A program made the translations under genes and the position numbers. A stretch of DNA of 54,187 nt from Polyangiaceae bacterium (lineage in GTDB: Bacteria; Myxococcota_A; Polyangia; Polyangiales; Polyangiaceae). The notes under the pieces are model-generated. The model was not told where the DNA came from. It searched no databases and worked only from the letters and a program-made list of their open reading frames with translations. The stretch covers positions 1-54,187 of the forward strand of contig JAKLKA010000037.1 in the NCBI GenBank assembly GCA_023150915.1, given 5' to 3'. Below are positions 1-54,187 of this stretch, piece after piece (position 1 is the first letter of the stretch; the number at the start of each line of letters is the position of its first letter).

Positions 1-627
1 GTCATCTTCGGTACCGACGACCGGAAGAACCCGATCGACCCCGCGGTGACCCCGGCAGCGCGGGCCTGGGCGGACGCCGTCGGGGTGATGGCCGGCCCCC
101 CTGCCAGCGTGGTCTCCGGCAAGTTCCCGAAGGACGCCCTTTGTCTCAAGACCTCGTCTCCCGACGTCTGCTACCTGAACATCGCCTTGGCGACCAAGGG
201 GCCGGTGTTCACCTCGGCAGCCGGAAAAGACTACGGCTTGTGCGCGGACGAGAAGTTCGCCCAGGAAACGGTGCTCCGGGCGGACAAGAGTTGCACCGTG
301 TTCCGATTGCCTCAGACCTCCGGGGGAGAGGAGCTCTTCCTCACCGCGGGTCACTGCCTCAAGCCAACGGGGGCGACCGCGGAGGAGGGTCGCGAGTGCA
401 AGGACGCCGAGTTCGCATTTGGGTATCAAGTGCGCTCATTCGGAACGGAGCATCCGATGGTGGGGCTCCCGTTTGCGCTGCGCCGCAAGTGGGACGTTTA
501 CAAGTGCAAAGAGGTCGTCGCTCGCGCGGAGCCTCTGTCCAATCCGAAAGGGGACGACTCGGACTTCACCCTGTTCAAGGCCGATCGAGTCATTCGAGGC
601 CGCCACCTGTTGGACGCGGGAGGACTC
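1..627 (+). pseudogene. Trypsin-like serine peptidase fragment, open at left edge and missing its C-terminal half
   Basis: The reading frame is open from base 1, so the N-terminus lies outside the window. The visible part carries the chymotrypsin-fold histidine box LTAGHC (His codon 352-354) and a DSDFTLF segment near 553-573 that fits the catalytic Asp. Paired cysteines suggest an exported protein. No GDSGG-type serine box follows. After about base 615 the frame passes without a stop into a new start and signal peptide belonging to the next protein. This looks like a peptidase gene whose 3' half was lost by deletion, leaving an in-frame fusion. A genuine fused protein cannot be excluded, but the internal signal peptide argues against it. 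Confidence 0.5.
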
Positions 628-660
628 ATGCGTCGTTCAGTGCTTGGGCGCACCGTTCGA

Positions 661-1512
661 ATGACCCGTCGGGCCGCGACCGTTTGGCCGTGGGCGCTGC
701 TCGCGGGCGGCATCGCGGCGGCGTGCGCCGTCGGCGCCGCGCCTCGACCACGACTTTCCGCGCCGAGTCCGCCGAGCGCGCCGGATGCGGGTCCACCCGT
801 TGCGCGCAAGCCAAGGCCCGTACCGTCGCCGCCCACCGACGAGTATCCGTACGTCGGCATCTTCAATGGCTACGTCGATGCGTTCCGCCTGGAGGAGATC
901 GACGAGGCGTGGGCGAAGCCGACCGAGGCGACTCTGACGTCGCAGCTCACCGAGCTCGACCCCAACGTGGTGAGAGTGCGCCTGCTCGAGTGCCGCTGCG
1001 GCCTGTGCATGCTGGGCTTCATCATCGCCCCCGGTGGCGAGGGACCGAACCCGCAACCCGGAGTGGACTACCCGGCCGTGCGCTGGTCCGGATACGAGAA
1101 GCACATGCGCGGAATGCGCGCGGACCAGTGGGCCGAAGGCCTCGTCTTCCTCGGCCGCCACCCGAAGGACTCGCCGGCGGCGTCGCCCCGGGTCCGGTCG
1201 ACCGACAGCCCGTGGACCGATCCCGCCTGCGAGGGAGCAACACCCTTCCCACCCACGTGGGAGACAGATGGCAGACTCAACAACTGGACCGGAATCGGCA
1301 CCAACCGGATGCACGTTGGTCGCATGCGCATGCCGGCCCAGCGAGTGTGCTGGTGTCTGTGCGGGAAACTGCGCTCAGACGCGCGCCCGGCGTGCTTGTA
1401 CGAATCCGGCGGTCGTGTCTATTGTCCGCTGAGATCCTTCACCGATCGCGGCCTCCCCATCATCGACGGCGACTGGAGCTGCAAACGAGCCGAGCCGAGC
1501 GCCAGCCCGTAG
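661..1512 (+). CDS. Secreted or lipoprotein-like cysteine-containing protein of unknown function
   Basis: The 283-residue product starts with a short basic segment (MTRR) and a hydrophobic stretch ending IAAAC, a possible signal peptide or loose lipobox. A Pro/Ala-rich linker follows (about residues 25-60), then a globular part rich in Cys and Trp, with CRCGLC near 110 and CWCLC near 232. I do not recognise the family. The cysteine pairs suggest disulfides or metal binding outside the cytoplasm. An ATG at 628 is an alternative start. The frame is continuous with the truncated peptidase upstream, so annotation software would probably report one 488+ residue chimera. Confidence 0.55.
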   Translation: MTRRAATVWPWALLAGGIAAACAVGAAPRPRLSAPSPPSAPDAGPPVARKPRPVPSPPTDEYPYVGIFNGYVDAFRLEEIDEAWAKPTEATLTSQLTELDPNVVRVRLLECRCGLCMLGFIIAPGGEGPNPQPGVDYPAVRWSGYEKHMRGMRADQWAEGLVFLGRHPKDSPAASPRVRSTDSPWTDPACEGATPFPPTWETDGRLNNWTGIGTNRMHVGRMRMPAQRVCWCLCGKLRSDARPACLYESGGRVYCPLRSFTDRGLPIIDGDWSCKRAEPSASP

Positions 1513-1515
1513 GTC

Positions 1516-1574
1516 GCCCGGCTGAGCCCGCTGAGTCACCGCGTGCGCGCTGTCCACCACAGGCTCAACCGGGC
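1516..1574. terminator. Inverted repeat between convergent genes, possible bidirectional terminator
   Basis: GCCCGGCTGAGCC at 1516-1528 pairs with GGCTCAACCGGGC at 1562-1574, leaving a 33-nt loop. The one mismatch becomes a G-U pair in the minus-strand transcript. It lies in the 75-bp gap between the ends of a plus-strand and a minus-strand gene. There is no T-tract, so intrinsic termination is uncertain. Confidence 0.4.
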
Positions 1575-1587
1575 CTCGCGCCCCAGT

Positions 1588-3186
1588 TCAGCGACCACCG
1601 GACGCGCTGCCCGCGGCTGATCGGCTGCCGCGGTCGGTGCTCGTCACCTCGGCAGGCTCCCAAGACGGCGCGTACCGCCCAGGCGCCAGGACCCCCGCCG
1701 GGTCGAGCGCGCGCTTCAGGCGCTCGAGCACCGCCGCGAAGTCGTCGCGCGGGGCGGGAAGAGACTGCATCGCGGGCAACGCCAGCCGTTGCGGCAGGTG
1801 CCCTTCGAGCGCCAGCCCAGCGACCAGCGCTTCGTGACACCCGAGAGCGCGTGCGTCGGCGCCCGGCTCGTCGCGGTCGAAGACGATCATCGGCAAGAGC
1901 TGCAGCGTGCGCTCGGTGTGGCACAGAAGCACCAGCAGTGGATCGAATCCGTGTTCGTGCATCACGCTCTCGATGCTCGCCGCGGCGCGAGCGATCACCG
2001 GGCCGCGAAGCGGCAGCGCGGCGCACACCCAGAGCGCCCCCACCCGATCGCGGTCGGGATCCAGGTCGCTTGGAAGCGCGCCCGGTTTGCGGAAATACAG
2101 GCTGCGAAGGCTCTGTTCGTGGGGCACGCCCTGCAGGAACGCGAACGCCGGATCGTCGGTGGGAAAGAGCTCTTGGCCGGCGCGCGGGTCGCCGCTCGCC
2201 ACGCGGGTTTCGAGCCAGCTCACGTGCGGCCGCAGCTCGGCTTCCACGTGGTCGACGGCTGCTTCGCCCAGCTTGCGGCTGCCGGCATAGACCGAGGCCA
2301 GGCCGAACCACCGCTGCCCGACCCGCTGGGCCACCGCCTGGCGCGAGAGCGGCAGCGGGCCCGGGTGACGCTCGGCCACCGAGAGCACGCGATAGTCGTT
2401 CCAGACCCCGACCGCCGAGCGCAGCGTGCCGTCGAGCCGCAGTCGCCGGATGGCGTCGAGCAGCGGCCCGAGCTGCTCGTCCCGCTCGATCGAGAAGCGC
2501 ACCGCGCCAAGGAAGCGCGGCAACGGCGAGAGCCAGATCGTGGCGCGCGTGACCACCCCGAGGTTGGATTGGGTGAACAAGCCGTCCAGCGCCGGGCCCA
2601 CGCCGAAGCGGTGCAGCGCCGCGCAGCTGGCATTCTCGAATCGGTCGAACCCGGTGTGCACCAGCTCGCCGGTGGGGAGCACCACCTCGAGCGCGGCCAG
2701 GTGCAGCGCGCGGTCGCCGTTGGGCCCCGAGCCGTCGCCGCGCTCGAGCGCGTTGGCGACCACGCTGCCGTCGGGGCTGCCGCCAGTGGTGGCCGCGAAC
2801 AGCCGAGAGCCGCGTTGGCGCAGAAACTCGTACAGCTGGCGAAAGGTCACGCCGGGCTCGACCGTCACGGTGGCCAGCTCTTCGTCGAAGGCAACGATGC
2901 GATTCAGGCGACCCAGATCGAGCAGCACCGCGTCGCGGGGTGGGGCCTTCGAGCCCAGGCCCCAGTTCTTGCCGCCGCTCACCGGGTACAGCGGGACGGT
3001 GGCGCGGCGCAGCAGCTGGCGGAGCTCGGCCACGCTCCCCGGCCGAACGCGGCCCAGCACCCGCCCGGGCGTGGCGAAGGTGGCGGTGCTCAGCCGCTCG
3101 AGCTCGGCGGGGTCTGCCGACACGTGGTGTTCACCCACGATGGCGGCGGCTTCGGCAAGGAACGCGGCCAGATCGCGAGACGACAT
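1588..3186 (-). CDS. FAD-linked oxidoreductase, vanillyl-alcohol oxidase / p-cresol methylhydroxylase type
   Basis: This 532-residue protein has the PCMH-type FAD-binding fold. The region around residues 64-80 (LYPVSGGKNWGLGS) is the FAD pyrophosphate-binding segment, TTGGSPDGSVV is a second FAD contact, and the C-terminal DPAGVLAPGRY is the usual end of VAO-family flavoproteins. Family members oxidise phenolic or alcohol substrates such as 4-cresol, vanillyl alcohol or eugenol. The substrate here is unknown, and no cytochrome partner is adjacent. The start at 3186 (MSSRDLAAFL) was chosen because homology begins there; the open frame continues upstream across the neighbouring promoter. It is divergent from narK, sharing a 106-bp intergenic region. 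Confidence 0.8.
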   Translation of the reverse strand: MSSRDLAAFLAEAAAIVGEHHVSADPAELERLSTATFATPGRVLGRVRPGSVAELRQLLRRATVPLYPVSGGKNWGLGSKAPPRDAVLLDLGRLNRIVAFDEELATVTVEPGVTFRQLYEFLRQRGSRLFAATTGGSPDGSVVANALERGDGSGPNGDRALHLAALEVVLPTGELVHTGFDRFENASCAALHRFGVGPALDGLFTQSNLGVVTRATIWLSPLPRFLGAVRFSIERDEQLGPLLDAIRRLRLDGTLRSAVGVWNDYRVLSVAERHPGPLPLSRQAVAQRVGQRWFGLASVYAGSRKLGEAAVDHVEAELRPHVSWLETRVASGDPRAGQELFPTDDPAFAFLQGVPHEQSLRSLYFRKPGALPSDLDPDRDRVGALWVCAALPLRGPVIARAAASIESVMHEHGFDPLLVLLCHTERTLQLLPMIVFDRDEPGADARALGCHEALVAGLALEGHLPQRLALPAMQSLPAPRDDFAAVLERLKRALDPAGVLAPGRYAPSWEPAEVTSTDRGSRSAAGSASGGR

Positions 3187-3236
3187 GCTGCGGAATCTAG
3201 ACCTCGATGACCCGCAAAGCTTGCGCGAAATGGGGT

Positions 3237-3268
3237 GTAAGCCCCGCGTAAGCGCGGGGGTGCAGTAA
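3237..3268 (+). promoter_or_regulatory. Candidate SARP-type operator/promoter of the narK-narK-kinase-regulator operon
   Basis: GTAAGCCCCGCGTAAG at 3237-3252 contains two GTAAG heptamer cores exactly 11 bp apart. A further GTAAG occurs at 3265. The position equivalent to the -10 of the sister sites is CAGTAA at 3263-3268, 8 nt after the second heptamer, and the narK ATG follows 24 nt later behind AAGGAG. The same repeat is found at 10264 and 18041, upstream of the other two nitrate units. Confidence 0.6.
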
Positions 3269-3292
3269 GGGGGTGCCCCCAAGGAGACCCCA

Positions 3293-4675
3293 ATGAGCGC
3301 CGAAGCGAGCAAGGCCCAAACCGATGGCGACTGGCTGAAAGAGTGGACGCCAGAGGACGAGGGCTTCTGGGAGCGGACCGGAAGCAGGATCGCCTGGCGC
3401 ACGCTGATCCTGACGACGGCCGCGCTGACACTGTCGTTCGCGACCTGGTTCGTTGTGAGCGCGCTCGTCGTTCGACTCCCAGCCATCGGCTTCAAGTTCG
3501 ACGAGCGCCAGCTGTTCTGGCTCGCGGCCATGCCCGGCCTCGCGGGCGGCACGTTCCGCATCATTCATACCTTTCTGATCCCCATCTTCGGCACGCGAAA
3601 GGTGATCAGCGTCGCGACGTTCCTCAAGCTCATCCCTTGTGTAGGCCTGGGCATGGCAGTGGTCAGCCTCGACACCCCTTACTGGGTGTTCATGCTGTTC
3701 TGCTTCCTGGCGGGTTTCGGTGGAGGCGATTTCTCCTCGCACATGCCCAGCACGAGCATCTTCTTTCCCAAGCGCCTGCAAGGAACGGCGCTGGGCCTGC
3801 AAGCCGGCATCGGCAACTTCGGCGTCAGCCTCACGCAGTTCGTGACACCGTGGATCGTCGGGGTCGCCGCACTCAGCACCGTGACGGGCGCGTCACAGAC
3901 CCTCACCAAGGCGGGCAAGACCAGCAACATCTGGCTCCAGAACTCGGTCTACTGGTACGTGCCGCTGTTGGTGGTCGTCGGGGTCGCTTGCTGGCTCGGA
4001 CTGCGCAGCGTGCCCATGAAGGCATCATTTCGCGAGCAGCTCGACATCTTCAAGAACAAGCACACCTGGTTTTGCACCATCACTTACATCATGACCTTCG
4101 GGTCGTTCTCGGGCTTCGCGGCAGCGTTTCCGATGCTGATCAAGAGCCTGTATGGCGGGTTTCCCGATGCGCCCGACCCGCTGAAGTACGCCTTCTACGG
4201 CCCGCTGATCGGCTCGGCAATGCGCGTCGTGTTCGGGTTCGTCGCCGACAAGGTTGGCGGGGCCATCCTCACCCAGGTTTCTGGCGTCGGTCAGATCGTC
4301 TGTTGTGTCGCGCTCTGGTACACGGGCGCGCTCGCCCCCACTTCGCTCGCCTCGTTCAGCACGTTCGTCTGGTTGATGCTCGGCATCTTCTTTTTCTCGG
4401 GGATCGGTAACGCCTCGACCTTTCGGCAGTTCCCCCTGATCTTTGCGCACAACCCACGCCAAGGCGCCCAGGTGCTGGGCTGGACCGGCGCGGTCGCTGC
4501 CTACGGTCCGTTTCTGTTCGCGATGGCCATCGGGGAAGTGATCTCGTCGACGCAACGGGCGACAGGGTTCAAGTCGGCAGCGCCGTTCTTCCTCGGCGCG
4601 GTGGCCTTCTTCGTGATCGCGGTGGGCATCAACTGGTGGTTTTACACTCGCAAAGGCTGCGAATGCCCGTCGTAA
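3293..4675 (+). CDS. narK: NarK nitrate/nitrite MFS transporter (E. coli NarK-like)
   Basis: This 460-residue, 12-helix inner-membrane carrier of the nitrate/nitrite porter family probably exchanges nitrate for nitrite or imports nitrate for NarG. The N-terminal tail (WTPEDEGFWERTGSRIAWR) closely parallels E. coli NarK. The two substrate arginines are visible: R89 in GGTFRI, and an Arg in GSAMRVVFGF of helix 8. Nitrate signatures appear as GIGNFG and GIGNAS. AAGGAG lies 6 nt before the ATG. It is the first gene of a tight four-gene run with a second NarK and the two-component system, 27 bp before the next gene, and its promoter carries the direct-repeat motif at 3237. Confidence 0.9.
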   Translation: MSAEASKAQTDGDWLKEWTPEDEGFWERTGSRIAWRTLILTTAALTLSFATWFVVSALVVRLPAIGFKFDERQLFWLAAMPGLAGGTFRIIHTFLIPIFGTRKVISVATFLKLIPCVGLGMAVVSLDTPYWVFMLFCFLAGFGGGDFSSHMPSTSIFFPKRLQGTALGLQAGIGNFGVSLTQFVTPWIVGVAALSTVTGASQTLTKAGKTSNIWLQNSVYWYVPLLVVVGVACWLGLRSVPMKASFREQLDIFKNKHTWFCTITYIMTFGSFSGFAAAFPMLIKSLYGGFPDAPDPLKYAFYGPLIGSAMRVVFGFVADKVGGAILTQVSGVGQIVCCVALWYTGALAPTSLASFSTFVWLMLGIFFFSGIGNASTFRQFPLIFAHNPRQGAQVLGWTGAVAAYGPFLFAMAIGEVISSTQRATGFKSAAPFFLGAVAFFVIAVGINWWFYTRKGCECPS

Positions 4676-4702
4676 TGGCCGCCTTCCGACCTCGCTTCTA
4701 GC

Positions 4703-6190
4703 ATGACCGAACGTCGACAGGCCCACACCGCTCTCGCCATGAGCACGCTGGCGTTCACCGTCTGCTTCGCCGCGTGGATGCTGAACGGCGTGCTGGTCAC
4801 CTTCCTGGCGGACAACGGCGTGTTCCGTTGGACCGGTAGCGAGATGGGCACGCTGATCGGCATCCCGGTCCTCACCGGCTCGGTGCTGCGCTTGCCCATC
4901 GGCGTGCTCACCGACCGCTACGGCGGGCGCCCCGTGTTCACCGGCCTCTTGCTCTTGGCCGCGGTTCCGATGTTCTTGCTGGGCTCGGTCGGCGGGTTCT
5001 GGGGGTTTCTGCTGTGCAGCCTGGGTTTCGGCTCGATCGGTTCGGGCTTCGCCGTGGGCATCGCCTTCACCGCCGTCTGGTTCCCGAAGCACCAGCAGGG
5101 CACGGCCATGGGGATCTTCGGCGCCGGCAACGCAGGGGCCGCGGTGACCACTCTGGGCGCGCCGTCACTCTTGCGCTGGCTGACCGGGGGCGGCACCCAG
5201 CTCGAGGCGTGGCGCACGCTGCCCAAGCTGTACGCCGCGGTGCTCGTGCTGATGGCGGTGTTGTTCTACGTCACCACCGTGAACCGCATGCCCGAGGGCA
5301 GCGTCAGCAAGCGCCTGGGCGACATGCTCTCGCCGCTGAAGAGCACCCGGGTCTGGCGCTTCGGCCTCTACTACTTCCTGGTGTTCGGCGGGTTCGTGGC
5401 CCTCGCGCAGTGGCTGGTGCCCTACTACACCAACGTCTACTCGATGTCGCTGGTCACCGCTGGCCTGATGACCTCGATCTTCTCGGGGCCGTCGGGTGTG
5501 ATCCGCGCCCTGGGCGGCTGGCTCAGCGATCGCTTCGGCGCCCGAGCCGTCACCTTCTGGGTGCTGGTGATCACCTCGGCGTGCTGCGCGCTGCTGTTCT
5601 TCCCGAAGATGGACGTCGAGTCGCCGGGTCGGGGGGTCATGGCCACGCGCGCCGGGACCGTCACTGCCGTCGGCACCGATTCGGTACGGGTCGGTGAAAC
5701 GGACTTCGTGCTGAAGGTCATGCCGCAGTCCGCCAAGCGCGTCTTCAGCGACAGCGAGCTGGTGGTGATGCCGGTCATCCACTCGTGGCACGAGCCGGTG
5801 GTCAAGGTGGGCGACCCGGTGATCAAGCGCCAGCTGCTCGCCCGCGGGGTCACGCACATCTACTTCCAGGCCAACGTCTGGATCTTCACCGTGCTGGTGT
5901 TCGTGATCGGCATCGCGATGGGCATCGGCAAGGCGTCGGTGTATCGCTACATTGCCGACTTCTTCCCCAAGAATGTGGGCGTGGTGGGCGGCACGGTGGG
6001 CGTGATCGGCGGGCTCGGGGGCTTCTTCTGCCCGGTGCTGTTCGGCTACCTGCTGGACACCATCGGGCTCTGGACCACCACCTGGATGGCACTCTTCGCC
6101 ACCGGCGTGGTGTGCATCTTGTGGCTGGCCGTCGCGGTCCGCGCGCGCGGAGCGAAGGGCAGCGACGCCCAGGACCCCGCCGGGAACTGA
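4703..6190 (+). CDS. narK: NarK-family nitrate/nitrite transporter with a soluble insertion
   Basis: This 495-residue MFS protein has the nitrate porter signatures GAGNAG and GIGKAS and two helix arginines, R63 (GSVLRLPIGVLTDR) and R268 (SGVIRALGGWLSDR). It resembles NarK1/NasA-type H+-linked carriers more than E. coli NarK, so the operon probably encodes complementary import and exchange systems. Between helices, at about residues 303-390 (bases 5609-5870), lies a soluble stretch with paired beta segments (AGTVTAVGTDSVRVG and EPVVKVGDPVIKRQLLARG) that looks like a small barrel or half biotinyl/lipoyl-like domain. This is not part of a standard MFS fold. No clear ribosome-binding site precedes the ATG, so coupling to the upstream narK is likely. 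Confidence 0.85.
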   Translation: MTERRQAHTALAMSTLAFTVCFAAWMLNGVLVTFLADNGVFRWTGSEMGTLIGIPVLTGSVLRLPIGVLTDRYGGRPVFTGLLLLAAVPMFLLGSVGGFWGFLLCSLGFGSIGSGFAVGIAFTAVWFPKHQQGTAMGIFGAGNAGAAVTTLGAPSLLRWLTGGGTQLEAWRTLPKLYAAVLVLMAVLFYVTTVNRMPEGSVSKRLGDMLSPLKSTRVWRFGLYYFLVFGGFVALAQWLVPYYTNVYSMSLVTAGLMTSIFSGPSGVIRALGGWLSDRFGARAVTFWVLVITSACCALLFFPKMDVESPGRGVMATRAGTVTAVGTDSVRVGETDFVLKVMPQSAKRVFSDSELVVMPVIHSWHEPVVKVGDPVIKRQLLARGVTHIYFQANVWIFTVLVFVIGIAMGIGKASVYRYIADFFPKNVGVVGGTVGVIGGLGGFFCPVLFGYLLDTIGLWTTTWMALFATGVVCILWLAVAVRARGAKGSDAQDPAGN

Positions 6191-6234
6191 GCGCGGCTTG
6201 CCCGGGCGCCGGCCGGGTGGCACCCTCGCGGCAA

Positions 6235-8004
6235 ATGCCCGCCCGCGCGCCCGTGGCCACGGCCGGAAGGACACTGCGCGACGCGATCTCTCGCTGGGGG
6301 GTCGCGCCGCTGTCGGGCTCCGAGCCGAGCAATGCCGTCTTCCGATGGCTGGTGGGTCTGCGCTGGATCGCCGTCCTGGGCGTGGCGCTGGTGTTGGGGG
6401 TCACCGGGCCGCTCCTCGGTCTGCTTCCGGCCGGGTCCGTGCCCGCGCTCTGGACGGTGCTGGCCGGCCTGGCCCTCTACAACGCCGCCCTCTCGCTGCT
6501 CGGGCAGAGCTCGGCCCTGCCGTGGCTCACGCATTTCGCGGGTCAGATCGTGGCGGACTGCCTGGCGCTGGCGGCGTTCGTCCACTTCTCGGGCGGCGTC
6601 GAGAACCCCTTTCTATCGCTCTTCGTGCTGCACATCATCAACGCCAACATCGTGCTTCGCCCCCGCGCCGCGTCGGCCTTGTCGCTGGTCGCGGTGGCCC
6701 TGGCCTTGGTGGTGGTGGTCGGCGAGGGCGCCGGGTGGCTGCCTCACCACTGCCTGCGCGAGAACGAGGCCGCCTGCGTCGCGCGCAGCCTGAGCCCTTG
6801 GTCGCTGGGCGTGCTCGGGGGGCTCGGCCTGATGCTGGGTTCGAGCTCGTACATCGCGCGCTATCTGACGGCGCGGCTCCACGACAGCGAGCAGCGCTTG
6901 GCGAGCACGGTGGACGACCTCTCGCTGGAGAAAGAGCGGCTTGCCGAGACGCGCGCCACCGTCGAGCTCGAACGCTCACGCCTGCAGTCGATCATCGACT
7001 GCATGGGCGACGCGGTCACGTTCTCGGATCCCGAGGGCCGCCTGCTCTTGAGCAACGATCGAGCGAAAGAGCTGAGGCGCGGCGGGGACGACCCTTTCGG
7101 TCCCGAGTCGCTGACGGCGGTCTTCGACTCGGTGGCCCGGGGGCGTGACGCAGTGACGCAGCCGGCGTTCGAGCGGGGTGGCCGCAGCTATGAAGCAACC
7201 TGCGCCGTGGTGCGCGACCCGCACGAGGCCCCGCTGGGCCTGGTGACCGTGACCCGCGACATCACCGATCGCCTGGCGCTGGAGCGCCACTTGATGCACG
7301 ACGAGCGCATGGCGGTGGTGGGCAAGATCGCCGCGGCCGTCGCTCACGAGATCAACAACCCGATCGGCGTGGTCTCGCTCTACGCGCAGCACGCCTTGGC
7401 CAAGCTTCCGCCCGGAAGCCCCATCGAGAAGCACCTCGAGACCATCCGCCGCAACGCCGAGAGTTGCCGCAAGATCACCGGCGACCTCTTGCAGCTGGCG
7501 CGCCCCCGCACCCCCGAGCACGCGCTGGTCGATCTGCGCTTGCTCTGCAAAGACGTCGCTCAATCGGTCGAGCCGGTGGCCGCCAAATACGGCGTGGTGG
7601 TCGCGGACGAGAGCCGCGCCAACACAGCGCCCCTCTGGGCCGAGGGCGACGCGGGGCAACTGCGGCAGGCGGTGCTCAATCTGGCGCTGAACGCCATCGA
7701 GGCCTCGCAAGAGGGGGACCGCGTGTCGATCCGGGCCTACGAAACCCAAGACCGCGACGCGACCGCGCGCGTGGTCGAGGTCAGCGACACCGGGAGCGGG
7801 ATCGACCCGGACCAGCTGGCGCAGATATTCCAGCCCTTCTTCACGACCAAACCCACGGGAACCGGCCTGGGGCTGGCGGTCGCGGACAACATCGTGAAGG
7901 CCCACAACGGCCGAATGACCGTCGAGAGCGCGGACAACCGCGGTACGACCTTCCGCATCCTCTTGCCGAGCGCCGCGGCCCGCGCCATGGAATTGCCAGC
8001 GTGA
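6235..8004 (+). CDS. Membrane sensor histidine kinase with RegB/PrrB-like redox-sensing domain and PAS domain
   Basis: This is a 589-residue kinase. Residues about 35-210 form six hydrophobic helices and include GGVENPF at 120-126, matching the GGXXNPF quinone-binding motif of RegB/PrrB sensors. A coiled linker (212-250) leads to a PAS domain (about 250-345), the phosphoacceptor box AAAVAHEINNP with H371, and an ATPase domain with N-box LNLALNAIEA, G1 DTGSGID and G2 TGTGLGLAVADNI. It probably reads the redox state of the quinone pool and phosphorylates the next gene product. The RegB redox cysteine region is not apparent. It overlaps the regulator gene by 4 bp (GTGA), so translation is coupled. 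Confidence 0.88.
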   Translation: MPARAPVATAGRTLRDAISRWGVAPLSGSEPSNAVFRWLVGLRWIAVLGVALVLGVTGPLLGLLPAGSVPALWTVLAGLALYNAALSLLGQSSALPWLTHFAGQIVADCLALAAFVHFSGGVENPFLSLFVLHIINANIVLRPRAASALSLVAVALALVVVVGEGAGWLPHHCLRENEAACVARSLSPWSLGVLGGLGLMLGSSSYIARYLTARLHDSEQRLASTVDDLSLEKERLAETRATVELERSRLQSIIDCMGDAVTFSDPEGRLLLSNDRAKELRRGGDDPFGPESLTAVFDSVARGRDAVTQPAFERGGRSYEATCAVVRDPHEAPLGLVTVTRDITDRLALERHLMHDERMAVVGKIAAAVAHEINNPIGVVSLYAQHALAKLPPGSPIEKHLETIRRNAESCRKITGDLLQLARPRTPEHALVDLRLLCKDVAQSVEPVAAKYGVVVADESRANTAPLWAEGDAGQLRQAVLNLALNAIEASQEGDRVSIRAYETQDRDATARVVEVSDTGSGIDPDQLAQIFQPFFTTKPTGTGLGLAVADNIVKAHNGRMTVESADNRGTTFRILLPSAAARAMELPA

Positions 8005-10175
8005 ACGAGACCCGGGTACTGGTCGTCGACGACAACCGCGACATGGCAGACGGCATCGCCATGCTGCTGGGCGAGCTCCCGCTGAGCGTCGAGGTCGCGT
8101 ATTCCGCCGGCGAGGCGCTGACCGAGCTCGACCACCAGGAATACGCCCTGGTGCTGAGCGACATCCGCATGCCCTACATGAACGGCGTCGAGCTCTTGGC
8201 CGAGATCCGCCAGCGCTGGCCACGCACGCGCGTCGTGCTGATCACCGCCTTCGGCAGCATCGACTCGGCGGTCGAGGCGATGAAAGAGGGTGCCAGCGAT
8301 TACCTGACCAAGCCGTTCGACAACGCCGCGCTGATCGAGGTCGTCGAGAGGAACCTGGCAGCCGCCCGCAGCGCCGACGAGTTCGACGTGCCGGCGGTGG
8401 TGGCCGCGGTCGCCGCGCGGCTGTCGCCGGATGACTTGTTCGGCAGCCTGACCTCTGCGCTCGAGACGCTGCGCAGCTCGGCGGGCGCCGACGACTGTGA
8501 GCTCTTCCTCACCGAGCCCGACGGCAAAGATGTGCTGCTGTCGGTGTGGGTGGGGCTCGACGGCGAAGCGCTGATCGAGCGTACGCGCTTCGAGCCGGGC
8601 TCGGGGTATCCGGGCATCGTCACCGCCACCGGGTCTTCGTTCTTCAAGCAGGGCGACCTGGCCGACGACCCGCGCTACCTGCGGCAGCGGGTGCTCGACA
8701 AGGGCATCAAGTCGTACGCTTGCGCGCCGCTCAGCGAACCGCGGGGGTCCTTCGGGTCGATCCACTTGCTCTCGCGCCGCGCCGATTTCCCGGCGCACCG
8801 CGCGGTCGACCTGCTCGAGCAAGCGGCCGTGCCCATCGCCAGCGCGGTGCGCGCGGGCCTCTCGGCGTTGCGCCAAGCCGTGGACGAAGCGTGCGCGCCG
8901 CACGAGGCGGGCTCGCCGGCGCAGTTGCGCGAGCTGCTCGAGTGTATCCGCAAGCGCGCCGACGCCAACTACGGCAGCATCGCGCTGGTCGACCCCGAGA
9001 GCGGCCTGCCCTCGCGAGTGGTGTCCAGCGGCCCGGCCACGCTGCTGTGCGCCCACGCCGAAGGGGGAGCCTGGGCCGAGTGCCCGTCGGTGCTCGAAGG
9101 CCACGGGTTTGCGGCCGATCGTGGGCGGCGCGCGTGGCCGGTCCCGTGCCGGCGTGGCGTGCCGCGCCGGGTGGTCAGCCCGTGCTGCCTGCCGCTGATG
9201 GAAAACGGCCGCTTCCACGGGCTGGTCACCCTCGATCTGGGCCGCAAGGGCGAGGCCAATGCCAGCGCCGGCCTGGTGCCGCTGCTCGTGATGTCCCAGC
9301 AGGCGGCCATCCACCTGGCCAGCGCCCATCCCGGGCTGAAGCTGGACCCGAAGCGCGACGACGTCGCGATCGCGAGCGCACCCGTGGCCGAGCTCGAGCT
9401 GCGCTGCCTGGGTCCGTTCGAGGTGGTTCAGCGGGGGGCGCTCATCCCCGCCGAGCAGTTCCCGCGCAGCAAGGCCCTGAGCCTGCTCAAGCTGTTGGCG
9501 CTCAAGGCCGGCACGCCACTCAGCAAAGACTATCTGATCGATCAGCTGTGGCCCGATGCCGACCCGACCAGCGGTGCGAACCGGCTGCACGGCGTGGTGC
9601 ACGCGCTGCGGTCGGTGATCGAGCCGCACCGCGCCGAACGCAGCTGGCTTTACGTGCGGAATCGCGGCGAGCTCTACTACCTGGATCTCGAGGCCCCGCT
9701 CGAGATCGACCTCTTGCGCTACCGCGCGCTCTCGAACCGGGGCCTGCGCGCCATCCACGACCCGAGCCCCAAGGCCATCGACGCGCTCGAGCGCGCCGTG
9801 GCCCTCTATCGCGGAGAGCTGTTCGGCGACGAGCCCTACGCCGAGTGGTGCGAGATAGAGCGTCGTGAGCTGGCAGAGCAGCAGGTGACCGCCCTCGAGC
9901 GCTTGGCCAGCGTGCACGCCGGTCAGGGCAACACCGAGCGCGCGCTCGAGCTGATGCGGCGCGCCGCGCGGATGGCCCCCTACCGCGAAGACCTGCTGAT
10001 CGCGCTCCTGGATCTGCTGGTGCACATGGGTCGCCCCAGCGAAGCGCGCGCACAATACGACGAGTTCCGCAAGATCCTGGAGCGCGAGCTCGGGGCGGCG
10101 CCGTCGCGGGAGCTCGAAGAGTTCCGTCGGCGGGCCTTCCGCCTGTCGAGCCGCCCACCGCCCGCGCCCCGCTGA
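8001..10175 (+). CDS. Response regulator: receiver-GAF-GAF-SARP (winged helix + BTAD) transcription factor
   Basis: This 724-residue protein starts at GTG 8001, overlapping the kinase stop. Residues 1-118 are a receiver with D10/D11, phosphoacceptor D54, T82 and K104. Residues about 145-290 and 305-450 are two GAF-like domains; the second has cysteines at 350, 361, 383, 395 and 396. From about 465 an OmpR-type winged helix begins (RCLGPFEVV, then PRSKALSLLKLLAL), followed by a bacterial transcriptional activation domain to the end (DLLRYRALSNRG, ALELMRRAARMAPYREDL). That C-terminal pair is the SARP architecture, best known from actinobacterial antibiotic regulators that bind direct repeats with 11-bp spacing. 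Its position among the nitrate genes and the 11-bp GTAAG repeats make it their likely activator. Confidence 0.85.
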   Translation: MNETRVLVVDDNRDMADGIAMLLGELPLSVEVAYSAGEALTELDHQEYALVLSDIRMPYMNGVELLAEIRQRWPRTRVVLITAFGSIDSAVEAMKEGASDYLTKPFDNAALIEVVERNLAAARSADEFDVPAVVAAVAARLSPDDLFGSLTSALETLRSSAGADDCELFLTEPDGKDVLLSVWVGLDGEALIERTRFEPGSGYPGIVTATGSSFFKQGDLADDPRYLRQRVLDKGIKSYACAPLSEPRGSFGSIHLLSRRADFPAHRAVDLLEQAAVPIASAVRAGLSALRQAVDEACAPHEAGSPAQLRELLECIRKRADANYGSIALVDPESGLPSRVVSSGPATLLCAHAEGGAWAECPSVLEGHGFAADRGRRAWPVPCRRGVPRRVVSPCCLPLMENGRFHGLVTLDLGRKGEANASAGLVPLLVMSQQAAIHLASAHPGLKLDPKRDDVAIASAPVAELELRCLGPFEVVQRGALIPAEQFPRSKALSLLKLLALKAGTPLSKDYLIDQLWPDADPTSGANRLHGVVHALRSVIEPHRAERSWLYVRNRGELYYLDLEAPLEIDLLRYRALSNRGLRAIHDPSPKAIDALERAVALYRGELFGDEPYAEWCEIERRELAEQQVTALERLASVHAGQGNTERALELMRRAARMAPYREDLLIALLDLLVHMGRPSEARAQYDEFRKILERELGAAPSRELEEFRRRAFRLSSRPPPAPR

Positions 10176-10263
10176 GCGGCTGACATCCGTCATTCGACCC
10201 GCAAACCCGCCCCATCCTTCGTCCTCGACGCCCCGCCGACGGGCCGGATCGGCCGGCTGGCAC

Positions 10264-10295
10264 GTAAGCCCCGTGTAAGAGGGGGGCGGTATGCC
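10264..10295 (+). promoter_or_regulatory. Candidate SARP-type operator/promoter of the narCGHJI operon
   Basis: GTAAGCCCCGTGTAAG at 10264-10279 repeats the motif found before narK with one base changed between the cores. A -10-like TATGCC occupies 10290-10295, 8 nt after the second heptamer. Transcription would then begin near 10302, which rules out the in-frame ATG at 10291 as the narC start. Confidence 0.62.
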
Positions 10296-10347
10296 CCCAC
10301 GAGCCGCGGCGAAACCTGCAGGGTCGCCGCCCTACGGAGGCCTGACG

Positions 10348-11190
10348 ATGAATCTGAAAACGCTCTGGCGCACGCTCGTGGCGGGCGCCGCTCTGGCCCT
10401 GGTCTTCTCGCTCGACGTGGGCTCGGCCCAGGCCGCCGGCGGCGACCAGAAGTTCAACAGCGTGTGCGCCGGCTGTCACAGCATCGGCGGTGGCAAGCGC
10501 GTCGGTCCCGACCTGAAGGGCGTGACCGATCGCCGCAGCGAGGCTTGGCTGCTCAAGTTCATCAAGTCGTCGCAGACGATGATCAACTCCGGCGATCCCG
10601 ACGCTGTGAAGGTGTTCAACGAATACAACAAGACGCCCATGCCCGACATGGCGCAGTTTTCGGAAGCCGACATCAAGGAGATCCTCGAGTACATCAAGGG
10701 CGGCGGCGGCGGCGGCGCCGCGCCGGTCATGGCGCCGGCCACCCCGGCCGAGATCAAGCTCGGGGGCGAGCTCTTCCAGGGCATCGTTCGTCTGAAGAAC
10801 GGCGGCGCGGCCTGTAACTCGTGCCACCACGTCACGAACGACGCCGTGATCGGCGGCGGCGTGCTGGCCAAGGACCTGACCGAGGTCTTCACCCGCGTCG
10901 GCGGCACGGGCGTGGGCGCGATCCTCGGCAAGCCCCCGTTCCCGGTGATGGAAGCCGCCTACAAAGACGCGCCGATCACCCCGGAAGAGAGCCGCGCGTT
11001 GGTCGGCTTCCTGCAAGACGTGGACAAGAAGCGCGCGATGCAGACCCCGAAGGACTACGGCAATCAGCTGGTCCTGGGCGGCACCGGCATGTTCATCGTG
11101 CTGATGGGCCTCTACTCGTTCGCCTGGCGCCGCCGCAAGCCCGGCCCGGTCAACCAAGCCATTTTCGACCGCCAGGTGAAGTCCCAGTAG
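10348..11190 (+). CDS. narC: Membrane-anchored diheme cytochrome c of the nitrate reductase operon (NarC-like)
   Basis: This 280-residue protein begins with a Sec signal peptide (to about residue 30, GSAQAA). It has two c-type heme sites, CAGCH at 40-44 and CNSCH at 156-160, and a C-terminal membrane helix at about 240-262 (FIVLMGLYSFAW) followed by basic residues. The two cytochrome domains are joined by a Gly-rich hinge near residue 126. PMPDM and FPVM offer candidate axial methionines. As the first gene before narG it matches Thermus narC, a diheme cytochrome of the Nar complex that sits with NarI at the membrane. An electron role between quinol or a bc1 complex and NarI is inferred. ACGGAGG precedes the ATG at 10348. 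Confidence 0.85.
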   Translation: MNLKTLWRTLVAGAALALVFSLDVGSAQAAGGDQKFNSVCAGCHSIGGGKRVGPDLKGVTDRRSEAWLLKFIKSSQTMINSGDPDAVKVFNEYNKTPMPDMAQFSEADIKEILEYIKGGGGGGAAPVMAPATPAEIKLGGELFQGIVRLKNGGAACNSCHHVTNDAVIGGGVLAKDLTEVFTRVGGTGVGAILGKPPFPVMEAAYKDAPITPEESRALVGFLQDVDKKRAMQTPKDYGNQLVLGGTGMFIVLMGLYSFAWRRRKPGPVNQAIFDRQVKSQ

Positions 11191-11246
11191 GCGCTGCCAC
11201 TTGACGCTCACAGAACCCCAGTCACTCGAGACGGAGATTTGAAGCC

Positions 11247-14200
11247 ATGAGCTGGATCCAGGACATCATCTCGCCCCAGACGCGCAAGTGGGAAGAGTTC
11301 TACCGCAACCGCTTTCAGCACGATCGCATCGTCCGCAGCACGCACGGCGTGAACTGCACCGGGGGCTGCTCTTGGCAGATCCACGTCAAGGACGGCATCG
11401 TGGTGTGGGAGACGCAGCAGCTCGATTACCCGCTGCTCGACGACCAGCTGCCGCCGTACGAGCCCCGCGGCTGCCAGCGCGGCATTTCGTACTCGTGGTA
11501 CCTCTACAGCCCGCTGCGCATCAAGTACCCGCTGATCCGCGGCGCGCTGCTCGACGCCTTCGAGCGCGAGAAGCGCGCGGCCGACGGCGACCCGCTGAAG
11601 GCATGGGAGAACCTGCAGAAGGACCAGAAGAAGCGCGAGACCTATCAGAAGGCCCGCGGCAAGGGCGGCTATCGCCGCGCCACCTGGGACACCGTGCTCG
11701 AGCTGATGGCGGCGGCCAACATTCACACCGCCAAGAAGTACGGCCCGGACCGGGTGTTCGGCTTCTCGCCGATCCCGGCGATGTCGATGCTCAGCTACGC
11801 GGCCGGCGGGCGCTTCTTGCAGCTCTTCGGCGGCGCGAACCTCAGCTTCTACGACTGGTACTGCGACCTTCCGACCGCGTTCCCCGAGATCTGGGGCGAG
11901 CAGACGGACGTGTGCGAGAGCGCCGATTGGTACAACGCCAAGATGATCGCGGACATGGGCGCGTGCCTCAACATGACGCGCACGCCCGACTGCCACTTCT
12001 TCGCCGAGTCACGCCACAACGGCACCAAGGCGGTGGTCTTCTCGCCCGACTTCAGCCAGGTGTGCAAGTACGCCGACCAGTGGGTGCCGCTCCACGCGGG
12101 CAGCGACGGCGCGTTCTGGATGGCCGTGTCGCACGTCATCCTGAAAGAGTTCCACCACGACACCCAGACCCCGTACTTCATCGAGTACTGCAAGCAGTAC
12201 ACCGACAGCCCGTTCCTGGTGAAGCTCGAGAAGTCCGGCGATCACTACGTCCCCGGTCGCCTGCTGCGCGCCAACGAGGTCGCCAAGTACAAGGACATCG
12301 AGAACGGCGACTGGCAGTTCCTGAACATCGACGAGAAGTCGAACGAGCTGGTGGTTCCCAAGGGCACCATGGGCTACCGCTGGGCGAAGAGCGCCACCGG
12401 CAAGTGGAACATGAAGTTCGAGAACGGCGTCGACGACAAGCCGTACGACCCGATCCTCACCCTCCTGGGTAACCGCGACGAGACGCTGCCCACCGAGTTC
12501 GTGGAATACGGCCTCGACAAGAAGGCCGTCCGCAACGTCCCGGTGCGCTACATCGAGACCACCGACGGCAAGGTCGCGGTCACCACGGTCTACGACCTGA
12601 TCATGGCCCAGTACGGCGTGAGCCGCGGCCTGACCGGCGACTACCCGAAGGACTACACCGACAAGGACGCCGCCTACACGCCCGCCTGGCAAGAGATCTT
12701 CACCGGCGTCGACTCGAAGACGGTGTTGCAGTTCGCCCGCGAGTGGGCGCACACCGCCGCGACGACCAAGGGCAAGTGCATGATCATCATCGGCGCGGGT
12801 ATCAACCATTGGTACCACGCCAACCTGATGTATCGCTCCGGCGCCATGGCGCTGATGCTGTCGGGCTGCGTGGGCAGGAACGGCGGCGGGCTCAACCACT
12901 ACGTCGGGCAAGAGAAGCTCGCTCCGGTCGACTCGTGGGCGTGCATCGCCTTCGCCAAGGACCACATCGCCGCCAGCCGCCTGCAGCAGGCGCCGCTCTG
13001 GCACTACATCAACACCTGCCAGTACCGCTACGACGGGCACTACGCCAAGTACAACGCGGTGCCGAAGAACGAGTGGACCAAGCTGCACACGGCAGACACC
13101 ATCTTCCGTGCGGTGCGCATGGGCTGGATGCCGTTCTACCCGCAGTTCGCCCAGAACCCGCTGGAGCTGGCCAAGGAAGCCCAGGAGAAGGGCGGTGCGA
13201 AGACCGACGACGACATCAAGCAGTACGTGCTCGAGAAGCTGAAGAGCAAAGAGCTCGCGTACTCGATCAGCGACCCCGACGCCCCCGAAAACCATCCGCG
13301 CGTCTGGTACATCTGGCGTGGCAACGCCATCACCGGCAGCATGAAGGGCCACGAATACGCCTTCAAGCACTACCTCGGAACGCACCACAACTCGATCGCC
13401 AAGGACTCGAGCGATCACCCGGAAGAGGTGAAGTGGCACGAGGTCGCCCCGGTCGGAAAGATGGACCTGATCGTCGATCTGAACTTCCGCATGGACTCGT
13501 CGGCGCTCTACTCGGACATCGTGCTGCCCGCGGCGTCTTGGTACGAGAAGGCGGACATGAACAGCACCGACCTGCACTCGTTCATCCACCCGCTGTCGCA
13601 GGCGGTGGCGCCGGTGTGGGAGTCGAAGTCGGACTGGGAGATCTTCAAGGCGCTGGCCAAGGCCACGGCGGACCTGGCCAAGAAGAAGATGCCCGGCAAG
13701 CTCAAAGACGTGGTCGCGACGCCGCTGTCCCACGACAGCGCCGACGAGATCACGCAGCCCACGGTCAAGGACTGGTACCTGGCCGAGTGCGAAGCGGTGC
13801 CCGGCAAGACGATGCACAAGATCAGCGTCGTCGAGCGCGACTACACCCGGCTTTACGAGGACTTCATCAGCTTCGGTGAGCTGGTGAAGAAGAGCGGGCT
13901 CGGGGGCCACGGCAACCACTACATGTGCGACGACGCCTACGACGAGATGGTCAGCTCGAACCATTTCCCGAAGGAGGTCGTCGACGGCAAGGTGCTGCCC
14001 TCGCTGCGCGAGGACACGATGGCCGCCAACGTGCTGCTCCACATGTCGACGCTGACGAACGGCAAGCTGAACGTCCGCGCCTACGAGAACATGGAGAAGA
14101 AGACGGGCCTGAAGCTCGCCGACCTCGGTGAGGGCAGCAAGGACGTGCACCTCACCTACGAGGATCTGCAGGCGCAGCCGCGGCGCTACAACACCTCGCC

Positions 14201-14870
14201 GCTGTGGAGCGGCCTGATGAACAACGGCCGCGCCTACGCTCCGTACACCTACAACTACGACAAGCTCGTGCCCTGGCGCACGCTGACCGGCCGGCAGCAC
14301 TTCTACCTCGATCAGGAGCTCTACATCGCCTACGGCGAGCACCTGCCGACGTACAAGCCCTCGCCCAAGCCCGAGGCCTACGGCGACCTCAAAGAGACGA
14401 TGAAGACCGGCGAGTCCATCGCCCTCAACTGTCTCACCCCGCACGGCAAGTGGCACATCCACTCGACCTACATGGAGAACCACCGCATGCTCACCCTCTC
14501 GCGCGGCTGCGAGCCGTGCTGGATGAGCGAGGCAGACGCCGAGGCGCTGGGCATCCAGGACAACGACTGGGTCGAGGTCTACAACGACCACGGCGTGTAC
14601 TGCACCCGCGCGAGCGTCAGCTCACGCATCCCCAAGGGCGTGTGCATCGTGTACCACGTGCCCGAGCGCACGGTGGGCATCCCCAAGTCGCAGGTGCGTG
14701 GCAACAAGCGCGCCGGCGGCCACAACAGCTTCACCCGCGTCCACCTCAAGCCCAACTACCTGAACGGCGGCTACGGCCAGTTCTCTTACCACTTCAACTA
14801 CTGGGGCCCGATCGCGCCGAACCGCGACACCCACGTCTTCGTCAAGAAGATGACGACGGTAATCTTCTGA
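11247..14870 (+). CDS. narG: Respiratory nitrate reductase alpha subunit NarG
   Basis: NarG (1207 residues) is the molybdenum bis-MGD catalytic subunit reducing nitrate to nitrite. The FS0 [4Fe-4S] ligands H33, C37, C41 and C76 ([15 protein letters not shown]) are offset by exactly 16 from E. coli H49/C53/C57/C92. The Mo-ligand Asp lies in YDWYCDLP (D203). [21 protein letters not shown] and [11 protein letters not shown] are typical. No N-terminal twin-arginine signal is present, so the active site should be cytoplasmic. The protein ends soon after VKKMTTVIF, slightly shorter than E. coli NarG (about 1247). A 56-bp gap with ACGGAG separates it from narC, and narH follows after 22 bp. Confidence 0.97.
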
Positions 14871-14892
14871 GAGACCACGGGAGAAAACGAAA

Positions 14893-16442
<1,550 letters not shown>

Positions 16443-16443
<1 letters not shown>

Positions 16444-17135
16444 TGGCGAAGAACCTAGAGCTGTATGCCCGCCTCGCGGGCGCCTTCGAAGCTCCGGGCG
16501 CCGATTTCGTCGCAGAGGTTCGCCGCATCGCGGTGGACCTCCGCGCCGATCACCCGTCGGCGGCCGACTCGGTCGAGCGCTTCGCCTCCCTCCTCCCCGA
16601 GGAAGCGGACGCGCGTGCCGAGCTGTTCGTGCGCACCTTCGACATCCAGGCCATCACCACGCTGGACGTCGGGTACGTGCTCTTCGGCGAGGACTACAAG
16701 CGCGGCGCGCTCTTGGCCGGGCTCAGCAACGAGCACACCAGGGCCAAGAACGACTGCGGGGCCGAGCTGGCCGATCACCTGCCCAACGTGCTGCGTCTGT
16801 TGCCCAAGCTGGGCGACGGCGAGGTTCGGGAAGAGCTGGTGAGCGTCATTCTCGGGCCGACGGTCCGCGAGATGCTGCGCGAGTTCGAGCCCGCGCGCAT
16901 CGCGAAGAAGGAAGAGATCTACCGGAAGCACCACAAGACCATCATCGAGCACGCAGAGAACATGGAGCTCCGGACGGCCTACAAGCACGTCATCTCGGCG
17001 CTCTACGAAATGCTGCGCGCCGACTTCAACCTGAAGGTCAGCCTGCCGCTCGAGCAGGCCGACACGTTCGAAAAGTCCATCGACACCGAGATGGGCATGG
17101 AATCCTGCGGGTCGTCCTGCGGGCCCAGCGTGTGA
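16443..17135 (+). CDS. narJ: Nitrate reductase chaperone NarJ
   Basis: NarJ (230 residues) is a TorD/NarJ-family helical chaperone that holds apo-NarG for cofactor insertion and membrane assembly. The segment ARAELFVRTFD (about 59-69) and the LADHLPNVLRLLPKL helix are the most conserved NarJ parts. The start at 16443 overlaps the narH stop. The C-terminus ends in CGSSCGPSV, a short two-cysteine tail not typical of E. coli NarJ, which might bind metal or just be disordered. narI begins 10 bp downstream. Confidence 0.9.
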
Positions 17136-17145
17136 GAGGTACGAC

Positions 17146-17874
17146 ATGACTCTGCCGAACCTGTTCTTCTTCGTAGGCCTACCCTACATCGCCATCGTCA
17201 TCTTCCTGGTGGGCACCATCCAGCGCTACCGGAACACGGGCTTCAAGGTCTCCTCGCTGTCGTCACAGTTCCTCGAGGGCAAGAAGCTGTTCTGGGCGTC
17301 GGTGCCTTTCCACTGGGGCATCTTGGTGGTGTTCTTCGGTCATCTGCTCGCCTTCTTGATCCCGAGCGGTATCCTGGCGTGGAACGCCCAGCCGGTACGC
17401 CTGCTCATCCTGCAGGTCACTGCCTGGGCCTTCGGCCTTTCGGTGCTGGTGGGTCTGCTCGGCCTCATCGCACGCCGGCTGACCAACCCGCGCGTGAAGA
17501 TGGTCACCACCAAGATGGACGTCTTCATCGAGCTGCAGATTCTGTTGCAGACGGTGCTGGGGCTCTACATCGGCTACGCCCACCGCTGGGGTGCTTCCTG
17601 GTTTGCAGCCGACCTTTCACCCTACCTCTGGTCTCTGTTCAAGCTCGACCCGCAGATCACGGCCGTCAGCGCCATGCCGCTGGTGATTCAGCTGCACATC
17701 ATCAACGCCTTCTTGATCTTCGCGATCTTCCCCTTCACCCGCCTGGTGCACATTCTGGTGGCTCCGCTGCACTACCTGAGCCGCCCCTACCAGCGCGTGA
17801 TGTGGAACTGGGACCGCACCGCGATCCGCGACCCCCGCACCCCCTGGAGCGAGGCGCGCCCGCGCAACAACTGA
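17146..17874 (+). CDS. narI: Respiratory nitrate reductase gamma subunit NarI (cytochrome b)
   Basis: NarI (242 residues) is the five-helix diheme cytochrome b that oxidises quinol and anchors NarGH. The four heme histidines are present: H56 and H66 (FHWGILVVFFGHL), identical in number to E. coli, and H183 and H201 (QLHIINAF, RLVHILV), four less than E. coli H187/H205. GAGAGG precedes the ATG. It is the last gene of the narCGHJI unit, and a strong stem-loop follows 19 bp after its stop. Confidence 0.96.
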   Translation: MTLPNLFFFVGLPYIAIVIFLVGTIQRYRNTGFKVSSLSSQFLEGKKLFWASVPFHWGILVVFFGHLLAFLIPSGILAWNAQPVRLLILQVTAWAFGLSVLVGLLGLIARRLTNPRVKMVTTKMDVFIELQILLQTVLGLYIGYAHRWGASWFAADLSPYLWSLFKLDPQITAVSAMPLVIQLHIINAFLIFAIFPFTRLVHILVAPLHYLSRPYQRVMWNWDRTAIRDPRTPWSEARPRNN

Positions 17875-17893
17875 GCGTTCCTCGGTCGGTGTG

Positions 17894-17934
17894 ACGGCCA
17901 CGTGGGCTTCGGCTCACGTGGCCGTTCTGCTTTT
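17894..17934 (+). terminator. Rho-independent terminator of the nar operon
   Basis: A 14-bp stem (17894-17907 with 17912-17925, one G-U pair) closes on a TTCG tetraloop and is followed by TCTGCTTTT. This is the clearest intrinsic terminator in the window. Confidence 0.85.
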
Positions 17935-18040
17935 GTGGCGCAGCGCCCCGGGCGAGCCAAAACGCGATTTCCTTGCACTTGGGCGCCTAAAGCCGCGCCC
18001 AGAGGCGCACCAATTTCGCGTTTAATTACGAATACTTAAC

Positions 18041-18072
18041 GTAAGCCGCGCGTAAGCCTGGGGCGCTACACC
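18041..18072 (+). promoter_or_regulatory. Candidate SARP-type operator/promoter of the MFS-UspA gene
   Basis: GTAAGCCGCGCGTAAG at 18041-18056 is the third copy of the motif, again with an 11-bp core spacing. TACACC at 18067-18072 takes the -10 position, 8 nt after the second heptamer, and the ATG follows 26 nt later. The preceding stretch (about 18011-18040) is unusually AT-rich for this window and includes TTAATTACGAATACTTAA. Confidence 0.6.
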
Positions 18073-18098
18073 CGTGGAACGACCCGCGAGGTTCAGCC

Positions 18099-19808
18099 AT
18101 GCGAATCAAAGAGTTCCTGAAGTCCGGCCACTGGCCAACGCTTCTGGCAGCGTTTCTCTACTTCGACTTCTGTTTTGCGATCTGGGTGCTGAACGGCGCC
18201 ATGGCGCCCTTCATCAGCGAAGAGTTCAAGCTCTCGCCGGCCCAGAAGGGCTTCATGATCTCGGTGCCGATCATGGCTGGCGCGCTGATGCGCTTCCCGC
18301 TGGGCGTGCTCGCGCAATACATCGGGCGCAAGCGCGCGGCGATGGTCGAGATGGGCTTGATCATCGTCGCCATGTGCTACGGCTACTTCGTCGTCTCGGC
18401 CTACAGCCATGTGCTCAACATGGGCGTGCTGCTGGGGATCGCCGGCGCCAGCTTCGGCGTGGCGCTCTCGCTCGGCTCCGGGTGGTTTCCGGCGAAGTAC
18501 AAGGGGCTGGCGATGGGCATCGCCGGCGCGGGCAACAGCGGCACCGTGCTGGCCGTGCTGTTCGCGCCACCCCTGGCTCAAGCCTACGGCTGGAAGACGG
18601 TCTACGGCTTTGGCGCGCTGTTCATGCTCATCCCGATGCTGGTGATGCTCGTGGCCGCGAAGGAGCCGCCCGACATCGAGAAGCAGAGCTTGAAGGACCA
18701 CGTCAAATGCTTGTGGGAAAAGGACGGCTGGATCTTCAACCTGATCTACATCGTCACCTTCGGGGGCTTCATCGGCCTCGCCAACTTCTTGCCGACCTTC
18801 TTCCACGATCAGTTCGGCGTGACCAAGGTGCAGGCGGGTCAGCTGACCATGCTGGCGGCCCTGATGGGCAGCGGCATCCGGGTGGTGGGTGGTGCGATTT
18901 CGGATCGCTGGGGCGGCATCAACACGTTGACCGGCGTCTTCGTGGTGGTGATCGGCGGCATGCTGGTCACCGGCGCGCAGTCCACCGCGACCGGCGCGAC
19001 CATTCTGTTCATGTTCTGCTTCGCGGCGCTGGGCGCGGGCAACGGCGCGCTCTTCCAGCTGGTGCCGCTGCGCTGGCCGGCCACCACGGCGGTCGCCGGC
19101 AGCATGATCGGCGAGGTCGGCGCGCTCGGCGGCGCGTTCATCCCCAACGCCATGGGTCTGTCGAAGCAGTACACGGGGTCGTTCATGTACGGCTTCGTGG
19201 CCTTCTCGGCGCTCGCCTCGGTCGCCTTCGTGGTGCTGCGCGTGTCCCAGCGCCGCTGGACGCGCACCTGGGTCGACAAGGGTGGGCGCGCCCGAGCCAA
19301 GCCGCTGGACCAAGAGCTGGCGGTCCCGGCGCTGGTGCGAAGGCCGGCGCACGCCGGGCTGAACGGCGCGGGCTACACCACCGTGGTCTATCCGGTGGGC
19401 GCCGGCGAGCTGGCCGACAAGGCCGCCACCGTGGCCGCGGGCATCACCAAGATGTCGGGCGCGACGCTGGTGCTGGTCTACGTGGAAGATCAGTGGGGGC
19501 AAGTCGGAACGGTGGGTGCCAGCTCGGACGAGTGGGAAGAAATCCGGAAGAACTGGATGAAAGAGGGGGAGGCGCTGCTGGCGCGCGAGGCCCAGCGCCT
19601 GAGAGATCTGGGCGTCGAGAACGTCGAGACCGAGCTCCGACAAGGCCGGGTGGCCGAAGAGGTCGTGGCGGTCGCCGACGAGCGGAAGGCCGAGCTGATC
19701 GTGCTGGCCAGCCATCAGGCCTCGCCACTCGGACGGCTGCTGATGGGCAGCCGGACGTTCGAGATCTTCCAGCGGGCCGCTTGCCCGATCTTGCGCGTGG
19801 TCCGCTGA
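18099..19808 (+). CDS. Nitrate/nitrite-type MFS transporter fused to a C-terminal UspA domain
   Basis: This 569-residue protein has 12 predicted helices (about 1-390). Nitrate porter features include GAGNSG, GAGNGA and arginines R65 (GALMRFPLGV) and R261 (GSGIRVVGGAISDR). After a basic linker a universal stress protein domain covers about 425-569 (TTVVYPVGAG, LVLVYVEDQW, AELIVLASH, LMGSRTFEIFQRAACPILRVV). The usual Gly-X2-Gly half of the UspA nucleotide motif is replaced by SHQAS, while the following GS is kept, so ATP binding is uncertain. The fusion suggests that uptake is gated by nucleotide or energy state. It has its own copy of the nitrate direct repeat, which ties it to the nar regulon. 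Confidence 0.87.
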   Translation: MRIKEFLKSGHWPTLLAAFLYFDFCFAIWVLNGAMAPFISEEFKLSPAQKGFMISVPIMAGALMRFPLGVLAQYIGRKRAAMVEMGLIIVAMCYGYFVVSAYSHVLNMGVLLGIAGASFGVALSLGSGWFPAKYKGLAMGIAGAGNSGTVLAVLFAPPLAQAYGWKTVYGFGALFMLIPMLVMLVAAKEPPDIEKQSLKDHVKCLWEKDGWIFNLIYIVTFGGFIGLANFLPTFFHDQFGVTKVQAGQLTMLAALMGSGIRVVGGAISDRWGGINTLTGVFVVVIGGMLVTGAQSTATGATILFMFCFAALGAGNGALFQLVPLRWPATTAVAGSMIGEVGALGGAFIPNAMGLSKQYTGSFMYGFVAFSALASVAFVVLRVSQRRWTRTWVDKGGRARAKPLDQELAVPALVRRPAHAGLNGAGYTTVVYPVGAGELADKAATVAAGITKMSGATLVLVYVEDQWGQVGTVGASSDEWEEIRKNWMKEGEALLAREAQRLRDLGVENVETELRQGRVAEEVVAVADERKAELIVLASHQASPLGRLLMGSRTFEIFQRAACPILRVVR

Positions 19809-19865
19809 GGCCGATTCCGGCGTCAGAAATTGGGCCAAAGCGCCCGGGCCGTGCCACCGGAGGAC

Positions 19866-21197
19866 ATGGCTCGCCGCATGCTCGTCAGCGTCCCCTTCGG
19901 GGTCGGAGCGCTCGCTTTGGTCCTCTCGGCCGGTTGCTCGAAGAAGAAAGACGACCTGCCCGCCCTCTCCAAGACCGAAGAGGTCGAGGTGCCCAGCGTG
20001 CCGGCGCCGCCGGCGAACGGGCCCAAGCTGGGGGCGGTCGCCGAGGTGACGCCGGTGATGGACCGGCCCGCCACGACCGGCAAGCAGCTGGGCTACCTGC
20101 ACGCGGGGGCGCAGGTGGCACGGGCAGAGAAGCCGTACAACACCGACAAGTGCCCGGGGGGCTGGTACCCGGTGCGCCCCCGAGGCTTCGTATGCGCTGG
20201 CGAAACGGCCACGCTGGATCTGAAGCACCCGACGCTGGTGGCCATGGCGCAAGGGCCGAAGCTCGATCAACCGTCGCCCTTCGTCTACGGCCGGCTCAAG
20301 AACGAGGGCTCGCTGCTCGAGCGCGACACCGGCAAAGAGAACGCGGTCAAAGAGGTGGGCAAGCTCCGGCGCCGCAGCATCGTGGCCGTGGTGGGCTCGT
20401 GGACCGCCATGGACCCCGAAGGCAAGATGCAGCGCCTGGCGCTGATGCCCAGCGGGCAATTCGTGAAGGCCGGCGACCTCGAACCGGTCCCAGGCAGCGA
20501 GTTCAAAGGCGTCGAGCTGAACGACAAGACCGAGCTGCCGGTGGGCTTCGTGGTCAAGCGTGGGATCCGGGCGTGGCAGGTCGAGAAGGGCGAGGCCGAC
20601 AAGCTCGATCCGCTCGAGTACCACCAGGTGCTGAGCCTCACCGGGAAGTTCCGGACCGTCGGGCCGCTCAAGTACTGGGGCATGGCCGACGGCCGGTACG
20701 CGCGGCACCGCGACGTGCTGATCGTGCGCAAGCGCAATGCGTTTCCGGATTTCGCGCAAGCCGATCAGAAGTGGATCGACGTGAGCATCGTGACCAACAC
20801 GCTGGTGCTCTACGAAGGCAAGAAGCCCGTGTTCGTCACGCTGGTCAGCACCGGGCGGGATCGGCTGGGCGACCCCAAGACCTCGGCCTCGACGGCGCAG
20901 GGAACGTTCGAGCTGGGCGGCAAGCACGTGACCGCTGCCAAGTTCAACCCGAAGGGCATCGAAGAGCTGTTCGACGTCCATGACGCGCCGTGGGCCATCG
21001 AGCTGACCAGCGGTCAGATGCTGATCGGCGCGCCCTGGCACGATCGGTTCGGCATCGAGAACGGCCAGGGGCAGATCCAGCTCTCGCCCAGCGACGCCCT
21101 GCGCGTGTGGCAGTGGGCCGACCCCGAGGTGCCCGAGGGCTGGCACGGCGTCTCGGTTCCCGGTGAGAAGAAGGTCTACGTCGTCGTGCGCAAGTAG
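19866..21197 (+). CDS. L,D-transpeptidase (YkuD)-like lipoprotein lacking the catalytic cysteine
   Basis: This 443-residue protein has a lipoprotein signal (LVLSAGC) followed by a Lys/Glu/Pro linker. The C-terminal half resembles a YkuD fold: VSIVTNTLVLYEGKKPVFV, STGRD, and GAPWHDRFG with His392. In active enzymes this is followed within a few residues by the SHGC motif. Here the equivalent site reads ENGQGQ and continues as LSPSDALRVWQWADP, which aligns with the family's usual LSPADARWLFEW. The nucleophilic Cys is therefore absent and transpeptidation is unlikely; a peptidoglycan-binding or structural role is inferred. The start is not certain: GGAGG is only 2 nt from ATG 19866, and ATG 19878 is possible. 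Confidence 0.75.
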   Translation: MARRMLVSVPFGVGALALVLSAGCSKKKDDLPALSKTEEVEVPSVPAPPANGPKLGAVAEVTPVMDRPATTGKQLGYLHAGAQVARAEKPYNTDKCPGGWYPVRPRGFVCAGETATLDLKHPTLVAMAQGPKLDQPSPFVYGRLKNEGSLLERDTGKENAVKEVGKLRRRSIVAVVGSWTAMDPEGKMQRLALMPSGQFVKAGDLEPVPGSEFKGVELNDKTELPVGFVVKRGIRAWQVEKGEADKLDPLEYHQVLSLTGKFRTVGPLKYWGMADGRYARHRDVLIVRKRNAFPDFAQADQKWIDVSIVTNTLVLYEGKKPVFVTLVSTGRDRLGDPKTSASTAQGTFELGGKHVTAAKFNPKGIEELFDVHDAPWAIELTSGQMLIGAPWHDRFGIENGQGQIQLSPSDALRVWQWADPEVPEGWHGVSVPGEKKVYVVVRK

Positions 21198-21202
21198 CGC
21201 GC

Positions 21203-21208
21203 TATACT
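21203..21208 (+). promoter_or_regulatory. Start-proximal -10 element (TATACT)
   Basis: A perfect-looking TATACT ends 7 nt before the ATG at 21216, placing the transcription start at or next to the start codon. No Shine-Dalgarno sequence fits in between. Confidence 0.55.
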
Positions 21209-21215
21209 GGGCGCG

Positions 21216-23006
21216 ATGGCGGCCGCGCGCAGGATGGGGGTTTCGCTCGCCGCCTGGGCGCTGCTGTCGTGCGGCGCTGCCCCACAGCCGCGCGCGCCCG
21301 CTCCAGTGCCCGCGGTGAACCTTCCGGTGGCACCGAAGCCCACCACGGCTGGCGCCTCCGAGGCAGCGCGCCCGGCGCCCGGAACGCGCGAGCTGGTCAA
21401 AGAGCTGGCAAGCGCCGAGCAGATCGCCGATGCCGAACGCCGCTGGTTTTCTGCCAAGAAGGTGCTGGCGTCCATTCGCGCGCTGGCCGACCCGCGCGGC
21501 GCCGACGCCCTCGCGGCATTCATCCAGAGTGAAGCCGGCTGGCCCGGCGACCCCGAGCGGGTCCACCGGCGCACGCAGGCTGCGTTTGCGCTCGCCGAGC
21601 TGGGGGACTTGCGAGCCCTGCCGGTGCTCGCTGCGCGGCTCGATCTGGACCCCGAGAACGTGTACCGCGAAGACGCCCCGGGCCAGGCCGAGCTCCGGCG
21701 CACGGACACGGAGCGCGTGGCGGCAGCGCGGCTGATCGGCGATCTGGCCGTGCTTCACCCGGAAGCGCTGGCGGCGATTCGCCAGGGGTCGACGGCGCAG
21801 CTGGCGCGCTGGCTCGATGCCGCGCCTGCCCCGCACGGCAACGGGCTCCGAGCCCTGGCACGCATGCAGACCGACGACCCGGGGCTCCGACAGAAGCTCC
21901 GCGCCTGGGCCGATCCGACCGGCGCTCTCCCGCGCCCCAGAGCCTTCCCGCCGTTCGAGGACAAATGGGTCATCGCCCAGTCGGCCCTGCGTTACCTGGG
22001 CGCGCTGCGCGATGACAAAGGCTGGCCGATCCTCGAGAAGCAGCTCGCGCGGAAGCCCAAGCCCCTGGACGCGACCGTGGACGGCATGCTGAGCCATGGC
22101 ACGGCGCTGCTCGGCATGACGGTCCGAGCCCTGGCCTTTGGCGCTGCAAACGGGATGGCCGAGTGGGGCGAGGCGCGCGCGAGCTCGAAGCTGCTCGCGC
22201 ACCTCGACGACGACAAGCAGAACGAGCAGAGCCGGGTCGAAGCCTGCCGCGCCCTGGGGTTCGTGGCTGACGCGGCCACCGAGCGCGAAATCGAGAAGCG
22301 GATGGTGAAGTGGGCCCCGCTGCCAGGCAAGGCCGCCGAGAAGCGAGTGCAGTGCCTGCTCGTGACGTTGAAGGTGCATCCCGTCGCCTCGCTGACGCCG
22401 CTCTTGCTCTCGCGCGTGCTCGGCCCCGGCGACGAACCGACGCGCCTGCCGTTCGCTGCGGCGCTGGGCCACTCTGCGCTCGACGCGGCCAGCGAAGCGA
22501 AGCTGGTGCAGCGGCTCTCGAACCAGGACGAGGCGCCCATTGCTTCGGTCGCGTTGCTGCTCGGTGGAAGCGTTGCCGCTGCCAAGGCCGTCGCCACGGG
22601 CGCAGGGAACGTCGACGCAATGGCCGTGACGTACGCTGGCAGCCTCGAGGTGCTGACCGAGCACGATCTGAGCACCGGGCGGCTCTTCCGCTGGGTCGCC
22701 AACGCTCGCGCCCTGGCGCAGGAACGGCGAGGAAGCCGCGCACTGGATTTCGCCGTCGCAACGCTCAGCCGACACCTGACGGACCAGGAATTCGACGCGG
22801 GGCCCCACACGCTCACGCGCACGCTCCTCAGGGCGCGGCTCTTTGCGCGGGCCAAGACCGGCAGCCCGCCAGAGCGCGAAGCCGCCGTCGATGCGCTCGA
22901 GGTCGCGCGCGAGCGCGGAGTGCTGCTCGCGCTCGCGGAAGGCGACGGCCCGGCAGCCAAGCGCGCGGCCGGGGCGGCGGACCGGCTCGCCGAACCCCGC
23001 CCCTGA
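21216..23006 (+). CDS. Helical-repeat (HEAT-like) lipoprotein of unknown function
   Basis: This 596-residue protein begins with a lipoprotein signal (AAWALLSCGAA) and a Pro/Ala linker to about residue 50. The rest is alpha-helical and Ala/Leu-rich with repeated HEAT-like pairs such as RTQAAFALAELGDLRALPVL, RVAAARLIGDLAVLHP and RVEACRALGFVADAATEREI. It is probably a scaffold on the outer or inner membrane. It sits between the degenerate transpeptidase and the Ser/Thr kinase, 29 bp before the kinase start, so it may be part of the same signalling or envelope set. No enzymatic motif was seen. Confidence 0.65.
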   Translation: MAAARRMGVSLAAWALLSCGAAPQPRAPAPVPAVNLPVAPKPTTAGASEAARPAPGTRELVKELASAEQIADAERRWFSAKKVLASIRALADPRGADALAAFIQSEAGWPGDPERVHRRTQAAFALAELGDLRALPVLAARLDLDPENVYREDAPGQAELRRTDTERVAAARLIGDLAVLHPEALAAIRQGSTAQLARWLDAAPAPHGNGLRALARMQTDDPGLRQKLRAWADPTGALPRPRAFPPFEDKWVIAQSALRYLGALRDDKGWPILEKQLARKPKPLDATVDGMLSHGTALLGMTVRALAFGAANGMAEWGEARASSKLLAHLDDDKQNEQSRVEACRALGFVADAATEREIEKRMVKWAPLPGKAAEKRVQCLLVTLKVHPVASLTPLLLSRVLGPGDEPTRLPFAAALGHSALDAASEAKLVQRLSNQDEAPIASVALLLGGSVAAAKAVATGAGNVDAMAVTYAGSLEVLTEHDLSTGRLFRWVANARALAQERRGSRALDFAVATLSRHLTDQEFDAGPHTLTRTLLRARLFARAKTGSPPEREAAVDALEVARERGVLLALAEGDGPAAKRAAGAADRLAEPRP

Positions 23007-23020
23007 GGCGCGCCCGTGGC

Positions 23021-23026
23021 TATACT
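23021..23026 (+). promoter_or_regulatory. Start-proximal -10 element (TATACT)
   Basis: The same GCTATACT as at 21201 occurs 9 nt before the kinase ATG at 23036. Confidence 0.5.
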
Positions 23027-23035
23027 CGCGACGCC

Positions 23036-24607
23036 ATGACCTCGGAGCCCGATGACGGAGCGGCGGCGCTCGCCGGCACTCCGTATCGCTTCGTCGCCCT
23101 GCTGGGTGAAGGCGGCATGGGCACGGTGCTGGAAGCCGAGCACGTGGGGTTGGCGCAGCGGGTGGTGGTGAAGCTGCTGCGAGCCGACCTCGCACTGCGC
23201 GGCGATCTTGCCGATCGCATGCGGGTAGAGGCCCAAGCGCTCGCGCGGCTGTCACACCCCAATTTGGTGCGGGTGAGTGACTTCGGGACCACGGCCACGG
23301 GACGTGCGTACCTGGCCATGGAGCGCCTGCAGGGGCGCTCGCTCGCGGCCGAGCTGGCGCGGCGCCGACCCGTCCCCGTGGCCCAGGCCGTGAGCCTGGT
23401 CACCCAAGCCCTGGCCGGGCTCGAGGCGGCCCATCAGGCAGGGCTGGTTCACCGCGACGTGAAGCCCGAGAACCTGTTCTTGTGCGACGACGGCACTCTC
23501 AAGGTGCTCGACTTCGGGGTCGCGAAGGTGGTGGACGAAGCCGCGCTCTCGGGCCTGGTCCGCCCACGCTTCTCGACGCACGAGGGCGGCATGGTGGGCA
23601 CGCCCCAGTTCGCGGCGCCCGAGCAGCTCGAAGGCGGTCGCGTGACCCCCGCGACGGATGTTTACGCTACCGGCCTGGTGCTCTACGAGCTGATCGCCGG
23701 CTCGCACCCCTTCGCCCGACACAAGACGGCGGACGCGATCTACCACGCGCAGCTGGTCGAAATGCCCCCTGCCCCGTCTGCGGTGGCGCCGCAGCTCGTC
23801 CCGCCCGAGGTCGACCGCGCCATCCTGCGCGCCATCGCCAAGCGTCCCGAAGATCGGTTTGAATCGGCTTCGGAATTCGCCCGCGCGCTGGCCCAGGGAC
23901 CCATCGCCGACTCGCGCGCTCTGCCCACGCTCGCCTCGGCGCGGCCGTCGGCCACGCCCACGCTCGAGTCCGTGGCGGCCAGCGAGAGCATTCCTACGCT
24001 GGCGCAACCGACCGAGCGGCTCGACGCCCAGAAGGGCACCGAGCTTCCGACCGTGGCCATGGCGGCAACCCCCGCGCCGGTGCCGAGCGAGGGGCTGGGG
24101 GTGCTCTGCTTGTTGGCCGGCGTGGTCACTGCCCTCTGGAAACTGGCTTCCGCGTTCGCCGCGCTGCCCGAGCTGTGGGACCCGCTCGGGTTCATCGCGA
24201 ACATTCGGGGCAGCGTGGCGCCCAGCACGGTGGAAGACGTGGCGCTACTCTCGCGAGCGGCGGCAGCGGCCACGCTGCTCGACAGCCTGACGCTGATGCT
24301 CGTGGGTGCGGTCTTCGTGGTGGTCGGTGTGGTGTTGATGAGGAAGGGCCCACGGGGGCCAAGGCTCGCGCTGCGAGCGACCACCATCGCACTGGTCGTG
24401 GTCGGGCTGAGCGTGCTCTTGAACCTGGCGGTCGTGCTGCCCTTGCGCGGCGCGCTCGTCGATCAGGTGCCCGGGCTGCCGGGTGCCCTGCCGGGGCTCG
24501 AGGCACTGGGCCTCGCCGTCGGCGTGGCGCTGGTGGTCGGCCTCTCGGCTCTCGAGATCGGCTTTCTGCTCGTGGTGCGCACCTGGGCCAAGCGCCTCTG
24601 CAATTGA
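23036..24607 (+). CDS. Membrane Ser/Thr protein kinase (Hanks type)
   Basis: This 523-residue kinase has an N-terminal catalytic domain at about 17-285. It shows the Gly loop GEGGMGTV, K46 (VVVKLL), HRDVKPEN with D141, DFGVAK at 159-164 and GTPQFAAPEQ. All catalytic residues are present. A Ser/Thr/Pro-rich linker (about 290-355) could be autophosphorylated. The C-terminal part has four hydrophobic helices (about 360-515), so the kinase is polytopic and has no PASTA or other known extracellular sensor. It lies directly upstream of an FHA-domain activator, a plausible phospho-Thr-reading partner. Confidence 0.87.
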   Translation: MTSEPDDGAAALAGTPYRFVALLGEGGMGTVLEAEHVGLAQRVVVKLLRADLALRGDLADRMRVEAQALARLSHPNLVRVSDFGTTATGRAYLAMERLQGRSLAAELARRRPVPVAQAVSLVTQALAGLEAAHQAGLVHRDVKPENLFLCDDGTLKVLDFGVAKVVDEAALSGLVRPRFSTHEGGMVGTPQFAAPEQLEGGRVTPATDVYATGLVLYELIAGSHPFARHKTADAIYHAQLVEMPPAPSAVAPQLVPPEVDRAILRAIAKRPEDRFESASEFARALAQGPIADSRALPTLASARPSATPTLESVAASESIPTLAQPTERLDAQKGTELPTVAMAATPAPVPSEGLGVLCLLAGVVTALWKLASAFAALPELWDPLGFIANIRGSVAPSTVEDVALLSRAAAAATLLDSLTLMLVGAVFVVVGVVLMRKGPRGPRLALRATTIALVVVGLSVLLNLAVVLPLRGALVDQVPGLPGALPGLEALGLAVGVALVVGLSALEIGFLLVVRTWAKRLCN

Positions 24608-24627
24608 CCCGGGCGGCGTCCCGGACG

Positions 24628-24633
24628 TATCAC
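24628..24633 (+). promoter_or_regulatory. Start-proximal -10 element (TATCAC)
   Basis: TATCAC ends 7 nt before the GTG start at 24641 of the FHA-sigma-54 activator. No -12/-24 element was seen here, so the gene does not look sigma-54 dependent itself. Confidence 0.4.
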
Positions 24634-24640
24634 CCTCGTC

Positions 24641-26032
24641 GTGACGGACCCGCGCGAGACGCTGGCCACCGAGCACTCGGGACCGCGGGGCGGGCGCGAG
24701 CGGCGGCGCTACCTGGCGGTGTTCGAGTCGGCGTCGTCCCGCGTCGTCCCGCTGCCCGAGAGCGGCGAGGTGTTCGTGGGGCGCGGCGATGAGGTGGGTG
24801 TCCGAGTGCGGGACGCCAAGGTCTCGCGCAAGCACGTGTCGCTCGCGCTCGAGCCCGAGCGCGTGGTGCTGACGGATCTCGGCAGTCAGAACGGCACTTT
24901 CGTGAACGGCCAGCGAGTCCACGGCCAGCGCATGCTCGTTTCGGGCGACTCGATCGAGCTCGGGCACACGTGCCTGGTGCTTCACACCAGCGGCTCCGAG
25001 CCAGCCAGCACCGCCGCGCCCTCTGCGCGGGAGGCCATCGACCTCGACGGCGTTCAGGTGATCTTGGCCGACTCGAGCATGCTGGCGCTGTATGCGTTGA
25101 TCCGCCGGCTGGCGCCCGTGAGCCTGCCCGTGCTGATCCACGGCGAGACCGGCACGGGCAAAGAGCTTGCCGCGCGCGCGCTGCACCACTTCTCGCCACG
25201 CTGCACGGCCCGCTTCGTGGCCATCAACTGCGCTGCGCTGCCCGAGGCGCTGATCGAGAGCGAGCTGTTCGGCCACCGGCGCGGCGCCTTCACCGGTGCG
25301 ACTCACGACAAGCCCGGGCTGCTCGAGAGCGCGAGCGGCGGCAGCGTGTTCCTGGACGAAATCGGCGAGCTGCCGCTCGGCACCCAGGCCAAGCTGCTGC
25401 GCGCCCTCGACACCGGCCGCGTCGTGCCGGTGGGTGCCGTCGACGAGCACGCGATTGACGTGCGGGTGATCGCCGCGACCCACCGAAATCTCGAGCACGA
25501 GGTGGGTGCCGGGCGCTTTCGCCAGGACCTGTACTACCGGCTCGCGGGCGCGACGCTGTGGCTGCCGCCGCTCCGCGATCGCCCGGGCGAGCTACGCCTG
25601 ATCGCGGACGGCATGCTTTCCCGCGCCCGCGCGCGCCTCGGTCTGCCCCCACTCTCGCTGTCGGAGCCGGCACGCCGAGCCCTGGCCGCCCACCACTGGC
25701 CCGGAAACGTGCGCGAGCTGGGCAACGTGATCGAGTTCTTGGCGGCCACTCACGACGGCCCGGTGATCGACGCCGAGTCCGTCGCGGCACGCTTGCGCTC
25801 CACCGCCCCCGCAGCGGCAGCCCTGGCGCCGGCGACCACCCCCGACGCGAGCGCCGCCGGCTTCCGCCCGCTCGACGACGAGCTGCGCGATCTCGAGCAG
25901 AAGCGCATCGTCGAAGCGCTGGCAGCCACCGGCGGGAACCAGACTCGAGCCGCCGAGCTGATCGGGATGCCGCTGCGCACCTTCGTGACCAAGCTCGAAC
26001 GCCATGGGCTGAAGGGGCCGAAGCGGGGCTGA
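24641..26032 (+). CDS. FHA-domain sigma-54-dependent transcriptional activator
   Basis: This 463-residue protein has an N-terminal FHA domain at about 25-115 (VGRG, VSRKHVSL, SQNGTFVNG), which binds phosphothreonine peptides. The AAA+ domain follows at about 135-375, with Walker A GETGTGKE at 168-175, GAFTGA at 215-220 contacting sigma-54, Walker B GGSVFLDEIGE and the R-finger region RFRQDLYYRL. A Fis-type helix-turn-helix closes the protein (KRIVEALAATGGNQTRAAELIGM). FHA-coupled activators of this kind are expanded in myxobacteria, where Ser/Thr kinases control them. The start is GTG 24641. The gene ends 5 bp before a minus-strand gene. Confidence 0.9.
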   Translation: MTDPRETLATEHSGPRGGRERRRYLAVFESASSRVVPLPESGEVFVGRGDEVGVRVRDAKVSRKHVSLALEPERVVLTDLGSQNGTFVNGQRVHGQRMLVSGDSIELGHTCLVLHTSGSEPASTAAPSAREAIDLDGVQVILADSSMLALYALIRRLAPVSLPVLIHGETGTGKELAARALHHFSPRCTARFVAINCAALPEALIESELFGHRRGAFTGATHDKPGLLESASGGSVFLDEIGELPLGTQAKLLRALDTGRVVPVGAVDEHAIDVRVIAATHRNLEHEVGAGRFRQDLYYRLAGATLWLPPLRDRPGELRLIADGMLSRARARLGLPPLSLSEPARRALAAHHWPGNVRELGNVIEFLAATHDGPVIDAESVAARLRSTAPAAAALAPATTPDASAAGFRPLDDELRDLEQKRIVEALAATGGNQTRAAELIGMPLRTFVTKLERHGLKGPKRG

Positions 26033-26037
26033 GGGTT

Positions 26038-26265
26038 TCAGGCGTCGAACGGGCTCGGGCCCCCCAGAGCCTCGATGGCGGCACGAAACGCATTGGCTCG
26101 GAGCTCGGTGCTTTCTACCAGCGACGGTCGCCCGAGTTGTTGCGCGGCCCGCTGCAGGTTCATCGCGTCGCGCTCGAGCCGCTCTGCCTCCCGCTCCAGC
26201 GCCTCGAACACGGGTGTCTTGGCGTCGTCCGACAGTTCATTCCAGAGCATTCGTAGGGCTCCCAT
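26038..26265 (-). CDS. Small conserved-looking acidic helical protein coupled to metF
   Basis: This is a 75-residue, highly charged alpha-helical protein (LWNELSDDAKTPVFEALEREAERLERDAMNLQRAAQQL). Its ATG overlaps the metF stop as TGATG, so it is the second gene of a metF operon and translationally coupled. There is no recognised domain; the heptad-like pattern suggests a short coiled coil. The coding call rests on the coupling and on protein-like composition. Confidence 0.55.
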   Translation of the reverse strand: MGALRMLWNELSDDAKTPVFEALEREAERLERDAMNLQRAAQQLGRPSLVESTELRANAFRAAIEALGGPSPFDA

Positions 26266-27131
26266 CAAGCGCGGCGCAGCGCTTCCAAGATCTCGATCGT
26301 CGCGGTCGAACGGTTCAGCGTATAAAAGTGGATGCCCGGCGCGCCGCCTTCGAGCAAGGCGCGGCACTGGCCAATGGCATGCTCCACGCCCACCCGGCGC
26401 ACCTCGCGGGCGTCACCGTGCACGGCCTCGAGCCGGCCAAGCAGTTCCGCGGGAATTCGGGCGCCGCACATGGCGGTGAAGCGTTTGATCTGGCTCACGT
26501 TGGTGATCGGCATGATGCCCGCGATGATCGGGACGGTGATGCCGACGGCCCGGGCGCGCTCGACGAACGCGAAGTAGTCGCGGGTGTCGAAGAACAGCTG
26601 GGTCACCAGGAACCGTGCGCCGGCCTGGACCTTCTTCTCGAGGGCCGCCAGATCGGCCTCGGCGCTGGGGGCCTCGGGGTGCTTCTCGGGGTAGCACGCC
26701 CCGGCCAGGCAGAAGTCGTAGTGCGCCTGGACAAACTCGATCAGCTCGGAGGCGTGGGCGAAGCCGCCCTCGGCGACCACGAAGCTGCCAGCGCCCTGCG
26801 GCGGGTCGCCACGCAAGGCCAGCACGTTCTCTACCCCGCCGTCCCGCAGCTGGTCCAGCACGCCGCGGATCTCGGTGCGGCTGGCGCCCACGCAGGTGAG
26901 GTGGGCCATGCACTCGATGCCGGTCTCGCGACCGATCCGCAGGGTCAGATCGACGGTCAGGCGGCGGGTGCTGCCGCCCGCGCCGTAGGTGACCGAGACG
27001 AAGGTCGGAGCATACGGCGCGAGGTGAGCCACCGTCTCGAACAGACGCTCCTTGCCTTCTTCGTCCTTCGGGGGGAAGAACTCGAACGAGAACGACGGCT
27101 TCTTCGGCGCCAGCTTCTCGATGATCTTCAT
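26265..27131 (-). CDS. metF: 5,10-methylenetetrahydrofolate reductase
   Basis: MetF (288 residues) is a flavoprotein TIM barrel that reduces methylene-THF to methyl-THF for methionine synthesis. Family hallmarks are SFEFFPPKDEEGKE with the catalytic Glu, FVSVTYGAGGST, HLTCVG, LALRGDPP, CYPEKHPEAP, RFLVTQLFFD and PIIAGIMPI. The length is normal for the bacterial enzyme, and the N- and C-termini are intact. It is divergent from mpl across 57 bp. Confidence 0.96.
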   Translation of the reverse strand: MKIIEKLAPKKPSFSFEFFPPKDEEGKERLFETVAHLAPYAPTFVSVTYGAGGSTRRLTVDLTLRIGRETGIECMAHLTCVGASRTEIRGVLDQLRDGGVENVLALRGDPPQGAGSFVVAEGGFAHASELIEFVQAHYDFCLAGACYPEKHPEAPSAEADLAALEKKVQAGARFLVTQLFFDTRDYFAFVERARAVGITVPIIAGIMPITNVSQIKRFTAMCGARIPAELLGRLEAVHGDAREVRRVGVEHAIGQCRALLEGGAPGIHFYTLNRSTATIEILEALRRA

Positions 27132-27188
27132 GAGAGGCCGAAGCGTTTAGCAGGGTGCAGACCCGAGCGAAAGAGAGCGAGAGAAGGC

Positions 27189-28640
27189 ATGCACATTCAC
27201 GTGGTCGCGGTCGCCGGCACGGGCATGGGAGCCCTGGCCGGGTTGCTTCGAGAGCTCGGGCACGACGTCTCGGGCAGCGACGTCAGCTTCGACCCGCCGA
27301 TGGGCCCCGCCCTGGAAGCCTGGGGGGTCCGCACGCTGCCGGGCTTCGACGCCAAGAACCTTCAGCCGCGGCCCGACCTGGTGGTGATCGGCAACGTGTG
27401 CCGCCGGAACAACCCCGAGGCCGTGGCCGCCATGGAGGGTGGGCTCTCCTACACGCACATCGCCGGCGCGCTGCAAGAGTTCGTGCTGTCGAAGACGTCT
27501 CCACTGGTGGTCGCGGGCACCCACGGCAAGACCACCACCAGCGCCATGGCGGCGTGGCTGCTCGACGCCGTCGGGCGCGAGCCGGGGTTTCTGATCGGCG
27601 GCCTCCCCAAGAACTTCGCGCAGAGCTTCCGGGCACCGCGGTCGCGCGCTGCCCTGGCCGTGGAAGGGGCAATGCGGCGCGCGCCGTTCGTGATCGAAGG
27701 CGACGAGTACGACACGGCCTTCTTCGAGAAGACCGCCAAGTTCCTGCACTACTCGGCAGAGGTCGCGATCGTCACCAGCATCGAGCACGACCACATCGAC
27801 ATCTACCCCACGCTCGAGAGCTATCTGGACGCGTTCCGGAAGTTCGTCGCGGGCATTCCCGAGTCGGGCCTGGTGGTCGCCGCTGCGTCCGATCCGCTGG
27901 TGGTGCAGGTGGTGAACGCCTCGGCGCGGGCGCCGGTGGCCTGGTACGCGCTGGAGGGCGAGGACACGCACGGGATGGCACCCCACTGGCTGGCGGCGCC
28001 CGCCGAACAGCGGGCCGAGGGGACCACCTTCGACCTGTTCGCCGGGGGCGTGGCGGCGGGTCGCTTCGCGCTGAGGTCGCCGGGGCGCCACAACCTGAAG
28101 AACGCGCTCGGGGCGCTGGCGGCCTGTGCGCAGGGCTACGGCGCGCGACTCGGCGAGCTCGCCCACGCGCTGTCGCGCTTCGAAGGCGTGCGCCGACGCC
28201 AGGACCTCTTGGGCGAGCCCGGCGGCGTGTTCGTCTACGACGACTTCGCGCACCACCCCACGGCGGTCCGCGAGACCCTGGCCGCATTGCGACAGAAGCA
28301 TGGCGCGGGGCGCCTGCTGGTGGTGTTCGAACCGCGCAGCGCCACCGCCTGCCGAAACCTGCATCAAGCGGAGTACGTGAAGAGCTTCGACCTGGCGCAC
28401 GAGGTCCACTTCGCGCCGCTCGGCCGCGACAACCTGACGCCGGAGGAACGCCTGGACACCGGCAAGCTGGCGAGCGAGATCTCGCGCCGGGGTCCGCGCG
28501 CCGAAGCGCACACCAACCTGGGCTCCATCGTGCAGGCGCTGGCCCTGCGCGCAGAGCGCGGCGACGTGGTCGCGCTGCTCTCGAACGGCGCGTTCGGTGG
28601 GATCCACGACAAGCTGCTGGCCGCCCTCGCGGCGCGGTGA
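27189..28640 (+). CDS. mpl: UDP-N-acetylmuramate:L-alanyl-gamma-D-glutamyl-meso-diaminopimelate ligase
   Basis: Mpl (483 residues) is a Mur-ligase-family enzyme that re-attaches recycled murein tripeptide to UDP-MurNAc. The N-terminal HIHVVAVAGTGMGALAGLLRELG is the Mpl/MurC nucleotide fold. AGTHGKTTTSAM is the ATP loop, EGDEYDTAFFEK and SIEHDHIDIYPT are Mpl-type motifs that separate it from MurC, and DDFAHHPTAVR is the central ligase motif. The start at 27189 has GAGAAGG upstream. Confidence 0.93.
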   Translation: MHIHVVAVAGTGMGALAGLLRELGHDVSGSDVSFDPPMGPALEAWGVRTLPGFDAKNLQPRPDLVVIGNVCRRNNPEAVAAMEGGLSYTHIAGALQEFVLSKTSPLVVAGTHGKTTTSAMAAWLLDAVGREPGFLIGGLPKNFAQSFRAPRSRAALAVEGAMRRAPFVIEGDEYDTAFFEKTAKFLHYSAEVAIVTSIEHDHIDIYPTLESYLDAFRKFVAGIPESGLVVAAASDPLVVQVVNASARAPVAWYALEGEDTHGMAPHWLAAPAEQRAEGTTFDLFAGGVAAGRFALRSPGRHNLKNALGALAACAQGYGARLGELAHALSRFEGVRRRQDLLGEPGGVFVYDDFAHHPTAVRETLAALRQKHGAGRLLVVFEPRSATACRNLHQAEYVKSFDLAHEVHFAPLGRDNLTPEERLDTGKLASEISRRGPRAEAHTNLGSIVQALALRAERGDVVALLSNGAFGGIHDKLLAALAAR

Positions 28641-28715
28641 GCGTGGACGCCGAGCGGGCCGCGTGGGGCTCGTCTTCCGCCACGCTGACCCATTGCCAGC
28701 CCGGGCGAAGCCGAG

Positions 28716-28721
28716 TAACGA
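28716..28721 (+). promoter_or_regulatory. Start-proximal -10-like element (TAACGA)
   Basis: TAACGA lies 6 nt before the GTG at 28728. It is a weaker match than the TATACT elements. Confidence 0.25.
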
Positions 28722-28727
28722 GGCGCC

Positions 28728-29549
28728 GTGGGTGCGCACGGATCCCGTTCGCTGGCGGTGGGTCTGGCCGTGGCGTCGCTCGGCCGGCTGGCGATGGCTG
28801 CGCCCCTCGAGCACGACGAGCAGAAGTACTCGGCCTGGCAGTCCGATCAGCACACTTTCTACGCATCGAGCGCCAGCGACGCGGGCATCGTGTACGCGCG
28901 ACCGCAGCTCACGCTGGGCTACGGCGCGCCGTTCTGGGTGTTTTCGGGCTTCGACGGCTACCTGCTCTCGACCAACGGCTTTGCCGCGGCCTATGCCGGG
29001 TGGCGAGCGAGCTTGCCGTTCCTGGACTTTCAGATCGGGCGCCGGTGGAACTATCCGTTCAACCGGCGATACTTGCCGAAGAAGGCGAAGTACCGCGCGC
29101 GCGACCTCGATCTGAACGGCAGCGATCAGCGCGCCACCTATGCCGTGACCGAGATGGAATTCACGGTGCTCGCGCCGGTGCTGCACGGCGCGACCTTCCT
29201 CGAGCTGCACCCCATGTGGTTCGACGCGCCGAAGGGCACCTATGTGTTCGAAGAGGTGATGCGGGTGGTGGTGGTCCCCCCCTTCGCGATGCGCACGCGC
29301 CTGGGCTACGTCTACGGCGCCGGCGACCGCCAAGACGCCAAGGTCGGCGCGATGGTCGAGTACCTGGTGACGCCGGGTCGCCCGCGGCACACCACGCGCG
29401 TCGGCCCCCTGGCTCTGATCAGCTTCCGCAAGGACTTCGAGGGCCTCTTCACCGCCACCGTGGTCGTCTCGGGCCCAGACGATCTGGGCCTGTATGCCAG
29501 CACCTATGGTTTCGCCGGCGTGCGCTACCGCTGGGCCGCGCGCTTCTAG
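28728..29549 (+). CDS. Exported protein, possible outer-membrane beta-barrel
   Basis: This 273-residue protein has a signal peptide (LAVGLAVASLGRLAMAAP). The mature part alternates aromatic and polar residues in short strands (YARPQLTLGYGAPFWVFSG, TRLGYVYGAG, GLYASTYGFAGVRYRWAARF) and ends in Phe, as outer-membrane barrels often do. I do not recognise the family. It starts with GTG 28728, 87 bp after mpl. Confidence 0.6.
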   Translation: MGAHGSRSLAVGLAVASLGRLAMAAPLEHDEQKYSAWQSDQHTFYASSASDAGIVYARPQLTLGYGAPFWVFSGFDGYLLSTNGFAAAYAGWRASLPFLDFQIGRRWNYPFNRRYLPKKAKYRARDLDLNGSDQRATYAVTEMEFTVLAPVLHGATFLELHPMWFDAPKGTYVFEEVMRVVVVPPFAMRTRLGYVYGAGDRQDAKVGAMVEYLVTPGRPRHTTRVGPLALISFRKDFEGLFTATVVVSGPDDLGLYASTYGFAGVRYRWAARF

Positions 29550-29594
29550 CGCGGCGATGGCCAGCGCGCGCCGTGCGTGCCATCATCTTCGGCC

Positions 29595-31871
29595 ATGAGA
29601 GCAGTCACGGGGCTCGCCCACGCGGCGACGTTTCTTTCTTTGTCCATCGTGGCGCTGGCCAGCTGCGGGGACGACTCCGAGGGCGGCACGGCATCGAACG
29701 CTGGCGGCTCTGGGAACACCGGCGGAAGCAGCGGCACCGGCGGGGGCAGCGGCGATTCGTCGACCGACAGTCAGAGCTGCCAGCCCGGAAGCGCGTGCGG
29801 CGACGGCGGCATCTGCGCGGGCAACGTGTGCTGCGAGAAGGCCAACGCCTGCGGCGACGACTGCTGCGGCACGGGCGAATTGTGCTCGTTCCAGAAGTGC
29901 GTGACCCCGGGCAAGGCCTGCACCGAAAGCTCGGACTGCGCCGCGGGCGAGTACTGCGAGCTGGCGCTGGGTTCGGGCAGCGACGCGGGGACGCCCGGCG
30001 ACGCCGGCAGCTGCACCGGCGGGTATGTGGTCGGCGAGGGCAAGTGCTTGCCCAAGCCTCCGGTGTGCGCGGGCTCGGAGCCCAAGCCCGACTGCTTGCC
30101 GAAGTGCGAGCTGCCGCCCAGCACCGCGGCCTTCGATCCCGAGATCACGTACACCTGGGGCGGCGTCACCTCGCCGCCGTTCTCGAGCGACGTGATGATG
30201 ACCCCGATCGTGGTGCAGCTGGACGACGACAACTGCGACGGCAAGATCACCGAGCGCGACATCCCCGAAATCGCGTTCGTGACGTTCGCCAGCGGCGCGT
30301 ACGTCGGCATCGGAACCCTGCACGCCATCTCGATCGTCGACAAGAAGGTGGTCGAGAAGTTCAGCGTGCCAGGCATCGTCAACGCCATGAGCGAGCTGGC
30401 CGGTGGGAACATCGACGGCAAGCCCGGGAACGAGGTCGTGGGCTGCTCGGGGAAGACCGTCACCGCCTTCGACGGCGCCGGCAAGGTCATCTGGACCAGC
30501 CCCACCATCGGCTGCCGCGCGCCCGCGCTGGCCGACCTGGACGGCGACGGCGACGTCGAGGTGGTGGTCGAGGGCGGGATCTTGAACGGCAAGGACGGCA
30601 CCCTGAAGCACGCCTTCCCCACCGGCGTGAGCATCCCCTCGGTCTCGGATCTGGACGGTGACGGCAAGCTGGACATCACCAACGGCGGGCTGGCGTATCG
30701 CGGCGACGGCACGCTGCTCGCCAACTCGACCCACCCCTCTTCGTGGTCGGCGGTGGGCGACCTGGACAAGGACGGCAAGCCCGAGATCGTGGGCATCGAC
30801 CCTTCTACCGGCAGCCGGCGCATGCACATCTGGCGCGTCAAGTCCGGGGCGCCCGGCTACGAGCTGGTGCGGGCCCCGTTCGACATCCACGAGACCGCGC
30901 CGTCGAACCCCTGCGGGCACACCGCCGGCGGCGGCCCACCCACCATCGCCGACTTCAACGGCGACGGCACCCCCGACGTCGCGCTGGCCGGTTCCATTGC
31001 CTACGTGATCTTCGACGGCAAGAAGCTGATGACCCCGACCACGGCCACCAAGGACACGCTGCTCTGGCAGAGCGTGACTCAAGACTGCTCGTCGGCGGCC
31101 ACGGGCAGCTCGGTGTTCGACTTCAACGGCGACGGCAAGGCCGAGGCAGTGTATTCCGACGAGATCTACCTGCGCGTGTACGACGGGGCGACCGGCAACG
31201 AGCTGTGGAAGACCTGCAACACCACGGGGACCCTGATCGAGTATCCGGTGGTGGCCGACGTGGACAACGACGGCCAGGCCGACATCGTGGTGGCCTCGAA
31301 TGCGTACTACTTCAACTGCGGCGGCACCAAGCAGAGCGGCATCCGGGTGATCCAGAGCAAGAGCAAGTCGTGGGTGCGCACCCGGCGCGTGTGGAACCAG
31401 CACACCTATCACGTGACCAACGTGGCCGAAGACGGCACGGTGCCGAGCAAAGAGGTCCCGAACTGGACGGTGGCGGGCCTGAACAACTTCCGCCAGAACA
31501 AGCAGCCGGGCAGCGAGCTGTCGGCCCCCGACGCGACGGTGAGCGTGAAGCCGCGCTGTTCCGGCGCCTTTGGTGTGCTGGTCGAGGTGCGCAACCTGGG
31601 CAGCGCCCCGCTGCCGCCCGGCATCAAGGTCGAAGTCTTCTCGGGCAACCCGCCCAGCGGAACCCTGCTCACCACCACGGCCACCACGCTGCCGCTCTAT
31701 GCCGCCCAGGCCGAGGTGCTGGTGGTCGACCTTTCCACCGCGCCGGCCGACGTGAAGAGCGGCGCCACGCCCGTGTACGCCACGGTCACCCCGCCCACCG
31801 GCGTGGTCGAGTGCCGTACCGACAACAACAGCTCGCAGGCCGCCAGCGCGGTCTGCAGCTCGCCGAAGTGA
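29595..31871 (+). CDS. FG-GAP/VCBS-type calcium-loop lipoprotein
   Basis: This 758-residue protein begins with a lipoprotein signal (SLSIVALASC), a Gly/Ser/Thr linker (to about 55) and a Cys-rich stretch with CCGTGELC-like repeats (about 55-150). The main part is a beta-propeller-like array with at least six D-x-D-x-D-G loops: ADLDGDGDVEV, SDLDGDGKLDI, GDLDKDGKPEI, ADFNGDGTPDV, FDFNGDGKAEA and ADVDNDGQADI. An Ig-like CARDB segment (about 650-750) follows. This is a typical large myxobacterial surface lipoprotein; the ligand is unknown. ATG 29595 was preferred over GTG 29577 because it starts the signal peptide cleanly. Confidence 0.8.
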   Translation: MRAVTGLAHAATFLSLSIVALASCGDDSEGGTASNAGGSGNTGGSSGTGGGSGDSSTDSQSCQPGSACGDGGICAGNVCCEKANACGDDCCGTGELCSFQKCVTPGKACTESSDCAAGEYCELALGSGSDAGTPGDAGSCTGGYVVGEGKCLPKPPVCAGSEPKPDCLPKCELPPSTAAFDPEITYTWGGVTSPPFSSDVMMTPIVVQLDDDNCDGKITERDIPEIAFVTFASGAYVGIGTLHAISIVDKKVVEKFSVPGIVNAMSELAGGNIDGKPGNEVVGCSGKTVTAFDGAGKVIWTSPTIGCRAPALADLDGDGDVEVVVEGGILNGKDGTLKHAFPTGVSIPSVSDLDGDGKLDITNGGLAYRGDGTLLANSTHPSSWSAVGDLDKDGKPEIVGIDPSTGSRRMHIWRVKSGAPGYELVRAPFDIHETAPSNPCGHTAGGGPPTIADFNGDGTPDVALAGSIAYVIFDGKKLMTPTTATKDTLLWQSVTQDCSSAATGSSVFDFNGDGKAEAVYSDEIYLRVYDGATGNELWKTCNTTGTLIEYPVVADVDNDGQADIVVASNAYYFNCGGTKQSGIRVIQSKSKSWVRTRRVWNQHTYHVTNVAEDGTVPSKEVPNWTVAGLNNFRQNKQPGSELSAPDATVSVKPRCSGAFGVLVEVRNLGSAPLPPGIKVEVFSGNPPSGTLLTTTATTLPLYAAQAEVLVVDLSTAPADVKSGATPVYATVTPPTGVVECRTDNNSSQAASAVCSSPK

Positions 31872-31885
31872 GCGGCCCGGGCGGC

Positions 31886-33442
31886 ATGAGCACGGTCGCG
31901 AGCGAGAAAGAGCTGAGCGCGGGGCCCCCACAGGTCCTGAGCCAGGGCGAGATGTTCGAGGTCGAGGGTGAGATCGTCTCGCCCTTCAACAACCACGATC
32001 TTTCACCGGTGCGCGTCGGCGATCGCAAATGGGGAACGAAGGACATCGCCGCGCTCTGGATCTCGATGTCGGCCTGCGTTCCGACCTACATGCTGGCGTC
32101 CAGCGTGATCGCCGAGGGCATGAGCTGGTGGCAAGCGGTGCTCACCATCTTTCTCGGCAACACCATCGTGCTCTTGCCCATGGTCCTGAACGCCCACGCG
32201 GGCACCAAGTACGGCATCCCCTTCCCCGTCTACTGTCGGCCGGCCTTCGGCATGCTCGGCGCCAACGTTCCGGCCATCTTGCGAGCGCTGGTGGCCTGCG
32301 GCTGGTTCGGCATCCAGGCCTGGATTGGCGGCTGGGCCATCTACAAGATCCTGACGGTGTGGATCCCGAGCTGGGACAAGCTCGCCAGCTTGCCGCTCCT
32401 CGGCATCAACCTGCCGCAGCTGGTGTGCTTCCTCGCCTTCTGGGCGGTGAACATGCTGGTCATTTACAAGGGCATCGAGTCGATCCGGATCTTGCTCAAC
32501 ATCAAGGCCCCGCTCTTGATCGTGCTGGGCCTGGCGCTGCTCTACTGGGCGTACTCGCGCGCCGGCGGCTTCGGCCCGATGCTGGACAAGCCCAGCGCGT
32601 TCGACGCGGGTCAGCCCAAGGCGGGGCAGTTCTGGAAGTTCTTCGTCCCGGCCCTGACCGGCATGGTGGGCTTCTGGGCCACGCTGTCGCTGAACATCCC
32701 CGACTTCACGCGCTATGCCCGCTCGCAGCGCGATCAGGCCGTGGGGCAGGCCCTGGGGCTGCCGACCACCATGGGGCTGTTCGCGTTCATCGGCGTGGCC
32801 GTGACCAGCGCCACCGTGGTGATCTACGGCGAGACCATCTGGGATCCTGTGATCCTGATCACCCGCTTCAAGAACCCGGTCCTGCTGGTGGTCGCGCTGG
32901 GTGCGCTGGTGGTCGCGACACTCGCCACCAACATTGCCGCCAACGTGGTCAGCCCCGCGAACGACTTCGCCAACATCGCGCCGCAGAAGATCTCGTTCCG
33001 CACCGGCGGGCTGATCACCGGCGTGATCGGCATCCTGATCCAGCCATGGCGGCTGGTGTCGGACCCGACCGGGTACATCTTCACCTGGCTGGTCGGGTAC
33101 TCGGCGTTGCTCGGAAGCATCGGTGGCGTGCTGATCGCCGACTATTACCTGGTGCGCAAAACCCAGCTCGACCTCTTGGGGCTTTACGACAAGAGCGGCC
33201 CCTACTGGTACCGCGGCGGCTGGAACCCCATCGCGCTGATCGCGCTCGCGGCGGGCATCTTGCCCAACCTGCCGGGCTTCCTGGGCGTGGTGAAGTGGGC
33301 CACCGTGGGCGAGCTCTGGCTGAAGCTCTACAACTACGCCTGGTTCGTCGGCTTCGGCTTGTCGTTCGCGGTCTACGCCGGGCTCACGCTGGCACTGGCG
33401 AAACCCGCCGCCGGGGTGACATCGAGCGGCAGCAAAGCATGA
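31886..33442 (+). CDS. NCS1-family nucleobase/hydantoin:cation symporter
   Basis: This 518-residue, 12-helix permease belongs to the NCS1 (cytosine/purine/uracil/allantoin) family. The N-terminal LSPVRVGDRKWGTKDIAALW and the helix motifs GIPFPVYCRPAFGMLGAN, RALVACGWFGIQAWIGG and LSLNIPDFTRYA are family signatures. The neighbourhood points to uracil, dihydropyrimidine, hydantoin or ureido substrates. The hydrolase downstream starts 7 bp after its stop, so the two are probably cotranscribed. Confidence 0.88.
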   Translation: MSTVASEKELSAGPPQVLSQGEMFEVEGEIVSPFNNHDLSPVRVGDRKWGTKDIAALWISMSACVPTYMLASSVIAEGMSWWQAVLTIFLGNTIVLLPMVLNAHAGTKYGIPFPVYCRPAFGMLGANVPAILRALVACGWFGIQAWIGGWAIYKILTVWIPSWDKLASLPLLGINLPQLVCFLAFWAVNMLVIYKGIESIRILLNIKAPLLIVLGLALLYWAYSRAGGFGPMLDKPSAFDAGQPKAGQFWKFFVPALTGMVGFWATLSLNIPDFTRYARSQRDQAVGQALGLPTTMGLFAFIGVAVTSATVVIYGETIWDPVILITRFKNPVLLVVALGALVVATLATNIAANVVSPANDFANIAPQKISFRTGGLITGVIGILIQPWRLVSDPTGYIFTWLVGYSALLGSIGGVLIADYYLVRKTQLDLLGLYDKSGPYWYRGGWNPIALIALAAGILPNLPGFLGVVKWATVGELWLKLYNYAWFVGFGLSFAVYAGLTLALAKPAAGVTSSGSKA

Positions 33443-33449
33443 TCGAGCG

Positions 33450-34718
33450 ATGACGCTGGCCGCGCGACTGATCCAAGAGGCCGAGCGCGCCCGGGACGAG
33501 CTGTGTGATCTCACGGCGCGGCTGGTGCGCATCCCCAGCGTCAACCCGCCCGGTGAGCACTATCGAGACGCGGCCGAGCTCCTGGGCGGCGAGCTCGCGA
33601 AGAACGGCTACGCCGTGTCGTATCACGCGGCGGTCGGCCGGCCCGAGCACACGGCGCAGCACCCACGGGTCAATGTGGTGGGCCGGCTCGGGGAAGGCGC
33701 TCACCCCGCGGTCCACCTGAACGGCCATCTGGACGTGGTGCCGGCCGGCGAGGGCTGGACGGTGGACCCCTTTGCCGGCGTGATCCGCGACGGCAAGCTG
33801 TTCGGCCGAGGCACCGCCGACATGAAGGCCGGGATCGCGGCGGCAGTGCTGGCGGTCGAGGTCGCGCGACGTGCGGGCCTGAGCCTCCGCGGCAGCGTCG
33901 AGCTCTCGGGCAGCGTGGACGAAGAGAGCGGCGGCCAGGCCGGCGTCGCGTGGCTGTGCGAGCAAGGGGTGATCCGGAAGGCTCGCGTGGACCACGTGAT
34001 CATCCCCGAGCCGCTGAACCCGGACCGGATCTGCGTTGGGCACCGCGGCGTGTACTGGTTCAAGGTCACCGCCCACGGTCGGGTCGCACACGGCAGCATG
34101 CCGTTCCTGGGGGTCAGCGCCATCGATCAGCTGGCGCACCTGGTCGAGCGCGCGCGCACCGAGCTGGGGCCTGCGCTCCGCCAGCGCGTGACGGCAATGC
34201 CGGTGGTGCCCGAGGGCGCGCGCCACGCCACGCTCAACGTGAACTCGATCTCCGGGGGCCAGGCCGGTCGCGAGCCGCAGACGCCATGCGTGGCCGACAG
34301 GGCCGAGGCGATCTTCGATCGCCGCTTCTTGCTGGAAGAGGGTTTCGCTGGTGCGAAGGCCGAGATCGAGCAGCTCTTGGCGAAAGCTCAGTCCGAAGAT
34401 CCGTCGCGGCGCTACACGCTGGAAGATCTGCTGGTCTTCCACCCGGTCCAGACGCCCGCGGGCTCGCCGCTGGTGGCGGCGCTCGCGCGCGCCATCGGCA
34501 GCGTCTACGAGCGCGCGGCTTGCCTGGTGGCCAGCCCGGGGACCTACGACCACAAGCACTTCGCGCGTCTCGGTGGCATCGAGCACTGCGTCGCCTACGG
34601 CCCGGGCACCCTCGAGCTGGCGCATCAACCCGACGAGCACGTGCGGGTGGACGACCTGGTGCGAGCCACGGCGGTGATGGCGCTTACGCTGGCCGAGCTC
34701 GGGGTGTTCGCAGCGTGA
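33450..34718 (+). CDS. M20-family metallohydrolase (ArgE/DapE-like)
   Basis: This 422-residue zinc hydrolase has the family metal and catalytic sites: NGHLDVVPAG (H93, D95), GRGTADMKAG (D124), DEESGG (E158/E159), and PEPLN plus a late His (TYDHKHFARLGG). Members cleave N-acyl or N-carbamoyl amino acids. Beside an NCS1 permease and a beta-ureidopropionase, a role on an N-carbamoyl or N-acyl beta-amino acid is inferred, but ArgE- or DapE-type activity remains possible. Confidence 0.82.
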   Translation: MTLAARLIQEAERARDELCDLTARLVRIPSVNPPGEHYRDAAELLGGELAKNGYAVSYHAAVGRPEHTAQHPRVNVVGRLGEGAHPAVHLNGHLDVVPAGEGWTVDPFAGVIRDGKLFGRGTADMKAGIAAAVLAVEVARRAGLSLRGSVELSGSVDEESGGQAGVAWLCEQGVIRKARVDHVIIPEPLNPDRICVGHRGVYWFKVTAHGRVAHGSMPFLGVSAIDQLAHLVERARTELGPALRQRVTAMPVVPEGARHATLNVNSISGGQAGREPQTPCVADRAEAIFDRRFLLEEGFAGAKAEIEQLLAKAQSEDPSRRYTLEDLLVFHPVQTPAGSPLVAALARAIGSVYERAACLVASPGTYDHKHFARLGGIEHCVAYGPGTLELAHQPDEHVRVDDLVRATAVMALTLAELGVFAA

Positions 34719-34740
34719 GGCCGAACCGCGGGGACTGGGG

Positions 34741-34746
34741 TACACT
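34741..34746 (+). promoter_or_regulatory. Start-proximal -10 element (TACACT)
   Basis: TACACT ends 6 nt before the GTG at 34753. Confidence 0.5.
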
Positions 34747-34752
34747 GAGCGC

Positions 34753-35331
34753 GTGACCGCCCCGAGCCCCAGCGCTCCGATGACTGCCACCGAATACCTG
34801 GCCTGGGAGCGCGCTCAGCCGCTGAAGCACGAGTTCCACTTCGGCGAGATCTTCGCGATGTCCAGTGCCAGCCTGCGGCACAACGCGATCGCAGCGGCTG
34901 TCATCGCCGAGCTATCCGCACAGCTGCGAGGGCGGAATTGCCGCGTCCTGACCAGCGACCAACGGGTCGCGGCCCCCCGGGGCCAGCGCTACGTCTACCC
35001 CGACGCCACCGTGGTCTGCGGCGCGGCACAGGTCCAGCCGGGGGAGCTGGATGTGCTCGAGAACCCGAGCACCATCGTCGAGGTGCTCTCACCGAGCACC
35101 GAGGCTGACGACCGCGGCATCAAGTGGGAGGGCTACCGCCGGGTGCCCTCGGTGGTGGACTACCTGTTGTTCTCGCAGGACGAAGCCAGGATCGAGCATT
35201 ACCAGCGCCAAGCCGACGGGGCTTGGCGCTACCAGGTGCACGAGGTGGGCAGCAGCGTGGCGCTCACGAATGGCGCCGAGCTGTCGGTCGACGCGATCTA
35301 CGCGGGGGTGTTCGAGCTGGGCGGGGAGTAG
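34753..35331 (+). CDS. Uma2-family (DUF820) putative endonuclease, copy 1
   Basis: This 192-residue protein has the PD-(D/E)XK-like Uma2 fold. MTATEYLAWERAQPLKHEFHFGEI at the N-terminus is typical, followed by the catalytic-type YPDATVVCG and IVEVLSPSTEADDRGIKWEGY with an E-x-L followed by Lys. Function is not established for the family, which occurs in many paralogues in cyanobacteria and myxobacteria. It starts with GTG and is followed 2 bp later by a DUF3820 gene. Confidence 0.85.
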   Translation: MTAPSPSAPMTATEYLAWERAQPLKHEFHFGEIFAMSSASLRHNAIAAAVIAELSAQLRGRNCRVLTSDQRVAAPRGQRYVYPDATVVCGAAQVQPGELDVLENPSTIVEVLSPSTEADDRGIKWEGYRRVPSVVDYLLFSQDEARIEHYQRQADGAWRYQVHEVGSSVALTNGAELSVDAIYAGVFELGGE

Positions 35332-35333
35332 CC

Positions 35334-35567
35334 ATGCAGCCCCACGAGCTCGACCCCGAGGTCTTGCGTGAGCTCGTCGCCGCAAGCATGCCGTTCGGTC
35401 GCTTCAAGGGCCAGCAGCTGTACGAGCTGCCCGAAGCGTACCTGGTCTGGTTCTCACGCCAGGGCTTTCCGCCCGGCAAGCTGGGGCGGCAGATGGCCTT
35501 GATGCTCGAGATCAAGCACAACGGTCTCTTGCCTCTGCTCGCGCCGCTGATCGACGACCGGGGTTGA
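35334..35567 (+). CDS. DUF3820-family small protein
   Basis: This is a 77-residue protein with the DUF3820 signature MPFGRFKGQQLYELPEAYL followed by VWFSRQGFPPGKLGRQMALM. The ATG lies 2 bp after the Uma2 stop, so the two are likely cotranscribed. The domain is often linked to DNA or nucleotide functions, but its role is unknown. Confidence 0.8.
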   Translation: MQPHELDPEVLRELVAASMPFGRFKGQQLYELPEAYLVWFSRQGFPPGKLGRQMALMLEIKHNGLLPLLAPLIDDRG

Positions 35568-35598
35568 CGACGGCGGGGTTGTTGAGAAGGCTCGCGGT

Positions 35599-36822
35599 GT
35601 GGCTCGTCTCGTGAAAGCTGCTTGCCCGCATTGCGGCGCCGGCGTGTCCGTGGATCCGACCAGCGACGTCGTCACCTGCGCCTTCTGCGGGACGTCGTCG
35701 TTCATCCAGCGGCCGCGCCGGGCCCCCACGGCACCCATGCCCGTCGTGCCGCAGGGCATACCCACCATCGTGGTCAGCGACGACTACGTGAAGAATCCCG
35801 CTCAGGTGCTGATCGCCATCGTGGTGATGGCGCTCGTGATGGTGGCCGGCGTGGTGGCGTTCCTGGCCACGGGCCGCGGGCGCGGCCCAAGCGGCGATCG
35901 CTATTCGGTGGGGGGGCGCCCCCTGCCCGTCGACGCCAACGGCGACGGCATCGCCGACATTGCGATGACGCTCACCACGCTGCGAGAGAGCAGCACCGAG
36001 CATCTTGCCGCCTTCGATCCCACCACCGGCAAGCAACTGTGGCGTACCGAAGCACTGCCCAAGCGCCCCGATCACGCGACCGCAGCCCAGGGCGTGCTCG
36101 TGGCCACGGTGGGTGCCGTGCTCTACGGCTTCGACGGGAAGAGCGGCGCGCGCGTCTTCAACACCACCCTGCCCGAGCTGCCCGACGCCTTGTGCGAGCA
36201 CGCGGGCGGCATCGGGCTGCTGACCAAAGACAAGAAGCTCTACCCGGTCGACCTGGGAAGCGGCGCGCTGGGCACGCCAACGGCCGGCGCGCGCTACGCG
36301 CACGAAGCGGGCACGCGCTGCATCGACCTGGATCCACCGCACGCCAGCCACGGCCCGCGCCTGTTCGAGATCGAAGAGCGACCGTACCGCGATCGCCTGA
36401 AGGCCATGCAGGTCTCGGACGTGTTCGCCATTGGCAGCTCGACGCTGGCGCTGGCGGTCGGTACCCGGCAGCCCGGCACACGCGTGCCGATGCTGGCAAT
36501 GTTCGACGGCGACCGGCAGCTCTGGGCGCAAGAGGTCCCAGGCAGCGAGCCGCTGGCCGCCAAAGAGGGCGACCCCACGGCCATCGGTGTGGGCGCGGGG
36601 CGGGTGCTGGTGGCCTACGAACGCAACGACAAGGAAGAGCTGCACGTGGTCTGTATCGAGGCCGCGAGCGGCAAGCGCGCGTGGGAGGTGGCGTTTCCCG
36701 AGCGGAGCTTCTTCACCTCGTTCGGCATCACGGATCGGTACGTGGTGATGAGCGGCTTCGGCAAGGCCCGGGCGCTGGCCCTGGCCGACGGCCGGCAGCT
36801 GGCGATGATCTCGGGTCACTGA
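35599..36822 (+). CDS. Zinc-ribbon, single-helix protein with PQQ-like beta-propeller
   Basis: This 407-residue protein starts with a zinc ribbon (CPHCGAG at 9-15 and CAFCGTS at 27-33), then a Pro linker and one membrane helix (about 69-92, VLIAIVVMALVMVAGVVAFL). The rest is beta-rich: a DANGDGIADI calcium-like loop and blades such as LAAFDPTTGKQLWRTE, LYGFDGKSGARVF and VVCIEAASGKRAWEV, typical of PQQ-like propellers without the enzyme residues. A cytoplasmic ribbon joined to an external propeller is inferred from charge. Function unknown. Confidence 0.72.
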   Translation: MARLVKAACPHCGAGVSVDPTSDVVTCAFCGTSSFIQRPRRAPTAPMPVVPQGIPTIVVSDDYVKNPAQVLIAIVVMALVMVAGVVAFLATGRGRGPSGDRYSVGGRPLPVDANGDGIADIAMTLTTLRESSTEHLAAFDPTTGKQLWRTEALPKRPDHATAAQGVLVATVGAVLYGFDGKSGARVFNTTLPELPDALCEHAGGIGLLTKDKKLYPVDLGSGALGTPTAGARYAHEAGTRCIDLDPPHASHGPRLFEIEERPYRDRLKAMQVSDVFAIGSSTLALAVGTRQPGTRVPMLAMFDGDRQLWAQEVPGSEPLAAKEGDPTAIGVGAGRVLVAYERNDKEELHVVCIEAASGKRAWEVAFPERSFFTSFGITDRYVVMSGFGKARALALADGRQLAMISGH

Positions 36823-36857
36823 ACATCGGTCCGCTGCCCCTTGCGGCGCCCCCTGAG

Positions 36858-36863
36858 TACCAT
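36858..36863 (+). promoter_or_regulatory. Start-proximal -10 element (TACCAT)
   Basis: TACCAT ends 7 nt before the ATG at 36871. Confidence 0.4.
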
Positions 36864-36870
36864 CCGCGCC

Positions 36871-37737
36871 ATGGCCCAGATTGTTCGGTGCGGATTGATC
36901 CAGTGTGCGAACGCGCTCAACGACGAGAGCGCGCCGGTGAAGAAGATCCAGCAGGCTATGCTGGACAAGCACATGCCCTTCATCGAAGAGGCGGCGAAGA
37001 AGGGCGTGCAGATCCTGGGGCTGCAAGAGATCTTCAACGGGCCCTACTTCTGCCCCAGCCAGGACAAGCGCTGGTACGAAGCGGCCGAGAGCATTCCGGG
37101 GCCCACCACCGAGCTGTTCCAGGCCATCGCCAAGAAGCACGGCATGGCCATCGTGCTGCCGCTCTACGAGCAGGCGATGCGCGGCGTTTTCTACAACACG
37201 GCCGCGGTGATCGACGCCGACGGCAAGTACCTGGGGAAGTATCGCAAGCAACACATTCCGCAGGTGGCCGGCTTCTGGGAGAAGTACTTCTTCAAGCCCG
37301 GCAACGGCGGTTACCCGGTGTTCCAGACCGCATTCGCCAAGGTCGGCGTGTACATCTGCTACGACCGGCACTTCCCCGAAGGGGCACGATGCCTGGGGCT
37401 GAACGGCGCCGAGATCGTGTTCAACCCCAGCGCTACGGTCGCGGGCGTGTCGCAGTATCTATGGAAGATCGAGCAGCCGGCCCACGCGGTGGCCAACGGC
37501 TACTACGTGGCGGCCTCGAACCGCGTGGGGACCGAGGCGCCGTGGAACATCGGCAAGTTCTACGGCACCAGCTACTTCGTGAATCCACGCGGGCAATTCC
37601 TGGCCGAGGCCAGCGAAGACAAAGACGAGCTGGTGGTCGCCGATCTGGACCTCGGCTTGATCGACGAGGTCCGCCAGGCCTGGCAGTTCTTCCGCGACCG
37701 GCGACCGGACGCCTACAAAGAGCTGGTCGAGCCGTGA
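36871..37737 (+). CDS. Beta-ureidopropionase / N-carbamoyl amidohydrolase (nitrilase superfamily)
   Basis: This 288-residue enzyme shows the nitrilase triad E53 (LQEIF), K126 (GKYRKQH) and C163 (YICYDRHFPE). The stretches YPVFQTAF, NGAEIVFNPSAT, SNRVGTEAPWN and FYGTSYF match eukaryotic and bacterial beta-ureidopropionases, which convert N-carbamoyl-beta-alanine to beta-alanine, CO2 and ammonia, the third step of reductive pyrimidine breakdown (often called pydC). N-carbamoylputrescine amidase is the main alternative. ATG 36871 was chosen over 36841 by homology and by the -10-like element just upstream. Confidence 0.86.
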   Translation: MAQIVRCGLIQCANALNDESAPVKKIQQAMLDKHMPFIEEAAKKGVQILGLQEIFNGPYFCPSQDKRWYEAAESIPGPTTELFQAIAKKHGMAIVLPLYEQAMRGVFYNTAAVIDADGKYLGKYRKQHIPQVAGFWEKYFFKPGNGGYPVFQTAFAKVGVYICYDRHFPEGARCLGLNGAEIVFNPSATVAGVSQYLWKIEQPAHAVANGYYVAASNRVGTEAPWNIGKFYGTSYFVNPRGQFLAEASEDKDELVVADLDLGLIDEVRQAWQFFRDRRPDAYKELVEP

Positions 37738-37813
37738 CGGGATGAATTCCGCAACTCGCTCCGTGTCGCGGCCGATGTGGGGCCGCCATGCTAAGCTGGA
37801 GGAGGTGTCGGAC

Positions 37814-38365
37814 GTGCAAGCCATCGCCCCGGAACAGATCCGGTCGCTCACACGGTCGGAATTCGACAAGCTCGTGGAGCTGGGCGCGTTCGCGAACGAG
37901 AACCTCGAACTGCTCCACGGGGTGATCGTCCGCATGCCCCCGATCGGAGCCCCGCACAGCTGGGCCGTTCAGGTCCTGAACGAGCTCCTGACGCCGAAGC
38001 TGGTGGGACGCGCCACCGTGCGGATCGGCCTACCATTCGCCGCCGACGATGCCTCGGAGCCCCAGCCCGACGTTGCGATTGCAGCCTCGGGCGACTATCG
38101 GCGCGAGCACCCCCGCACTCTGCTCTGCGCCATCGAAGTCGCCGACGCTTCCCTGTTGACGGATCGCGGCATCAAGGCGCGCCTGTACGCGGAGTCCGGC
38201 GTGCCCGAATACTGGATCGTGAACCTCCGCGAGGGCGTCATGGAGGTACGAACCCGCCCGATCGACGGCGAGTACACCGAGGTGGCGATCCACCACCCGG
38301 GAGACGTCGTCCGCCTCGAAGCCTTCACCGACGTCGAGGTCCCAGTCGCCGACGTGCTCGGCTGA
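37814..38365 (+). CDS. Uma2-family (DUF820) putative endonuclease, copy 2
   Basis: This 183-residue protein has the Uma2 pattern: LTRSEFDKLVELGAF, ENLELLHGVIV, QPDVAIAASGDY, LCAIEVADASLLTDRGIKARLYAESGVPEYW. GTG 37814 was chosen because GGAGGAGG at 37798-37805 sits 8 nt upstream and the length then fits the family; an in-frame ATG at 37742 would add 24 unlikely residues. Sequence similarity to the other two Uma2 proteins in the window is low, so they are not recent duplicates. Confidence 0.85.
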   Translation: MQAIAPEQIRSLTRSEFDKLVELGAFANENLELLHGVIVRMPPIGAPHSWAVQVLNELLTPKLVGRATVRIGLPFAADDASEPQPDVAIAASGDYRREHPRTLLCAIEVADASLLTDRGIKARLYAESGVPEYWIVNLREGVMEVRTRPIDGEYTEVAIHHPGDVVRLEAFTDVEVPVADVLG

Positions 38366-38508
38366 TCAGTCATTCAGGGCGCACGTGGCCCCCCGGCGGA
38401 GCCCTCTCTTGGCTTGAACGGCGGCAAGCCCCGCGTCATGCTTCGCGCCTCGCTCGCGCCCCCGTTCGTCGGTTGGGCAGCGCCGAGCCTCACAGGAGAC
38501 GATCGCTC

Positions 38509-40005
38509 ATGAGCAAGCTGCCCGTGTTTCCCGCCCGTAGCTACGACTTCGCGGAGTATGTCCCGGCCAAGAACTGGATCGGCGGAGAGTGGCGCGAATC
38601 GACCACGGGCAAGACGATCCCGGTCGAGAACCCGCGCTTCGGCAAGGCCCTCTCCAGCGTTCCGCTCAGCGGCGCCGAGGACGTGGACCTGGCGGTGAAG
38701 GCCGCCGAGCGCGCCCAGAAGGGCTGGCGCGAGGTGCCGATGCGCGAGCGCGCTCAGATCTTCTACCGGCTGAAGCAGCTGATGGAGCGCGACCTGGAAG
38801 AGCTGGCGTGGCTGGTCACCCACGAGAACGGCAAGCCCTTCGAGGACGCGAAGGCCAGCGTGGAGAAGGGCATCGAGTGCGCCGAGTTCGGCGCCGCGCT
38901 GCCGAACGGCGGGGGCGCGGGGCAACAGCTCGAGGTGAGCCGTGGGGTCGTGTGCCGAGAGATCCACGAGCCGCTCGGGGTCGTCGCCGGCATCACGCCC
39001 TTCAACTTCCCGATCATGGTGCCGCTCTGGATGCTGCCGCAGGCCATCGTGGGCGGGAACGCTTTCGTGCTCAAGCCAAGCGAGCAAGTTCCACTCGGCA
39101 GCATGAAGCTGGCCGAGCTCTTGAAAGAGGCCGGCCTGCCCGACGGCATCTTCAACATCGTGCACGGCGCGGCCGATGTGGTGAATGCGCTGTGCGACCA
39201 CCCGACGATCCGCGCCATCGGCTTCGTGGGCTCTACCAAGGTGGCAAAGCTGGTGTACGCGCGCGGCGCGGCGACCGGCAAGGCCATGCTCTGCCTGGGC
39301 GGAGCGAAGAACCACATGATCCTGGTGCCGGACGCGGATCCCAAGCTCTCGGTCGAGAACATCGTGGCGTCGTTCACTGGCGCCACCGGTCAGCGCTGCA
39401 TGGCCGCCAGCGTGCTGGTCGCCGTCGGCAACGTGGAACACGTGCTGGGTCCGGTGGTGGAGCGGGCGCGGCAGATCGAGCTCGGCAAGCACCTGGGGCC
39501 CGTGATCAACGCCGCGGCGCGCGAGCGCATCGAGCGCTACGTCAGCGAAGCCGAGAAGGCCGGCGCCAAGGTGCTGGTCGACGGCCGCGGCCAGCGGGGC
39601 GGCCCCGAGGGCTACTGGGCGGGGGTGTCGATCCTGGACGGCGTGACGCCCGAGATGGGCGCCTGGCAGGACGAGATCTTCGGACCGGTGCTGTCGGTCG
39701 TGCGGGTGAAGACCCTGGACGAGGCCATCGCCCTCGAGAACAGCCACCCCTACGGCAATGCTGCGTCGGTCTTCACCACCAGCGGCGCCGTCGCCGAGCA
39801 CGTGGTCCGGCGCGTCGAGGCGGGCATGGTCGGCGTGAACATCGGCGTGCCGGTGCCCCGCGAGCCCTTCGGCTTCGGCGGCTGGAACCAGAGCAAGTTC
39901 GGGCAGGGCAACCTGACCGGGCTCGACGGCTTCCGCTTCTGGACCCGCCCGCGCAAGATCACCATGAAGTGGGAGCTGCAGACCGACACGACCTGGATGG
40001 GGTGA
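38509..40005 (+). CDS. mmsA: CoA-acylating (methyl)malonate-semialdehyde dehydrogenase
   Basis: This 498-residue ALDH-superfamily enzyme shows MMSDH features: NWIGGEWRESTTGKTIPVENP, the VCREIHEPLGVVAGITPFNFPIM segment, GFVGSTKVAKLVY and the catalytic C297 in GQRCMAAS. It oxidises malonate or methylmalonate semialdehyde to acetyl- or propionyl-CoA. With the aminotransferase downstream it would complete beta-alanine to acetyl-CoA; valine or inositol breakdown are other known roles. CAGGAGA precedes ATG 38509. Confidence 0.92.
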   Translation: MSKLPVFPARSYDFAEYVPAKNWIGGEWRESTTGKTIPVENPRFGKALSSVPLSGAEDVDLAVKAAERAQKGWREVPMRERAQIFYRLKQLMERDLEELAWLVTHENGKPFEDAKASVEKGIECAEFGAALPNGGGAGQQLEVSRGVVCREIHEPLGVVAGITPFNFPIMVPLWMLPQAIVGGNAFVLKPSEQVPLGSMKLAELLKEAGLPDGIFNIVHGAADVVNALCDHPTIRAIGFVGSTKVAKLVYARGAATGKAMLCLGGAKNHMILVPDADPKLSVENIVASFTGATGQRCMAASVLVAVGNVEHVLGPVVERARQIELGKHLGPVINAAARERIERYVSEAEKAGAKVLVDGRGQRGGPEGYWAGVSILDGVTPEMGAWQDEIFGPVLSVVRVKTLDEAIALENSHPYGNAASVFTTSGAVAEHVVRRVEAGMVGVNIGVPVPREPFGFGGWNQSKFGQGNLTGLDGFRFWTRPRKITMKWELQTDTTWMG

Positions 40006-40928
40006 GCGCCATCCGTCGCGTCGCACTCGCCCTCTCGGCGCTGGCCTGCACGCCGGCGCCTGCGCCGGTGCCGGCGCCGGTGCCCGCCGCAACGTCGCGG
40101 CCCGACGTGAGCGACGCCGCCGCCGCCGAGCCGCCTCTGCCACCGAGCCCGGTGGACGCCGGCGCTGCCGACGCCGACGCAGGCCCACCGAATGCACCGG
40201 CACGGTCGACCCCCGGCAGCTTCCGCTGCGGGCCAGGCACCTGCGCGACTGGCACGCAGACCTGCTGCGGCGCGGGCACGCGCGGTGTGTGCGTGCCCAG
40301 CGTGCCCAACGACGCGCCGCAGGGCAAGATGGGCTACCTGAAGACGCAGTGGGAGATCTGCGACAAGGCCGCCTTCGAGCAGACCGGCTACAGCATGTCG
40401 CACATCGATCGCTGCGACGAGAGCATCGACTGCGGCAAGGGCGAGGCCTGCTGCGACCAGTTCCTGTTTTCGGGCGGCACGCTGGGCGAGTGCACCCGGC
40501 TGCCCGCGAACGGCACCACGCCCTGCGACTTCGGCGAACGCTGCATCGAGAGCGCGACCTGCCGCCTGCCCGGAACCGAGTGCATCGAGGGCTACTGCAA
40601 GAAGCGCGTGACCCAGCTGCGCTGCGGCGAAGCGGAGTGCAGCGGAGCCACCCCGGTGTGCTGCGCCGACCCGCTCGGGTGCCAGGCCGAGTGCCAGAGC
40701 TTCAAACGCGTGCTCTGCACGAAGCACGCCGACTGCGTCTCAGGGCAGAAATGCGCGGTCTTTGGCTACGGCGCCGCTTGCCTGCGCTTGATGCAAGATC
40801 CCGAGTCGCAGCAGCTGGTGTGCCAGAACGACGGCGACTGCACGCTGCGCTGCGCCTCGGCCGGCGGCAAACGCCAGCGCTGCCGCGTCTCGGAGATCCC
40901 CTGGCTCGAGAGCTGCCAGTGCCCATGA
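40002..40928 (+). CDS. Cysteine-rich lipoprotein
   Basis: This 308-residue protein starts with GTG overlapping the mmsA stop (GTGA). It has a lipoprotein signal (ALALSALAC), a Pro/Ala/Val linker (PAPAPVPAPVPAA) and a body with about 34 cysteines in short modules such as CGPGTCATGTQTCCG, CGKGEACCDQF and CTKHADCVSGQKC. Similar Cys modules occur in the 29595 lipoprotein. A disulfide-rich envelope protein is inferred. Its insertion between the two catabolic enzymes is odd. Confidence 0.7.
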   Translation: MSAIRRVALALSALACTPAPAPVPAPVPAATSRPDVSDAAAAEPPLPPSPVDAGAADADAGPPNAPARSTPGSFRCGPGTCATGTQTCCGAGTRGVCVPSVPNDAPQGKMGYLKTQWEICDKAAFEQTGYSMSHIDRCDESIDCGKGEACCDQFLFSGGTLGECTRLPANGTTPCDFGERCIESATCRLPGTECIEGYCKKRVTQLRCGEAECSGATPVCCADPLGCQAECQSFKRVLCTKHADCVSGQKCAVFGYGAACLRLMQDPESQQLVCQNDGDCTLRCASAGGKRQRCRVSEIPWLESCQCP

Positions 40929-41011
40929 GGGTGGGGTGAGCACCGGCTCCCTTGAGCGCGCGGGCTCGAGGTCGTAGCATCGCGCCTCTCGCATCCAGAA
41001 AGGCGACGACG

Positions 41012-42331
41012 ATGGACACCCAGGAGATGATCGACCTCTGCAAGCGCCACACGCTCTACACCTGGGCGGCCACCGACGCGGTCAACCCCTTGCCCATCGC
41101 CCGGGCGGAAGGCGTCTATCTCTACACGCCAGACGGCAAGAAGATCCTCGACTTCAACAGCCAGCTGATGAGCGTTCTGATCGGCCACAGCCACCCCAAG
41201 GTGGTGGCGGCCATGAAGAAGGCGGCAGATGGGCTGATCTACGTCTACCCCCAGACCGCCACCGAGGTGCGCGCCCGCTACAGCAAGCGCCTGGCGGAGC
41301 TGACGCCGGGCAACATCAACACGTTCTACTACACGCTGGGCGGCGCCGAGGCGAACGAGAACGCCATCCGCGCGGCCAAGCAGTTCACCGGGCGGCAGAA
41401 GATCCTGACGCGCTACCGCGCGTATCACGGCGGCACCAACGCCACGATGCAGCTCACCGGCGATCCGCGGCGCTGGCCCAACGAGCCGGGCATGCCCGGC
41501 GTGGTGCGGGTGATGGACCCGCAGCCCTATCACTACAGCTTCGGCAAGACCGAGGACGAGATCACGGCGAACAACCTGCGGTACGTCGAAGAGGTGATCA
41601 TGTACGAGGGGCCGCAGACCATCGCGGCCATGATCCTCGAGACGGTCACCGGCACCAACGGCATGCTGGTGCCGCCCAAGGGCTACATGCAGGGGCTACG
41701 CGCGCTCCTCTCGAAGCACGGCATCTTGATGATCTGCGACGAGGTCATGGCGGGCATGGGCCGCACCGGTAAGCTCTACGCCTTCGAGCACTTCGACATC
41801 GTCCCGGACATGGTGACCATGGCCAAGGGCCTGACCTCGAGCTACGTGCCGCTCGGCGCCATGGGCGTGTCCGACCCGATCCGTGACTTCTTCCACAAGA
41901 ACGTGTTCTGGGGCGGGCTGACCTACAACTCGCACCCCTATTGCCTCGAGGTCGCCGACGCGGTGCTCGACGTGATGCTGGGCGAGGGCTTGGTCGAGAA
42001 CGCCGCACGGATGGAGAAGGTCGTTCGCCGCGAGATGGACCGGCTGACCGCCAAGCACCCCAGCCTGAAAGAGGGTCGAGTGATCGGCCTGTTCGGCATG
42101 ATGGACGTGCAGAAGAACAGCAAGGGCGACCTGATCGCGCCCTACAACGGCAGCCACCCGGCCATGGGCAAGCTCGCCAAGTTCTTCGAACAAGAGGGCC
42201 TCTTCACCTTCGTGCGGTGGTCCAGCTTCACCTGCAATCCGCCGCTCACCATCACCGAAGAGCAGCTGATGGAAGGCTTCGCCATCGTCGACCGCGGGCT
42301 CGAGATCACGGACGAGGCGTTCGAGGGCTGA
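41012..42331 (+). CDS. Class III (omega) aminotransferase, probable beta-alanine:pyruvate type
   Basis: This 439-residue PLP enzyme has GGAEANENAIRAAKQFTGR and RAYHGGTNATMQLTGDPRRW near the PLP phosphate, DEVMAGMGRTGK with the PLP-pyridine Asp, and the Schiff-base K272 in MAKGLTSSYVPLGAM. Taurine:pyruvate and beta-alanine:pyruvate aminotransferases are the closest groups I can place. With mmsA nearby, beta-alanine to malonate semialdehyde is the most economical reaction. The start at 41012 has AAAGG upstream. Confidence 0.85.
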   Translation: MDTQEMIDLCKRHTLYTWAATDAVNPLPIARAEGVYLYTPDGKKILDFNSQLMSVLIGHSHPKVVAAMKKAADGLIYVYPQTATEVRARYSKRLAELTPGNINTFYYTLGGAEANENAIRAAKQFTGRQKILTRYRAYHGGTNATMQLTGDPRRWPNEPGMPGVVRVMDPQPYHYSFGKTEDEITANNLRYVEEVIMYEGPQTIAAMILETVTGTNGMLVPPKGYMQGLRALLSKHGILMICDEVMAGMGRTGKLYAFEHFDIVPDMVTMAKGLTSSYVPLGAMGVSDPIRDFFHKNVFWGGLTYNSHPYCLEVADAVLDVMLGEGLVENAARMEKVVRREMDRLTAKHPSLKEGRVIGLFGMMDVQKNSKGDLIAPYNGSHPAMGKLAKFFEQEGLFTFVRWSSFTCNPPLTITEEQLMEGFAIVDRGLEITDEAFEG

Positions 42332-42363
42332 CGGCCGGACCGTCCGGGGCAAGGGCTTCGTGC

Positions 42364-42369
42364 TATCGT
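42364..42369 (+). promoter_or_regulatory. Start-proximal -10 element (TATCGT)
   Basis: TATCGT within GCTATCGT ends 8 nt before the ATG at 42378. Confidence 0.4.
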
Positions 42370-42377
42370 ACGACGCG

Positions 42378-43007
42378 ATGCCGACGGCCACCGCATCCGC
42401 TCGCTCCCCGGCGCCCCCTCCGGCGCCCGCGATCGATCAGCGCGTCTTCTTGCATGGCATGAGCTGGCAGGCGTACGAGGCGCTGCTCGCCTGGCGCGGC
42501 GAGAAGAGCGCCGTGCGCATGACGTATCTCGAAGGAGAGCTCGAGCTGATGACCCCGTCACGTTCCCACGAGAGCCTGAAGAAGCGCCTGGCCCGCTTGG
42601 TCGAAGCGTGGGCGGAAGAGAAGGGCGTCGCCCTGGATGGCGCAGGCTCGTGGACGCTGAAGAGCGAGCAGGCCGAGCGCGGCGCAGAGCCCGACGAGTG
42701 CTACGTGCTCGGGGACGTGGAGCAGGCAACCGCGCCGGACATCGCCATCGAGGTGGTGTGGACGCGGGGCGGCATCGACAAGCTCGAGGTCTACCGCAAG
42801 CTCGGCGTGCGCGAGGTGTGGATCTGGGCGGACGGCGCCCTGACGTTTCACCTGCTGCGGGGCGGGCGGTACGTGGCCGCCGCCCGGAGCGAGCTCTTGC
42901 CCAAGCTCGACCCGACCGTGATCGCGCGCTTCATGAGCGGCGGCACCCAGACCGACGCGGTGCGCGGCCTGCGCCGCGCGCTCGAGCGCCGGCCGGCCAA
43001 GCGCTGA
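42378..43007 (+). CDS. Uma2-family (DUF820) putative endonuclease, copy 3
   Basis: This is a 209-residue member of a divergent Uma2 branch: MSWQAYEALLAWRGEKSAVRMTYLEGELELMTPS at the N-terminus, then PDECYVLGD and PDIAIEVVWTRGGIDKLEVYRKLGVREVWIW, which carry the D...E-x-V...K pattern of the PD-(D/E)XK core. It has a Pro/Ala N-terminal extension and a basic tail. It ends 9 bp from the convergent VWA gene. Confidence 0.83.
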   Translation: MPTATASARSPAPPPAPAIDQRVFLHGMSWQAYEALLAWRGEKSAVRMTYLEGELELMTPSRSHESLKKRLARLVEAWAEEKGVALDGAGSWTLKSEQAERGAEPDECYVLGDVEQATAPDIAIEVVWTRGGIDKLEVYRKLGVREVWIWADGALTFHLLRGGRYVAAARSELLPKLDPTVIARFMSGGTQTDAVRGLRRALERRPAKR

Positions 43008-43016
43008 GCCGCCCCG

Positions 43017-44159
43017 TCACTTCGGCACGTAGATCGTGTCGCAGCCGAACTGGATGCCGATCTTTCCGGCCGCATCCGACTGGATGGTCTGACACGTGCT
43101 GGGGCAAACCTCGACCTTGGTCGGTGCCTGATCACTATCGTAGTACCAGCCGCCGGCCGCGCCGCACTCGGCCTTCGAGCCCACCTTGCCGATGGGCGAA
43201 CCTGTGCCGCCGCCGGGCGTGAAGATCACGTTCACCTTGTTCGGGTTGAGCTTCTCGCCGCCGGTGGGCGGTGGGATGGCCCAGGCGCAGTCGAGCTTGG
43301 CGGCGCCCACCACGCCCTTCGCCAGCTGGTCGAAGACGGGGTTGAAGTTCTGCGCGCACATGTCGCTGGACACGCCGCTGGTCTGCTTGACCAGCTCGGC
43401 GTAGACGGTGCCCGGCTTGGCCGCGCTCGGGCAGTCGCTGAAGCAGTAGATTCCGTACATCTTCCACTGGGTGGGCTTGATCATCGCCGGGTCCAGCGCG
43501 TTCAGCTTGGTGGTGAACTCGGCGGCGGGCATCTGCGAGTTGTCGTCGGTCACCACGGTGAAGATCTTCACCGCCTCGGGCCGGAGCATGTTCTTGTAAG
43601 AAGGGTACTGCTCCAGGTACTTCAAGAGGGCGTCGGTGCTGGCGACCGTCTCGTAAACGTGGGCGTACTTGGGGAAGTTGGTGTCGCCGGGGCACTGGCC
43701 CGAGCCCAGAGGCTTGTCGATGCAGATCCCCTCTTCGGGAATGAACCCGGGAACCGGCGACGCTTGCCACTGCTCGGCGATCACCACGATGCGCACGTCC
43801 ACGCCGACGGTCGAGATGATCTGCGAGAACTTGTTCATGTTGGCCTTCACGGCCGCGGTCTCTTCCGACATGCTGCACGAGGTGTCGATCGCCCAGATCA
43901 CGTCGACCGGCAGCGTGTTCTTCGCTTCCTGAACGACCTCGGCGCAAGCGTTGCCCGCGAACCCTCCGCCGCCACCCGTGCCGGTGCCGGCGCCGGTGCC
44001 GATCAGCCCGCCGCTGCCGCCGCCGGCACCGATGCCGCCGCCACCACCACTGCCCGCACCGCTGCCGCCGACGCCGTCCGACGGGCTGTCATTGCTCGCC
44101 GCGGAGCACGCCAGCGCAAACACCACGGTCGACGCAGCCAACGCCCTGAGTTGCCACAT
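43017..44159 (-). CDS. VWA-domain lipoprotein with Gly-rich linker
   Basis: This 380-residue protein has a lipoprotein signal (TVVFALAC), a roughly 40-residue Gly/Ser/Thr low-complexity linker (bases about 43955-44080), then a von Willebrand factor A domain with the metal site DTSCS (VIWAIDTSCSMSEE) and a late VVTDDNSQMP. The C-terminal part has several Cys pairs. It is probably surface-exposed for metal-dependent adhesion or protein binding. The start at 44159 is fixed by the signal peptide. Confidence 0.82.
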   Translation of the reverse strand: MWQLRALAASTVVFALACSAASNDSPSDGVGGSGAGSGGGGGIGAGGGSGGLIGTGAGTGTGGGGGFAGNACAEVVQEAKNTLPVDVIWAIDTSCSMSEETAAVKANMNKFSQIISTVGVDVRIVVIAEQWQASPVPGFIPEEGICIDKPLGSGQCPGDTNFPKYAHVYETVASTDALLKYLEQYPSYKNMLRPEAVKIFTVVTDDNSQMPAAEFTTKLNALDPAMIKPTQWKMYGIYCFSDCPSAAKPGTVYAELVKQTSGVSSDMCAQNFNPVFDQLAKGVVGAAKLDCAWAIPPPTGGEKLNPNKVNVIFTPGGGTGSPIGKVGSKAECGAAGGWYYDSDQAPTKVEVCPSTCQTIQSDAAGKIGIQFGCDTIYVPK

Positions 44160-44239
44160 GGCAGAAGTGTGCCGGCTGCCCGGGGTCAGGACAAGTCGGG
44201 CGGGCCCGGGCGGCGACGACGCGGTGCGGCGAGCAGGGC

Positions 44240-44659
44240 TCAGCCCTCGACCAGCTTGGCCACCGCGGCGCCGTAGCTCCTGAGATCGTCGAGGTCCTCG
44301 CGCACGACGCGCGCGAGCCGCTCGAGATCGACCGCCGCGTAGTCGTGGACGAGCACGTTGCGGAGGCCGGCGGCCGAGCCCAGCCGGCTCGCCAGCGCTG
44401 GGTCCAGGAGGCCATGGCTGGCCAGGGTCAAGAACGCTCCACGCGCAGTGTCCGGCGGAGTCCACCCCTGCTCGGCGATGAGGTGGTAGGCGACGTCGAT
44501 GCAGGCCTCGATGGCGATCTGGAGCCAGCGTTCCGTTGCGGCTCGGAGCATTGCGTCGCCGCTCAGCCGAGTCGCGTCGCCGGAGCCGGATTGCGTGAGG
44601 TGGCCCAGGGCCTCGTTCAGCGCGAGGATCCGCCGCGTCAGCACTTCAGGATCGGTCAC
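44240..44659 (-). CDS. hepT: HepT-type HEPN toxin (DUF86)
   Basis: This 139-residue helical HEPN protein has the RX4HXY motif intact as RNVLVHDY (R100, H105, Y107), the RNase centre and the Tyr that the partner antitoxin AMPylates. The GTG start at 44659 overlaps the end of the antitoxin gene by 14 bp, so translation is coupled. The pair is a type VII-like HepT/MntA toxin-antitoxin module. Full length for the family. Confidence 0.87.
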   Translation of the reverse strand: MTDPEVLTRRILALNEALGHLTQSGSGDATRLSGDAMLRAATERWLQIAIEACIDVAYHLIAEQGWTPPDTARGAFLTLASHGLLDPALASRLGSAAGLRNVLVHDYAAVDLERLARVVREDLDDLRSYGAAVAKLVEG

Positions 44660-45110
44660 GTACGGCCTCCGCCATTTTCTGCCCCACACGGCGAGCCGCG
44701 GCCCGGAAGAGTGCTCGATGCGGCGCCTCGTCGTCATACCGGCGTGCGACCCGCGCCACGAACGCGACTCGCGCGCGATCGTCGCAGCAGCCGAGGAGCC
44801 GGCCCTCCCGGATGACGCGAAACGCCACCGCGGATCCCGCGGCGGCGAGGTCGAGCAGGTCCGCGCGCTCGCCGAGAGGGCCCAGCGCGCCGACGAGCGC
44901 CTCTCGAAGCTCGCCCTCGCGCTCCGATCGTTCTCGCGACCCGAGCGTGGCGTCCCACAACACCGCGAGATCGAGGTCGCTGTCCGGACGAGCCGTCCCG
45001 CGCGCCCTCGAGCCGAACAGGTAGGCAAGGGTCACCCCGGGGTGACGCCTCACCACTCGCTCGATGGCGTTCAGGTCGAGATCGGGCACGGTACGCCGCA
45101 AGCGTATCAC
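44646..45110 (-). CDS. mntA: MntA-type nucleotidyltransferase antitoxin
   Basis: This is a 154-residue minimal nucleotidyltransferase with the signature GSRARGTARPDSDLDLAV (G33, S34, D45, D47), followed by a third acidic residue in RADLLDLAAAG. It would transfer AMP to the Tyr of HepT and neutralise it. It is the first gene of the pair. The start is GTG 45110; GTG 45089 (VPDLDLNAIERVV) is an alternative closer to the usual MntA N-terminus. Confidence 0.87.
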   Translation of the reverse strand: MIRLRRTVPDLDLNAIERVVRRHPGVTLAYLFGSRARGTARPDSDLDLAVLWDATLGSRERSEREGELREALVGALGPLGERADLLDLAAAGSAVAFRVIREGRLLGCCDDRARVAFVARVARRYDDEAPHRALFRAAARRVGQKMAEAVRDRS

Positions 45111-45171
45111 GCTGGCGATTCGCTGCGGCGAGCCGCCGGCCGGGGAACTTCGCCGGCGCGGCCCGCGGCCG

Positions 45172-46761
45172 TCACCGCTGGCGTTTCGGCACCATCACCC
45201 GGACCGACGCGCTGTTCAGATCCGGCTGGAAGCCGAAGGCGAGGTCATACCGCGGGTAGCTGCGCTGTACGGCGTGCTCTGCCGGGGGCGGAATGACCCG
45301 CTCCACCTGGTAACTCTCGTTGATCGCGGCGCTGAATGCGCCGTACCAGGGCAAGCTGTGCACCACGATACGGTCGTACTTCGCTTCGCGAATCCGCGCG
45401 AGTGCCGTAGACGGCAGGGGAAGCTCGGCTTCGACCAGCTCGAGGAGGGTGTTCATTCGATCGCGAGGCGGCTCGAGCATGCCCGCGTGGAGCAAGTAGG
45501 ACGTGCCGTGGGCGACCAGGAGCACCTCGTTTCGCGCCCGCGCGTCGCGCGCCACCCCGTCGATCGCTCGCCCGAAAGCGTATTGCTCTGGGCCTGGCGG
45601 CAAGCGACACGGGATCGAGCTGAGCACGATGAGAAAGCTGGCCCCCAGGGCGAAGCTGGGCTTCGAGAGTGCGGCGGAAGCGGAGGCCATCAACACTGGC
45701 AAGACCACGAGGAGCGCCCAGACGTCGACGATGCCGAGGTTGTTCCAGAGCCCCATCCACTTGAAGTAACCGAGGAAGGCGGGCACGACCTCGACGGCGC
45801 CCACCGCCACCCAGGCCGCGGCCAGCGTGCGCACCCGCCGGTCGCCCGACAGGTAGAGCGACACGGCCGCGTAGGGCGTGAGCGCCCAGAGCAGCACGCG
45901 ATGAGGGACGCGCATCACGTCGCTCGTGAGCGCGTCGAGCTTGCTCGGCAGGTACGCATGCCGAGACGGCACCTCGATCAGCCAGAAGCGGGCAGACGGA
46001 GTCCGGAGCAGCAGCGCCACCACCGCCCCCAACGCGCACGCGGCGATCGCGATCAGCGCCCAGCGCCTTGCAGGGCGCCGAAACTCGGGGACCAGCGCGA
46101 ACAAGGCACCCAGCACCCCCAGCACGGCGCCCCCGGCGTATTGCTTCGTCAGGGCCCCCAGCGAGGCGACCACCAGGGTGGCGGCGGCAACCCGCAGGCT
46201 CTTCGAGTCGAGCGCCCACGCGAGCAAGGCGAGCGTGCCGGTTGCGTGGAGCACATGCAGGTTGTCGGGGTGACAGACGTCGGCCGTGAAGTTCTTGAAC
46301 AGAACCAGGCAGGTCACGAAGAACGCGCCGATCACCGCCGCGCGGCGAGCCTTCGCGGCCGACTCGGCCTGAGCGACCACCCGGGCAACGAACAACGCCC
46401 CGCAGGCCGCGGCCAAGACGCCGAGCGCCACGACCACGACGCGGCAGGCACGCACGTCGAGCGCCAGCCCCAAGGGCCGAAGCAGCCCGAAGCACAAGAG
46501 CTCCAGGCCCGGGGCATAGACGAACGAGTTTGCCGCGTCCGCCGGTTGGTAGATCGACTCCCCCGCTGACAGCTTCATCAGGTTGGTCATGAACGGGCTT
46601 TCCGACCAGATGAACGTGTCCCACGGGAACCTCACGCGTAGCGCGACCTGATAGCCGAGCAGGGCCACGAGCGCTGCCGAAAGCGCGAGCAGCAGGCGAC
46701 GCGCCCACTCGATCCGATGGGCGTTAGCGTCGCTGGGGCTGGGGGCGTTCGAGTCGGCCAT
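45172..46761 (-). CDS. GT-C-like polytopic membrane protein
   Basis: This 529-residue protein has roughly 10-12 hydrophobic helices and a soluble C-terminal part (about 400-529), the layout of GT-C glycosyltransferases that use lipid-linked sugars. The first external loop contains acidic and Trp-rich WDTFIWSESPFM; CHPDNLHVLHATG and GALTKQYAGG recall the paralogues downstream. Substrate unknown. It is divergent from the tandem GT-C genes. Confidence 0.65.
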   Translation of the reverse strand: MADSNAPSPSDANAHRIEWARRLLLALSAALVALLGYQVALRVRFPWDTFIWSESPFMTNLMKLSAGESIYQPADAANSFVYAPGLELLCFGLLRPLGLALDVRACRVVVVALGVLAAACGALFVARVVAQAESAAKARRAAVIGAFFVTCLVLFKNFTADVCHPDNLHVLHATGTLALLAWALDSKSLRVAAATLVVASLGALTKQYAGGAVLGVLGALFALVPEFRRPARRWALIAIAACALGAVVALLLRTPSARFWLIEVPSRHAYLPSKLDALTSDVMRVPHRVLLWALTPYAAVSLYLSGDRRVRTLAAAWVAVGAVEVVPAFLGYFKWMGLWNNLGIVDVWALLVVLPVLMASASAALSKPSFALGASFLIVLSSIPCRLPPGPEQYAFGRAIDGVARDARARNEVLLVAHGTSYLLHAGMLEPPRDRMNTLLELVEAELPLPSTALARIREAKYDRIVVHSLPWYGAFSAAINESYQVERVIPPPAEHAVQRSYPRYDLAFGFQPDLNSASVRVMVPKRQR

Positions 46762-46967
46762 GTCGTCACCGAAACCGGACGAGGCGCAGGCTACCCGCCA
46801 GCGCGAGCGGCGTCGAAGGGCGGACCGCGCCCCCTCCGCTTCCTCGCCGTGAGAGGAGGGCTCGGGTTGGCGCCGATTTCGTGGCTTTTTCCCTCGTTCT
46901 CGCCGCGACCCGCTGCTCGGCGGCCTTCGCGTGGCAGCGCAGGTCCTCGCCGCTGTGGACTCACCCC

Positions 46968-48644
46968 ATGCCCTTGCCGATACTCCCGCCCAACGTGTGG
47001 TCGATTCGCCCCAAGCTTCCGTGGATCGCAGCGCTGCTGGTGAGCATTCCAGCGCTGATCATCATCGTCAACCTGCATTGGATGTACCTCAAGCTGCCCA
47101 ACGCCGTCGGGTTCGACGACGGCTACACCGTAGCGCTGGGCGAGCGCATCATCGACGGCAAGTGGTTGCCCTACGTGGACGGCTGCAGTCATCGCGGGCC
47201 GATGCTGTACTGGCTCGTCGCGATCTTCCAGAAGCTGACCGGTCGCTTCAACTGGTTCGGGCCACGCACGCTGATGTTCGTCACGTCACTCGTGACGCTC
47301 TTCGGCATGGTGGGCACGGGCATCGCGGCGCGGCTCCCCTTGGCGGGCGCGTTCGGCGCAATTCTGTGGGTCTACCTCGGCCTGGTGACTCACGAAGCCG
47401 ATAGCGCCTTCGCTGTCACCGGCGAGGCCATCGCCGCGGCTTTCGGTATGCTCGCTCTGTTCTTCTGTGCGTGGGGGCTGCTCAGTGCTCGTCGGCTCAG
47501 GAACCGCGCCCTCTTGCTCGCCCTGGCTGGCAGCGCCACGGCTTTGGCCGGCTTCACCAAGCAAACGGCCTTCCCCATCGCGGTTCCGCTGTTCGCCTGG
47601 GTGTTCGCGGGGGCGATGAGCACGGAGGACACGTCGTGGCGACGGAGGCTGGGGCTGGCCAGCGCTTTCGTGGGCGGCATCTCGATCGTGACGTTCTTGG
47701 TCCTCGGCCGATACGCGATCGGCGGCCACTTGCGAACGTTCTGGTACTGGTTTTACACGTACAACCGCGAAGTCTACATGGCCCCGCTGCGCGGGCGGTC
47801 GTTCTGGGAGGACTTCGATCCGTGGATGCGTGGGCAGTACTGGGCGTTCTTCGCCGTCGCGCTGTTCTCGACCTGGGGGCTAGCGCGCCCGCTCGCCAAC
47901 ATGACCTCGTTCCGGGGGTTCTTCTCGGGATACTCGAAAGCGGGGCTCGAGGTCACGACCTCGGCTTTGGTGCTGGTGACCATGGCGGCAATCTCGAGCC
48001 CCCAGCGTTTCTGGCCGCCCTATTTCGTGATGCTGTTCCCCTACCTTGGGCTTGCTGCCGGTGTGCAACTCGCGAAAACCATGGAGCGCTCGGAGGGCAC
48101 CCCTTGGGCGAGGTTTGCCGGCGCGATCGTGCTGGGCGGGCTGCTCAGTGGCTGGGTGTCGTACGGCGCTCGGATGCGGGTCAATGCCCTGATCGCCGAC
48201 CGAAAGGCGGGAAAGCGCCACGCGGCCTTGCCCGAGCCGGTTTGCGACGTCTTCGACAAGTACGGAACCAAGGACGACTCGGTCTTCGTCTGGGGGTTCG
48301 ACGCGGACTATTACGTCACGTGCAAGCGACACCCCGCCACGCGTTTCACCTACCTCACCTTGGTGGCGGGCACGGTGCCTCCGTTCTGGAACGACATCCG
48401 CCCAGAGCGTGAAGCACGCGGCGCGCGGCGTCACTTGATGGAAGACCTCGAGCTCAGCAGGCCCTCGGTGATCCTCGACTCGCCGGGCACCATGCGCAAC
48501 GTGGGCATTCGCACGGTGCCCGAGCTGGGCAAGCTGCTCGAAGAGAAGTACTGCTCGAAGCCCGGCGTCAGCAGCGCCAGCGGGCGGAAGGCAGAAGTCT
48601 GGGTTCGGCGAGACCTCACGACCTGCGACGAGCCGAGGCGCTGA
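46968..48644 (+). CDS. GT-C-like membrane glycosyltransferase, tandem paralogue A
   Basis: This 558-residue polytopic protein starts MPLPILPPN, with a first helix at about 15-35. The first loop holds FDDGYTVALGERIID and WLPYVDGCSHRGPMLYW, with acidic residues where GT-C enzymes keep their catalytic base. Later shared motifs are TFWYWFYTYNREVYMAP and VWGFDADYYVTC. The soluble tail ends near EKYCSKPGV. The neighbouring gene is a clear paralogue. GTG 46881 is a possible longer start. Its stop overlaps the next ATG (TGATG). Confidence 0.72.
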   Translation: MPLPILPPNVWSIRPKLPWIAALLVSIPALIIIVNLHWMYLKLPNAVGFDDGYTVALGERIIDGKWLPYVDGCSHRGPMLYWLVAIFQKLTGRFNWFGPRTLMFVTSLVTLFGMVGTGIAARLPLAGAFGAILWVYLGLVTHEADSAFAVTGEAIAAAFGMLALFFCAWGLLSARRLRNRALLLALAGSATALAGFTKQTAFPIAVPLFAWVFAGAMSTEDTSWRRRLGLASAFVGGISIVTFLVLGRYAIGGHLRTFWYWFYTYNREVYMAPLRGRSFWEDFDPWMRGQYWAFFAVALFSTWGLARPLANMTSFRGFFSGYSKAGLEVTTSALVLVTMAAISSPQRFWPPYFVMLFPYLGLAAGVQLAKTMERSEGTPWARFAGAIVLGGLLSGWVSYGARMRVNALIADRKAGKRHAALPEPVCDVFDKYGTKDDSVFVWGFDADYYVTCKRHPATRFTYLTLVAGTVPPFWNDIRPEREARGARRHLMEDLELSRPSVILDSPGTMRNVGIRTVPELGKLLEEKYCSKPGVSSASGRKAEVWVRRDLTTCDEPRR

Positions 48645-50305
48645 TGGCACTGCGACGCGCCAGGGACGCGCTGAGGCGAGTCGCGCCAGCCGCGTGGCTC
48701 TCCGTCCCGGCGCTGGTCGCCGCCGTGGCACTTCTGTGGACGCCGCTGTCGTTCTTCTCGAGGAACCCCAGCCCAGTCTCGTTCGATGACGGCTACACCG
48801 TCGCTCTGGCCGAGCGGATCATCGATCGCTCGTGGCTGCCCTATGTGGACGGCTGCAGCCACCGCGGGCCGCTTCTGTACTGGGCTCATGCCATCTCGCA
48901 ATACACCTTCGGTCGCTTCGAATGGTCCAGCGCTCGGCACCTGGCGAACGTGCTGGCGCTGGCCACGGTCGCGTCGACCTGGGTTGCTGCGGCGGCAGCT
49001 CGGCGGTGGGTCGCCGGAGGGGTCGCGGCGCTGATCTACGTGTGGGTGTCGTGCGTCTACGAGGTGTCGGCGGCGTTCGGCGTGGGTGGCGAGCACGTGT
49101 CGACTCCGCTCACGGTGGGCGCGCTGGCGCTCACTTCCGTGGCGCTGTTGCGTGCGTCTCGCTTGCGCTCGCGCGTCGCGCTGCTGGCGGCGGCCGGGTG
49201 CCTCGCGGCCCTGGGTGCCCTCGCAAAGCAGACCGCCCTCGTGTCCATTGCGCCGCTCGGACTCTGGACGCTCTCCGCGTCCCTTGCGCAGCGCAAAGCA
49301 GGCCAGACCAGGTGGTGGCTGCTGGCCCTAGCCCTGGTGCTCGGGTTCGCGCTCCCCTTCGCGGTGGTGGTGCTGCGCTACGCACTGGCGAAGAACCTCG
49401 GGACGTTCTGGTACTGGTACTATGTGTACAACGCGGAAGTGTACATGGCGCCCCACCGCAACGACTCGTTGCGCACGGCGTTCGATCCGCTGTTCGATCA
49501 CAGGAACTTCGCGATGCTGGCCCTGGCCATCGCGGTGGTGTCGGCGGTGTGCTCGCGCATTGCTGCCTTTGGCAAGTCCACGCGCAACTTGGCGCTCCTG
49601 TACGCCGAAGGGGGGTTCGAGCTCACGGTCGCACTGCTCTGCGTCGTGACCATGGTTGGCGCACTGGCGCCGATGCGCTTCTTCTACCACTACTTCGTCC
49701 CGCTCTTCCCGTTCGCCGCGCTGCTCGCGGGCCTCGGCGTCGAGCGTGCGTTGGCGCGGGCCGATGGGCCTCGCTGGGCGTTCTTCACCGCAAGCGCCGT
49801 GGCGCTCGTCTGCGTCTTCGGGATGACGCTGTACGCGCACGACCGACTGATGCGAGGGCTGCGAGAAAGCCGCAGCAAGGGGAGCTGGTCGGGAGTCCAC
49901 CCGGAGCCGATCTGCCAGTATCTGGACGAGAGCTCGCGTCCGGGAGCACCGTTCTTCGTCTGGGGGTTCGACGGAGATCTCTACGTGACGTGTCGTCGCG
50001 CCCCTGCGACGCGGTTCATCTACCTGACGATGGTGGCAGGGGTCATCCCGGATCGGACCTGGCAGGCGCCCTCCACGGCCGCGGTCGCACCCCACGCCCG
50101 AGAACAGCTTCTCGCCGACCTGACCGAGACGCGGCCCGACGTGGTCCTCGACATGCCAGGGCATCTGAAGGGCGTCTCGCTGACGACGGTCCCCGAGCTA
50201 CTCGGCCACATGAAGGAACACTACTGTGAAATGCCCGCGATTCGTGCGAAAGACGGTCGTGCGGCAACGCCCTGGCTGCGCCGCGGAACTGCACGATGTC
50301 CCTAG
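48644..50305 (+). CDS. GT-C-like membrane glycosyltransferase, tandem paralogue B
   Basis: This 553-residue protein shares with the previous gene the ordered motifs FDDGYTVALAERIID, WLPYVDGCSHRGPLLYW, TFWYWYYVYNAEVYMAP, FVWGFDGDLYVTCRR and PATRFIYLT, and a C-terminal EHYCEMP. A tandem duplication followed by divergence is inferred. It is translationally coupled on both sides: its start overlaps gene A and its end overlaps the DUF2079 gene by 10 bp. A joint role in envelope polysaccharide or protein glycosylation is likely. Confidence 0.72.
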   Translation: MALRRARDALRRVAPAAWLSVPALVAAVALLWTPLSFFSRNPSPVSFDDGYTVALAERIIDRSWLPYVDGCSHRGPLLYWAHAISQYTFGRFEWSSARHLANVLALATVASTWVAAAAARRWVAGGVAALIYVWVSCVYEVSAAFGVGGEHVSTPLTVGALALTSVALLRASRLRSRVALLAAAGCLAALGALAKQTALVSIAPLGLWTLSASLAQRKAGQTRWWLLALALVLGFALPFAVVVLRYALAKNLGTFWYWYYVYNAEVYMAPHRNDSLRTAFDPLFDHRNFAMLALAIAVVSAVCSRIAAFGKSTRNLALLYAEGGFELTVALLCVVTMVGALAPMRFFYHYFVPLFPFAALLAGLGVERALARADGPRWAFFTASAVALVCVFGMTLYAHDRLMRGLRESRSKGSWSGVHPEPICQYLDESSRPGAPFFVWGFDGDLYVTCRRAPATRFIYLTMVAGVIPDRTWQAPSTAAVAPHAREQLLADLTETRPDVVLDMPGHLKGVSLTTVPELLGHMKEHYCEMPAIRAKDGRAATPWLRRGTARCP

Positions 50306-52305
50306 GCCCGAGCCCCCCGCCCCCTAGCGCCGAGAGCGACAAGGCCGAACGCCGCCTCGCCTTCTCCCAGGGCCTGGCCCGGACGGCCCGCATCCTCGCG
50401 CTCAGCTTCTTGCTCGGGGCCGCGCTGGCAACCTGGGTGATCTTCACCTTCGGCGGGGGCTGGGTCTCGCCGTTCCTCGCCGGCAACGAGCTGGCGATGC
50501 CGCGGCGCATGAGCCTGATCCGCTGGACGCTGGGCGCGGGCGGCGGCGGCATCTTGATCGGCGTGGCCCTGCTCGTCACGGCGCGCCTGAAGCGCTGGCA
50601 GGCGGCCAGCCTGGAACGCTGGTTGTGGATTGCGTCGCCGCTGATATTGCTGCCGTTCTTGCCGCAAGTGTTCCGGGCCAAGCCCTGGGTCAACCGGCAC
50701 GACATCTTGCTGCCGCTGGTCCTTTGCCTGGCCTTCGCCACCGAGGTGCTGGTCTCGCGCTCGCTCTGCGAGTTGCCCGACGCTTTTCTCGAGCGCCTGC
50801 GGCGCCTGCGCGACAAGCTGCCGGGCTGGTGGCAGAAGTGGGGCCCGCTCACGATCGTGCTGCTGGCGGCGGTCGGCTACGCGGCGTTCATGAGCTTCTA
50901 CAACCTGCGCTGGCACCAGAAGCTCAGGACCCACAACTTCGATCTGGCGATCGACAACAACTTGATCTTCCGCGCCATGCACGGCGCGCACATGGAGAGC
51001 ACGGTCACCCACGGCAACGCCCCCGGGCAGTACCTGGCCGCCCACGCCAAGCTCGGCCAGTACGTGATCTTGCCGATCTATGCGCTTTTCCCCCGGCCCG
51101 AGACGCTGATGGTGCTCCAGGGCGTGTTCCTGGGCGCAGGCGCCCTGCCGCTCTTCGGCTTCGCGCGGCGCCACGTCTCGGACTGGGCGGCGGTGGCCAT
51201 CGCCCTCGCCTACCTGGCGTATTACCCGCTGCACTGCTCGAACTTCGTCGAGTCGAAGTACCTGTCGTATTCGATCTTCTTCGTGCTCTCGACCTTCTGG
51301 GCGGCCGAGCGCAAGAAGTGGGTCGTCTTCGCCTTCGCCTTCTTCGCAGCAATGGTCATGCGCGAAGACGTGCCCATCGGGCTGGCGGTGGGCGGCGTGT
51401 TCTTGCTGCTCACCGGTCACCGCCCCATCGCCGGCACCATCATGGCAGTGGTGTCGCTGGGCTGGTTCTTGGCGCTGCGCGCGCTGATGGATCGGGCGGG
51501 TAGCTGGTGGTTCCCCGGCATGTACAAGGGCCTGTGGGCAACCGGCGAAGAGGGCTACAGCAGCGTGCTCAAGACCGTGCTCTCGAACCCGCTCTACGTG
51601 CTGAACGAGATCATGCGGAAGGACAAGCTGCAGTACTTGCTGCACCTGTTCGTGCCCATCATCTTGCTGCCGACTCGGCGCTGGTACTTGTGGGCGGCGT
51701 TCATCCCCGGCACGGCGCTCACGCTGTTCGTCACCGACTACAAGCCCATCTTCGGTTTCTCGTTCCAGTACACGGCGCACTGGATCCCTTATCTGTTCCT
51801 GGCGGTGCCCCTGGCGATCGCGGCCATCGCCAAGAACCCCGGCGAAGGCCCATGGCGTGCCCGCGGCGTGATCACGGCCTTGGTGCTGGCCAGCGCAGCG
51901 CTGAGCTACAACTTCGGCGCCTTCGCGCGCCGCGCCGACAGCGTGCGCGGCGGGTACTTCCACATCGAGTTCACTTTCAGCGCCGAAGAGCGGCAGCGCT
52001 ACGCCGAGCTGAAGAGCGTGATCGCCGAAATTCCGAAGGAAGCCTCGGTGGTGGCCACCGAGAACGTCGGCCCCCACGTGTCTTCGCGCACTCACATGTA
52101 CGCGATGCGCCGCGGTATCTACGACGCCGAATACATCTTGGCGGCCAAGAACGAGATCGACTTCGAGGCCACCCGCAAGCTCTTGACCGAGGCCGTGACC
52201 ACCAACCGCTACGGTGTGGTGAAGCGCGCCGGCGACTTCGCGCTCTTGAAGAAGGGCGCAGACTCGTCGGGCAATGCCGCGCTGGCGACGGACTTCAAGC
52301 TCTGA
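50296..52305 (+). CDS. DUF2079-family polytopic membrane protein
   Basis: This 669-residue protein has about 12 helices. The family signature region is visible after helix 4: NLRWHQKLRTHNFDLAIDNNLIF, then THGNAPGQYLAAHAKLGQYVILPIYALFP, HCSNFVESKYLSY and MVMREDVPIGLAVGG. DUF2079 proteins are GT-C-like and of unknown substrate. The C-terminal soluble region ends with an Ala/Asp-rich tail. It is the last gene of the coupled three-gene unit. Confidence 0.83.
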   Translation: MSLGPSPPPPSAESDKAERRLAFSQGLARTARILALSFLLGAALATWVIFTFGGGWVSPFLAGNELAMPRRMSLIRWTLGAGGGGILIGVALLVTARLKRWQAASLERWLWIASPLILLPFLPQVFRAKPWVNRHDILLPLVLCLAFATEVLVSRSLCELPDAFLERLRRLRDKLPGWWQKWGPLTIVLLAAVGYAAFMSFYNLRWHQKLRTHNFDLAIDNNLIFRAMHGAHMESTVTHGNAPGQYLAAHAKLGQYVILPIYALFPRPETLMVLQGVFLGAGALPLFGFARRHVSDWAAVAIALAYLAYYPLHCSNFVESKYLSYSIFFVLSTFWAAERKKWVVFAFAFFAAMVMREDVPIGLAVGGVFLLLTGHRPIAGTIMAVVSLGWFLALRALMDRAGSWWFPGMYKGLWATGEEGYSSVLKTVLSNPLYVLNEIMRKDKLQYLLHLFVPIILLPTRRWYLWAAFIPGTALTLFVTDYKPIFGFSFQYTAHWIPYLFLAVPLAIAAIAKNPGEGPWRARGVITALVLASAALSYNFGAFARRADSVRGGYFHIEFTFSAEERQRYAELKSVIAEIPKEASVVATENVGPHVSSRTHMYAMRRGIYDAEYILAAKNEIDFEATRKLLTEAVTTNRYGVVKRAGDFALLKKGADSSGNAALATDFKL

Positions 52306-52389
52306 GCGGGGCGGCGTTCCGCTCAACGCGCGCTCTCGCCGAAACGACGGGGCTCTGCGCTCAGGGCCTCCCGGCCCGGCGCTTGCTCT

Positions 52390-52491
52390 GGTTTCAGCAG
52401 TTAATTCGTTCTTGGTGGCACACATGTTGAAACTCATGTAAATACTTGGTTTCAACAGTAACGGCTGCGTGCGTACCAAAACGTTGAAACC
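52390..52491 (+). repeat. Four copies of a 9-mer operator-like repeat (GTTGAAACC / GGTTTCAAC)
   Basis: GGTTTCAGC at 52390-52398, GTTGAAACT at 52426-52434, GGTTTCAAC at 52448-52456 and GTTGAAACC at 52483-52491 alternate in orientation. The last two form a perfect 10-bp inverted repeat, TGGTTTCAAC with GTTGAAACCA, whose right arm ends in the A of the ATG at 52492. The region is much more AT-rich than its surroundings. The arrangement suggests an autoregulatory operator overlapping the start, or an mRNA hairpin hiding it. Confidence 0.6.
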
Positions 52492-53523
52492 ATGAGCTTC
52501 CGCGAGCTAAACGCCGATCAACAGAGAGAGCTGGTCAACAGCCGCCAGCGCTTCGAGGTCTGGCGACAGGCTCGGCAGCGCCTCGCCCAGACCAAAGGCT
52601 CGATGGTCTGGGCGGAGAGCAAGGGCACCGAGTACCTCCGCCGCAGCTTCTACGACGAAACGTCGGGGGTGCGGCGACAGACCTCGCTCGGCCCTCGCTC
52701 GGACCGGACCGAGCAGGCAAAGGTCGATTTCGAGCGGAGCCGGGACAGCGCGAAGGAGCGCTTCGTCGGGATCGATCGAGCGCTTGCCCGGCAAGCCGCC
52801 GTCAACCGTGCCCTGGGGCTCGGTCGCGTACCGCTCTTGCCGGCCCGACTGATCCGCGCGTTCGACGAGGCCCGGCTCTTGGGGCAGGGCATTCGCCTCG
52901 TGGGCACCATTGCCCTTCACGCCTATGAGGCGGCAGCTGGTGTATTCCTCGACGCCGAGGTCACGGCGACCGACGATCTCGACCTGCTCTTCGACTCGCG
53001 GTCTGCGCTCCGGCTCGCTGGAGCCCCGGGGGAGCACAGCCTGATGCGGATCCTCACGCGGGTCGATCGCTCGTTTCAACGATCGCCGGCCGCTTTTCGA
53101 GCCGTGAACCGCGACGGGTACCTGGTCGATTGGGTCAAGCCGCTGCGCGAGCCCCCGTGGCGCGAGAAGCGAAAGCGCTTGGGGGCTGGCGCGGCCGATC
53201 TCGAAGCAGTGATGATCGAGGGACTCGACTGGCTCGAGAGCTCGCCGCTGCTGGAAGCAATCGCCATCGACGCGCGGGGCGGCCCGCTGCGGATGCTCGC
53301 CCCCGACCCCCGGGTCTTCGCTGCCCACAAGCTCTGGCTGTCGCGGCGGGGCGATCGCGACCCCGTTCAGCGGCGCCGCGACGAGGCGCAGGCGCGCGTG
53401 GTGGCGATCCTGGTGCGAGACCACCTCCAGCACCTGCCGTACGAAGCGGGCGCGCTGAGGATGTTGCCGAAGGCGGTGTTCGACCAGGCACGGCCGCTGT
53501 TCGCAGCCAACGCGCAGGCGTGA
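52492..53523 (+). CDS. GSU2403-type nucleotidyltransferase-fold protein
   Basis: This 343-residue protein has an N-terminal helical region (about 1-105) followed by a nucleotidyltransferase-like core: LLGQGIRLVGTIALHAYEAAAG, then TATDDLDLLFD with the D-x-D metal pair. It resembles the GSU2403 family, whose members are often near mobile or toxin-antitoxin-like loci. Substrate unknown. No partner gene is evident; the operator-like repeats at its start suggest tight control. Confidence 0.72.
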   Translation: MSFRELNADQQRELVNSRQRFEVWRQARQRLAQTKGSMVWAESKGTEYLRRSFYDETSGVRRQTSLGPRSDRTEQAKVDFERSRDSAKERFVGIDRALARQAAVNRALGLGRVPLLPARLIRAFDEARLLGQGIRLVGTIALHAYEAAAGVFLDAEVTATDDLDLLFDSRSALRLAGAPGEHSLMRILTRVDRSFQRSPAAFRAVNRDGYLVDWVKPLREPPWREKRKRLGAGAADLEAVMIEGLDWLESSPLLEAIAIDARGGPLRMLAPDPRVFAAHKLWLSRRGDRDPVQRRRDEAQARVVAILVRDHLQHLPYEAGALRMLPKAVFDQARPLFAANAQA

Positions 53524-53546
53524 GGGCCGACCCGCGGCGTCCGTGC

Positions 53547-53552
53547 TACCAA
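53547..53552 (+). promoter_or_regulatory. Start-proximal -10-like element (TACCAA)
   Basis: TACCAA in GCTACCAA ends 5 nt before the ATG at 53558. Confidence 0.3.
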
Positions 53553-53557
53553 GCGCC

Positions 53558-54007
53558 ATGTCCACGCACCTGGCGACGATCCACTGGAAGCGAACGACCA
53601 GCGACTTCACCTACGAGAGCTACAGCCGCGAGCACGCTTGGGCGTTCGGCGGCGGCAGCACGCTTCGCGCCTCGGCCGCCCCCGAATTCCGAGGTGACGC
53701 CGCGCTGCCGAACCCGGAAGAGGCGCTGGTCGCGTCCCTCTCGAGCTGCCACATGCTGACCTTCCTGGCGATCTGCGCGAAGAAGGGCATCACGGTGGAA
53801 GAGTACGACGACGACGCCCAAGGGCACCTCGAGAAGAACGCGGAGGGGCGCCTGGCAGTCACCCGCGTGACCCTGCGACCGAAGGTCGTGTTCGGGGCTG
53901 GGGCGCCCGACAGTGCCGAGGCCGTGGCCAAGCTCCACGAGTCGGCGCACCGCGGCTGCTTCATCGCCGCAAGCGTGAAGACGGATGTCCGGGTAGAGCC
54001 CCGGTAG
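53558..54007 (+). CDS. OsmC-family (peroxiredoxin-like) protein
   Basis: This 149-residue protein has the OsmC fold with both redox cysteines: LVASLSSCHMLTFLAICAKKGI and ESAHRGCFIAASVKTDV. The Arg/Glu positions typical of the OsmC/Ohr active site are plausible but not assigned. It probably reduces organic hydroperoxides in the cytoplasm. It lies 34 bp after the nucleotidyltransferase gene. Confidence 0.9.
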   Translation: MSTHLATIHWKRTTSDFTYESYSREHAWAFGGGSTLRASAAPEFRGDAALPNPEEALVASLSSCHMLTFLAICAKKGITVEEYDDDAQGHLEKNAEGRLAVTRVTLRPKVVFGAGAPDSAEAVAKLHESAHRGCFIAASVKTDVRVEPR

Positions 54008-54187
54008 CCGCGGCAGCATCCCCGCCCGGAAGTCGGGCCGGACGGTTGTGTGCTGCTCACCCCCGCTCCGACCCCGAAGCGTCGCGCCGCCTCGCGAGCC
54101 GGCGAGCCCATGACGCTGCCGCTGCCACAGACCACGGACGGCAATCCGGCGCGCCCCTTCCGTCGGGGGCGCGCCAGCAGCGTCTCT
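54008..54187. other. Right-edge region with no supported gene
   Basis: A small stem (GCCCG 54024-54028 with CGGGC 54034-54038) might weakly terminate the OsmC transcript but has no T-tract. An ATG at 54110 opens a frame to the window edge (26 codons) without a ribosome-binding site or -10 element, so it is not called. Confidence 0.4.

What the first reader, a model, noticed from the sequence alone, without database searches (positions are those of the whole stretch)
3237..18072. Three nitrate transcription units share an 11-bp direct repeat with SARP-operator geometry
GTAAGCCCCGCGTAAG (3237), GTAAGCCCCGTGTAAG (10264) and GTAAGCCGCGCGTAAG (18041) precede narK, narC and the MFS-UspA gene and were not noticed elsewhere in the window. 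Core spacing is exactly 11 bp (7-mer, 4-bp spacer), and the -10-like hexamers (CAGTAA, TATGCC, TACACC) all begin 8 nt after the second heptamer. This is the layout known for SARP activators. The only SARP-type DNA-binding protein seen lies inside the island, in the operon behind the first site. A SARP-controlled nitrate respiration regulon would be, as far as I know, undescribed.
Basis: partly seen in the sequence, partly recalled or inferred. Interest (0 to 1): 0.82.

Follow-up and report, generated by a model that had tools for sequence, protein, structure and literature searches.

The report
Shared promoter switch for nitrate breathing
A bacterium carries the same short repeated DNA tag in front of its three groups of nitrate-breathing genes, and comparison with many distant bacteria indicates that it is the docking site of the regulator encoded beside them, a relative of Thermus DnrS whose docking site was not given in the papers I could read.

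Summary
The repeat is real: GTAAG-N6-GTAAG occurs at 3237, 10264 and 18041 and nowhere else in the 8.0-Mb genome. It is very probably the operator of the regulator at 8001-10175, a receiver-GAF-GAF-winged helix-BTAD protein whose C-terminal model best matches promoter-bound AfsR. The regulator is homologous to Thermus DnrS, a published GAF-BTAD activator of nar whose DNA binding could not be assayed. So a SARP-type nar activator is known; the operator seems new.

Nine of 9 Myxococcota-type DnrS loci have the exact repeat in the narC promoter; 4 of 4 proteobacterial ones have GGAAG-N6-GGAAG (two were fresh tests). Eleven nar loci without DnrS that could be judged have none. TA of a -10 box lies exactly 10 nt downstream in 11 of 18 non-redundant sites, at most 1 at other offsets. 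Recognition-helix residues change with the half-site. Among my control loci, a second class (PAS-BTAD) beside narC, cytochrome and peroxidase genes has GTNAC-N6-GTNAC in 8 of 10 assessable loci, with similar spacing.

Limits: no binding or transcription data; Thermus lacks the repeat; Chloroflexota sites are imperfect.

The parts
3237..3252 (+). operator 1 (GTAAG-N6-GTAAG) before narK1-narK2-kinase-regulator; predicted autoregulation
   Evidence: half-sites kept in G002
3263..3268 (+). putative -10 box CAGTAA (weak), 10 nt after operator 1
3293..4675 (+). narK1, nitrate/nitrite transporter
   Evidence: TIGR00886 281 bits, under its cut-off of 312
4703..6190 (+). narK2, nitrate/nitrite transporter
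   Evidence: TIGR00886 187 bits, under cut-off; MFS_1
6235..8004 (+). histidine kinase with a membrane part carrying GGVENPF (start uncertain)
   Evidence: HisKA and HATPase_c; motif
8001..10175 (+). DnrS-type regulator: receiver 6-115, GAF 142-283, second GAF-like domain with Cys 350/361/383, winged helix 490-548, BTAD 569-710
10264..10279 (+). operator 2 before narC
   Evidence: orthologous site in 8 further genomes
10290..10295 (+). putative -10 box TATGCC, 10 nt after operator 2
10348..11190 (+). narC, cytochrome c of the nitrate reductase (start by eye)
   Evidence: Cytochrom_C; gene order as in Thermus narCGHJI
11247..14870 (+). narG
   Evidence: TIGR01580 1430 bits, over cut-off
14893..16443 (+). 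narH
   Evidence: TIGR01660 652 bits, over cut-off
16446..17135 (+). narJ, chaperone (start by eye)
   Evidence: TIGR00684 28 bits, under cut-off; lies between narH and narI
17146..17874 (+). narI
   Evidence: TIGR00351 134 bits, over cut-off
18041..18056 (+). operator 3 before the NarK-UspA fusion gene
   Evidence: same gene with the repeat in G002 and on another contig of G034
18067..18072 (+). putative -10 box TACACC, 10 nt after operator 3
18099..19808 (+). NarK-type MFS transporter fused to a universal stress protein domain
   Evidence: MFS_1 and Usp; TIGR00886 242 bits, under cut-off

Best explanation
The repeats are the operator of the DnrS-type regulator encoded at 8001-10175. Two protomers bind the two GTAAG half-sites side by side, one helical turn apart, over promoters without a good -35 box, and recruit RNA polymerase to a -10 box 10 nt downstream, as AfsR does at the afsS promoter. 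This would switch on narK1-narK2-kinase-regulator (positive autoregulation), narCGHJI and the NarK-UspA gene. On the input side the neighbouring kinase, which carries a RegB-type quinone motif, would phosphorylate the receiver, and the cysteine-bearing second GAF domain may add an oxygen or redox signal. Shown here: the sites, their rarity, domain make-up, predicted fold, co-occurrence, spacing and co-variation. Inferred: binding, activation, phosphorylation, sensing.
For: Own genome: 3 sites, all in this cluster. Co-occurrence: of 377 genomes of the phylum 23 have NarG; all 8 genomes with a DnrS-type protein (over 240 bits) are among them (5e-11; 4.5e-10 if the shorter GAF-BTAD protein of G380, which has no NarG, is counted) and all 8 have the exact repeat in the narC promoter. 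NarG genomes without DnrS: 0 of 6 with narC and at least 300 bp upstream, 0 of 5 without a full narC beside narG; 4 could not be judged (Fisher 3e-4 against the 6; 6e-4 if near-copy G002 is dropped). A ninth genome, G420, has its only copy at narC. Blind search of all 5-mer pairs in 11 narC promoters: this repeat ranks first, 8 of 11; best of 60 shuffles 4. Co-variation: exact GGAAG-N6-GGAAG in 4 of 4 proteobacterial narC promoters, two as a fresh test; the helix residue pair is RL or SL in the GTAAG group and QF or QL in the GGAAG group. TA at offset 10 in 11 of 18 non-redundant sites, 0-1 at other offsets 0-21. 66 loci with other BTAD or receiver proteins: no exact GTAAG repeat. Fold: AfsR in RNA polymerase-promoter complexes 8k60/8hvr, E 3e-11. 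SARP spacing rule: passages of PMC10936776.
Against: No binding or transcription data. Two Thermus DnrS loci have no such repeat between narC and dnrS. Three Chloroflexota loci with nar have only imperfect versions (GTAAG/GAAAG, GGAAG/GGAAT, GTGAG/GTGAC). None of the three -10 boxes in the window is close to TATAAT, and three of the 23 sites (G034 twice, G156) have nothing like one at that spacing. The bare repeat is not enriched genome-wide: 21 copies against 26 of the reversed control in 12 genomes, and with TA added it also occurs in three genomes where no DnrS was found (G014, G015, G056): only its placement is special. In L067 the regulator lies 8 kb from narC. L050 and L072, GAF- or PAS-BTAD loci without nar, have no convincing site.
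Confidence: 0.87

Rival explanations
1. Another OmpR-family regulator with 11-bp direct-repeat sites (a PhoB-, PhoP- or GlnR-type protein encoded elsewhere) binds the repeats, and the DnrS-type regulator acts otherwise.
For: Such proteins also use 11-bp direct repeats (recalled, not from a call); the winged helix belongs to the same class (Trans_reg_C).
Against: The repeat follows the DnrS-type gene across genomes, its half-site changes where the DnrS helix changes, and own-genome sites are confined to the cluster.
Confidence: 0.07
2. The repeats are old promoter sequence copied with the nar genes by duplication or transfer, without a regulatory role.
For: Clusters are horizontally mobile in Thermus (passages of PMC7694296); the three window sites share CC/CG flanks.
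Against: Between the window and G002 all 30 half-site bases are kept while the narK1 and NarK-UspA gaps are only 69% and 65% identical. The N6 and flanks vary between genomes while half-sites and the 10-nt distance persist. NarG clusters up to 78% identical without DnrS lack it.
Confidence: 0.03
3. The regulator binds the repeats but as a repressor, blocking RNA polymerase under aerobic conditions.
For: The repeat overlaps where the -35 box would be.
Against: The promoters have no good -35 box of their own, the spacing equals that of SARP activators, and Thermus DnrS is reported as an activator.
Confidence: 0.03

Closest known systems
DnrS of Thermus thermophilus (dnrST-narCGHJIKT)
   Same: GAF plus BTAD, encoded next to narC, reported as needed for nar and for its own promoter (passages of PMC5748679, PMC6282519, PMC7694296; the original 2007 paper was not seen). 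Homologous here over GAF and BTAD.
   Different: No receiver and no kinase partner; divergent from narC and followed by a Crp-type gene; no GTAAG-type repeat between narC and dnrS. Here the next gene is narC on the same strand.
SARP activators (AfsR and relatives)
   Same: OmpR-type winged helix plus BTA domain, predicted fold equal to AfsR; 11-bp direct repeats with the 3' repeat 8 bp from the -10 box.
   Different: DNA-binding part is C-terminal behind receiver and GAF domains; target is nitrate respiration, not antibiotic synthesis; half-site GTAAG.
Receiver-winged helix-BTAD response regulators (recalled as COG3947 SAPR family; not from a call)
   Same: A receiver joined to a SARP-type output.
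   Different: Two GAF domains lie between, and relatives without the receiver serve the same nar genes.
RegB/PrrB redox kinases
   Same: The GGxxNPF heptapeptide described for quinone sensing (passages of PMC8191878) in the window, G002 and G420.
   Different: Only 98.5 of 350 bits to the RegB model, over the kinase core alone; partner is a SARP-type regulator, not RegA.

Membership tests
SARP family | OmpR-type winged helix followed directly by a BTA domain | tested here: met
   PF00486 490-548 and PF03704 569-710; model pLDDT 91, best matches AfsR and EmbR, the only six chains with E of 0.001 or less
SARP family | these two domains at the N-terminus | tested here: not met
   they lie at residues 455-724, behind receiver and GAF domains
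SARP family | operator of 11-bp direct repeats, 3' repeat 8 bp from the -10 box | tested here: met
   rule; the exact 8 bp depends on counting a heptamer GTAAGNN; not every site has a recognisable -10
SARP family | DNA binding and activation of transcription | not testable with these tools
   needs protein and DNA
DnrS family | GAF plus BTAD, homologous to Thermus DnrS | tested here: met
DnrS family | encoded next to narC | tested here: met
   regulator ends 10175, narC starts 10348
DnrS family | operon with a Crp-type partner dnrT | tested here: not met
   the gene behind the regulator is narC; the rest of the genome was not searched for a partner
DnrS family | oxygen-sensitive protein needed for nar transcription | not testable with these tools
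   needs a mutant and protein work
RegB kinases | GGxxNPF heptapeptide | tested here: met
   window, G002, G420; not found in G001, whose kinase is shorter at the N-terminus; G034 copy incomplete
RegB kinases | reaches the NCBIfam cut-off for ActS/PrrB/RegB | tested here: not met
   98.5 of 350 bits
RegB kinases | redox-box cysteine | not tested
   -

The most novel reading that the evidence does not exclude
SARP-type regulators are a widespread, little-noticed class of respiration switches outside actinomycetes. Each lineage keeps one architecture (two half-sites 11 bp apart, -10 box about 10 nt downstream) but its own half-site: GTAAG with DnrS-type proteins of Myxococcota-type bacteria, GGAAG in proteobacterial DnrS, GTTAG/GTAAG in Deinococcus, GTNAC with PAS-BTAD proteins beside narC, di-haem peroxidase and cytochrome genes; two or three recognition-helix residues set the choice. 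In the Polyangiaceae branch the switch was captured by a two-component system: a quinone-sensing kinase phosphorylates a SARP that also carries a cysteine-ligated GAF domain, so quinone pool and oxygen gate nitrate respiration through one protein.
Probability: 0.4. Interest if true: 0.8.

Novelty: new variant of a known kind. Interest (0 to 1): 0.7.

Why it matters
How DnrS finds its promoters is open: a review says its DNA binding could not be assayed (passage of PMC7694296). A concrete operator, a lineage-specific variant and matching changes in the recognition helix make this directly testable. It would extend SARP-type activation from antibiotic clusters to anaerobic respiration in several phyla, give a simple way to find nitrate regulons in uncultured bacteria, and point to a two-component form of the switch.

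Tried and rejected
Set aside: (1) The L050 site (G380): one mismatch, opposite orientation, no nar genes nearby; taken as chance. (2) Seven of the 21 exact repeats in 12 genomes (two in G034, one in G156, four in G421) have no nar gene nearby; one, L155, lies near a weak receiver-type match; taken as background. (3) (GTAAGN6GTAAGN10TA in 97 relatives) gave 9 matches in 7 genomes: 6 at DnrS loci, 3 in genomes without DnrS (G014, G015, G056), against 3 for the reversed control. (4) Thermus: the two loci scanned with up to two mismatches and read by eye; nothing convincing. (5) Chloroflexota: imperfect repeats that fit the spacing (G1091, G950) were found after the fact and are not counted; G868 ends inside the regulator; a second G950 protein without nar has GTAAG/GTAAT plus TAGCCT. 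(6) L082 (Burkholderiaceae) ends inside the regulator, so its promoter is not visible. (7) The kinase as a true RegB: fails the curated cut-off.

Rows dropped before counts. Of 15 NarG genomes without DnrS, G177, G134, G288 and G272 had too little upstream DNA; G068, G009, G398, G386 and G333 have no full narC beside narG and are counted only as '0 of 5'. (computed 0 of 10 because I had overlooked G333; one search recomputed 0 of 11: 1.3e-5.) The scan covered the sense strand of the first 1,600 bases of each locus. The count of 8 DnrS carriers uses a threshold of 240 bits that leaves out G380 (175 bits, one GAF, no NarG). In one search, 23 sites were listed and 5 dropped as near copies (three of G002, two of Deinococcus). 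The first two proteobacterial sites (L067, L070) were noticed partly because of their -10 spacing, so 2 of the 11 TA cases are not blind; G779 and G523 were fresh tests for the repeat. The PAS-BTAD pattern was found after the fact, inside loci first used as controls.
Full report
Observation. The whole genome (8.0 Mb, 295 contigs) holds no further GTAAG-N6-GTAAG and no further one-mismatch copy of GTAAG-N6-GTAAG-N10-TA; the reversed control pattern gives 1 and 0.

The cluster. Operator 1 precedes narK1, narK2, a histidine kinase and the regulator; operator 2 precedes narC-narG-narH-narJ-narI; operator 3 precedes a NarK-type transporter fused to a UspA domain. The regulator reads receiver, GAF, second GAF-like domain, OmpR-type winged helix, BTAD. 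It holds the only near-full-length BTAD match in the genome; two further matches over the cut-off cover only 83 of 146 profile positions each. Its gene overlaps the kinase gene by four bases.

What the regulator is. The best-covered plasmid hits are GAF-BTAD proteins of Deinococcus and Thermus (40 of 2869 records listed). The Thermus one is divergent from narC-narG-narH-narJ-narI and followed by a Crp-type gene, the dnrST-nar arrangement of the literature. I read passages of three papers (PMC7694296, PMC5748679, PMC6282519; [quoted passage not shown] Searches with DnrS, BTAD, SARP and nitrate terms listed no paper that names a DnrS operator, as far as titles and abstract beginnings show.

Link between regulator and repeat. 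Of 377 genomes of the phylum, 8 carry a DnrS-type protein above 240 bits and 23 carry NarG at E 1e-150 or better. All 8 are among the 23. All 8 have the exact repeat in the narC promoter (7; the eighth, G156). Of the 15 NarG genomes without DnrS, 6 have narC and at least 300 bp upstream in view and none shows the repeat, even with one mismatch; 5 without a full narC beside narG also lack it; 4 could not be judged. Fisher's test: 3e-4 for 8/8 against 0/6, 1.3e-5 against 0/11, 6e-4 for 7/7 against 0/6 without the near-copy G002. A ninth genome, G420 (isolate PRO2, regulator 54% identical), has a single copy in 7.3 Mb, in the narC promoter.

Unbiased check. Enumerating every pair of 5-mers at spacings 0-20 in 11 narC promoters of DnrS-linked clusters, GTAAG-N6-GTAAG (with its reverse complement) ranks first, in 8 of 11. 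In 60 dinucleotide shuffles the best shared pair reached 3 (48 times) or 4 (12 times). The three without it are two proteobacterial promoters and one of Thermomicrobiales.

Co-variation. Those two proteobacterial promoters carry GGAAG-N6-GGAAG with TATGAT or TATGGT 10 nt further on; in L067 the regulator lies 8 kb away. I then searched 399 genomes of the order of one of them: 2 further genomes have a relative, and both have exact GGAAG-N6-GGAAG between regulator and narC. No exact GGAAG repeat occurs upstream of narG in the 23 phylum loci, and no GTAAG repeat with up to one mismatch in the four proteobacterial loci. In the helix I take for the recognition helix, the GTAAG group reads NRLH or RSLH (9 proteins) and the four GGAAG proteins read GQFH, KQFH, RQFH and RQLH. 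In four Deinococcus plasmids GTTAG-N6-GTAAG stands at the head of a nitrate-type molybdoenzyme operon, 10 nt before GACACT or CACACT and so close to ATG that the transcript may be leaderless.

Spacing and fold. With sites aligned on the repeat, TA falls at offset 10 in 11 of 18 non-redundant sites, and at any other offset from 0 to 21 in 0 or 1. [quoted passage not shown] The model of residues 455-724 (pLDDT 91) matches AfsR in RNA polymerase-promoter complexes first (8k60, 8hvr; best E 3e-11, TM 0.70-0.76) and EmbR next; no other chain has E of 0.001 or less.

Wider regulon. G001 has a one-mismatch site with TAGCGT at the right distance before a SLAC1-type anion channel gene, where the window has narK; kinase and regulator follow. 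G034 has a second site before a NarK-UspA relative (57% identical) on another contig. Between the window and G002 all 30 half-site bases of the three operators are kept.

A second class, found while checking the controls. The 66 loci with other BTAD or receiver proteins (951,206 bases) have no exact GTAAG repeat. But 12 of them carry a BTAD protein with an RLKV helix; the three of these searched are PAS-winged helix-BTAD. Ten have DNA behind the regulator in view, and 8 of these (L073, L076, L078, L079, L080, L081, L083, L090) have GTNAC-N6-GTNAC within 110-370 bp after the regulator match, with TA about 9-11 nt on. L085 has GTCAC/GTCAT with TA at 10; L093 has none; L077 and L091 end too soon. 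The pattern occurs at 27 places in the 66 loci, against 9 and 7 for two other palindromic patterns (54, 18 and 14 rows over both strands). The next genes are narC-narG at 79-80% NarG identity in L080 and L090, a 44% NarG further on in L083, di-haem peroxidases in L073 and L079, and a cytochrome bd-type protein in L078. This was found after the fact, but it fits one rule: constant spacing, regulator-specific half-site. It raised my interest score slightly (0.66 to 0.70).

Input side (inference). The kinase carries GGVENPF, the heptapeptide that passages of PMC8191878 describe for quinone sensing in RegB; G002 and G420 share it, G001 does not. By NCBIfam it is no RegB. The DnrS-type proteins examined outside the group of window, G001, G002, G034 and G420 have no receiver, so kinase coupling looks like a later addition. 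The part between GAF and winged helix is predicted as a second GAF domain (model of residues 125-450, pLDDT 88) and holds Cys 350, 361 and 383, kept in at least 90% of 14 aligned proteins including Thermus and Deinococcus. Published work suspects the GAF region as oxygen sensor without knowing how. A metal or iron-sulphur site is a guess worth testing.

Against. Everything on binding is inference. Thermus, where DnrS was defined, shows no such repeat between narC and dnrS in two loci; its helix differs and DnrT may do more there. Chloroflexota examples are imperfect. The bare repeat is not enriched in these genomes as a whole: 21 copies against 26 of the control in 12 genomes, of which 14 lie at nar or NarK-UspA genes.

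Verdict. I file it as a new variant of a known kind: a DnrS-type regulator of nitrate respiration with SARP output, a newly recognised operator, and an added receiver and kinase.

Noticed in passing
L073, L076, L078, L079, L080, L081, L083, L090 (about 100-370 bp behind the BTAD gene): A second class of BTAD regulators (PAS-BTAD where searched) has GTNAC-N6-GTNAC with TA about 10 nt on, before narC-narG, di-haem peroxidase or cytochrome bd-type genes.
   Followed up: partly
L094:3330, L100:6987: GTAAC-N6-GTAAC shortly behind BTAD genes in a Nitrospirae and a Deltaproteobacteria MAG; targets not worked out.
   Followed up: no
L052:7555-8770 (G001): In the same-genus genome G001 the site precedes a SLAC1-type anion channel gene where the window has narK, and the kinase lacks the GGxxNPF motif.
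   Followed up: partly
8001-10175, residues 350, 361, 383: Three cysteines in the second GAF domain are kept from Thermus and Deinococcus to this genome, a fourth (before LPL) in most: candidate redox or metal site of the DnrS family.
   Followed up: partly
18000-18040: Just upstream of operator 3 a stretch of about 35 bases is nearly identical in G002 although much of the rest of the gap has diverged: perhaps a second regulator's site.
   Followed up: no
L057-L060, about 1000-9600: Deinococcus plasmids carry a DnrS-type gene behind an operon of MFS, molybdopterin oxidoreductase, 4Fe-4S, Rieske, DUF6755 and NarK/MFS genes, unlike NarGHI; L057 and L059 also show, by eye, a GTTA-type repeat facing a divergent NarK/MFS gene.
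   Followed up: partly
N-termini of the regulators in L067, L070, L071, L056: Proteobacterial, Thermomicrobiales and Thermus DnrS-type proteins share an extra N-terminal stretch with a cysteine pattern around a GKD/GRD.FGR..C motif.
   Followed up: no
19830-21197 and 24641-26032: A YkuD-type L,D-transpeptidase right behind the NarK-UspA gene, possibly in its operon, and an FHA-sigma-54 activator protein further on.
   Followed up: no
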